In this document: positions 1 to 34,401 of the stretch, one piece after another
Layout: every line of letters starts with the position of its first letter
Position numbering within the stretch: position 1 is the stretch's first letter
Origin: a virus
IMG/VR virus record: IMGVR_UViG_3300043409_000843
Span: 1-34,401 of that record
Direction: 5' to 3' (one strand)
DNA length: 34,401 nucleotides
Position numbers and translations under genes: made by a program
The notes under the pieces: model-generated
The model's database searches: none
What the model was told of the DNA's origin: nothing
The model's input: only the letters and a program-made list of their open reading frames with translations

Positions 1-2
1 CA

Positions 3-587
3 GCATTTACGGTAACCGTTGGTGCTGCTAACTCTATTTCTGTTTGTGGGATTAGTGATGGTTCAACAACTCCTGTTGGCGGAACTTTATATCAATTTGG
101 TGCTGGCGCACAAGGTGCTGGCGATACAGACCTAGGACACAACGGCGGTGGTGGTGGCGGAGGTGCAGGTAGTGGAGGTGCAAACGGTTCAGGAAACCAA
201 GGTGGTGTTGGCGGTTCAGGTAGGGCAACATCTATAACTGGTTCGTCTGTTACATATGCAGGCGGTGGAGGTGGTGCTTCAGCAAGAAATACTGGTGGAA
301 CATCTAACGCTGTTGGCGGTTCAGGCGGTGGTGGAACAGGTTCCAACTACAACTATGGTTGCTCACAAGGCTCAAGCGGTTCAGCAAACACTGGCTCAGG
401 TGGTGGTGGAAACGCATATTGCACTCACACTGCTGGTGGTTCTGGTCGTGTTGTTTTGGCTTTCTTATCTTCAAATGGTCCTTTGGCAAGCATTGGTGCT
501 GGTTTAACCTATTCTCTTAGCACGGTATCTAGGTCGGGTTATCATGTTTACACTTTTACTGGTGGAACAGGAACGGTTATTCCATAA
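3..587 (+). CDS. Glycine-rich tail fibre protein, 3' end (partial)
   Basis: The reading frame is open from the window edge and ends at TAA 585-587; the start lies outside. The visible 194 residues are dominated by Gly/Ser/Asn tracts (several GGGG runs) between two short beta-rich ends, finishing with a VVLAFL strand and a YHVYTFTGGTGTVIP tail. This pattern is typical of glycine-rich domains in phage tail fibre or tail-spike proteins, where polyglycine sandwiches form the receptor-binding tip. The stop overlaps the next ATG by one base (TAATG), so the two are probably translated together. The role in host adsorption is inferred from composition and position, not from a named catalytic or binding motif. 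Confidence 0.75.
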   Translation, partial: AFTVTVGAANSISVCGISDGSTTPVGGTLYQFGAGAQGAGDTDLGHNGGGGGGGAGSGGANGSGNQGGVGGSGRATSITGSSVTYAGGGGGASARNTGGTSNAVGGSGGGGTGSNYNYGCSQGSSGSANTGSGGGGNAYCTHTAGGSGRVVLAFLSSNGPLASIGAGLTYSLSTVSRSGYHVYTFTGGTGTVIP

Positions 588-940
588 TGGCTCATTACGC
601 ATTTCTAGATGAAAATAATATTGTGACACAAGTGATTGTTGGTCGCAACGAAGATGAGGTTGTTGATGGCATCTCTGATTGGGAAACACATTACGCAAAT
701 TTTCGTGGTCAGCCTTGCATCCGCACTTCTTATAACAACAATATCCGCAAACAATTTGCCCAACCAGGATTTTATTATGATTCAATTCGTGATGAGTTTG
801 TTTCTTTAAAACCTTATGATTCATGGATATTGGATGCCAACAATGACTGGAAAGCACCTGTAGATAAACCTTCAATTGAAACTGGTGAATATCGTTGGGA
901 TGAAGCAACGCTTTCTTGGATTCTGTTTTACAGCCTTTAG
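587..940 (+). CDS. Small conserved phage structural/tail-fibre-associated protein
   Basis: 117 aa. It starts MAHYAFLDENNIVTQVIVG and contains a W-E-T-H-Y strand, an SYNNNIRKQFA segment, GFYYDSIRDEF, a PYDSWILD segment and a terminal YRWDEATLSW. The order N-term beta strand, TSYN..R..A..G..YD..RD.F..PKP..SW.LD, W.AP, Y.WDE...W is that of a small uncharacterised family common in marine and freshwater phages, usually next to tail-fibre genes. It overlaps the upstream fibre gene by one base. The stop codon lies within a terminator hairpin, so it closes a transcription unit. The precise function is unknown; a fibre chaperone or decoration role is only a guess. Confidence 0.75.
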   Translation: MAHYAFLDENNIVTQVIVGRNEDEVVDGISDWETHYANFRGQPCIRTSYNNNIRKQFAQPGFYYDSIRDEFVSLKPYDSWILDANNDWKAPVDKPSIETGEYRWDEATLSWILFYSL

Positions 941-950
941 CAAAAGGCTG
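931..950 (+). terminator. Rho-independent terminator-like hairpin after the fibre genes
   Basis: An 8-bp stem CAGCCTTT / AAAGGCTG with loop AGCA is followed by ACTTTTGGTT. It overlaps the stop codon of the preceding gene (938-940). The T-rich run after the stem supports termination, although the T tract is short. Confidence 0.6.
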
Positions 951-997
951 ACTTTTGGTTGGACCATATTTGAACTAGGGAACGCTGGGGGTATTAT

Positions 998-1201
998 ATG
1001 AGGAAAATTTACTTAAACGCACAATCCAAAGCAATGTTGAAATCTTGGGTAAAAGTGGCCTTGTCGGCCAGTTTTGCTGTGTATGCCGCGGGTTCCGCGT
1101 CATTTGGCAACATTGTCAACGCTGGTTTGGTTGCTGTTTTACCTGTAATTTACTCATGGTTAGACCCATCAGATAAGCGCTTTGGAAGAGGAACACAGTA
1201 A
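998..1201 (+). CDS. Small membrane protein, putative holin
   Basis: 67 aa. A basic N-terminus (MRKIYLNAQSKAMLKSW) is followed by two short hydrophobic stretches (about residues 17-32 and 37-54) and a charged C-terminal tail DPSDKRFGRGTQ. Size and topology fit a small holin. It sits 1.3 kb upstream of two predicted peptidoglycan hydrolases, in keeping with a lysis cassette. A GGGGG tract 7-11 nt upstream of the ATG could serve as ribosome binding site. The stop overlaps the next ATG (TAATG). Any small membrane protein could look like this, so the holin call rests on context. Confidence 0.5.
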   Translation: MRKIYLNAQSKAMLKSWVKVALSASFAVYAAGSASFGNIVNAGLVAVLPVIYSWLDPSDKRFGRGTQ

Positions 1202-1743
1202 TGGCAAAGCAACCCGAAGGAATCGACGACATTGCTAAGGCTATTATGGCAGCCATTAAGGCTGCCCGTAAGGGTGCCGTAAAAGAAGTTACTGTTAACA
1301 CTGGCAAGGGAACCTCGACAAAAATTGGAAACACGGCTTACAAAAACGGGAGATGGGGAAAAACTGTCAAAATTGATTCCAAGGTTCCAATTCAAATGGA
1401 AACATACGCTAAGGGTAGCGCAGAGTACAAGGCTGCCCTAAAAAAGAAGATGGCTAACCAGAAACTTTTGGAAAAAGTTAACAAAAAATACGATAAATCT
1501 GATGGAAGCAAAAATAGGGCTTACCAAGAAGCATTGGCAGCAGAAAAGCAGGCGGACAACTGGTTTATGCAGTCTGATGGTGGTGCAAGAAATTCAAAAA
1601 TCGTAAGAGAATATGTTGACCCAAAGGGTGAAGCACAAAGGGTTAAAAATATTGCCAAATTTGAAAAAACTAATGCTAAATATGACAAAATTACCGCCAA
1701 AAAAAATACTAAAAAAGCAAAGAAAGATTCGAAGAAATCTTAA
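1201..1743 (+). CDS. Lysine-rich protein with shared N-terminal helix motif
   Basis: 180 aa, strongly basic; the C-terminal 25 residues are mostly Lys and Ala. The first about 20 residues (MAKQPEGIDDIAKAIMAAIK) resemble the N-termini of the proteins at 9263 and 9880 (pattern P-Q/E-G-x-x-D-I-x-K-x-I, then an amphipathic Ala/Ile helix), whereas the rest differs. I recognise no enzymatic domain. A basic, low-complexity, helical protein in a late operon suits a DNA-associated virion protein, but that is inference. It is coupled by TAATG to both neighbours. Confidence 0.65.
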   Translation: MAKQPEGIDDIAKAIMAAIKAARKGAVKEVTVNTGKGTSTKIGNTAYKNGRWGKTVKIDSKVPIQMETYAKGSAEYKAALKKKMANQKLLEKVNKKYDKSDGSKNRAYQEALAAEKQADNWFMQSDGGARNSKIVREYVDPKGEAQRVKNIAKFEKTNAKYDKITAKKNTKKAKKDSKKS

Positions 1744-1925
1744 TGGCTAAAAAAAAATCTCCAATAGATTTTGGGGATAACCGTATTTGGCGTGGTGACC
1801 ATGAAGCCCGAAGGAAGGCTAATACTGCTTTGGAAAAGATGGGTGTTCCATCTGATTACAAGGTACAGTATATTGCCGAAAAAGATTTAAAGGGTCAATA
1901 CAAGAAACAACAAAGGAAAAAATAA
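1743..1925 (+). CDS. Small basic hypothetical protein
   Basis: 60 aa with Lys/Arg at both ends (MAKKKSPIDFG ... KKQQRKK) and a central segment containing RIWRGDHEARRKANTALEKMGVP. No family recognised. It is linked by one-base TAATG overlaps to the genes on either side, which supports real translation. It lies in the stretch of small basic late proteins between the holin-like gene and the lysins. Confidence 0.6.
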   Translation: MAKKKSPIDFGDNRIWRGDHEARRKANTALEKMGVPSDYKVQYIAEKDLKGQYKKQQRKK

Positions 1926-2275
1926 TGCCAACTTTGGGTCAAAGACATTTTGCTTACACACCTGAAGGTATGGCACAATACGCTGCTGCAAAAGCCGCAA
2001 AAAATCCTGGTGGCCCTCCTTCCGATGACAAAGCAGAACGTGACATGGGTGCTTATGATTTTGTTAAAAAGAACTCCACAGGTTTCAAAATTGACCCTAG
2101 GGAACATAAAACTTTAAAAGATGCACAAATGAGTTTGGCAGATATTATATCAGAAGGCGATGTAGCAGACTATTACCCTGATGCTGTATGGGTAAGGGCA
2201 TCCAATAAACTTGTAGCACAAATGTGGGCTATGCACAAAAAATCGATGATGGCAAAAACACCAAAGAAACGATAA
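1925..2275 (+). CDS. Hypothetical late protein
   Basis: 116 aa starting MPTLGQRHFAYTPEGMAQYAAAKAA, with an acidic middle (DDKAERDMGAYDF) and a basic end (KKSMMAKTPKKR). The TPEG..QY..A motif near the N-terminus is common in short phage proteins whose function is unknown. It overlaps the next gene as TAATG at 2273-2277. No catalytic motif is visible. Confidence 0.6.
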   Translation: MPTLGQRHFAYTPEGMAQYAAAKAAKNPGGPPSDDKAERDMGAYDFVKKNSTGFKIDPREHKTLKDAQMSLADIISEGDVADYYPDAVWVRASNKLVAQMWAMHKKSMMAKTPKKR

Positions 2276-2544
2276 TGGCTGCAAAAAAAACTGCAGCATG
2301 GACACGTGCTGAAGGCAAAAACCCTGCAGGTGGGTTAAACGCCAAGGGCCGTGCATCATACAAAAAACAAACAGGAGGCACTCTTAAGCCACCTGTTTCC
2401 GCCAAACAGGCCGCTAAGTCGCCAAAGTCCGCTGCACGTCGTAAATCTTTTTGTGCAAGAATGGGCGGAATGCCAGGACCAATGAAAGACTCCAAAGGTC
2501 GTCCTACGCGCAAGGCTTTAGCACTAAAGAAATGGGATTGTTAG
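2275..2544 (+). CDS. DUF6321-like small phage protein
   Basis: 89 aa from the ATG overlapping the previous stop; a start further upstream inside that gene is possible but would disrupt the TAATG pattern. The sequence has the hallmark blocks AWTRAEGKNPAGGLNAKGR, SYKKQTGG, RRKSFCARMGGMPGPMK and RKALALKKWDC. They match my memory of a short, widely distributed uncharacterised phage family (DUF6321), often found near terminase and structural genes. It is basic with a conserved SFCARM-type motif and a C-terminal W-x-C. The molecular function is unknown. Confidence 0.75.
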   Translation: MAAKKTAAWTRAEGKNPAGGLNAKGRASYKKQTGGTLKPPVSAKQAAKSPKSAARRKSFCARMGGMPGPMKDSKGRPTRKALALKKWDC

Positions 2545-3083
2545 TGTTCATTAAGCCAGTAACGTATTGCAACCATCTTAGGGGCAAGAAACCTTCACAA
2601 GTCAAGTCACATAACTTGCGTAAAGTTATGGCTGGTGGCATGTTGGAGTTATGTGCTGCCAATGCTTGGGATGCTCTTGTTGTCGCCGCTGAAAAGGATG
2701 GTATTGTGTTGTCTCCATCCAGTTTGGGGGACATGTATCGTTCTATTGCACAGCAAAAAGCGGGCTTTTTGCAACGTTACCAAACAACTCCAATTGTAGG
2801 TGCGTCGACAAAAACTTACAATGGTGTAAAGTACTATTTGAAGCCTAAAAATGCACCTCTTGCTGCGCCCAATGATGATGCAAACACCTGTTCGAAACAT
2901 ATGATGGGCATTGCAGTAGATGTTAAGGGTGCTAGTGGCGAGCGACTTAAATGGATGGAAGAAAACATAGAAAAATTTGGTTGGTCATGGGAGGTTTTGC
3001 CAGAAGAACCTTGGCATATTCGTTATACCGCTGGGGATACCGTCCCTGCTGCGGTTCAGGAATGGGTATCTACTAAAGTCTAG
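2532..3083 (+). CDS. M15-family peptidase endolysin (D-Ala-D-Ala carboxypeptidase/VanY-like)
   Basis: 183 aa from ATG 2532; GTG 2544, which overlaps the previous stop, is an alternative start. The zinc-peptidase M15 signature is complete: S-K-H-M-M-G-I-A-V-D at 121-130 gives ligands His123 and Asp130, and E-E-P-W-H-I-R-Y at 158-165 gives the catalytic Glu and the third ligand His162. Family members cleave D-Ala or L-Ala-D-Glu bonds in peptidoglycan stem peptides. No signal peptide is seen, so export would depend on a holin. It is directly followed by a second, secreted wall hydrolase. Confidence 0.85.
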   Translation: MGLLVFIKPVTYCNHLRGKKPSQVKSHNLRKVMAGGMLELCAANAWDALVVAAEKDGIVLSPSSLGDMYRSIAQQKAGFLQRYQTTPIVGASTKTYNGVKYYLKPKNAPLAAPNDDANTCSKHMMGIAVDVKGASGERLKWMEENIEKFGWSWEVLPEEPWHIRYTAGDTVPAAVQEWVSTKV

Positions 3084-3095
3084 AAGAACACGATG

Positions 3096-3111
3096 GTTGA
3101 CTAACGTCAAC
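3096..3111 (+). other. Short inverted repeat upstream of the lysozyme-like gene
   Basis: GTTGAC-TAAC-GTCAAC forms a 6-bp stem with a 4-nt loop in the 42-nt gap before the lysozyme-like gene. It sits just 5' of a TAGGATGG ribosome-binding-site-like sequence. It could affect translation or mRNA processing; there is no T tract, so it is not a convincing terminator. Confidence 0.35.
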
Positions 3112-3125
3112 TAGGATGGTTAACT

Positions 3126-3539
3126 ATGCGTAAATTACTTAAGGTATGTTTGTGTTTTATTTTATTAATGTTGTTGTGGGGTACTGCAACGTCGGCCAAA
3201 AAACCGACGTTATTGTGCCCTGAACGGCATAATTTGATTCGTTTTGTTTCTACTGGCCCCAAAATGGTGTACAAAGTAGATTATGTAATGCACCGTGAGT
3301 CACGCTGTAGACAATTGGCCTTTAATCCCGACGACCCAAATGGTGGTTCTTATGGTTTATTTCAAATCAATGGTTATTGGTGTAAACCATCACGTTGGTC
3401 AAAGTCTGGTTGGCTACAGGAACAAGGTATTCTTAAAACTTGTAACGATTTATATAATCCTTTGGTAAACGCCAAGGCGTTTATGTTGATGTTTGATTAT
3501 GCTGGTTGGGAACCTTGGGGTGGAGAGCCGTGGAACTAA
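3126..3539 (+). CDS. Secreted lysozyme-like (transglycosylase-fold) muralytic enzyme
   Basis: 137 aa. Residues 1-24 form a signal peptide or signal anchor (MRKLLK, then a Leu-rich core, then a TATSA-type cleavage region). The mature part shows the lysozyme-superfamily pattern: H-R-E-S-R-C with the likely catalytic Glu58, S-Y-G-L-F-Q-I-N at 75-82, and a late AGWEPWG segment. Four Cys (31, 61, 86, 106) could form disulfides. Predicted to cut peptidoglycan glycan strands after Sec export. It is the second wall hydrolase next to the M15 enzyme and overlaps the terL start by 10 nt. Confidence 0.75.
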   Translation: MRKLLKVCLCFILLMLLWGTATSAKKPTLLCPERHNLIRFVSTGPKMVYKVDYVMHRESRCRQLAFNPDDPNGGSYGLFQINGYWCKPSRWSKSGWLQEQGILKTCNDLYNPLVNAKAFMLMFDYAGWEPWGGEPWN

Positions 3540-5134
3540 ACGAACTACTACAAGAGGCCGAATGGCGTAAATGTCGTGGCGCAGACAACGCTACACCACA
3601 AGAACTAGTTGAAGCATTCAGTTATTTTTGTGCAAAATATTGGTATGTAAAACATCCAGAACGTGGGCGCATCAAGTTTGTTTTGCGACCAGCCCAAATA
3701 GGGACAATGGACGTTTGGATGACGGAACGTTACAGTATCGTTCTAAAGGCACGTCAGATTGGCTTTTCTACATTGGCTGCAGCATACAGTTTTTGGTTGG
3801 TGTTCTTTCGTCCAGACCGTTTGGTGGTTATGTTATCGAGAACCGAACGTGAGTCTGTTAAGTTGTTGGCTAAAGCCAAATACGGTTATAGATTCTTACC
3901 ACAATGGGTTAAACTACGTGGCCCACAACCAACAACTGACCACCAGTTAAAGATGGTGTTTGATAACGAGTCAACTATTGAGTCTTTGCCATCCAATAAC
4001 GACCCTGCGCGTGGTGAGTCTGTGTATTTAGTTATTGTCGACGAATGGGCGTTTCTTCCCAACGCTGAAGAAGCGTGGGCATCTATTGAGCCAGTATCGG
4101 ACGTTGGTGGACGTGTAATTGGCCTTAGCACGGCCAACGGTTCTGGAAACTTCTACCACCAATTATGGGTTGGTTCTCAAACAGGGTCAAATAAATTTAA
4201 GGGAATCTTTTATCCGTGGTCTGCGGACGGTGAACGTAATCAAGACTGGTATGATGCTAAAGCAGCCAACATGCACCCCTGGCAGTTACATCAAGAGTAC
4301 CCTTCATTCCCAGAAGAAGCGTTTATTAAGTCTGGTAACCCAGTGTTTGACATTCAAATGTTGGATGACATGGCTATTATTGCCCCAAGTATTGGGCATT
4401 ACCATTTGTATTCTGCGGGTAACTCTGAATTTCAGCCAGCAGAAGATGGTCCATTAGCAATATATGATATGCCACGAAAAGACAGCGTTTATGTTATTGG
4501 TGCTGACGTTTCCGAAGGTTTGTCGTATGGAGACTATAGTTCTGCCCATATTATTGATGCCAAGACAGGTATTGTCGTCGCGCATTGGCATGGTCGTATT
4601 GAACCAGACTTGTTTGGTGAACATTTGGCAGAGTTGGGTTGGTGGTACAACAATGCTTTGCTGGGTATCGAGAACAATAACCACGGGTTGACGACGCTAA
4701 AAGCGTCGCAACGCTATGGTTATAAGAATCTTTATAAACAGCGTAGAATGGCTAGTATACGACCAGAACAAACAGACATTTTGGGGTGGAGAACCACTGC
4801 TACGACAAAGCCGTTGATGATTGACGAGTTTGCAGCCGCCATGCGTACTGGCGCTATTGAAATATATGACCGTCAGACCATTGCGGAACTGCGCACATAT
4901 GTCCGTAAAGATAATGGTCGAACTTCGGGTAGCCCACATGACGACAGGGTTATTTCGTTGGCCATTGCAAACCAAATGTTAAAATATGTGTGGCTTCCAG
5001 AGTACATGGACACTAAAAAACCACCAGTCAATAGCCTTTTGTGGTGGGAACAACACATTTTTACCAATAATCGTACAGGAAAAACTAAAATGGGTGCCCA
5101 TAACGTCCGTGACGCTACACCGTTTCGTAGATAA
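3530..5134 (+). CDS. terL: Terminase large subunit (DNA packaging ATPase/nuclease)
   Basis: 534 aa from GTG 3530, preceded by GGGGTGGAGAG; an in-frame TTG at 3506 is less likely. The ATPase domain has an atypical Walker A, A-R-Q-I-G-F-S-T (74-81), Walker B with V-I-V-D-E (Asp171/Glu172) and the coupling motif S-T-A-N-G-S. The C-terminal nuclease domain has G-A-D-V-S-E (Asp326), I-E-N-N-N-H-G and D-D-R-V (471-474), as expected for an RNase H-fold terminase nuclease. It translocates and cuts DNA at the portal. No small terminase subunit could be recognised nearby. The stop is part of a recurrent TAAGGGAACG sequence. Confidence 0.95.
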   Translation: MELNELLQEAEWRKCRGADNATPQELVEAFSYFCAKYWYVKHPERGRIKFVLRPAQIGTMDVWMTERYSIVLKARQIGFSTLAAAYSFWLVFFRPDRLVVMLSRTERESVKLLAKAKYGYRFLPQWVKLRGPQPTTDHQLKMVFDNESTIESLPSNNDPARGESVYLVIVDEWAFLPNAEEAWASIEPVSDVGGRVIGLSTANGSGNFYHQLWVGSQTGSNKFKGIFYPWSADGERNQDWYDAKAANMHPWQLHQEYPSFPEEAFIKSGNPVFDIQMLDDMAIIAPSIGHYHLYSAGNSEFQPAEDGPLAIYDMPRKDSVYVIGADVSEGLSYGDYSSAHIIDAKTGIVVAHWHGRIEPDLFGEHLAELGWWYNNALLGIENNNHGLTTLKASQRYGYKNLYKQRRMASIRPEQTDILGWRTTATTKPLMIDEFAAAMRTGAIEIYDRQTIAELRTYVRKDNGRTSGSPHDDRVISLAIANQMLKYVWLPEYMDTKKPPVNSLLWWEQHIFTNNRTGKTKMGAHNVRDATPFRR

Positions 5135-5153
5135 GGGAACGACAGGAACTATA

Positions 5154-5378
5154 ATGATGGAATTATCGTGTGAAACTTGCAAAAATCAGTTCTTTGTCGA
5201 ACAAATGCCCCATCGTGGGTCTATTTGTTTTAAATGCCATATCAAAGGTGTTCGACTTGGCTTCACTTATGGTGTTGAGGATTTTCATGGTCCAACAATT
5301 AGAGAACGCCAACAAAAAACTATTGAAGATGCTGCTGCTGGCGGATATGAAGCCGTCCCAGTTACGAATTGGAGTTAA
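5154..5378 (+). CDS. Small zinc-ribbon-like protein
   Basis: 74 aa from ATG 5154; a second ATG follows at 5157. Two CxxC pairs (C-E-T-C near residue 7 and C-F-K-C near residue 27) are spaced like a zinc ribbon, followed by a charged helix with IRERQQKTIEDAAAGG. It lies between terL and a small membrane protein in the packaging region. A nucleic-acid or protein-interaction role is plausible for a zinc ribbon, but no specific family is recognised. Confidence 0.65.
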   Translation: MMELSCETCKNQFFVEQMPHRGSICFKCHIKGVRLGFTYGVEDFHGPTIRERQQKTIEDAAAGGYEAVPVTNWS

Positions 5379-5381
5379 AAC

Positions 5382-5579
5382 ATGGAACCAGTTTGGGTAC
5401 CGATTATTGTTGCCTTGATAACTGGACCAGTTGTTGTTGTTTTGCAAAGATTGCGTAAAGAAAATACCGACCAGCATAATGAGGGCAGAATATTGCTAAA
5501 AGTTATTGGTTCCAAGGTTGATAAAATAGGTTCTAAAATTGACAACCATATTGGTTGGCATGATGGGAAGCAGGAATAA
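5382..5579 (+). CDS. Small membrane protein with C-terminal helix (DUF2746/holin-like)
   Basis: 65 aa. One N-terminal transmembrane segment (about residues 4-22, PVWVPIIVALITGPVVVVL) is followed by a charged, heptad-like tail with LLKVIGSKVDKIGSKID. This membrane-anchor-plus-coiled-coil layout resembles the small phage proteins grouped as DUF2746 or holin-like. A second holin or antiholin pairing with the 998-1201 product is possible. It overlaps the portal start as TAATG. Function is inferred from topology only. Confidence 0.5.
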   Translation: MEPVWVPIIVALITGPVVVVLQRLRKENTDQHNEGRILLKVIGSKVDKIGSKIDNHIGWHDGKQE

Positions 5580-7363
5580 TGGCTAAGAAATATTCGTCAG
5601 ACCATCTAGAAAAATGTCGCACCCGTTTAAGCAGTTCACGCAAATGGCGTAAATCTGAGGGTTACGACGCCACATGGCGTCGTTTGAACGACATGTATAT
5701 GGGTAAGCAATACGATTCCCATAAAGAAGAAGATAGAATGCTTGTTAATATTGCCTTCAGCACTATTAACGTTATTTCGCCATCAATTTCTGTTAACTAC
5801 CCAAAAATTACGGTTAATGCTGTTGATTCTTCTAATTCCGCTAATGCCGTTATTGCGGAAGCGGTAGTAAACTATTGGTGGAAACATCGTGACATTCGCA
5901 CCGAATTCCGTCGTAGCATTAAAGACATGCTAACCGTTGGTCATGGATGGATTAAAGTTGGCTACAGGTTTGTCGAGGAAGAGGCTATTGGAACTGGCGA
6001 CACAGAGGTTTCCGACCCAGTTGAGGGAGGCGATGGAACCCCAAACACTACGGTTCTTGAAGATAGTCCTTTTGCCGAACGTGTTTCCCCAGGTGACGTA
6101 TTTGTTGACCCAGATGCAACCAGCATGAGCGATGTTAAGTGGATTGCGCAACGTATCCGTCGGCCAATAGCCGACGTAAAAAACGATAAACGCTACAATA
6201 AAGCAGCACGCAATAAGGTCCAGGTTATGGCTGTTGCTAAATACTCTGATGACCCATCACGTCGAAAAGTTCAAGACCTTAGTATTGGTTATGCAGAACT
6301 ATGGGAATTCTATGACATTGCCGCTAATACTATGTGTATTTTTTGTGATTCTGGAGATTATTTCTTGGTAGAACCAATGAAAATGCCATACTCATTTGGC
6401 CAGCCGTTTGTTATGATTCGCAATTATGACGTTCCTGACCGTTTCTATCCAATTGGCGACTTGGAATCAATTGAACCGCTGCAACGAGAACTAAACGAAA
6501 CTCGTACCCAGATGATGAATCATCGCAAAAAGTTTAGTCGCAAGTATTTGTATAAGGAATCATCGTTCGACCAGCAGGGTCGAACGGCATTGGAGTCTGA
6601 CGACGACAACGTTATGGTTCCAGTTATGTCAGATGAACCACTAAGTGGTGTTGTGACCGCATTCCCTGCGGTAATCAACCCGCCAGAGTTTTATAATCAA
6701 ACAAGCATGATTATTACTGACATTGACCGTATTTCTGGTGTATCAGAGTTCCAACGTGGTGCCGTATCAGAAATTCGCCGTACGGCAACAGAGTCATCAT
6801 TGCTGCAAGATGCTGCAAACGCAAGAACATCTGATAAGTTGGCTATAGTTGAACAGGCTATTGCTGAAGTTGGTCGTCGCATGGTTGCTATGGCCCAACA
6901 ATACATGACTAGCGAACAGGTGGCGCGTGTTACTGGTAAAGACGGTGAACCAATTTGGATAACCTATGACCGAGATTACCTTGCTGGTAGTTTTGATTTT
7001 GAGGTTGCCGCTGGCTCAACACAACCACATAACGAATCATTTCAACGTCAAATGGCATTGCAACTGGTTGATGCTATGGCACCGTTTGCTGGTGCTGGTA
7101 TTGTTAATATGCAAAAACTGGCTGCACATGTATTGCAATTTGGTTTTGGTATTAAAAACCCAGACGAATTCATTCAGGCAGCCCCCCAGATGGGTCCAGA
7201 TGGTCAACCGATACCTGGCGCCCCTCCTGTCGACGCTGCTCAACCTGGAGGCCCAGAGGCACCGCAGGGACCAGAATCAACCTTGCCACCAGAGATTATT
7301 GCACAGTTGCAAGCCGCACAGGCGCAGCAACAACAGGGTATGCCACCTCCAGCACAATCTTAG
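5579..7363 (+). CDS. Portal protein
   Basis: 594 aa. It follows terL and precedes scaffold and capsid genes, the canonical portal position. The N-terminal half has the portal-like blocks LVNIAFSTINVISPSISV and NYWWKHRDIRTEFRRSIKDMLTVGHGWIKVG. The middle contains a long helix region, ELNETRTQMMNHRKKFSRKY, and a hinge with ISGVSEFQRGAVSEIRRTATESS. The C-terminus is Gln/Pro-rich and probably disordered. Portal dodecamers form the DNA entry channel and dock terminase and adaptor. The TAG stop is the first three bases of a TAGGGAACG sequence. Confidence 0.9.
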   Translation: MAKKYSSDHLEKCRTRLSSSRKWRKSEGYDATWRRLNDMYMGKQYDSHKEEDRMLVNIAFSTINVISPSISVNYPKITVNAVDSSNSANAVIAEAVVNYWWKHRDIRTEFRRSIKDMLTVGHGWIKVGYRFVEEEAIGTGDTEVSDPVEGGDGTPNTTVLEDSPFAERVSPGDVFVDPDATSMSDVKWIAQRIRRPIADVKNDKRYNKAARNKVQVMAVAKYSDDPSRRKVQDLSIGYAELWEFYDIAANTMCIFCDSGDYFLVEPMKMPYSFGQPFVMIRNYDVPDRFYPIGDLESIEPLQRELNETRTQMMNHRKKFSRKYLYKESSFDQQGRTALESDDDNVMVPVMSDEPLSGVVTAFPAVINPPEFYNQTSMIITDIDRISGVSEFQRGAVSEIRRTATESSLLQDAANARTSDKLAIVEQAIAEVGRRMVAMAQQYMTSEQVARVTGKDGEPIWITYDRDYLAGSFDFEVAAGSTQPHNESFQRQMALQLVDAMAPFAGAGIVNMQKLAAHVLQFGFGIKNPDEFIQAAPQMGPDGQPIPGAPPVDAAQPGGPEAPQGPESTLPPEIIAQLQAAQAQQQQGMPPPAQS

Positions 7364-7425
7364 GGAACGCCTAGTTCATATGTAGGAACAACCAACCCTT
7401 TGGATTCCTAGGAGATAAGAATACA

Positions 7426-8205
7426 ATGAGTGATGAACTCACCCCACAAGCCGTGGAACCCGTACCAGAAAGTACAGGGACAACCGAAGCAAGTGTAATC
7501 ACAGAAGCACCCGATACACCTTCACTGGACGTAAACGAATACTCTAATCACAGAGTTCGCATAAAGTCTAATGGAGAGGAATTGCAAATTCCGTTATCTG
7601 AGGCTATTGCAGGATATCAACGTCAGTCGGATTATACCCGTAAGACGCAAGAATTGTCAGAGCAGCGGGACCAGTTCCAGTTTGCTAGTGCACTTCAAGC
7701 GGCTTTGGACAATAATCCAGAATCCACAATAGAGTTACTTAAGAACCATTATGGTTTGGCCCAACCAAACCAACAGGTTGTTGAGGAACAATATTTGGAC
7801 CCAACTGAACGAAAGTATCGTGAACTAGACCGAAGGATTGCGTCATTCGAAGATTATCAGAATCAACAAAATATTGAGACTGAGATTCAGGGTTTGCAGC
7901 GCAAGTATGGTGATTTTGATGTCAAGGAAGTTGTTACATCTGCTTTACGGATGAACTCAACGGACTTGGAAGGCGTGTACAAGCAACTGTCTTATGACAA
8001 GATGGTGGCACAGAATAAACTTCGTCAGGCTGCATTAGATGCTGAACGCGACGCTAACGCTAGCGTTGTTGAGGCAAAGAGGGCAGCCAGCGTTGTTAGT
8101 GGCGGTTCATCCGCTACAGCGACGACAACGAGTGAAAATGTGACACCTATTAAGTCGGTATCAGAGGCTTGGGCTGCAGCCAAACTTCAAATGGGCGCGA
8201 ACTAA
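7426..8205 (+). CDS. Scaffold-like capsid assembly protein
   Basis: 259 aa, acidic N-terminus (MSDELTPQAVEPVPE), Gln/Glu-rich helices in the middle (EQRDQFQFASALQAAL; EDYQNQQNIETEIQGLQRKY) and a low-complexity Ala/Ser/Thr C-terminus ending in a short helix, SVSEAWAAAKLQM. Composition and its place just before the capsid gene match phage scaffolding proteins, which guide procapsid assembly and then leave. The region 71-76, YQRQSDYTRK, matches a motif seen in many phage scaffold proteins. A TAGGAGAT ribosome binding site lies 10 nt before the ATG. Confidence 0.8.
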   Translation: MSDELTPQAVEPVPESTGTTEASVITEAPDTPSLDVNEYSNHRVRIKSNGEELQIPLSEAIAGYQRQSDYTRKTQELSEQRDQFQFASALQAALDNNPESTIELLKNHYGLAQPNQQVVEEQYLDPTERKYRELDRRIASFEDYQNQQNIETEIQGLQRKYGDFDVKEVVTSALRMNSTDLEGVYKQLSYDKMVAQNKLRQAALDAERDANASVVEAKRAASVVSGGSSATATTTSENVTPIKSVSEAWAAAKLQMGAN

Positions 8206-8238
8206 TCATCCATTAAATCTATTTTCTAGGAGAAAATA

Positions 8239-9177
8239 ATGTCAAACCCAGATTTTGACGTACTACTCAGTACGACCCTCAAAAACTACCGTGACCAACT
8301 CACGGACAACGTGTTCACTGACCGCGTTCTCACCCATTACCTCATGTCGAAGAATCGTATTCGCATGGTCAATGGTGGCAACACAATCGTTGAACCTCTT
8401 ATCTACGGCCAGAACTCAACTGTTTCGTCCTACACAGGATACGACACGATTTCATTGACCGCACAGACTGGTATCACCGCAGCCGAGTTCCAATGGAAGC
8501 AGTACGCTGCTAGCATTGCCATCTCGGGTATCGAGGAAGCCAAGAACAACGGCGAACAGGCCATCATCAACTTGCTGGAAGCAAAAATCATGCAGGCTGA
8601 AGAATCAATGCGTGAAGGTTTCAACGTCATGTTCTATGGCGACGGAACTGGTAACGGTGGCGAGGACTGGAACGGTCTTGGCAACATTGTCGAGGCATCA
8701 GGAACCGTTGGCGGTATTAACCGTGCAACAGTCGGTAACGAGTACTGGCGTTCATACGAGCAGAACACTGCTGGTGCGTTGACTCTTGCCCAAATGGCAA
8801 CAGCGTACAACTCAGTGTCTGTTGGTAATGACCACCCAGACATGATTCTTACAACTCAAACATTGTTTGAGAAGTACGAAGCATTGCTACAACCACAACT
8901 CCGTTACACGGATGCAAAGACTGCAGATGCTGGTTTCCAGAACCTGTTGTTCAAGGCAGCCCCTGTAGCGTTTGATGCTGGTTGCACTGCTGGAGTAGTT
9001 TACTTCCTCAACAGCAAGTACCTAACCTTGGTTGGTCACTCATCCAAGTGGTTTGAGCAGACAAAGTTCGTTCGTCCAGAGAACATGGATGCACGTTACG
9101 CTTTGATTCTTTGCTACGGTAACCTCACGGTCCGTAACGCAAAGAAGCAGGGCAAGTTGACTGCAAAAACTGCATAA
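8239..9177 (+). CDS. Major capsid protein
   Basis: 312 aa. It starts MSNPDFDVLLSTTLKNYRDQLTDNV and has an EP-L-I-Y-G-Q-N segment, a long helix IISLLEAKIMQAEESMREG-like (IINLLEAKIMQAEESMREG) and a final beta-rich domain (GNLTVRNAKKQGKLTAKTA). This is the layout of HK97-fold capsid proteins with N-arm, E-loop, spine helix and P/A domains. Codon use here is visibly richer in C-ending codons than in neighbouring genes, as expected for the most highly expressed product. It has a TAGGAG ribosome binding site and is followed by the strongest terminator in the window. Confidence 0.92.
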   Translation: MSNPDFDVLLSTTLKNYRDQLTDNVFTDRVLTHYLMSKNRIRMVNGGNTIVEPLIYGQNSTVSSYTGYDTISLTAQTGITAAEFQWKQYAASIAISGIEEAKNNGEQAIINLLEAKIMQAEESMREGFNVMFYGDGTGNGGEDWNGLGNIVEASGTVGGINRATVGNEYWRSYEQNTAGALTLAQMATAYNSVSVGNDHPDMILTTQTLFEKYEALLQPQLRYTDAKTADAGFQNLLFKAAPVAFDAGCTAGVVYFLNSKYLTLVGHSSKWFEQTKFVRPENMDARYALILCYGNLTVRNAKKQGKLTAKTA

Positions 9178-9206
9178 TTAGTTCCCATCTAGGGAACGAA
9201 CAGTGT

Positions 9207-9236
9207 AATGGTGGAGGGTTGATTCCCTCCACCATT
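9207..9236 (+). terminator. Strong rho-independent terminator after the capsid gene
   Basis: A perfect 12-bp stem AATGGTGGAGGG / CCCTCCACCATT with loop TTGATT runs directly into a T run (TTTTCT). It sits 30 nt after the capsid stop, a common position for attenuating transcription downstream of capsid genes. A palindrome, GTTCCC-ATCTA-GGGAAC, lies just before it at 9181-9197. Confidence 0.85.
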
Positions 9237-9262
9237 TTCTGTATAACAACTAGGAGTATTTA

Positions 9263-9877
9263 ATGCGCAAGCCACAGGGCGACGGTTCGGATATCCTCAA
9301 GGCCATTATAAAGGCTATTATGGATAATCCAGCAGCAGAAAAAGAAATAGTTGAAAGTGCTGGTGGACTGTTTGATAACATCCCAGGTTTTAAGGAAATG
9401 ATTAGGGGCGCTGCTGGGACCGCAGATGAGGCGGCACCTGCAGCGGTAAAAGCAGCAAAGAAGAGTGCTACTCCAAAGAATAGCAAAAGCGCAGCCGACA
9501 AGGCTGCTGCTAAGTTAAAGAAGATTAATGACCGTATGGACCGTATTGAGGCGCACAGTGGTGTGCGCCCAACAGCAGAGTTTGCTGCATTGCCTAAAGC
9601 GGAACGTCGATTGTTTAACCAAAACCAGGCCGCCGCTAAACGTGCACAAGCAGCCGCCGAACGGGCTGAAGCAAATGCAGCAAAGAGTGCAGCCAATAAG
9701 GCTGCTTTTGCAAACCCTGATGAAGCCGCAGCGGCTGAATTGGCACGCCGTAAAGATGCGAAGGAGGCTTTTTGGGCCAGGCAAAAAGAATTGAACACAG
9801 AGGTGTTCAAGAAGTCTGAAGCAAAAAAGGCAGCACCAAAAAGACCTCGTAAGCCACGCAAGCCAAAGGAATCATAA
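9263..9877 (+). CDS. Ala/Lys-rich helical late protein with shared N-terminal motif
   Basis: 204 aa. The N-terminus, MRKPQGDGSDILKAIIKAIM, shares the P-Q-G-x-x-x-D-I-L-K-x-I-I motif with the protein at 9880 and more loosely with that at 1201. The rest is almost entirely Ala/Lys/Glu helix with coiled-coil character and a basic C-terminal tail (PKRPRKPRKPKES). This is consistent with an internal virion or DNA-compacting protein, but no family was recognised. A TAGGAG ribosome binding site precedes the ATG. Only 2 nt separate it from the next gene. Confidence 0.7.
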   Translation: MRKPQGDGSDILKAIIKAIMDNPAAEKEIVESAGGLFDNIPGFKEMIRGAAGTADEAAPAAVKAAKKSATPKNSKSAADKAAAKLKKINDRMDRIEAHSGVRPTAEFAALPKAERRLFNQNQAAAKRAQAAAERAEANAAKSAANKAAFANPDEAAAAELARRKDAKEAFWARQKELNTEVFKKSEAKKAAPKRPRKPRKPKES

Positions 9878-9879
9878 TA

Positions 9880-11313
9880 ATGGCTCCACGTCCACAGGGT
9901 ATAGCCGATGATATTCTTAAGAAAATTATTTCAGAAGCAATTCAGGCAGCAAAGGGTGTAGTTCCCGATGTTGTAAAAGGTGCAACAAAGACTGTTGACG
10001 CAGCACCATCGGTTAGAACCGTTGCCGCTGCTGCCGTAGAATCAAGTAGTGTTGCCAAGAAACTTGCGGATTTGCGAGCAGCAAAAGCCGCAGGCAGCGT
10101 AGACGACGCGGCGTATTTGGATGGGTTGCTTGACATTCGCGCTGCAAAAGGTGCGCTGACAAAAGAAGAACGCAGAACAATTAACATTGCCCAAAACAAA
10201 GCACTCCAGGATTCAAAGAAAACTGGTGGTGCGATGGCTGACGAAAGAATGAAAGCAAACCTTGCTGATAAGAAAGCAAAGTCAGATAAATCTAAAAAGG
10301 AAATGAAGATATACGCTGACATTAAGTTTACTGGTAAAGAACGTTACGATATTGCTGCCGACGCATTGCGTAGCGAATTTGATTCAACAATGAATATTGT
10401 TGAAAGAAACACTAGATTGTCTGCTGGTTTTATTGAAGGTTATGAAAAAGAAGGTCAAAAGATTGTTAATGCTGGTATTACCGAACTTGGAAATGCACGT
10501 AAGGCTGGTATGAAAGTAACTAGCCCAGAGTACGGTGAACTTGTAAGACAGTATAAGCAAAAGTTGGCCAAATGGCAAGACCAGCAAACCGTGGCCGACA
10601 AAGTTGCTAGTTCGCGTAGTCAGGGTTTGGAAACACGTCTTGGAAATCTTAGCAAGATGACAGACCAAGAAGTTATTGATGCTGGTGTTCGTCAGTCTTT
10701 GTGGGACGACGATATTTCCATGGCGGAAATTCGTCGTGTTCGTCAAATGAATGAAAAACAATTTGCGGCATGGCGTGCAGAGAATTTGCGTGACCCCAAG
10801 AAGGTTAGCACAAATAAAGAGTTTAAGCCTGGTGCTGGCGGCGACAAACCTCTTCCTGTTTCTAAATCTGCGGCAGAATTACTGGATGCAAAATACGCAA
10901 AAATAGCCCGCAAGGCTGGTATGTCCCTAGAAGATTACAAGATGGTTCGTGCGGCACGCGAAAAAGCAGCACAGAAAGCAAAAGATAAAATGAATGTTCC
11001 AGATGTAGATTCACTAGATGTTTTAAAATCTGGTGAATCACCATATAAAATTGTTCAAAAAGACAAGGGTGGAAAAGTTGTTGTTGATGACAAGGGCAAG
11101 GAAGTATTTGTCGAAGCCACCGCAAAACAACGTGCTGCAGCAATCAAACGAACCGAAGCCCTTCGTCGTCGTGACGCTAAGGCTGCAAAACTGCGTTTGA
11201 AAGAAGATTCTAAGTACAATAAAATGGATAAAGAAATACGCGCAAAAAGAGAAAAACAGGATATAGCAAAAGCCAAACTTGAAGCATTGCGCATTAAAAA
11301 TTCAAAGAAGTAA
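9880..11313 (+). CDS. Large basic helical late protein with shared N-terminal motif
   Basis: 477 aa. It starts MAPRPQGIADDILKKIISEA, the same motif as the preceding gene product. Long Lys/Ala/Arg-rich helices make up most of the chain, with a final helix, KIRAKREKQDIAKAK-like, rich in charge. No transmembrane segment and no catalytic motif are seen. Its place between capsid and adaptor genes, together with the composition, suggests a virion-internal protein that may contact DNA. Adjacent paralogous N-termini suggest a common targeting or assembly signal rather than common function. Confidence 0.7.
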   Translation: MAPRPQGIADDILKKIISEAIQAAKGVVPDVVKGATKTVDAAPSVRTVAAAAVESSSVAKKLADLRAAKAAGSVDDAAYLDGLLDIRAAKGALTKEERRTINIAQNKALQDSKKTGGAMADERMKANLADKKAKSDKSKKEMKIYADIKFTGKERYDIAADALRSEFDSTMNIVERNTRLSAGFIEGYEKEGQKIVNAGITELGNARKAGMKVTSPEYGELVRQYKQKLAKWQDQQTVADKVASSRSQGLETRLGNLSKMTDQEVIDAGVRQSLWDDDISMAEIRRVRQMNEKQFAAWRAENLRDPKKVSTNKEFKPGAGGDKPLPVSKSAAELLDAKYAKIARKAGMSLEDYKMVRAAREKAAQKAKDKMNVPDVDSLDVLKSGESPYKIVQKDKGGKVVVDDKGKEVFVEATAKQRAAAIKRTEALRRRDAKAAKLRLKEDSKYNKMDKEIRAKREKQDIAKAKLEALRIKNSKK

Positions 11314-11314
11314 T

Positions 11315-12019
11315 ATGGGAACAGCAAGATACCCAAGAAAACCTAAAGTCATACTTGACCCATTGATTGGTACGGACATATGGCCGCTACAGGGAATCAG
11401 GGGTAGTACTGGTGGGCCTGGAGATAGATACCCTCAACCAGAAGGAGTAAAAGGTTTAGGTTGGTTGACCGATTTGAAATACCCAAACACTCCAGAAAAA
11501 CTAGCCTATCAGGATAAGGCATATGATTATCATACTTCTTGGGAGGTAAACAAACGTGCTGCAATGGCGAAATGGCTTAAGGAACAATTGATTAAACCTA
11601 ATCAAGATGCGCCTATGTTGAATCCTTTGGCTAATCTTTTTCAACTTCTTGGCGGCGCGTCGGGCGACGCCATGGATAGGTTGCCACAAAGTGGCCAGTC
11701 TAAAGGAATTCTCGAAGTATATTCAGGCTTAAACAACGCAGAAAACCTTATTGCTGGTCGAGGTGACTGGGGTGACGTTGGTGAAATAATTTCAAATTAT
11801 GGTGCTGAAAAATTGTGGAGTAAGGCTTGGCAAGTTGGAAAAAAGATTTTACCATACGCTGCTGGTGCCGCAGGTGTTGGTGGTGTGGTTAATAAAGATG
11901 TAAGAGAGACAGAAAAAAGTTTAGTAAAGTTAGGCGTAATTTTAGGAAATCAAGGACTAAAGGGATTCGTCCCAAAGATAAAAGACATCTATAAGGGTGT
12001 AGAACTTAGGAACAAATAA
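11315..12019 (+). CDS. Hypothetical late protein
   Basis: 234 aa from the ATG at 11315, one base after the previous stop. The N-terminus is basic (MGTARYPRKPKV). The middle holds Pro/Gly-rich turns and a LNPLANLFQLLGG segment. Near residue 185 a short hydrophobic stretch, ILPYAAGAAGVGGVV, could insert into a membrane. No family recognised. Co-oriented in the head/adaptor operon; an internal virion or membrane-interacting ejection role is only a possibility. Confidence 0.6.
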   Translation: MGTARYPRKPKVILDPLIGTDIWPLQGIRGSTGGPGDRYPQPEGVKGLGWLTDLKYPNTPEKLAYQDKAYDYHTSWEVNKRAAMAKWLKEQLIKPNQDAPMLNPLANLFQLLGGASGDAMDRLPQSGQSKGILEVYSGLNNAENLIAGRGDWGDVGEIISNYGAEKLWSKAWQVGKKILPYAAGAAGVGGVVNKDVRETEKSLVKLGVILGNQGLKGFVPKIKDIYKGVELRNK

Positions 12020-12020
12020 C

Positions 12021-12248
12021 ATGAACATACCATCATACGCATTATACGGAAGGCCAGTGGACTCACAAAGATTGTCTCATGCTGCCGATGCCCCGCTTGC
12101 GGCAGCAAGCAGGGAATACATTGGCCGTGGAAACCTATGTGAAGGCAACGACGACACATGTAAGGCTAGCAAAATGCGTGGATGGCATCTATGTTATGGA
12201 CATATGCGTTCATATGAACCCGTTATAGATTCTGAATTGGAGGAATAA
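12021..12248 (+). CDS. Small Cys/His-containing hypothetical protein
   Basis: 75 aa. A compact segment, GRGNLCEGNDDTCKASKMRG, then WHLCYGHMRSYEP, gives three Cys and two His that could bind one zinc. Such mini zinc proteins are frequent between structural genes of phages without known roles. It lies 1 nt after the preceding stop and 3 nt before the adaptor start. Confidence 0.6.
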   Translation: MNIPSYALYGRPVDSQRLSHAADAPLAAASREYIGRGNLCEGNDDTCKASKMRGWHLCYGHMRSYEPVIDSELEE

Positions 12249-12251
12249 CAT

Positions 12252-12965
12252 ATGGCTTATTCAACTATGACGGCAACACAGTTGCGGGAAACAGTTCGCG
12301 CAATTGTTGACTTGGATTCTGGTGACCTGAGTGACAGTTTGCTAAACATGTATCTTAGGGACGGTTACTACAGGATTCTTGATATGGAGAAGCGCTGGCC
12401 GTTTCTTGAAACAAGTTTTACTTTTAACACTGTAGCCAGCCAAAGGGCTTACACTATTTCCACATTTACCGCGGACCCAATCTCTCAGATTGTGTCCGTG
12501 TTGGACCCAACAGATGTTGGATTCCGTTTAAACATGGTTGGCTACGACGAAGCAGAAGAAATACACATTGGTTCTATGGACAGTCCTGGCACACCTTTGG
12601 TGTATGCTTTTTGGGCAAATCAAATCCATTTATTCCCAAAACCAGATAACGTAAGAACGTTAACTGTTCGCGCATATCGCGAACCAATTGATTGGGTTAC
12701 TTCTGGTGGGGCTGTAGACGCATCTGCTAACTTGCATTTTGCTTTAGTGTATTATGCCTGTTCGCGCATCTACCAGCGTCTTGAGGACACTGAGATGTCG
12801 GCAGAATACAAGTCATCGTTTAACGAGGCTGTTATATTGGCGGCCAAAAACATCAAGATTCCACAATCACATGCTAATCTTAGATTGAATTCAGCCAATG
12901 CTGGTTCACGCACATTGGACGGATGGTTGAAATCGTTGAGCCGTAACGGAACTCTGCACAACTAA
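12252..12965 (+). CDS. Head-tail adaptor/connector protein
   Basis: 237 aa. Features are an N-terminal helix-rich domain (ATQLRETVRAIVDLDSGDLSDSLLN), then R-W-P-F-L-E at about 47, beta strands with ISQIVSVLDP, and a HLFPKPD motif. This is the pattern of short-tailed-phage adaptor proteins of the P22 gp4/DUF6682-like group. Those bind beneath the portal ring. The next gene is a gp10-like stabilisation protein, which strengthens the call. The exact family is from memory. Confidence 0.75.
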   Translation: MAYSTMTATQLRETVRAIVDLDSGDLSDSLLNMYLRDGYYRILDMEKRWPFLETSFTFNTVASQRAYTISTFTADPISQIVSVLDPTDVGFRLNMVGYDEAEEIHIGSMDSPGTPLVYAFWANQIHLFPKPDNVRTLTVRAYREPIDWVTSGGAVDASANLHFALVYYACSRIYQRLEDTEMSAEYKSSFNEAVILAAKNIKIPQSHANLRLNSANAGSRTLDGWLKSLSRNGTLHN

Positions 12966-14581
12966 TGTCCAGGGTTTACGTTACCGAGCGGAAAGACTTT
13001 ACTGGCGGACTTAACTTTAGGTCGGACCAGTTTCAGTTGGCCGATAACGAATCACCATCTATGTTAAACGTTGAGATTGACCCACGTGGTGGAGTGTTTA
13101 GCCGTGGTGCCATGCGACGTCTAAACACATCTGCACCTGCTGGCGCGTGGGTACCAAAGACTTTGTTTCCTTTTACTGGAACTAGCCCACGACTCATGCT
13201 TAGTACGGCAGACAGAGTTTTGCATTCTACTGGTGGTAATTTTACCGAGGTTTCTTCCGCTTTGTCGACGCCACTAAATCCATCAAGTACCGATGGTGCA
13301 TCTTTTGTGCAGTGGGGCGACAATGTATATCTGGGCATGGGTGCCACCGCTGGTGGCGGTGGCTACAGATGGAAAGTTACAGATACATACGCTACAGCGT
13401 TAACAGAGTCTGGCACAGCACCAAACGCATGGCAGACAACATCAAACGACGCTATTCTTAAAATGCCATCTTGTGAACACATTATTGCACATGCTTCCAA
13501 GTTGTGGGCAGCAAACGTTGTTACTGGTGGAATTGCATACCCAAATAGAATTCACTGGTCTATGGAAAACTCTCCAACAAACTGGGAAGAACTGAATTAC
13601 ATTGACATTAACGGTGGTGGTGATGGCATAACTGGTGTAGCAATTGCTGCTGGACAATTGATTGTTTTCAAGCCACATGCTGTTTATGCTGTATATGGAT
13701 ACGACGAAACAAATTTCAACGTTGTTGAAATTTCACGTACTCTTGGTGCTGGAAATAGACACTCTATTGCGGCGACAGAAGGGGGCGTATATTTTGCGTC
13801 TTACCCAGAAGGATTGTTCTTTTATAACGGTTCTTCTGTAACGGATGTATTTGCTAACATACGACCAATTATCGAGTTGGGTTATGTAACCACTGGTGCC
13901 ACCAGCCCGTTACGTATAGCAATGATTGGGCGTAGAGTTTGGGTGTCCGCACCTTATTTGACCACTGGACCAGTTGCCTATCCAACAGTAAACTTTGTTT
14001 ACAACCCAGATTTGGGCACAAATGGCGCATACACCCAATTCTCCACTTATGATGGCAAGGGTCTGGTTACTGGATGTGACTGGAGAAACTCTGCTGGAGA
14101 AGAGTACCGTGTTGCCTGTCATCCAACTGAGCCGTATGTTATGCAGGTAGACATGTACGGTCAGGAAATGGACAACGTTACTGGTACGGATACTGGGTTC
14201 TCTAGTACCTATCGCACAAAGTGGTTTGATGCTAGTACGTATGCCCAAAAGAAGATGTTTCGACGTCCAGACTTTGTTGTAAAAGAAACAACCGTACCAC
14301 AAAACATTACTATTGGGGTATACCACGACTTCAATGAGGCCGTAGGGAACGAGGCGCGTATATTTGTACTGACACAAACACCACCTGCAACTGGACTCAT
14401 ATGGGGTTCTGGTTTGTGGGGGGAAAATTGGTCAAGTAGTGCCGTTAGTTCCACTATTTTGACTGGTTCAAACCTTGGTATGGCACGCACCGTACAGTTG
14501 GAATTTACTGGGCCAGTTGGTCAACAGTGGGGCCTAAACGGAATAGGTTACAAGTATCAGACTAGAAAGATTAAAGGATAA
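12965..14581 (+). CDS. P22 gp10-like DNA stabilisation/tail hub protein
   Basis: 538 aa, all-beta in appearance. It opens with D-F-T-G-G-L-N-F-R-S-D, continues with repeated short strands of beta-propeller type (F-K-P-H-A-V-Y-A-V-Y-G, E-G-G-V-Y-F-A-S, P-E-G-L-F-F-Y-N-G), and has a C-terminal beta domain. The combination matches packaged-DNA stabilisation proteins of P22-like short-tailed phages (gp10) and the propeller-type tail hub or nozzle proteins. These seal the portal after packaging and form the tail tip. The start overlaps the adaptor stop. Confidence 0.75.
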   Translation: MSRVYVTERKDFTGGLNFRSDQFQLADNESPSMLNVEIDPRGGVFSRGAMRRLNTSAPAGAWVPKTLFPFTGTSPRLMLSTADRVLHSTGGNFTEVSSALSTPLNPSSTDGASFVQWGDNVYLGMGATAGGGGYRWKVTDTYATALTESGTAPNAWQTTSNDAILKMPSCEHIIAHASKLWAANVVTGGIAYPNRIHWSMENSPTNWEELNYIDINGGGDGITGVAIAAGQLIVFKPHAVYAVYGYDETNFNVVEISRTLGAGNRHSIAATEGGVYFASYPEGLFFYNGSSVTDVFANIRPIIELGYVTTGATSPLRIAMIGRRVWVSAPYLTTGPVAYPTVNFVYNPDLGTNGAYTQFSTYDGKGLVTGCDWRNSAGEEYRVACHPTEPYVMQVDMYGQEMDNVTGTDTGFSSTYRTKWFDASTYAQKKMFRRPDFVVKETTVPQNITIGVYHDFNEAVGNEARIFVLTQTPPATGLIWGSGLWGENWSSSAVSSTILTGSNLGMARTVQLEFTGPVGQQWGLNGIGYKYQTRKIKG

Positions 14582-14583
14582 CA

Positions 14584-14811
14584 ATGGCCACACTAACCAT
14601 ACCATACAACTTCACCAATAACACTGCTGCTATTGCCACTGAAGTTAACCAAAATTTTCTTAACGTTAAAACGTTTGCGGAAGCACTGGCTGCTGGAACG
14701 AACATTGATGACGGTTCTATTGCTTATGTTAAGTTAAACGCTGCATTGCAGTTGTTGGTTTCTGGGCCAGACTCAGAAAACAATGTTATTGGAAGTCAGG
14801 TGTTTGGGTAA
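14584..14811 (+). CDS. Short fibre-attachment or tail protein
   Basis: 75 aa. The N-terminal half (IPYNFTNNTAAIATEVNQNFLNV) matches the F.NNT.A.A.EVN.NF segment that recurs at the N-termini of many phage tail fibres, where it contributes to attachment to the virion. Here the protein stops after 75 residues instead of continuing into a shaft, so it may be a separate adaptor chain. Its stop overlaps the next ATG (TAATG). Confidence 0.6.
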   Translation: MATLTIPYNFTNNTAAIATEVNQNFLNVKTFAEALAAGTNIDDGSIAYVKLNAALQLLVSGPDSENNVIGSQVFG

Positions 14812-14972
14812 TGTCGTGGGGTATACCAAGCATAGGTTTACTACAAGGTAATGACCGTCAAATTTTGCAAAACATTTTTTCTTCTTTAGAGGTTGAGATA
14901 GTCAAATTGCAACGCAAGGTTGCAGAGTTGGAAGCAAAACAAAATCCACCTGCTGGAACGAAAGGTTACTAG
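14811..14972 (+). CDS. Small coiled-coil protein (53 aa)
   Basis: 53 aa, starting MSWGIPSIGLLQGNDRQ, with a central heptad helix (SSLEVEIVKLQRKVAELEA) of leucine-zipper type and a short C-terminal tail, NPPAGTKGY. The gene is short but sits in perfect TAATG register with the preceding stop and ends 2 nt before the next ATG, so it is very likely translated. A trimeric or dimeric oligomerisation element of the tail is plausible. No homologue recognised. Confidence 0.65.
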   Translation: MSWGIPSIGLLQGNDRQILQNIFSSLEVEIVKLQRKVAELEAKQNPPAGTKGY

Positions 14973-14974
14973 TC

Positions 14975-15412
14975 ATGTCAATGGTCGATTCAACATATGG
15001 CGATTATGGTTTGACCGAAACTGGTGCACGTCGTAGACGTGTTGGACAAAACACGGCAAACACTTTGGCTGCGCAAATGGGTCAAAAGCGTGGCCGTCGA
15101 GACATGCAGGATTTGACCAAACGTTTAATGGAAGGCTACAAGCCTGTTGCAAGTGGTTATGGTTCGCGTGGACTTGCAAATCAAAACGTATCCAGTGGTA
15201 TACAGCGTGCAGGTTTGACACGTTATGCACTTGACATGAACCAACAATTGGGACGTCAAGCAGAAGATTTTCAGTTGCAACAACAAGGTTTTGTTAACAC
15301 CGAAGCAACTCAGGTAGCCGATTTAGATTCGTATTTGGAAGAACGACGTTTGCAAAAACAACAGAACATAATTGATTCGGCGGCTGCTTTACAGCAGTAC
15401 GCCCGATACTAG
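14975..15412 (+). CDS. Putative internal virion/ejection protein (small)
   Basis: 145 aa, helical, rich in Gln, Arg and Ala: GARRRRVGQNTANTLAAQ, then RGRRDMQDLTKRLMEGYKP, then a Gln-rich C-terminal coiled coil (LQQQGF..EER.LQKQQNI). Position upstream of two larger Ala-rich and giant proteins resembles the cluster of internal core proteins in short-tailed phages. No catalytic motif. The function is inferred from order and composition. Confidence 0.6.
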   Translation: MSMVDSTYGDYGLTETGARRRRVGQNTANTLAAQMGQKRGRRDMQDLTKRLMEGYKPVASGYGSRGLANQNVSSGIQRAGLTRYALDMNQQLGRQAEDFQLQQQGFVNTEATQVADLDSYLEERRLQKQQNIIDSAAALQQYARY

Positions 15413-15422
15413 GAGAATAGTA

Positions 15423-16676
15423 ATGTCTACACCAAAATGGGTATTTAGTAACGGTTCGTTTCAACTTGCTGGTAAACCACAAATTCCTGGAGATGGTAAA
15501 CCAGTTGCCCCAAGTGGTCCTGCCCACACAAAGGTTGGTGGCGAAAACATTTTAACTTGGATGCAAAACAAATATACTGCTATTGATGAAGAATATGCAA
15601 AAAAATTGGAACAGGGAATACAAATTCCAGAAACATGGATTGCAACCCAACAAGGTTTGATTAACAATATAGTTACAATGTACAACCAAGAAGTTCTTCT
15701 TGCTGGAGAAAGAACAGACGCAAAAATTATTGCTGATGCAAAACTTGCTGCCGCTGCCGCCGACAAGGCTGATGCTGGACGTGGGGCTGCTAACGCAGAA
15801 ACACTTAGGTTAAAAATTGCTGCAGAAAAAAAGATTGCAGACGAAGAAGCAAGAACACGTGGAATGGCTGGAACGGAAGCCGCCGCAAAAAGTTTGGAAG
15901 CAGCGGGTGCAACTGCAGAAGAAAAAGCCATGGCTGCTATTAAGATATTATACGAAGGAATGGATACACAAAATGCGGAAGCACTAAAAGGTGCTTTGGC
16001 CCAACTTGGTGTAGATATTGAAGCGGCAAAAACAAATGTAAACAAAGCGGGCGCAGATTTTATATCTGGTTATAATCCATCTAAGGCTTATGAGACTGCA
16101 CCAGTTATGCAGGAATCTGTCGGCGCTAATCCTTTGCTGGATTCGTTGCGTTCACAGGGTGCCGACACCGCTTCGGTGACGGCAGCAACAGATGAATCCA
16201 ATGCTACGTTGCAACAGTTTGCGGCATTTCAAAAATGGGCTAATCAGAACTTAAATACTGGTCAACAAAACTTTGATGCAGGTATGAAGAATGTTAGTGG
16301 ACAAGCAACGTCCGCTGGACTACAAGCAATATCTTCGAGACAACCAGTTATTGCTAGCGGCATCAAAGGTGATTATGCTGGATATCAAAACACGATTAAT
16401 CAAGGAAAGGCTGAGGCTGCTGCCGCTGCCGCTGCAGAGAGGGCGAAAGCACAGGCTGCAGCGGATAAAGCCCGTGCGGATGGATTGATTACTTATGGTG
16501 TTCCACCAAAAGAAGGTTCTGCGGCTGATAATGCTGCAAAAGTTATTAAGGCGCCGACAGAGTACGCCAACTTCAAGGCAGCGTTGGATGCCATGCACCC
16601 AAATCGTCCAAAGCAATCATTGGCTAAAGACAAGATTACGTTTTCGAAATTGTTTGCTAACTTTAAGAAAGTATAA
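15423..16676 (+). CDS. Ala-rich helical putative internal virion/ejection protein
   Basis: 417 aa from ATG 15423, with TAGGAGAAT just upstream. A short N-terminal globular part (MSTPKWVFSNGSF) is followed by long Ala/Lys/Glu helices (for instance around residues 95-190) and a further Ala-rich helix near 335-360. This is the composition of ejected internal proteins or tail-associated helical proteins. It directly precedes the 1742-residue protein, so the two may act together in making a DNA channel through the envelope. That is inference. Confidence 0.6.
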   Translation: MSTPKWVFSNGSFQLAGKPQIPGDGKPVAPSGPAHTKVGGENILTWMQNKYTAIDEEYAKKLEQGIQIPETWIATQQGLINNIVTMYNQEVLLAGERTDAKIIADAKLAAAAADKADAGRGAANAETLRLKIAAEKKIADEEARTRGMAGTEAAAKSLEAAGATAEEKAMAAIKILYEGMDTQNAEALKGALAQLGVDIEAAKTNVNKAGADFISGYNPSKAYETAPVMQESVGANPLLDSLRSQGADTASVTAATDESNATLQQFAAFQKWANQNLNTGQQNFDAGMKNVSGQATSAGLQAISSRQPVIASGIKGDYAGYQNTINQGKAEAAAAAAAERAKAQAAADKARADGLITYGVPPKEGSAADNAAKVIKAPTEYANFKAALDAMHPNRPKQSLAKDKITFSKLFANFKKV

Positions 16677-16682
16677 TTATAT

Positions 16683-19600
16683 ATGGCTGTAAATTTTAGT
16701 CCATACAGTAAGATTCCTGGAAAAACTCCAGAACCGCCATGGCAGATTCCCGAATATTTTGGACCAAGTGCGTCTACTAAAGGAACTTCCTCTCTTGCCG
16801 ATGAGGTTGCTGCGTTAACCAAACAGTTTAATAAGTCTAAAGCAGCCATTATGGCTGACCCTAATTTGTCTCCAGAGGAACGAAAAAAGAAAATAGCAAT
16901 TCTTACCGCAATGCGCGATACGGGAAACTTTAAGGGAAGTCCATATAGTTCGGTTGGAAACTTTCTTGGCGCATTGGGTACAACCGCCCTTGGGCAAGCA
17001 CAAAAATATGTTGCTGAACCATTATTGCAAACATCTAGGGCATTGCAAGTCGGCGCCACAGAACTTATACTTGGGGCAAAATCAATACCTGGTGAAATAT
17101 TGCGGGCCAACAATTTATCCACAGATGACATGGATGCAAGAACTAATAAACAATTGGTCGAATTGGATGAGTTCCTTGCAGCAAAAAATTACAGTAATCC
17201 AGAGTATAACATATTTGGTTCATATAGTCCATTTGAAATAACAGATACATCGCTTGGCGGTCAAGGTAAATGGGTTGGTCCTGTTGCACGTTTTGGTGCT
17301 GATGTTGCGTTTGACCCATCGACATATTTAACATTGGGTGCAAGCACTGCTTCTAGGGCAAGCCGTATTTCTTTGGCTACACGATTTGGCACAACAGAAA
17401 TGTTGGAAAAATATCCGATGATGGCCGACAGGTTAAATCTTGTTGCAAGATTTGGTGAAGCAGCAATACCAGAAAACGTAAGATGGGCAGAAGGAATTGA
17501 ATCTGGTACAAAGTTTATGGGTCAACGCATTCAAGGTACGGATGCTGTTGCAAGTTTGTGGATGAAAACTGGTGGCGCTGCAAGAGCCGCTGTCGGTGAC
17601 GCTATTTACGCAACATCTCCTGGAAAAAAATTACTGGCTTATACTGCACCAAAATCTTTGAGGCCGTTAGTTGTTTCGGGTATCGGAAGAAGTAATGCCA
17701 AAGGTGAATTTGATGACTTTATCAGAGGTTTGGCTGTTTTTAGTAGCGACAAATATCGACGCGCCACTCTAATTACAGTAAACAAACAACTTCAAGCCGA
17801 GATTGGGCCTGCTTTTGCTGTGGCAAAAGAGGCTGGTGTGGACATGAATTTGGTTACACAGGTTATGGAAAATCCAACATTGTATGGAAGCGTAACCGAC
17901 GAACCAACAAAGACACTGATTGATGCGTTGACCAATTGGTATGCTGGTGTTGGCGATGGATATCGCCAAGCACAACGATTACTTGGAGATGACTACGACA
18001 TTGCTGTAAGCGAAATGGCGTTTATTGATGATTATGTTTTCCATACATTATCGAAAGAAGGTAAGGCTTACCGTTTTGGTACCGCTGGTTCGGAAGGCGG
18101 AATGTTCAACAAGGGAGACATTTCTGCAAGGGACCTTATTGAAGGCGACGGAACGGTATTGTTCCGTAAGTATCGTGCAGCAAAGTTGGATGAATTTGGA
18201 AAACCAATTGACCCTGAAATGTTTTTTGACCAACCAGTCATCAAGGGAACCATCGAGGAAATGAATGGTATCTTTGACAGATACATGGTTTCACAGGGTG
18301 AGAAAGCGGGTCAGAAGTGGTTTGAAACTGGTGCTGATGTCGTCGCCAAAGGTTACGCTACCTCTATTGCCAACGCGCATGGGCGCGTTAAATTCATTAG
18401 ACGTATGTTTGATTTCGGTGATTATGCTATTGAACCTATGTTGTATGACATCATTCCAGATAAAGCCTTGGCTGATAAGTTATCTGCGTCTACTGCTGTA
18501 CTCAAGTCAATTGTTGGTTCATTGCGACGCAAAGCAAGTAAAAGTGCTGGTACGGCGGCGACAAAGGTTGTTGCTGGCGACGGACTTGAAGATGTAACCA
18601 ATGTTGCTATTGCTGTTTTGGCTGGTAATCGTATGGCCAGTGATGCTGCTAGTGCAGAAAACTTGGCTGCTATTGCCGAGGTTGATAAACTTATGAGATT
18701 ACTTGAAGAGGCCCGTGCAGCGGCTGTTGCGTCTACTGCCGTAAGTCGCACTGAATTTGAGGCAGTTTGGATTAACGAATTGGCGGAAGCACGTGCATTG
18801 CGTGAAGCATTGGTTCGTGGTGAGGGTGAAAGATTTGCTGCGTTAAAGATTCTTCGCACCGAGTACCTGACATTGCACCCTACTGCGAGTGTTTACGAAA
18901 TTGATAATGCTTCTGCGGAATGGTTGGCCGAATCTATTGTACGTCGTTATAGTGATGGAAAAAGTGTATCCAGAATAGAAAAACGTTTAGAAAAAGATAT
19001 TGAAAAGTTGGAACAAAAGTTAATCAATGCTGGTGCCAACGACAATCTTGATGAAATTGATGATGCGTTAAACGAAGCAAGAACTGCTTTGGGTTACGCA
19101 GAAGATATTTCTAATATAAAAAGAAAAGCATCATATGCTAGTGATGGAGTTCTTTATAGAACGTGGGGGGATTCTGGACATTGGTCTACTAAACCGCCAA
19201 CAGAAAATGTTTCTGAATGGCAAAAATCTGGAACAGGTGCCATGTCAATTGCTGTTGACGAAATGGATTTGGTGGATACACGTTTGGTTTCCGCAATGGA
19301 TAATTTGTTGACTGGACAAAACGAATCTGGTGCACATAACTTTTTGGTTGACGCTATTGCAACAACATTTAATCGTTTGCCCATGCCTGATACTCAATTT
19401 TTTGAAGTAGCCATGAACGCCATAGATAATGGAACAATGGTTGACGAATTATACAAAAGTGTTTATCCGCAACATGCTGAACTAATCGACACAATTCTTC
19501 GTGCTACAAGGTTTGTGCGAGAGATGGCAGACAATGGTATGGAAGAATTACCACAACAGGTTATAACGGACCTTTTTGTTCGCTTACGCAGTGATATTGG

Positions 19601-21911
19601 AAACGTTATGCGTAGTCTCGACCCAGAAGTAGATGACATAGCAATACAGGGAGTCTTTAATGATATTCTTGGCGAACTTGGAAGTGGCACAAAACTAGAT
19701 GGTTTGTTGATACCAATGGCGGCAACTTATCCTAATTTGCCAGCCAGCGTAACCGACAACCAATGGTCCGTTATTGATTCTAACAGATTATATAATTACG
19801 ATTTTGAACTTGGTCCAAATGGTGAACAAAAAGTTTTTGACGGTAGTGTGGCAAGCGAACGAGAACGTGCTTTGTATGGAAGGGGAACAAACGTTGTTAT
19901 GTCCGCCGACTCATCTCTTGGTAATCAAGTAATTAATGGTACTACAGAAATGTTTGAATTATCGTTAAGAGAATCTGTTGAACCAATTAACGCTACCACA
20001 AAATCGTTGGCACAAATTGATACAACTGAAATGACACTTGCGCGTGCGACAGATAAAACTGTAACTGTAGATGGCGTAAAAACCCCAGTTAGAGATGCGC
20101 TTAAGCGTTTAACTGGATTAGACAAAGACATAACTGTTGGTCTTAGTTCTGTCGACGCACAAATTGCTGAATCTGTTGAAGCAAAATTAGGTGTAGAAGG
20201 ATTACGCATGGGCATGATTGCCGCCGAGGCAAGAATGGCCATGTCATTTGACCAAGCAGCCGTCCTAAAGGGATGGGATGAAAGCGTTGGTGAAGCGTTA
20301 TCAAACGAACTTGGAAACATGATTTTGTTGTTGGAAAGCAAACCAGCAAAAGGTAGCACTGGTGCGTTGAACAGGAAGTGGGTTAAGGAAGTTACTAGTT
20401 CCCTTGAGGCTGTTGCCTCAATGGAAGATGGCCCAGCAAAAGAGGCTGCGGAAAAAGTTTTGTTGTTGGTGTATGCCGACGAAGCGAAACTTGCCGCAGC
20501 GACAGCGGAGTTGGATGCAAGCGAGTATCTTCTAGGCAGGGCGCTTACTGGCGAAGATGGCATAAGGATTGCCAAAAACCTTAAGGAAGGTTGGGCGGAA
20601 CTCAAAAATATGGGAGTTCAGGTTCCACGTGAGGTAACAGAAATTTGGATGCCTAGCATGGAACGTTTATTATCTGCTGGTCAGGCTGGATTGACAATGA
20701 GAACATTGAATACTATAACGGATTTGTGGAAACGTTATGTTACATCTACCGCTGGTTTCTTTGTTCGAAACGGAATGTCTGCTACGTTTATGAACATGGC
20801 TGACGCAATTCCAATGGCAGACATTGCTTTGGGTGCCAAATGGGCTGCTGCACAAGCAGACACAAAAGGCAGGACGCTTGCTGGTAATACATATAACAAC
20901 TGGGCGGAACGCGCTGGTGTAAAGGATATGGACTTGGCTGATTTTGTTCAAGCAAGTGTTGCCGCTGCGGGTCGTGGTGTTGCTGCGGATAACGGAATTC
21001 CTGGTGTTTCATCTGGCAGCCGCACGCGGTTGGCTGATAACGCTTATCTCCGATTCTTTTCCAGGAAGAACGACTTTGTTGAAAACATGGTTCGTATGCC
21101 AGTTGCAATCGATTCCTATAATCGTGGTTACACATTAGACCAATCAATTGCACGTATTGAACGTTTGCATTTGAACTATGGTGACCTAAGTGGCCTTGAT
21201 GCGCAGATGAAAAAAGTTGTTCCGTTTTGGATTTGGACTAGCAGAAACATACCGTTGCAGATTGCGCAAATGACAACACGGCCTAAAGCGTATTATGAGT
21301 ACCAACGTTTGCGTGAAGAATTCCCTAACGAAACAGAGTTTACCCCAGCATGGATTCAAGATAGAATGCCATTAGGTATTGGCACAAATTTGCTTACGCC
21401 AGATTTACCAATGGTACGATTGACACAAGTTGTGGATTCCCTAACAAGTCCTTATGGCATCGTGGGACAAGCAACACCTTGGTTGAAGTTGCCTATAGAA
21501 GTTATGTATGCAAAGAAACAACTTGGTATCGAAGTAGGGCCATTTAAGGACAAACAGAAGGCTACTGGATACCAAGAACCACTTGCTTGGATATTTGCAC
21601 AAGCCGAACAAACTGGTATGGCAACATATGACAAAGAAGGAAACCTTTTGATTGACCCTAGAGTGAATCATTTTGTAGAAACAGTGCTTCCACCGTTGGC
21701 GCAACTCAACCGACTAACTGGTGGATTGACTGGCGGCAAAGATACTTTGGAAGAACGTATTTTGTCGTCGTGGGCTAACTGGTTTGGTATCCCATTACGT
21801 CAAGTTAAAGAGGACCAACAGCGTAGTGAAGTTATGCGTCGCAAGTGGATGATGATTGACATGTCGGGACTAATTGAAGAAGTGTCTGAACTGAGAGAGA
21901 ACAAGCCGTAA
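16683..21911 (+). CDS. Giant (1742 aa) internal virion/DNA ejection-type protein
   Basis: 1742 aa, the largest gene in the window and the last late gene. The N-terminal third carries hydrophobic and Gly-rich segments with F-D-P-S-T-Y-L-T-L-G near residue 212. The middle is helical, with long charged stretches near 700-810. The C-terminal part contains TAGFFVRNGMSATFMNMAD (about 1357) and PFWIWTSRNIPLQIAQM (about 1516), a block I associate with very large phage internal proteins. I see no lysozyme or transglycosylase motif. In short-tailed phages such proteins are ejected to extend the tail across the envelope. Ejection protein is the best inference; a tape-measure-like role cannot be excluded. 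Confidence 0.65.
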   Translation: MAVNFSPYSKIPGKTPEPPWQIPEYFGPSASTKGTSSLADEVAALTKQFNKSKAAIMADPNLSPEERKKKIAILTAMRDTGNFKGSPYSSVGNFLGALGTTALGQAQKYVAEPLLQTSRALQVGATELILGAKSIPGEILRANNLSTDDMDARTNKQLVELDEFLAAKNYSNPEYNIFGSYSPFEITDTSLGGQGKWVGPVARFGADVAFDPSTYLTLGASTASRASRISLATRFGTTEMLEKYPMMADRLNLVARFGEAAIPENVRWAEGIESGTKFMGQRIQGTDAVASLWMKTGGAARAAVGDAIYATSPGKKLLAYTAPKSLRPLVVSGIGRSNAKGEFDDFIRGLAVFSSDKYRRATLITVNKQLQAEIGPAFAVAKEAGVDMNLVTQVMENPTLYGSVTDEPTKTLIDALTNWYAGVGDGYRQAQRLLGDDYDIAVSEMAFIDDYVFHTLSKEGKAYRFGTAGSEGGMFNKGDISARDLIEGDGTVLFRKYRAAKLDEFGKPIDPEMFFDQPVIKGTIEEMNGIFDRYMVSQGEKAGQKWFETGADVVAKGYATSIANAHGRVKFIRRMFDFGDYAIEPMLYDIIPDKALADKLSASTAVLKSIVGSLRRKASKSAGTAATKVVAGDGLEDVTNVAIAVLAGNRMASDAASAENLAAIAEVDKLMRLLEEARAAAVASTAVSRTEFEAVWINELAEARALREALVRGEGERFAALKILRTEYLTLHPTASVYEIDNASAEWLAESIVRRYSDGKSVSRIEKRLEKDIEKLEQKLINAGANDNLDEIDDALNEARTALGYAEDISNIKRKASYASDGVLYRTWGDSGHWSTKPPTENVSEWQKSGTGAMSIAVDEMDLVDTRLVSAMDNLLTGQNESGAHNFLVDAIATTFNRLPMPDTQFFEVAMNAIDNGTMVDELYKSVYPQHAELIDTILRATRFVREMADNGMEELPQQVITDLFVRLRSDIGNVMRSLDPEVDDIAIQGVFNDILGELGSGTKLDGLLIPMAATYPNLPASVTDNQWSVIDSNRLYNYDFELGPNGEQKVFDGSVASERERALYGRGTNVVMSADSSLGNQVINGTTEMFELSLRESVEPINATTKSLAQIDTTEMTLARATDKTVTVDGVKTPVRDALKRLTGLDKDITVGLSSVDAQIAESVEAKLGVEGLRMGMIAAEARMAMSFDQAAVLKGWDESVGEALSNELGNMILLLESKPAKGSTGALNRKWVKEVTSSLEAVASMEDGPAKEAAEKVLLLVYADEAKLAAATAELDASEYLLGRALTGEDGIRIAKNLKEGWAELKNMGVQVPREVTEIWMPSMERLLSAGQAGLTMRTLNTITDLWKRYVTSTAGFFVRNGMSATFMNMADAIPMADIALGAKWAAAQADTKGRTLAGNTYNNWAERAGVKDMDLADFVQASVAAAGRGVAADNGIPGVSSGSRTRLADNAYLRFFSRKNDFVENMVRMPVAIDSYNRGYTLDQSIARIERLHLNYGDLSGLDAQMKKVVPFWIWTSRNIPLQIAQMTTRPKAYYEYQRLREEFPNETEFTPAWIQDRMPLGIGTNLLTPDLPMVRLTQVVDSLTSPYGIVGQATPWLKLPIEVMYAKKQLGIEVGPFKDKQKATGYQEPLAWIFAQAEQTGMATYDKEGNLLIDPRVNHFVETVLPPLAQLNRLTGGLTGGKDTLEERILSSWANWFGIPLRQVKEDQQRSEVMRRKWMMIDMSGLIEEVSELRENKP

Positions 21912-21920
21912 TATTAGTTT

Positions 21921-21945
21921 TGACATCAGCCACGGCCTGATGTCA
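21921..21945. terminator. Bidirectional terminator-like hairpin between convergent blocks
   Basis: A 9-bp stem TGACATCAG / CTGATGTCA with a 7-nt loop is flanked by T-rich sequence on one side (ATTAGTTT) and A-rich on the other (TAAACAAAT). It can therefore act for either strand. It lies exactly between the end of the + strand late block and the end of the - strand early block. Confidence 0.75.
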
Positions 21946-21955
21946 TAAACAAATA

Positions 21956-22231
21956 TTACGATTCGTATTGGTCACGTGCCAACATACGTGCTAGTTCGGC
22001 AATAATCTTAGAGTACTCTAACCACGACTTAGCCTTGGAACGTCTGTCTCCCGCTATTGCGTTAACCCATAATTCAACTAGTTCTTCAGCAGCATAGTAA
22101 TCGATTTGAAATTCTATGATGAACCCTTTGTCGCCAGTGTTTGCTATGGCATTGAATAGCGACGACAACTCTGCCATATCCTCGGGGTCAAAGAACCCTT
22201 CGGGGTTATCGTCACTGGCGTTATGAGACAC
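21956..22231 (-). CDS. Small acidic hypothetical protein
   Basis: 91 aa from GTG 22231, acidic and helical (DPEDMAELSSLFNAIANTG; IDYYAAEELVELWVNAIAG; IIAELARMLARD). No family recognised. It is the last gene of the - strand block; its start overlaps the end of the preceding 52-aa gene by 11 nt. A small helical interaction protein is all that can be said. Confidence 0.6.
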   Translation of the reverse strand: MSHNASDDNPEGFFDPEDMAELSSLFNAIANTGDKGFIIEFQIDYYAAEELVELWVNAIAGDRRSKAKSWLEYSKIIAELARMLARDQYES

Positions 22232-22379
22232 GATGTATCAACACATATTCTAATGACGGTCTTAGGTCTGTTATGCTACGGATTAAACTGTTGGGTGCAC
22301 CTAACTCTTCTAATTCAATTTTCAGCAACTCTAATTCTTCGTTCAATGCCGATAGGGCCGTTTTCCTATGCCGAGGCAT
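22221..22379 (-). CDS. Small charged coiled-coil protein (52 aa)
   Basis: 52 aa, starting MPRHRKTALSALNEELELL and continuing as a Leu/Glu helix (IELEELGAPNSLI). Its ATG overlaps the stop of the DUF1599-like gene by one base (TAATG), and its end overlaps the next gene, so it fills an otherwise empty gap in the operon. It resembles a short coiled coil. Function unknown. Confidence 0.6.
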   Translation of the reverse strand: MPRHRKTALSALNEELELLKIELEELGAPNSLIRSITDLRPSLEYVLIHRVS

Positions 22380-22882
22380 TACTTGTCACCAGCCAAGGGC
22401 AACAAGAATGATTCCTCTTCCAACATTATTGCTATCATGGAGTAACCAACGATGTCGCTGTAAGAGTCTATAATGGATTCGTTGTTTGGGGTTTCTCGGC
22501 TTTCCAGATTCTGGATTCTAGCAATCTTGTCGCATATACGTATGGCCACCCCTATGATGCCAAAGTTGGAAATGTTTTTGTGGCCGTAATCATGTTGCTT
22601 GCTACATAAAATGCGCACCATCTCACCGTGTGAGTAGTTGCTTTCGGGGTTTTCTTTAAACCAATTTAATGCCTCGACACCTGCCCTACGCAACACCAGC
22701 ACTGCTAGTTCTTTGTCCATGTCGTCGTAGTCGCCATCAATAAGGCTGGCAACCCATTTGCTAATATAGGTTTCTATGGGCAGAAATTTCTTTTTGTCGG
22801 GCAAAGTTGATGTGCATTCTATTTGTAATTGATTTAACGCAGCGTCTGCTGCGGAATTGAATGTTTTGTGTGTATGTTTCAT
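22379..22882 (-). CDS. DUF1599 (nucleotide modification associated domain 1)-like protein
   Basis: 167 aa. The second half has the family pattern: K-Q-H-D-Y-G at 95-100, N-F-G-I-I-G-V-A-I-R-I, C-D-K-I-A-R-I at 117-123, N-N-E-S-I-I-D-S at 133-140 and D-I-V-G-Y. These spaced Asp/Glu/Lys residues recall all-alpha NTP pyrophosphatase-like domains. The family is found in phages and has been linked computationally to DNA base modification. No thymidylate synthase or hydroxymethylase is visible in this window, so the substrate is open. Overlaps both neighbours. Confidence 0.7.
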   Translation of the reverse strand: MKHTHKTFNSAADAALNQLQIECTSTLPDKKKFLPIETYISKWVASLIDGDYDDMDKELAVLVLRRAGVEALNWFKENPESNYSHGEMVRILCSKQHDYGHKNISNFGIIGVAIRICDKIARIQNLESRETPNNESIIDSYSDIVGYSMIAIMLEEESFLLPLAGDK

Positions 22883-23238
22883 GATTCGTTCTCCAGTAGG
22901 TATTTGTTGGTTATTGCTTCCATAAGTTTCGGGTTGCTTCTTAGAATTTCTTCTAGGTTATCTAGCGCTAATTTGGTTTTTCTCCAAGCATACGACTTGG
23001 CTTTTAGTCCTGTTGCCTTGGCTGCTTGTTGAAAAGATTTCCTTTCGTAGAACACTAAGTGTAGCATCTGTTGGTCAATGTCCCCTAAGATTGCTATAGC
23101 CTCAGAGACTGCATCTACTAGCGTCCAATCTGTTGGCGTATGTTCTGTTAGTGTTGCTTGCATCAACCATTCGGTTGTGTCGGAGTCCATTTCCTCGGCA
23201 TTAGCCTGGTCGGGTAAGTATCTAAATTCACTTGTCAT
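22879..23238 (-). CDS. Sigma-70 region 4-like helix-turn-helix protein
   Basis: 119 aa. After an acidic N-terminal 40 residues comes a sigma-region-4-like stretch: an initial helix (VDAVSEAIAILGDIDQQML), H-L-V-F-Y-E-R-K-S-F-Q-Q-A-A-K-A-T-G and a recognition helix (SYAWRKTKLALDNLEEIL). This is the L..ID...Q.V..L.Y.E.LS..EIA...G.s.....R pattern. No region 2 is present, so it is not a full sigma factor. It could be a transcription activator, an appropriator of host RNA polymerase, or a terminase-like HTH protein. ATGA overlap with the DUF1599-like gene. Confidence 0.6.
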   Translation of the reverse strand: MTSEFRYLPDQANAEEMDSDTTEWLMQATLTEHTPTDWTLVDAVSEAIAILGDIDQQMLHLVFYERKSFQQAAKATGLKAKSYAWRKTKLALDNLEEILRSNPKLMEAITNKYLLENES

Positions 23239-23692
23239 AATCGGTATTTATTAACATGTCCATAACATCTTCGGGTTCCAATAGATGACCAACGGTAGGG
23301 TTTGATGAACGTGCTGCAAACTTCTTATAGTTTTCCTTACAGAATCTGGCCTTATTGACTTTTAGATAACGCTTTACTCTGGCCACATCGAGTATAACGA
23401 ATGAACCATCGAGTGCATATACATATACCCACCAGGTTGCTTTGGTTACGGCTAGACCTGATGGTTTCCAATATGCTGTACCGTCCTCGTTCTTTGCCAG
23501 CCTAGGGTTCTGTTCCATTTCTAGCACCATACGTCCGTTACGATACCTGTCTGTTTTGACCTCAAACGAACCCGAAGTTATAGCGGTCAAGAATGATTCC
23601 ACTAAGGCTTCGCCTTTGTGGCCAAACTTCAGGTCATTAGCCCAATCATATTTAAGTGATGCTAAGTCGTAGTCGGAGTTTTTGTTTCCCAT
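23228..23692 (-). CDS. PD-(D/E)XK-like phage nuclease
   Basis: 154 aa. The pattern G-H-K-G-E-A-L-V-E-S-F-L, then F-E-V-K at 43-46, then L-E-M-E-Q and a P-S-G-L-A-V-T-K-A segment followed by W-W-V-Y-V fits the PD-(D/E)XK core (helix Glu, E-x-K, terminal strand). Small proteins of this kind in phages are thought to act on recombination or replication intermediates. It lies between RusA and the sigma-like gene in an overlapping operon. The nuclease call rests on motif recognition and has moderate certainty. Confidence 0.6.
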   Translation of the reverse strand: MGNKNSDYDLASLKYDWANDLKFGHKGEALVESFLTAITSGSFEVKTDRYRNGRMVLEMEQNPRLAKNEDGTAYWKPSGLAVTKATWWVYVYALDGSFVILDVARVKRYLKVNKARFCKENYKKFAARSSNPTVGHLLEPEDVMDMLINTDYDK

Positions 23693-24027
23693 CAGATTTT
23701 AACCGCCAGTATTTGGTGAACCTGTTTGTCGTCGGTCCACGCAATTCCGTTTAGTCCGTCCATAAGTAATTTTACGTAGTTATCTAAGTCGCCCCTAAGT
23801 TTTGATGTGGTTCCCGTAGATTCCATTATCATAAGTTCGATGCTGTCTTTGGTGAATACACAAGCAACGACAACATCACCCTCGAATCTGTCGCCGCTGT
23901 ATTGTTCTCTTATAACGTCCTCTGCCGCCAACGTCCTAGGTGGTGTAAAGACACGCCCACGGCGTGTCATACGTGGCCTACCCTTGGGTACTGGTTTCAT
24001 GTGTATGGTTTGTACATGCGGTTTCAT
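23692..24027 (-). CDS. rusA: RusA-family Holliday junction resolvase
   Basis: 111 aa. The family blocks are K-P-V-P-K-G-R-P-R-M at 11-20, R-G-D-L-D-N-Y-V-K at 78-86 and G-L-N-G-I-A-W-T-D-D-K-Q-V at 91-103. Asp80, Asp82 and Asp99/Asp100 match the acidic catalytic residues. RusA dimers cut four-way junctions, here likely to resolve replication or recombination intermediates before packaging. ATGA overlaps on both sides place it in the replication/recombination operon. Confidence 0.88.
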   Translation of the reverse strand: MKPHVQTIHMKPVPKGRPRMTRRGRVFTPPRTLAAEDVIREQYSGDRFEGDVVVACVFTKDSIELMIMESTGTTSKLRGDLDNYVKLLMDGLNGIAWTDDKQVHQILAVKI

Positions 24028-24629
24028 TGGGGGCCTAACTGGGTAAAGGAATGGAACGGACTTCCTGTATGTGGGTCAAACTTTGCTGCGATTGCAATAG
24101 ATTTCAGTAGTATTCCTTTTGCGGCAGGCATGTGTAATTTGCGTGTCTTATCTAATGCTTGCATTGCACCCAAAGCATACCCTGCGCCTGTCCCTAACGC
24201 ATATAGACCATTAGTGTCTGAGGCCCAACTGTAATCACCATCAACAATATAGATGACGCCATTAACGACAACAAGTATTGTTGAACCTTGTTCTGCTATG
24301 TGTTCTGATGATTCACGTTCAGGCAAAGAATATCCTGCGGTTTCAAAGCACGCCCTAAGAGCGGGAATGAACATGTTGGTAATAAACTTATCTAGTTTGG
24401 CGCCTTTGGCAGATTTGGGTGGTGCAGGTGGTGCAAACACATGATGCAATATGTTGATAGCACGGACATCACCTGCAGCCCCTAGCAGGTAATGCCCGTT
24501 TACGGCTACTTTCGACGCGCCGAACGTCGAGATTTGACTTGTATAACCCGACGAATCCATAGACGAAATGCGTGAATCCGAACATATAAGTGCATAGTTA
24601 TCTCCCTGATAGCCCAATATTGTAGTCAC
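24024..24629 (-). CDS. Proteasome-beta/HslV-like Ntn hydrolase
   Basis: 201 aa from GTG 24629 (GTGA overlap with primase). After the initiator Met the chain begins T-T-I-L-G-Y-Q-G-D, exactly like mature proteasome beta and HslV subunits. The expected catalytic residues are Thr1 and Asp17 (in C-S-D-S-R), with a Lys in G-A-S-K-V near position 39. Further family hallmarks are G-A-A-G-D, I-Y-I-V-D-G, A-L-G-T-G-A-G-Y-A-L-G-A and A-A-K-F-D. These enzymes form rings that degrade unfolded proteins using N-terminal Thr. No unfoldase of the HslU or Mpa type is adjacent, so partner and substrates are unknown. The sequence has no propeptide. Confidence 0.8.
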   Translation of the reverse strand: MTTILGYQGDNYALICSDSRISSMDSSGYTSQISTFGASKVAVNGHYLLGAAGDVRAINILHHVFAPPAPPKSAKGAKLDKFITNMFIPALRACFETAGYSLPERESSEHIAEQGSTILVVVNGVIYIVDGDYSWASDTNGLYALGTGAGYALGAMQALDKTRKLHMPAAKGILLKSIAIAAKFDPHTGSPFHSFTQLGPQ

Positions 24630-25576
24630 TTTGAGTGTACCCGTATAACTAGTTTGTCTATTTCCATCTCGCCGTTAGGACGAAGGTGGTACTTACCCCA
24701 ACGCTTGTCGGCTGTCTGTAATACAATCTTGGTTTGGCTTGGGTTGAGTCCTGTCTCCGCACACTCAAAGCCGAGTCGTGCAAGAGTTGATGAACGGTCA
24801 TTGCCAGGAAGTGGGCCATCTCTCCATATGACTTTCGCTAATGGTTTGAGCAAACGCATTGCTTCGTCAAGGGTGGCATTGTATGGCGTGTCTGTTATGG
24901 GTTTGGATACAACAACTGGTGGCACATACATGCTGGCAACCGAATGTATAAGTTCTACAGGTGTTCGAGATGCCATAGCATCTCGAACAAAGTCGTTGAA
25001 TAGCATGTCGGCATATTGTCCGTCATGGTGGGAAGTTTGGGCTATAATACGTTGGCGACGACAATACACATCGGAGACATTGCCGTAAGGAAGCCGCACA
25101 TAATTACCATATTGACCCGCAGTTAGCGTTGCTTGCTTGGGATTTACCTCTTTGGCTGGGACATTTGCAACCTGATGGGCGGCCAATAACATGTGTCGCA
25201 TAACGATTGCTGGGACTGGCGCTGCAGCAAAGACCCATAAGTGATGTCCTTTGGAACGTGAGCGTTCAATCCATGATGTTATGCCAACGGCAAGTAACGC
25301 TGAACGCAATCGTTGTGCATCGTCAAACGACACTTCGCCGTTGTCAAAGTCCGAACAACCCCACACAACGACATGTTCGTCACCATGTGGAACCATGGGA
25401 TATACGCCGATAAGTTCGTCACCATGCAAGTGACCCATAAAGCGTTCTTTGTTTAGTGCGCCTTTGACGCATCTACCTTCGTCGTGTCCATAGACGTCAC
25501 CACGTCCACGGAATAATGTTATGAACCCGTCTACGGATTCTGTTGGGATTTGGTCTGAGGGGGCTAGATATGTCAT
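24626..25576 (-). CDS. Archaeo-eukaryotic-type primase (TOTE-conflict-system primase-like)
   Basis: 316 aa. Residues 46-165 carry the primase core: R-F-M-G-H-L-H-G, G-V-Y-P-M at 57-61, the metal-binding S-D-F-D (Asp76, Asp78), I-E-R-S-R-S-K-G-H-H-L-W (His111/112) and G-Q-Y-G-N-Y-V-R-L-P at 154-163. This order is that of the AEP superfamily, nearest to the TOTE-type primase domains. It should synthesise primers, possibly DNA as well. It is followed by an Ntn hydrolase and preceded by the helicase, from which it is only 13 nt apart (AAAGGAAAG ribosome binding site). Confidence 0.82.
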   Translation of the reverse strand: MTYLAPSDQIPTESVDGFITLFRGRGDVYGHDEGRCVKGALNKERFMGHLHGDELIGVYPMVPHGDEHVVVWGCSDFDNGEVSFDDAQRLRSALLAVGITSWIERSRSKGHHLWVFAAAPVPAIVMRHMLLAAHQVANVPAKEVNPKQATLTAGQYGNYVRLPYGNVSDVYCRRQRIIAQTSHHDGQYADMLFNDFVRDAMASRTPVELIHSVASMYVPPVVVSKPITDTPYNATLDEAMRLLKPLAKVIWRDGPLPGNDRSSTLARLGFECAETGLNPSQTKIVLQTADKRWGKYHLRPNGEMEIDKLVIRVHSK

Positions 25577-25589
25577 GTTGCTTTCCTTT

Positions 25590-26684
25590 CTACCAGTCTG
25601 ACCAGTCTGCTAACGGGTCTTGTTGAGGGATTTCTGTTATTACATCTGCTGTCGGCGCTAAGACTCTGTAAGGTAGCACACCGCTTTCAAGACGGGTCAA
25701 TCTACCAGTACCTGATTCTATAACGAAGTCCATGTCATCCAATAGTTTGGATGCAGGACGTTTACACTTTACTAGGTTGAGTGTCAAGGTATCCATATGC
25801 ACACGTAAGTCGTATTGCAATGTCTCGATTTTCTCAATGAGTTTCTCCGTGTTTGTAGCCCTATCAAGTTTCTCTTGTAGGTCACGGATGTGTCCCTCAA
25901 TCTCGAAACGCTTACGACGAACACCTATGATATGTGTTGCCTGTTGTTCTCCGCCATAAGCACCTGACGATATGGTCATCTTACGTCCGTCCGCACCTGC
26001 GGTGCGTGACGACTGATGCAATACAATCATTGGTGTGTTATGTCGCTTACCAAACGCCTTGACGCTATTGGCTTTGGATGGGATGTCCTCACCACCACCT
26101 GTTATCAAGTCCAAATAGTCTACGACAATCAACTGCGCATCACCCATTGCTTCACATGTCTCGCTAAGTGAGCGTTCCATGTCTATAAGGGATACTGTTT
26201 GGTCAAACACGGCCAGGTTGGGGAAGTGTTCTGTTGCGGTATCTCTAAGTAATGCTATAGCGGATGAATCGTTATTGGCAATCCTGTCCTCGAGATTGTT
26301 TGCATCTATGCCATGTGTAACGCAAGCCAACTTGATTAGGGTTAGAGTTCGTGGTTCATCGGGACAGAAGTAAACAACACGCTTGTTATGATTGGCTGCA
26401 AGTATCTGCAACAACGCCAGCGTCTTACCGCTATGGGAATAGCCGTTTATCATACATAACTCGGATGGTGCAATACCACGCATCTCTTTGTCAATGTCGG
26501 GAAAACCTAGGTAGACACGTTCTGTCGGCGTTTGTGCCCAATGCACATAATCATCGGCAGCCTTTACTAGCGGGCTGTAATAGTTGTAACTAGAATCTTT
26601 CACCGTAGAATGCAAATCGGACGGGGAGATAAGTTCTCCCCGTCCTAGTTGCGCCCAGCGGCCCTCGTAATCGGGGGCCGCCAT
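25590..26684 (-). CDS. DnaB-like replicative helicase (RecA fold)
   Basis: 364 aa. Walker A is G-Y-S-H-S-G-K-T at 81-88, Walker B is L-I-V-V-D-Y with Asp189, and there is a V-L-H-Q-S-S-R strand (221-227) of the polymerase-interacting or sensing type. The region G-A-Y-G-G-E-Q-Q-A-T-H-I matches motif 4-like segments of DnaB/DnaC RecA domains. It lacks the usual N-terminal primase-interacting domain of full DnaB, and the primase is a separate gene just downstream. Predicted ring helicase for phage replication. Confidence 0.82.
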   Translation of the reverse strand: MAAPDYEGRWAQLGRGELISPSDLHSTVKDSSYNYYSPLVKAADDYVHWAQTPTERVYLGFPDIDKEMRGIAPSELCMINGYSHSGKTLALLQILAANHNKRVVYFCPDEPRTLTLIKLACVTHGIDANNLEDRIANNDSSAIALLRDTATEHFPNLAVFDQTVSLIDMERSLSETCEAMGDAQLIVVDYLDLITGGGEDIPSKANSVKAFGKRHNTPMIVLHQSSRTAGADGRKMTISSGAYGGEQQATHIIGVRRKRFEIEGHIRDLQEKLDRATNTEKLIEKIETLQYDLRVHMDTLTLNLVKCKRPASKLLDDMDFVIESGTGRLTRLESGVLPYRVLAPTADVITEIPQQDPLADWSDW

Positions 26685-26686
26685 AA

Positions 26687-27097
26687 CTACTTACCTCTTG
26701 GTGCCCAAAAGGCAGCGTCACCTGTAACTGCTTTGAACCAAGGACGCTTCGGGTTGACTTGCAATCCGTCACGGTTGTCCCAAACCTCGGTGACACCTTT
26801 CTTTGCACACTCACCAGCCAACCATGTTGGAAGCGGACCATGCTGTGTACCCTTGACCCGAACAGTACCGCCTGTGGCTGGTGCATATGCAACGGCTGGG
26901 GCATACTGGATGGCTGGTTGTGTTACGACAGTTGCGGATGGAAAGGCTTCCATAATTGCGCCTGTAACATCCTCTGTTGTGATAACACCAGTGCTTGCCG
27001 ACATGCCCATTGCACTAAACAGTGCATCGGTCACACATTCAAACGCCGTTAGCCAAGAAACGACATTTGAATTCACGTCGTCCCCTTTCGGAGTCAA
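26687..27097 (-). CDS. Hypothetical protein of the replication operon, start codon uncertain
   Basis: 136 aa from the only standard in-frame start, TTG 27097. The frame stays open and looks coding for 21 more codons upstream to ATA 27160 (residues GTVTKDQTIIIQVAGKIAADL), which follows an AAAAGGTAGGTAC leader like those used for other genes here. So the true start may be ATA 27160 or ATC 27163. The protein has an Ala/Pro/Tyr repeat-like centre (PAIQYAPAVAYAPATG), W-L-A-G-E-C-A-K-K-G and a Trp-rich C-terminus. It lies directly upstream of the helicase; a loader or single-strand-binding role is conceivable only by position. Confidence 0.55.
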   Translation of the reverse strand: MTPKGDDVNSNVVSWLTAFECVTDALFSAMGMSASTGVITTEDVTGAIMEAFPSATVVTQPAIQYAPAVAYAPATGGTVRVKGTQHGPLPTWLAGECAKKGVTEVWDNRDGLQVNPKRPWFKAVTGDAAFWAPRGK

Positions 27098-27192
27098 GTC
27101 GGCAGCAATCTTGCCTGCGACTTGAATGATGATTGTTTGGTCTTTCGTTACTGTACCTATGATGTACCTACCTTTTTGTTGTGGATGTATTT

Positions 27193-27201
27193 ATTATAAC
27201 A
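27193..27201 (-). promoter_or_regulatory. Extended -10-like promoter element
   Basis: On the - strand this reads TGTTATAAT, a perfect TATAAT hexamer with the TG of an extended -10. It lies 30-40 nt upstream of the AAAAGGTAGG leader of the helicase-upstream gene. A TTGACA is present just upstream but at 9 nt spacing, which is too close to act as its -35. A promoter for the helicase/primase operon is likely but not certain. Confidence 0.45.
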
Positions 27202-27209
27202 TTCGGCTG

Positions 27210-28013
27210 TCAATGACATCCGAACGCACCTTTGCAGATTGACCAGTACGAACACCAGTTCTCAGAACATAGCGCCGACGAATCATTCAACAACCAAGCC
27301 TTTTTCATACCCATTGCCATTGCGCTAGAGACAGTAGCCTCAACATAATACTGAAACCAATCGGCGTGTGCCCTATTACGATAGATGGGAACAACCTGAT
27401 GCTTCGGTTCTGCTTGACGAACCATAACGCCATAATTGAACTCCACGTCGTCGCCTACCAAATCGAGATACTGGGCCGCATAAGCATATGCAGTCGGCTG
27501 AATGGCCGACTTCTGCTTATCCTTGCCGTAGTAAACGCGTGATGCTGTTTTCCAATCCCAAATCGTACCGTTAGGGTCAATGTAATCCATTGTGCCTTCG
27601 AGATAGATGTCGTAATCCTCATGTGTAATCATCAGCGGAACGCTGAAACGGAACTCTGTTTTGCCACCTAGCGTTACTTGTGGCAAGATACCGTTATAGA
27701 AAGCAACACCCATGCCAGACATGGAATCCATAATGCTATCAGGGTTTATGTTGGTCACCTTATGTGGGAGGGACGCCAGGTGCGCATAATCATCCTTAGC
27801 AATAGTCATCATGTCCTCATATGACATTTCGCCGTTGCTATTCAGCACGGCTTCAATGCCAGTGTGCATAGCCGTCCCTATGATTGTTGCGTCTGAACTA
27901 CTACGGAACTCGGGTCTTGTAATGCCTAACCTACCCCGTTCTGCACATATCGTCATGTCACCTAACCATGATTGCCGCACATATATTCTTTTGGCTTCCT
28001 CATCTATCCGCAT
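27210..28013 (-). CDS. Cas4/RecB-type PD-(D/E)XK exonuclease with possible Fe-S cluster
   Basis: 267 aa. The RecB-nuclease pattern is present: G-T-A-M-H at 46-50, E-G-T-M-D-Y-I-D (Asp143), I-W-D-W-K-T-A with Asp153 and Lys155, and Q-P-T-A-Y (Gln172). Cys23 near the N-terminus and a C-terminal group (Cys249, Cys254, Cys260, Cys266) match the arrangement that binds a 4Fe-4S cluster in Cas4 and AddB. Such nucleases resect DNA ends in recombination. No recombinase is seen in the window. An AAGAAAAGAGATAAAG ribosome binding site precedes ATG 28013. Confidence 0.8.
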   Translation of the reverse strand: MRIDEEAKRIYVRQSWLGDMTICAERGRLGITRPEFRSSSDATIIGTAMHTGIEAVLNSNGEMSYEDMMTIAKDDYAHLASLPHKVTNINPDSIMDSMSGMGVAFYNGILPQVTLGGKTEFRFSVPLMITHEDYDIYLEGTMDYIDPNGTIWDWKTASRVYYGKDKQKSAIQPTAYAYAAQYLDLVGDDVEFNYGVMVRQAEPKHQVVPIYRNRAHADWFQYYVEATVSSAMAMGMKKAWLLNDSSALCSENWCSYWSICKGAFGCH

Positions 28014-28113
28014 ATCTTTATCTCTTTTCTTGTTGTGGTTATTGTAAAGACAGCGACGACATCTATGGAGTCGCTAGAAGTTCTAGAGGTAAAGACAGTA
28101 TAACAATTTACTG
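28014..28113 (-). promoter_or_regulatory. Gene-free regulatory region with repeats upstream of the exonuclease
   Basis: This 100-nt gap holds a direct repeat GTAAAGACAG (28047-28056 and 28089-28098) and an inverted repeat CTAGAA-G-TTCTAG (28072-28084). It also has a 6-bp stem AGCGAC/GTCGCT, and a 7-bp hairpin GACAGTA/TACTGTC (28094-28115) that includes the end of the upstream gene. On the - strand the hairpin is followed by TTTACC, so it might act as a weak terminator. The repeats suggest an operator or promoter, without a defined -35/-10 pair. Confidence 0.4.
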
Positions 28114-28698
28114 TCAAAGACATATGACCTCTTTCGTCGTCGCCTTCGGTGCCCTACCTCTGATTAGTTTCATGTAGAAGTTCATAGTGTTGACCCCTGC
28201 GTCGTATTTGCGACCAATGCCAGCGAAGTTGGCATTGGGTAAATACATCTCGTTACAGAACTCTATGAAAGATTCCCTAGACATATAACTGCGGGCCTTA
28301 TTCACAGTCACGGCCCTAATGAATTCCTCTACCGTTATCTCGAGTTTGTCCAGAATAGCAACCAGACCAACCTCGGGAAACTGCCTATAAACATATATAA
28401 CGGAATCCCTAATGCGTTTCCAAACATGCAACAGGTTTCCTACAGGTAATTCTAACGGCGTAATGTCCTCAAACTGCACACCGTAATACCCTAAAGAGAT
28501 TGCCCATTTGTCATGTGTTTCCACAAGCGTTTCCAAGTATTTCAAGATTGACGCGTCATCCCAAACGTGTTCGCTTGTGTTATACCCTAAGATTTCGCAC
28601 AACCTTTCCCCTAGCCACATTTGCCTAACACAATCACCAAGAATATGGATATCCCCCCGAAGGGGGACGTCACATAAACACTCGGAGTCATAACACAT
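28114..28698 (-). CDS. Hypothetical early protein
   Basis: 194 aa, Cys-rich N-terminus (C-Y-D-S-E-C-L-C-D), long helices (LHVWKRIRDSVIYVYRQFPEVGL), then a basic C-terminal third (SRESFIEFCNEMYLPNANFAGIG and IRGRAPKATTKEV) that could form a helix-turn-helix. No family recognised. Its ATG overlaps the preceding stop (TAATG). It is the last of five genes that run from the AAA+ ATPase and are coupled by overlaps or short gaps. Confidence 0.6.
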   Translation of the reverse strand: MCYDSECLCDVPLRGDIHILGDCVRQMWLGERLCEILGYNTSEHVWDDASILKYLETLVETHDKWAISLGYYGVQFEDITPLELPVGNLLHVWKRIRDSVIYVYRQFPEVGLVAILDKLEITVEEFIRAVTVNKARSYMSRESFIEFCNEMYLPNANFAGIGRKYDAGVNTMNFYMKLIRGRAPKATTKEVICL

Positions 28699-29303
28699 TA
28701 CTTATCTCCAATCTCGCCAAGCATGGCTTCCAATTCTGCGTCAATCTCTCCGTCGGTAGTACGCACTACAGCCGACTCAATCATTTCCAATATGTCCTTG
28801 ATACGCTTTATCTGCTGTTCTGTGGCATCACCGCTATTGGCTATGTCCATTATGCCGAACATCTCTTTCATGATGTCCTCGCCAATAATGTCTTTCTTCA
28901 ATGCTTCCATCACTATTGCAGATACACGATTTGTTTCTTCCATAAGGAAGTCCACTTTCTTAGCGAAGTGACCACGCAAGTATGAGATAAAGGAATTCGG
29001 TAATGCACATGGGTAACCCTCGTCGTCACGACCAACCAATATTACATCGCCATAACACTCCTCTGAGAACAATGCACTAGCGAAGTAGTTGAATTTCTCC
29101 GACTCCATCTCGATTGAACGATAACCCATAAGCGTGAACTTCTTGAGTGTTTCGGGGTCCATAACCTCACACTCTGCTTCCTGAATTCTGTCGCCTAGAA
29201 TCTGTATAATATTCTCGGCACCGCCACTCAGGCTAATTTTGACGACGGTTTCGTTACCCTCGCCAGGATTGTATTTGATTAGTACGCCTGTCTTGCTACT
29301 CAT
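28698..29303 (-). CDS. Hypothetical acidic early protein
   Basis: 201 aa. A beta-rich N-terminal half (GVLIKYNPGEGNETVVKISLSGG; YGDVILVGRDDEGYPCALPNS) is followed by an acidic helical half (DIMKEMFGIMDIANSG; IDAELEAMLGEIG). I do not recognise the family. The Asp/Glu-rich C-terminus and lack of catalytic motif suggest a protein-interaction role. It overlaps its neighbours by ATGA and TAATG in the AAA+ cassette. Confidence 0.6.
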   Translation of the reverse strand: MSSKTGVLIKYNPGEGNETVVKISLSGGAENIIQILGDRIQEAECEVMDPETLKKFTLMGYRSIEMESEKFNYFASALFSEECYGDVILVGRDDEGYPCALPNSFISYLRGHFAKKVDFLMEETNRVSAIVMEALKKDIIGEDIMKEMFGIMDIANSGDATEQQIKRIKDILEMIESAVVRTTDGEIDAELEAMLGEIGDK

Positions 29304-29500
29304 GATTCCTCGTTTCCGTTGTTGTTTGTGTTGTGTACTACGTGCATTGCAATGTATTCGGTGAATACTTCGCCCTTGTCATCGGTTATTGCCATGAAAT
29401 CAACATGAATACCAGCGTCCCGTAGGGCGCTGATAATGTCCTGCTGAAGTGTTTCTGTAGGTGGGCTTATGATACCCAAGTGAACATCGTGATAACGCAT
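29300..29500 (-). CDS. Small hypothetical protein
   Basis: 66 aa from ATG 29500, which overlaps the upstream stop as TAATG; a longer start at 29542 would run 43 nt into the upstream gene and is less likely. The chain reads as a short alpha/beta unit (YHDVHLGIISPPTETLQQD; ISALRDAGIHVDFMAIT) with an Asn-rich tail. No family recognised. It is third in the overlapping AAA+ cassette. Confidence 0.6.
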   Translation of the reverse strand: MRYHDVHLGIISPPTETLQQDIISALRDAGIHVDFMAITDDKGEVFTEYIAMHVVHNTNNNGNEES

Positions 29501-30336
29501 TATGATACCAAACCCAATCCCGTAACAGTGGACATAATCCATTGTAGCGCATTGGAATCGAAATCACCACTGCCGTCCTCGAACTTGTCTACGACGACAT
29601 CCGCCTCAATGTGCTTTGTGCAATTGACCTTGTGTGCTTGACCATAACCGCCACCTCGTTTGGTAATGGATGGCGCAGGCCCCCACTTGGATTGTTCCAT
29701 AACAGAGAACCCGATACGACGCAACATGCTAGGGTGAGCAATAGCGAACATAAGGTTGTCAATGTCAATGCGTTCCTTGGAATCGTGAAGTTTGATAAGC
29801 GTTGAGTGTACCTTATCGCCACTAGCGGTACTGTTCTCCAGCCACACCTCAAGCCCGACACCAATCTTTGACATAACCTCACATAACGCAACAACCATAG
29901 CACCTCGTTGCCGAATTGTTTCTGCACGAACGCCACAAGAGAACGAACCGTTTATAAGGATACGAACAACGCGGCCCATACGGGCAGCGGAAACTTCCTC
30001 ATAATCAATCATGCACTCAGGGTCACCCTGCATATAGCGTCCCATGTCGACGCTATCGCCAGTCCTGTCATACTTTGTGACATACACTTCGCCTAGAGCC
30101 AAGTTGATTTGCGAGTCAATTTGCCTTACGAGAACGTCAATGTCGGGGCGAATAGCGGTGTAACCTCTTGTGCCAGTCTCAACGGCATCTTGGAGATTCT
30201 TGCACCCTGCCCAACCCTCGTCACCATCCTCGGAACTTCGTGGAGAGGGATTGGAACCTGCGTGTTCCAATGCCTCACCCAACGACTCGTACCTTTCTAC
30301 CCAAACGCTATCCAGCATGTATTGCTTCATAGCCAT
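29500..30336 (-). CDS. DUF7192-like protein with possible degenerate vWA domain
   Basis: 278 aa. The N-terminus has Y-E-S-L-G-E-A-L-E-H-A, then G-W-A-G-C-K-N-L-Q-D-A, a pattern I associate with the phage DUF7192 group. From about residue 121 a Rossmann-like segment follows: R-V-V-R-I-L-I-N-G-S-F-S at 122-133, then a helix with A-M-V-V-A-L-C-E-V-M and G-V-G-L-E-V-W-L. This resembles a von Willebrand A domain in which the metal-binding D-x-S-x-S has become N-G-S-F-S. It is directly downstream of a MoxR/CobS-like ATPase, the usual partner of vWA proteins. Moderate to low certainty for the vWA part. Confidence 0.55.
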   Translation of the reverse strand: MAMKQYMLDSVWVERYESLGEALEHAGSNPSPRSSEDGDEGWAGCKNLQDAVETGTRGYTAIRPDIDVLVRQIDSQINLALGEVYVTKYDRTGDSVDMGRYMQGDPECMIDYEEVSAARMGRVVRILINGSFSCGVRAETIRQRGAMVVALCEVMSKIGVGLEVWLENSTASGDKVHSTLIKLHDSKERIDIDNLMFAIAHPSMLRRIGFSVMEQSKWGPAPSITKRGGGYGQAHKVNCTKHIEADVVVDKFEDGSGDFDSNALQWIMSTVTGLGLVS

Positions 30337-30364
30337 AACTTACCTGCCTTTCGTTGTGTGTGGA

Positions 30365-31687
30365 CTAGTAGATGACATCTTGCATCATCTTGCTTGTGAT
30401 TTCGGGAGATGAACCCTTAGTGAGTCGCATCTCTACGGCATCCTTGAACGTGAAGCCAGCGTGCAACAACTTAGCACCGCTAATGGCAGCACGTGGACTA
30501 ACAGATACTTTCAGTCCATGTGATTCCGCATTGCGACGAACCTGTCTGACGATACGCAACCAACGGTCACACTCATCTTTCGGCAATCCAGTCATGTATG
30601 TGACATCTTGTTCCAACTGTTCGTCTAGTGGTACGTGAACCATCGAGAAACGGTCAAGTGTTGCTTCGTCAATCACCTGGCGACCCACATAAGTTGATGT
30701 TGCACCGTTACCCCATGTGTTCGCTGCCGCAATAGCATAGAAATCAGGGTGCTTCATAACACGCTTATCAGGGAAGCCAATGTAACCATTGGACAACGCG
30801 CTGTTAAGTACTAGTAGAATGTTCGGGTTAGCGCCGTCCACCTCATCCAACAAGTAAACGCCACCCTCTTCGTATTGCTTACGGAAAGCAACACTCTCGT
30901 AAACGCCAGTAGCGGTCTTGAAGCCTTTCATGTCGGACTTGGATGATTGACCACAGAACGACTCACCCTCAAACGATACGCCAAGTGCTTCTGCACATTG
31001 CATACCAATCGTTGTCTTGCCGACGCCTGCCATGCCAGTGAGCCACACATTCTCGCCAGCCTTGAGTGCCTGAAGAACTTTCGGAAACACTTTGTGGGTG
31101 GGTTTGGTAATGATAACGGTTGGCTTCTCGGGATGTGGCACAATGATGTGCTTGGGCTTGGAATCGTCAATCGCTGCCGTGAGTTGCTTCACAATCTCCT
31201 GAAGCAATAGGTCACGATTCTCGAATCGTGCGATGTAATCATCCCTAAGACCATCCACAAGTCCGTTCACACGATTCTGCAAATCTGTAACGGATTGCGT
31301 TGAGCCACCAGTTGAGCCACCAGCATTGCGAATCGCATCAGCGACGACAGAAGCAATAGCACCCTCAATCGTTGTGTTAGAACTTGCTGTCGTAGGTGTT
31401 GTCGTTGGCATGGGGATATTTGGTCTTGGTGTTGCTGCGTCAAACATGGTTTGATTCCCTTCGGGTATGGCTGCTGCGATGTCTCGGATAATTCGTACCA
31501 ATTCGTTGGTTGTGTACGACAACGGCGTCTTGCCGATGAAGCGATGCCCAACAATCTTTGCAATTCTGATAAGCGTGTTCCTATCTAAGTGAGGAATATG
31601 CCGTGAGTATTCCCCTGAAGGGAACTGAACCCAAGCGAGCATCTCCTTTAGGTCAACCCTATTGACCACTAGTGCCTTGTGTGCCAT
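30365..31687 (-). CDS. MoxR/CobS-like AAA+ ATPase
   Basis: 440 aa. A 200-residue N-terminal extension, partly low complexity (TTTPTTASSNTT), precedes an AAA_5-type ATPase core. Walker A is G-M-A-G-V-G-K-T-T at 218-226 and Walker B is V-Y-L-L-D-E-V-D at 277-284. Sensor 1 lies in A-N-T-W-G-N (Asn323) and the Arg finger in D-R-F (Arg346). This matches phage proteins usually annotated CobS. They are MoxR-like chaperone ATPases, and no cobalt-pathway gene is near. The gene is headed by a leader with the 21-bp repeat at 31757 and a hairpin 18 nt upstream of the ATG. Confidence 0.85.
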   Translation of the reverse strand: MAHKALVVNRVDLKEMLAWVQFPSGEYSRHIPHLDRNTLIRIAKIVGHRFIGKTPLSYTTNELVRIIRDIAAAIPEGNQTMFDAATPRPNIPMPTTTPTTASSNTTIEGAIASVVADAIRNAGGSTGGSTQSVTDLQNRVNGLVDGLRDDYIARFENRDLLLQEIVKQLTAAIDDSKPKHIIVPHPEKPTVIITKPTHKVFPKVLQALKAGENVWLTGMAGVGKTTIGMQCAEALGVSFEGESFCGQSSKSDMKGFKTATGVYESVAFRKQYEEGGVYLLDEVDGANPNILLVLNSALSNGYIGFPDKRVMKHPDFYAIAAANTWGNGATSTYVGRQVIDEATLDRFSMVHVPLDEQLEQDVTYMTGLPKDECDRWLRIVRQVRRNAESHGLKVSVSPRAAISGAKLLHAGFTFKDAVEMRLTKGSSPEITSKMMQDVIY

Positions 31688-31705
31688 AACCTATAACCTA
31701 ATTTC

Positions 31706-31720
31706 TCCCCTAAGTGGGGG
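31706..31720 (-). promoter_or_regulatory. Start-associated hairpin before the AAA+ gene
   Basis: CCCC-TAAGT-GGGG (with a T-G wobble below) is 18 nt upstream of ATG 31687. It is followed on the - strand by AGAAATTAGGTTATAGGTT, a leader shared in outline with other genes in this region. Confidence 0.45.
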
Positions 31721-31756
31721 CTAATGACATCCTGAGAAGTCCTCAGAAATGGTGCT

Positions 31757-31777
31757 ATCTTTCTTGACATGTCCATC
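31757..31777 (-). repeat. 21-bp early-region repeat, copy A
   Basis: On the - strand it reads GATGGAC then ATGTCAAGAAAGAT; it is the only copy with A instead of G in the eighth base. Its left end is 70 nt upstream of the AAA+ start. A 12-bp hairpin lies 25 nt before it. Same orientation as the other three copies. Confidence 0.8.
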
Positions 31778-31801
31778 TGCAAACGCAGTAGACACAGCGT
31801 A

Positions 31802-31830
31802 CCAACACGGGGTAACGAACCCCGTGTTGG
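31802..31830 (-). terminator. Stable 12-bp hairpin downstream of the 31854-32288 gene
   Basis: CCAACACGGGGT / ACCCCGTGTTGG with a 5-nt loop AACGA. It is the most stable hairpin of the early block. No T tract follows on the - strand, so it could be a terminator lacking a U run, an mRNA stabiliser or a processing site. Confidence 0.5.
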
Positions 31831-31853
31831 CGACCAACCCACGTTGGCAATGG

Positions 31854-32288
31854 TTACAAGTATTCCACGACACCAGCATATGAGGTTGTGGAAACTTCCT
31901 CAACTTCGCTAATGCCCAACAGTTTGATTGCACTCTTGAGTGCTGCGATGCCACGATTTGCGTCGTATTGAGAGAAGTTCTCGTCTACGGTGATTGTTCG
32001 TGGGAATTTCTTGAGTGGCAACGCCATCCGCACAGACACGAAACGATTGCCGTTCTCATCCCACGCACTGCTTCGTGCGTCAAACTCGGTGATTGTTCCT
32101 GCGCCACTCTTGATGGCTTTCTGCATGATTGCGTGTTCACGCTTGGCTGTAGCAGAATTCTCATCCTGCATCGCTTTGTAATCAGCGAGTTGCTTCTCGA
32201 GGCGTGCCAATGCCTCAACCATCATGTCAAGCAACTTTGTGCGCTTGACCTTTACACTTATTCCCTTGCTTGCCATTGCATTACTCAT
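31854..32288 (-). CDS. Hypothetical early protein
   Basis: 144 aa from ATG 32288. GTG 32312 lies inside a hairpin, and ATG 32276 is possible; 32288 is chosen because it sits 18 nt from the hairpin, the spacing seen for other genes here. The N-terminus has a charged helix (LLDMMVEALARLEKQLADYK). The C-terminal part is beta/alpha (VSVRMALPLKKFPRTITVDENF and GIAALKSAIKLLGISEVEEV). No family recognised. It is upstream of the AAA+ gene, separated by a strong hairpin and repeat A. Confidence 0.6.
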   Translation of the reverse strand: MSNAMASKGISVKVKRTKLLDMMVEALARLEKQLADYKAMQDENSATAKREHAIMQKAIKSGAGTITEFDARSSAWDENGNRFVSVRMALPLKKFPRTITVDENFSQYDANRGIAALKSAIKLLGISEVEEVSTTSYAGVVEYL

Positions 32289-32306
32289 TTCTGGCTTGCG
32301 CCGTAA

Positions 32307-32328
32307 CCCCACCCCGATTGGGGTGGGG
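32307..32328 (-). promoter_or_regulatory. 9-bp start-associated hairpin
   Basis: CCCCACCCC / GGGGTGGGG with loop GATT, a perfect stem. It lies 18 nt upstream of ATG 32288 and 24 nt after the stop of the upstream gene. It may terminate, insulate or stabilise; no U run is present. Confidence 0.6.
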
Positions 32329-32352
32329 GCATTATCTTACAACTGGAAACGA

Positions 32353-32805
32353 TTACGAACGAGCGAACAGATTCTTTACAGCGTCTGCCAATGCGCCCTT
32401 CGCTTGACCGTCATCATAGATGAATTCCTCGTCGTCCGAGAAACGCAACAACGAACCGACATTGTATGGGTCTGCGACAATGCACAACTTCACACGACGC
32501 CTCTGTGGGTGTTCCGATGGCTTCAGTTCCTCGTCGGCGTGTTCGTCTTTGTCCCCCAATGGTGAAGCCCATCCACCCACAAGAACAGCGATGTACTTGT
32601 ACAAGGACACAATTTCTGCTGTCTCCGCACTCTCCAACAAGTCGTACACATCTTTCTCCTTGTGTACATCCGATGCTGGGAAGTCCAAGTCCCCATCCTC
32701 GTCAATGCTAGCGGAATCAAATCCGATAACCATTGCCTGCCCTTCGTTCATTGTCGCAGGGATTAGTTTCTCCCCAACGAGCCGCACTAACGCTTCGATT
32801 GACAT
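32353..32805 (-). CDS. Acidic hypothetical early protein
   Basis: 150 aa, strongly acidic (SIDEDGDLDFPASDVHKEKD; GDKDEHADEELKP; FSDDEEFIYDDG). The N-terminal helix is MSIEALVRLVGEKLIP. No catalytic motif or family seen. Acidic small phage early proteins sometimes mimic DNA or bind host enzymes, but nothing here proves that. The start follows AGAAAGTAAGGTAGGTT and a GCCC-TTAT-GGGC hairpin 17 nt upstream. Confidence 0.65.
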   Translation of the reverse strand: MSIEALVRLVGEKLIPATMNEGQAMVIGFDSASIDEDGDLDFPASDVHKEKDVYDLLESAETAEIVSLYKYIAVLVGGWASPLGDKDEHADEELKPSEHPQRRRVKLCIVADPYNVGSLLRFSDDEEFIYDDGQAKGALADAVKNLFARS

Positions 32806-32822
32806 AACCTACCTTACTTTCT

Positions 32823-32834
32823 GCCCTTATGGGC
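32823..32834 (-). promoter_or_regulatory. Start-associated hairpin
   Basis: GCCC-TTAT-GGGC, 17 nt upstream of ATG 32805 and nearly identical to the one at 33394-33405. It marks the 5' edge of an AGAAAGTAAGGTAGGTT leader. Confidence 0.55.
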
Positions 32835-32840
32835 GATAAA

Positions 32841-32858
32841 CCGCAACGGATGTTGCGG
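32841..32858 (-). terminator. 7-bp hairpin between small early genes
   Basis: CCGCAAC / GTTGCGG with loop GGAT, 7 nt after the stop of the 41-aa gene. It could terminate or process the upstream transcript; no T run follows on the - strand. Confidence 0.4.
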
Positions 32859-32865
32859 GTATTAC

Positions 32866-32991
32866 TTACTCTGTTCCATGTGAGGGATGCGAATTACGGC
32901 AACTCTCACGCTTACGAACATCCTCGTTTGATGGATACTTCACGAACACCCATAATGTGAGCGCCGCCATAATGGTTGCAAACACCATCAT
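32866..32991 (-). CDS. Very small membrane protein (41 aa)
   Basis: 41 aa. It starts MMVFATIMAALTLWVFV, a single membrane segment, followed by a polar tail (KYPSNEDVRKRESCRNS). The ATG overlaps the preceding stop as ATGA, the coupling arrangement used throughout this phage, which supports that it is real. Possibly a small early inner-membrane protein; function unknown. Confidence 0.6.
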   Translation of the reverse strand: MMVFATIMAALTLWVFVKYPSNEDVRKRESCRNSHPSHGTE

Positions 32992-33218
32992 AGGGTGACC
33001 CCACAAGCCTGAAGGAAATCCATGTGAGTGCCTTCTGCGAGGAAATCCTCGTCATCTGTTGCAAACATTTGCACAAGCGCAACGACAACTTCGTCAAGCA
33101 CTTCGCCCTCATTGGGCAACGGCTCTCCTGTGTTGTATGCGTGTTGCAAACTTGACACAACCGAGTTTATCGCTGCTGCGATAACCGCGTAATCTTTCTT
33201 GTCAAACTGGCGCACCAT
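32988..33218 (-). CDS. Small acidic hypothetical protein
   Basis: 76 aa, starting MVRQFDKKDYAVIAAAINSVV, helical and acidic (GEVLDEVVVALVQMFATDDEDF). No family recognised. It is coupled by ATGA to the membrane protein downstream and lies 2 nt after the stop of the 51-aa gene. Confidence 0.6.
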   Translation of the reverse strand: MVRQFDKKDYAVIAAAINSVVSSLQHAYNTGEPLPNEGEVLDEVVVALVQMFATDDEDFLAEGTHMDFLQACGVTL

Positions 33219-33220
33219 GA

Positions 33221-33376
33221 TTAGATACCTGCCTTGTCGTGTTGCTTGAGGAACGAATCGATTTGCGAACGAGTTTCACGCAACTGGTCAAACAATTCCG
33301 CCATCTTCATCTTGTTCCTGTCCGTGTGTCCCATCAAATCCTCAATGAGTTTCATGAGCCTATCTGCATCCAACAT
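33221..33376 (-). CDS. Small coiled-coil protein (51 aa)
   Basis: 51 aa, MLDADRLMKLIEDLMGHTD, then RNKMKMAELFDQLRETRSQ, essentially one helix. The ATG at 33376 follows a leader GGAAAGCAAGGTATGTA, with hairpin 33394-33405 17 nt upstream and repeat copy B 61 nt upstream. This regulated position makes a real gene likely. Function unknown. Confidence 0.6.
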   Translation of the reverse strand: MLDADRLMKLIEDLMGHTDRNKMKMAELFDQLRETRSQIDSFLKQHDKAGI

Positions 33377-33450
33377 TACATACCTTGCTTTCCGCCCTTG
33401 TGGGCATAACGATTTGGGTTATTCCAAATCGGCACTATCTTTCTTGACAC
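33376..33450 (-). CDS. Possible 24-aa leader peptide starting in repeat copy B
   Basis: The GTG inside the repeat opens a 25-codon frame beginning MSRKIVPIW. Its TAA overlaps ATG 33376 as TAATG, the coupling style of this phage. The same (A/G)TG-TCA-AGA-AAG opening occurs in the other three copies. It has not been seen as a protein family; the frame may be fortuitous. Confidence 0.3.
   Translation of the reverse strand: MSRKIVPIWNNPNRYAHKGGKQGM
33394..33405 (-). promoter_or_regulatory. Start-associated hairpin
   Basis: GCCC-TTGT-GGGC, 17 nt upstream of ATG 33376. Near-copy of the hairpin at 32823-32834, with the loop differing by one base. Confidence 0.55.
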
Positions 33451-33457
33451 GTCCATC
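33437..33457 (-). repeat. 21-bp early-region repeat, copy B
   Basis: GATGGAC then GTGTCAAGAAAGAT on the - strand, followed by AGTGCCGATTTGG. Its left end is 61 nt upstream of ATG 33376. It is partly folded into the hairpin at 33453-33479. Confidence 0.8.
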
Positions 33458-33479
33458 CGCTGCCACAGGCAACGGATGG
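33453..33479 (-). terminator. Imperfect 11-bp hairpin abutting repeat B
   Basis: CCATCCG(c)TGCC - ACA - GGCA(a)CGGATGG, one mismatch. It starts 5 nt after the stop of the 50-aa gene and shares its GGATGG arm with the repeat. It might end the upstream transcript or control the repeat element. Confidence 0.45.
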
Positions 33480-33484
33480 GGATA

Positions 33485-33637
33485 TTACTTGTTAGCATCT
33501 TTCGCACGCCTGGGCTTGACATGAGTCATTTCTCCGTGCAAATTGCAAGCAACGCTTGCAGAACGCAGAAACACCTCAATCTCACGCCCACACTTGCAAG
33601 TGTAAACGCCCTTCGGATTGACCACGCGCTTACGCAT
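33485..33637 (-). CDS. Small Cys-rich protein (50 aa)
   Basis: 50 aa, basic ends (MRKRVVNPKG ... KPRRAKDANK) around T-C-K-C-G-R-E-I-E and A-C-N-L-H-G. These three Cys plus His could bind zinc as a small ribbon. The leader AGAAAGAGGTTAGGTT precedes ATG 33637, and hairpin GTCGG/CCGAC is 16 nt upstream, which supports the start. Function unknown. Confidence 0.6.
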   Translation of the reverse strand: MRKRVVNPKGVYTCKCGREIEVFLRSASVACNLHGEMTHVKPRRAKDANK

Positions 33638-33653
33638 AACCTAACCTCTTTCT

Positions 33654-33667
33654 GTCGGCGCACCGAC
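33654..33667 (-). promoter_or_regulatory. Start-associated hairpin
   Basis: GTCGG-CGCA-CCGAC, 16 nt upstream of ATG 33637, followed on the - strand by AGAAAGAGGTTAGGTT. Confidence 0.55.
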
Positions 33668-33756
33668 CTGACCTATGTGCGGGATTGCACATAAGAAATA
33701 ACTCCCTGCGAGCATGGTTTCGTCGATTATCGCGTCCCACACCCGCAGAGAATAGT

Positions 33757-33792
33757 GTGCATAGCGTGCAGGGGGAACAACACGCTACGCAC
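33757..33792 (-). ncRNA. Long stem-loop within the hairpin-rich region
   Basis: GTGCaTAGCGTG / CACGCTAcGCAC, 11 pairs with one A-C mismatch and a 12-nt loop CAGGGGGAACAA (+ strand). The large C-rich loop of the - strand version could pair with a G-rich ribosome binding site. A functional RNA is inferred from structure only. Confidence 0.35.
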
Positions 33793-33895
33793 TAGTGTGT
33801 GTTACGGGAGTTGCACCCATACGCTAGATTGCCACAATCTCGTGGACACACGACTTCCCGCAGGTATAAGCCCGCTGGTAACTCGGGAAGGGAAC

Positions 33896-34210
33896 TTAGG
33901 CGACGACAACCGCAGGCTTCGGCGTACGCATGTACGCGAAGATTGCTTTGTTCGCCATTGACTTCGCATCCGCAGGTGAGAAACCGCCCGCGATGAACCC
34001 AGCCAGCATGGTTGCGAACTCGGTCTCGTAACCCGCACGCCACTCGGGCGTTGGCTTGACGGCTTTGACCTTCGCAGGCTTGTTGGCTTTCTCTGCCGCT
34101 TTCGCAGCCGCGAGGGCTGCCCGAGCCTCAGCCACTAGGGCTTTGGCGGTTTCCACTTCCGACACCACGGGCGCTGAGACCACGGGTGTAACTTCCTTGC
34201 GCTTTGCCAC
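33896..34210 (-). CDS. Ala/Lys/Pro-rich early protein
   Basis: 104 aa from GTG 34210, chosen because GGAG is 8 nt upstream, a weak hairpin (34228-34239) lies 17 nt upstream and repeat C lies 63 nt upstream, as for the other genes; TTG 34273 would be inside the repeat. The chain has a low-complexity helix (EARAALAAAKAAEKANKPAKVK) and a compact C-terminal domain (WRAGYETEFATMLAGFIAGG; DAKSMANKAIFAYM). Base composition here is richer in G+C than in the rest. No family recognised. Confidence 0.55.
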   Translation of the reverse strand: MAKRKEVTPVVSAPVVSEVETAKALVAEARAALAAAKAAEKANKPAKVKAVKPTPEWRAGYETEFATMLAGFIAGGFSPADAKSMANKAIFAYMRTPKPAVVVA

Positions 34211-34272
34211 TTGCTTCTCCGTTCCGCGCCCCGCAGGACGCTGTAGCCGTTGGCGGTTGCCAAATCGGCGCA

Positions 34273-34293
34273 ATCTTTCTTGACACGTCCATC
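34273..34293 (-). repeat. 21-bp early-region repeat, copy C
   Basis: GATGGAC then GTGTCAAGAAAGAT on the - strand, followed by TGCGCCGATTTGG, very like the flank of copy B. Its left end is 63 nt upstream of GTG 34210. Confidence 0.8.
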
Positions 34294-34363
34294 CACACTC
34301 ACACGCTGCGAGATGAACAACACTCGCCGCGAGTGGCAGGATGAACTAGCCAATCGGACTGCA

Positions 34364-34384
34364 ATCTTTCTTGACACGTCCATC
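34364..34384 (-). repeat. 21-bp early-region repeat, copy D
   Basis: Identical core to B and C; the following bases TGCAGTCCGATTGG are shifted by one. It lies 91 nt from copy C with no clear gene between; a small inverted repeat ACTCG-CCG-CGAGT is at 34320-34332. It may drive a short RNA or a gene located at 34210. Confidence 0.75.
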
Positions 34385-34401
34385 CGCGGCCACACGCGTT
34401 G

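Follow-up and report, generated by a model that had tools for sequence, protein, structure and literature searches.

What role does a short sequence play that recurs, always in one orientation, ahead of the early genes of an uncultured tailed phage? The 21-bp sequence GATGGACRTGTCAAGAAAGAT occurs exactly four times without mismatch in the single virus record of 34,401 bases analysed here (the window). All four copies lie on the - strand and read in the same direction as the early genes. None occurred in 100 dinucleotide shuffles, and a search of the window with up to three mismatches found no fifth copy. A preliminary description had reported these copies, and we confirm their positions and shared orientation as well as the distances of 70, 61 and 63 nt to the start codons ATG 31687, ATG 33376 and GTG 34210, respectively. 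The repeat had been taken for a promoter, an operator or a processing signal. Of these, we favour a structured RNA signal, while no sigma-70 promoter was found; the hairpin in which the repeat takes part had been missed. Our best reading of the sequences is that the repeat would form the 3' arm and the single-stranded linker of a larger intercistronic RNA element in the early operon.

The Repeat and Its Genomic Setting

The + strand of the window encodes terminase, portal, scaffold, capsid and internal virion proteins, and the - strand encodes primase, helicase, exonuclease and other early genes. The capsid protein has homologs with 83-88% identity in many IMG/VR contigs, mostly syntenic; the same protein, used to search genome contigs for a host, gave no match. 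The exact 21-mer is absent from all other IMG/VR contigs, and a loose pattern scan with a 16-nt part of it returned scattered single matches in contigs without relatives of the window genes. Copy A (Table 1) lies 17 bp from the end of the contig, and the arrangement in related phages suggests that one more tandem copy beyond it may be missing from the contig.

Table 1. Coordinates of the repeat copies, hairpins, hammerheads and tRNA-like folds
Feature	Record	Position	Strand	Remark
Copy A core	window	34364..34384	-	conserved 3' arm and linker; 5' arm truncated by contig end
Copy B core	window	34273..34293	-	last tandem copy ahead of first early gene, GTG start 34210
P1 of copy B	window	34287..34318	-	GUUCAUC...GAUGGAC; shuffle p 0.066
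Copy C core	window	33437..33457	-	upstream of 51-aa ORF 33221-33376
P1 of copy C	window	33453..33479	-	CCAUCCGUUGCC UGU GGCAGCGGAUGG; shuffle p 0.003
P2 of copy C	window	33410..33431	-	CGAUUUGG AAUAAC CCAAAUCG
P3 of copy C	window	33394..33405	-	GCCC ACAA GGGC; adjoins Shine-Dalgarno
Copy D core	window	31757..31777	-	upstream of MoxR/CbbQ-like ATPase gene 30365-31687
P1 of copy D	window	31769..31795	-	GUGUCUA CUGC GUUU GCAG A UGGACAU; shuffle p 0.03
P2 of copy D	window	31728..31751	-	CAU..CUGAG GACUU CUCAG..AUG
P3 of copy D	window	31707..31720	-	CCCC..GGGG; adjoins Shine-Dalgarno
MoxR/CbbQ-like AAA ATPase gene	window	30365..31687	-	leader bears the element in all syntenic relatives of the clade
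Type II hammerheads	L109	6676-6742, 7442-7508, 7721-7784, 10067-10126		before early genes
Type II hammerheads	L111	8495-8560, 9055-9120		before early genes
Type II hammerheads	G013	19741-19801, 22919-22979, 23302-23369		before early genes
Type II hammerheads	G015	13248-13312, 14215-14281		before early genes
tRNA-like fold	L131	4515-4582		early leader
tRNA-like fold	L133	~2955-3045		early leader
tRNA-like fold	L139	~3495-3585		early leader
tRNA-like fold	L099	~10830-10920		early leader
tRNA-like fold	L111	~6100-6195		early leader

Anatomy of the Element

The element contains a hairpin (P1) formed between a variable 5' arm and the repeated 3' arm and, directly after it, a conserved, purine-rich linker starting with GU(C/U). 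Two further hairpins (P2 and P3), a Shine-Dalgarno sequence and a start codon usually come next, and copies C and D of the window have this full arrangement. The agreement of the downstream flanks noted earlier (CCGATTT/CCATTT) is present, but it is merely the beginning of P2. The window alone offers only three complete P1 hairpins for testing (p-values in Table 1).

The Element in Syntenic Relatives

The ATPase gene leads to the counterparts of the element in other genomes. Its homologs are 42-44% identical in G002, G006, G007 and G018, whose ATPase leaders have the anatomy of the window's leader in a different spelling; a repeat particular to each genome recurs at several of its early intergenic places. 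The homologs in G012, G013, G015, G019 and G022 are 35-37% identical. Further genomes were recruited by an ATPase profile search. The linker reads TGTCAAGAAAGAT(A/T)G in the window, GCGTCAAAGATAGG in G018, L127, L128, L170, L174 and L175, GCGTCATAGATAAGG in L140, and GTGTTGAAGTAATAG in G002, G006, G007, L130, L133 and L139. It had been proposed that related genomes be searched for copies at equivalent places, and position and architecture do recur there, but the letters differ.

Across 13 records, 53 copies run in the sense of the early genes and none antisense. Two or three tandem copies, approximately 66-91 nt apart, stand at the head of the early operon; of the others, a single copy precedes the ATPase gene, and some genomes have a further one before a DUF7192 gene or a different small gene. 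In L140 the array follows a strong intrinsic terminator at a distance of approximately 320 nt and thus opens a transcription unit. In four genomes the pattern GAC-N16/17-(C/T)ATAT lies directly ahead of the first copy, which we offer only as a suggestion of a possible start site.

Is the Pairing Maintained?

When only the 5' stretch was shuffled, the real P1 was more stable (mean z -1.5; combined p-value approximately 4e-12 for 36 sites, which overstates the evidence because the sites are partly related). Relatedness inflates the p-values generally. For a covariance model, MAFFT left the variable loops unaligned, and we therefore exchanged the arms between copies. The 3' arm's own partner fits better than those of other copies, both when all copies are used (z -5.7, p-value < 5e-5) and when the exchange is restricted to the same genome (z -3.4, p-value 0.0008). 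Several pair types occur per position of P1, and equivalent leaders have changed on both sides of the stem, as in GCACACAC/GUGUGUGC of L128 versus GCACGCCCC/GGGGCGUGC of L140. The DUF7192 leaders of G018 and L175 likewise differ on both sides of P1, and P2 and P3 are also retained despite altered letters. Pairing kept through sequence change is the mark of a structured RNA, and on these comparisons the RNA-level reading of the element is well supported.

P1 can be folded just upstream of the GUC/GUU core in the non-first copies, more weakly in a few (for example L140 3479 and L133 2684). In the copies that open the arrays (L125 3973, L128 4152, L140 3397, L131 4049, L133 2605) P1 is not beyond chance. 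These copies are likely near the transcription start, and their lack of P1 is expected if P1 matters only within a longer RNA. Within any one genome the 3' arm is nearly constant and might therefore serve as a DNA-binding site. The minimal copies, found before the DUF7192 gene, consist of one hairpin and approximately 12 nt, which is little for a specific processing site.

Other RNA Structures at Equivalent Sites

Early genes of G019 are preceded by four canonical type II hammerhead ribozymes, one of which stands ahead of the ATPase gene. G013, G015 and G022 also bear type II hammerheads, and in G013 one lies before the ATPase gene. In these four genomes the core is intact and the stems are paired, and the predicted cleavage sites are 52-61 nt before the start codon. 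After cleavage, a hammerhead mRNA starts with a hairpin and a short single strand; P1 with its linker has the same shape. Hammerheads upstream of phage early genes are already known, as at the HF1/HF2 helicase (PMC3088659). Table 1 lists eleven type II hammerheads before early genes of related environmental phages (L109, L111, G013, G015). Two of these eleven received an Rfam score; at 24-27 bits, they fall short of the gathering score of 37.

A third kind of structure is tRNA-like. The ATPase leaders of G015 and G022 contain a tRNA-like fold with a T-arm, and the G002 group has one with D-arm and T-arm, without an anticodon arm, directly before one copy of the element. The folds of early leaders listed in Table 1 have an acceptor-like stem, one arm, and a T-arm with a UUCAAUU or UGCGAUU loop, without a full cloverleaf; ARAGORN called none of the tRNA-like folds of early leaders.

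Within the window, type II hammerheads (CUGANGA, GAAA(C) and NUH, with stems I and III closed and stem II open) were sought by regular expression and by Rfam at E-value up to 10, and there are none. Nor did any RNA family match the element when Rfam covariance models were run, at E-values up to 10, over the window and its relatives in the clade. The element and the type II hammerhead (RF02276; PMC3088659) share equivalent intergenic places, the sense strand and a similar distance to the start codon. Unlike the hammerhead, the window element has no CUGANGA or GAAAC; a hairpin followed by GUC is all they have in common. CUGAUGA is found near two array copies and is absent in other lineages, and we rejected a hammerhead remnant.

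Proposed Function

The repeat probably marks where long early messages are cut or protected. We regard it as about an even chance that the element acts as RNA between cistrons to define or protect the 5' ends of early mRNAs, in place of hammerheads. Transcripts of the early operon would begin at the tandem array or upstream of it, with further copies sitting between genes, and each copy would set the 5' end of a messenger. A nuclease, either a host RNase or a phage factor, would cut the polycistronic early RNA at P1 or just ahead of it, and the product mRNA would begin with a protective hairpin some tens of nucleotides before the start codon. The type II hammerheads of the more distant relatives would do the same job by another route. 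We infer the cutting, the nuclease and any effect on stability or translation; self-cleavage of the element is unsupported. Of the three kinds of element at these sites, two are, or resemble, modules that cut or process RNA, and it is most economical to read the third likewise, as a maker or guard of mRNA 5' ends. The replacement of one element by another at the same site hints at equal function without proving it.

More tentatively, and with rather less confidence, we consider that this lineage swapped hammerheads for an undescribed RNA element, whether a self-cleaving motif or a nuclease-processed hairpin, at the same intergenic sites; ribozyme, tRNA-like fold and P1 hairpin would then be three interchangeable makers of 5' ends. 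Phage genomes contain many small ribozymes whose role is still debated. Syntenic phages with hammerheads, tRNA-like folds and an unrelated hairpin at equivalent positions amount to a natural swap experiment. Should all three yield mRNA ends of one kind, phage hammerheads would be shown to serve the maturation of early mRNA. The element itself, which the comparisons indicate to be real, structured and kept across several lineages, with a predicted function, supplies a new RNA motif. As far as compared, the motif is new relative to Rfam and to the phage elements taken from the literature, while its kind is already known, namely structured RNAs that stand between phage genes at hammerhead-type sites.

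Alternative Explanations

The main rival is a role of the conserved arm at the DNA level: a phage-specific promoter or operator, read for example by an early transcription factor, with the hairpin secondary. It would suit the near-identity over 21 bp among copies of one genome, their tandem arrangement where the operon begins and the single orientation before genes. By placement, the known repeats nearest to ours are the extended start-associated sequences (ESAS) of cluster K mycobacteriophages, which recur upstream of starts and contain inverted repeats and putative promoters (PMC3203893, PMC11373665). The SAS/ESAS and our element share multiple copies, one orientation, a position upstream of the starts of non-structural genes, an inverted repeat and a lineage-specific spelling. 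They part in the arms. Both ESAS arms are conserved, without covariation, and departures from them do not support pairing (PMC3203893), and SigA-like (putative) promoters lie inside (PMC11373665); here the 5' arm has no conserved letters yet keeps its pairing, and no promoter is seen. The window lacks the 17-bp conserved inverted repeats with the SAS GGGATAGGAGCCC that define ESAS, its 5' arm being unconserved, and no SAS occurs at its start codons. Sigma-70 -35/-10 hexamers 16-18 nt apart number two in the region versus 2.5 expected, none of them at a copy. The spacing between conserved blocks also varies among lineages, and hammerheads, which act only as RNA, hold the equivalent sites in relatives. 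We therefore consider the DNA site unlikely, though worth keeping in view. Two specific promoters were rejected: a FliA-like one, with GCCGAT downstream of the core in only two of the four copies and absent in relatives, and hairpin promoters of N4 type, used by a virion RNA polymerase, since the 1742-aa virion protein of the window has no polymerase match. N4-type hairpin promoters have both arms conserved.

The repeat had also been likened to L5-type stoperators, the sites of a cluster A repressor. Both contain TGTCAAG, and stoperators are likewise asymmetric, intergenic and in one orientation (PMC3029335). The likeness does not extend further: no copy is within three mismatches of the L5 consensus 13-mer GGTGGMTGTCAAG, whose matches in the window at that tolerance (18 seen versus 15.2 expected) are at chance level; the elements of relatives (GCGTCAAAGATAGG, GCGTCATAGATAAGG, GTGTTGAAGTAATAG) lack TGTCAAG at the same position; the window element has a hairpin; and no repressor or integrase was found among the genes scanned, in a contig that may be incomplete. 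The element is not an L5-type stoperator, and we hold a repressor-bound repeat of this type to be extremely improbable. The sigma-region-4-like protein at 22879-23238, which had been named as a possible reader, is equally present in relatives that bear hammerheads instead, so nothing ties it to the element. It has a weak FliA match (E-value 0.026) and is perhaps a late transcription factor.

Two further explanations stay at the RNA level. The element could be bound by a protein or the ribosome and control translation, termination or antitermination, like boxB, put or the R17 operator, with no cutting. A hairpin and a conserved single strand right ahead of the Shine-Dalgarno sequence would fit, and the tandem leader copies resemble antitermination sites, but such sites are not usually repeated ahead of single genes, the early genes tested included no candidate RNA-binding protein, and the hammerheads at equivalent sites point to cutting; we find this improbable. 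A new class of small self-cleaving ribozyme that replaced the hammerhead is very unlikely. It would explain the sites equivalent to hammerheads in relatives and the purine-rich linker with its conserved GUC that two hairpins flank, and searches in the neighbourhood of hammerhead-associated phage genes have uncovered new ribozyme classes (PMC4604425). Against it, the minimal copies have a single hairpin and a short linker, the letters of the linker vary by lineage, and no Rfam ribozyme matches. The pistol ribozyme (PMC4604425) shares the 5' hairpin followed by a linker and the phage setting, but the window element lacks an Rfam match to it; by eye, the P1 loop has no partner for a pistol-like pseudoknot. 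A CRISPR-repeat mimic (Racr; PMC10651486) is unlikely given the variable 5' arm.

Minor Features of the Early Region

In front of several early genes, some with the 21-bp element and some without it, lie small GC hairpins followed by an A-rich stretch and a Shine-Dalgarno sequence (33394-33405, 32817-32829, 33647-33665 and 31707-31720 of the window). The window also encodes, at 33485-33637, a 50-aa protein with three cysteines (CKC...C) that is common to L127, L128 and L170. Ahead of the ATPase-leader P1, both the window (31803-31829) and G018 (L125, upstream of 5928) have a hairpin of 9-10 bp with a 7-nt UUCGU(U/A)(A/G) loop.
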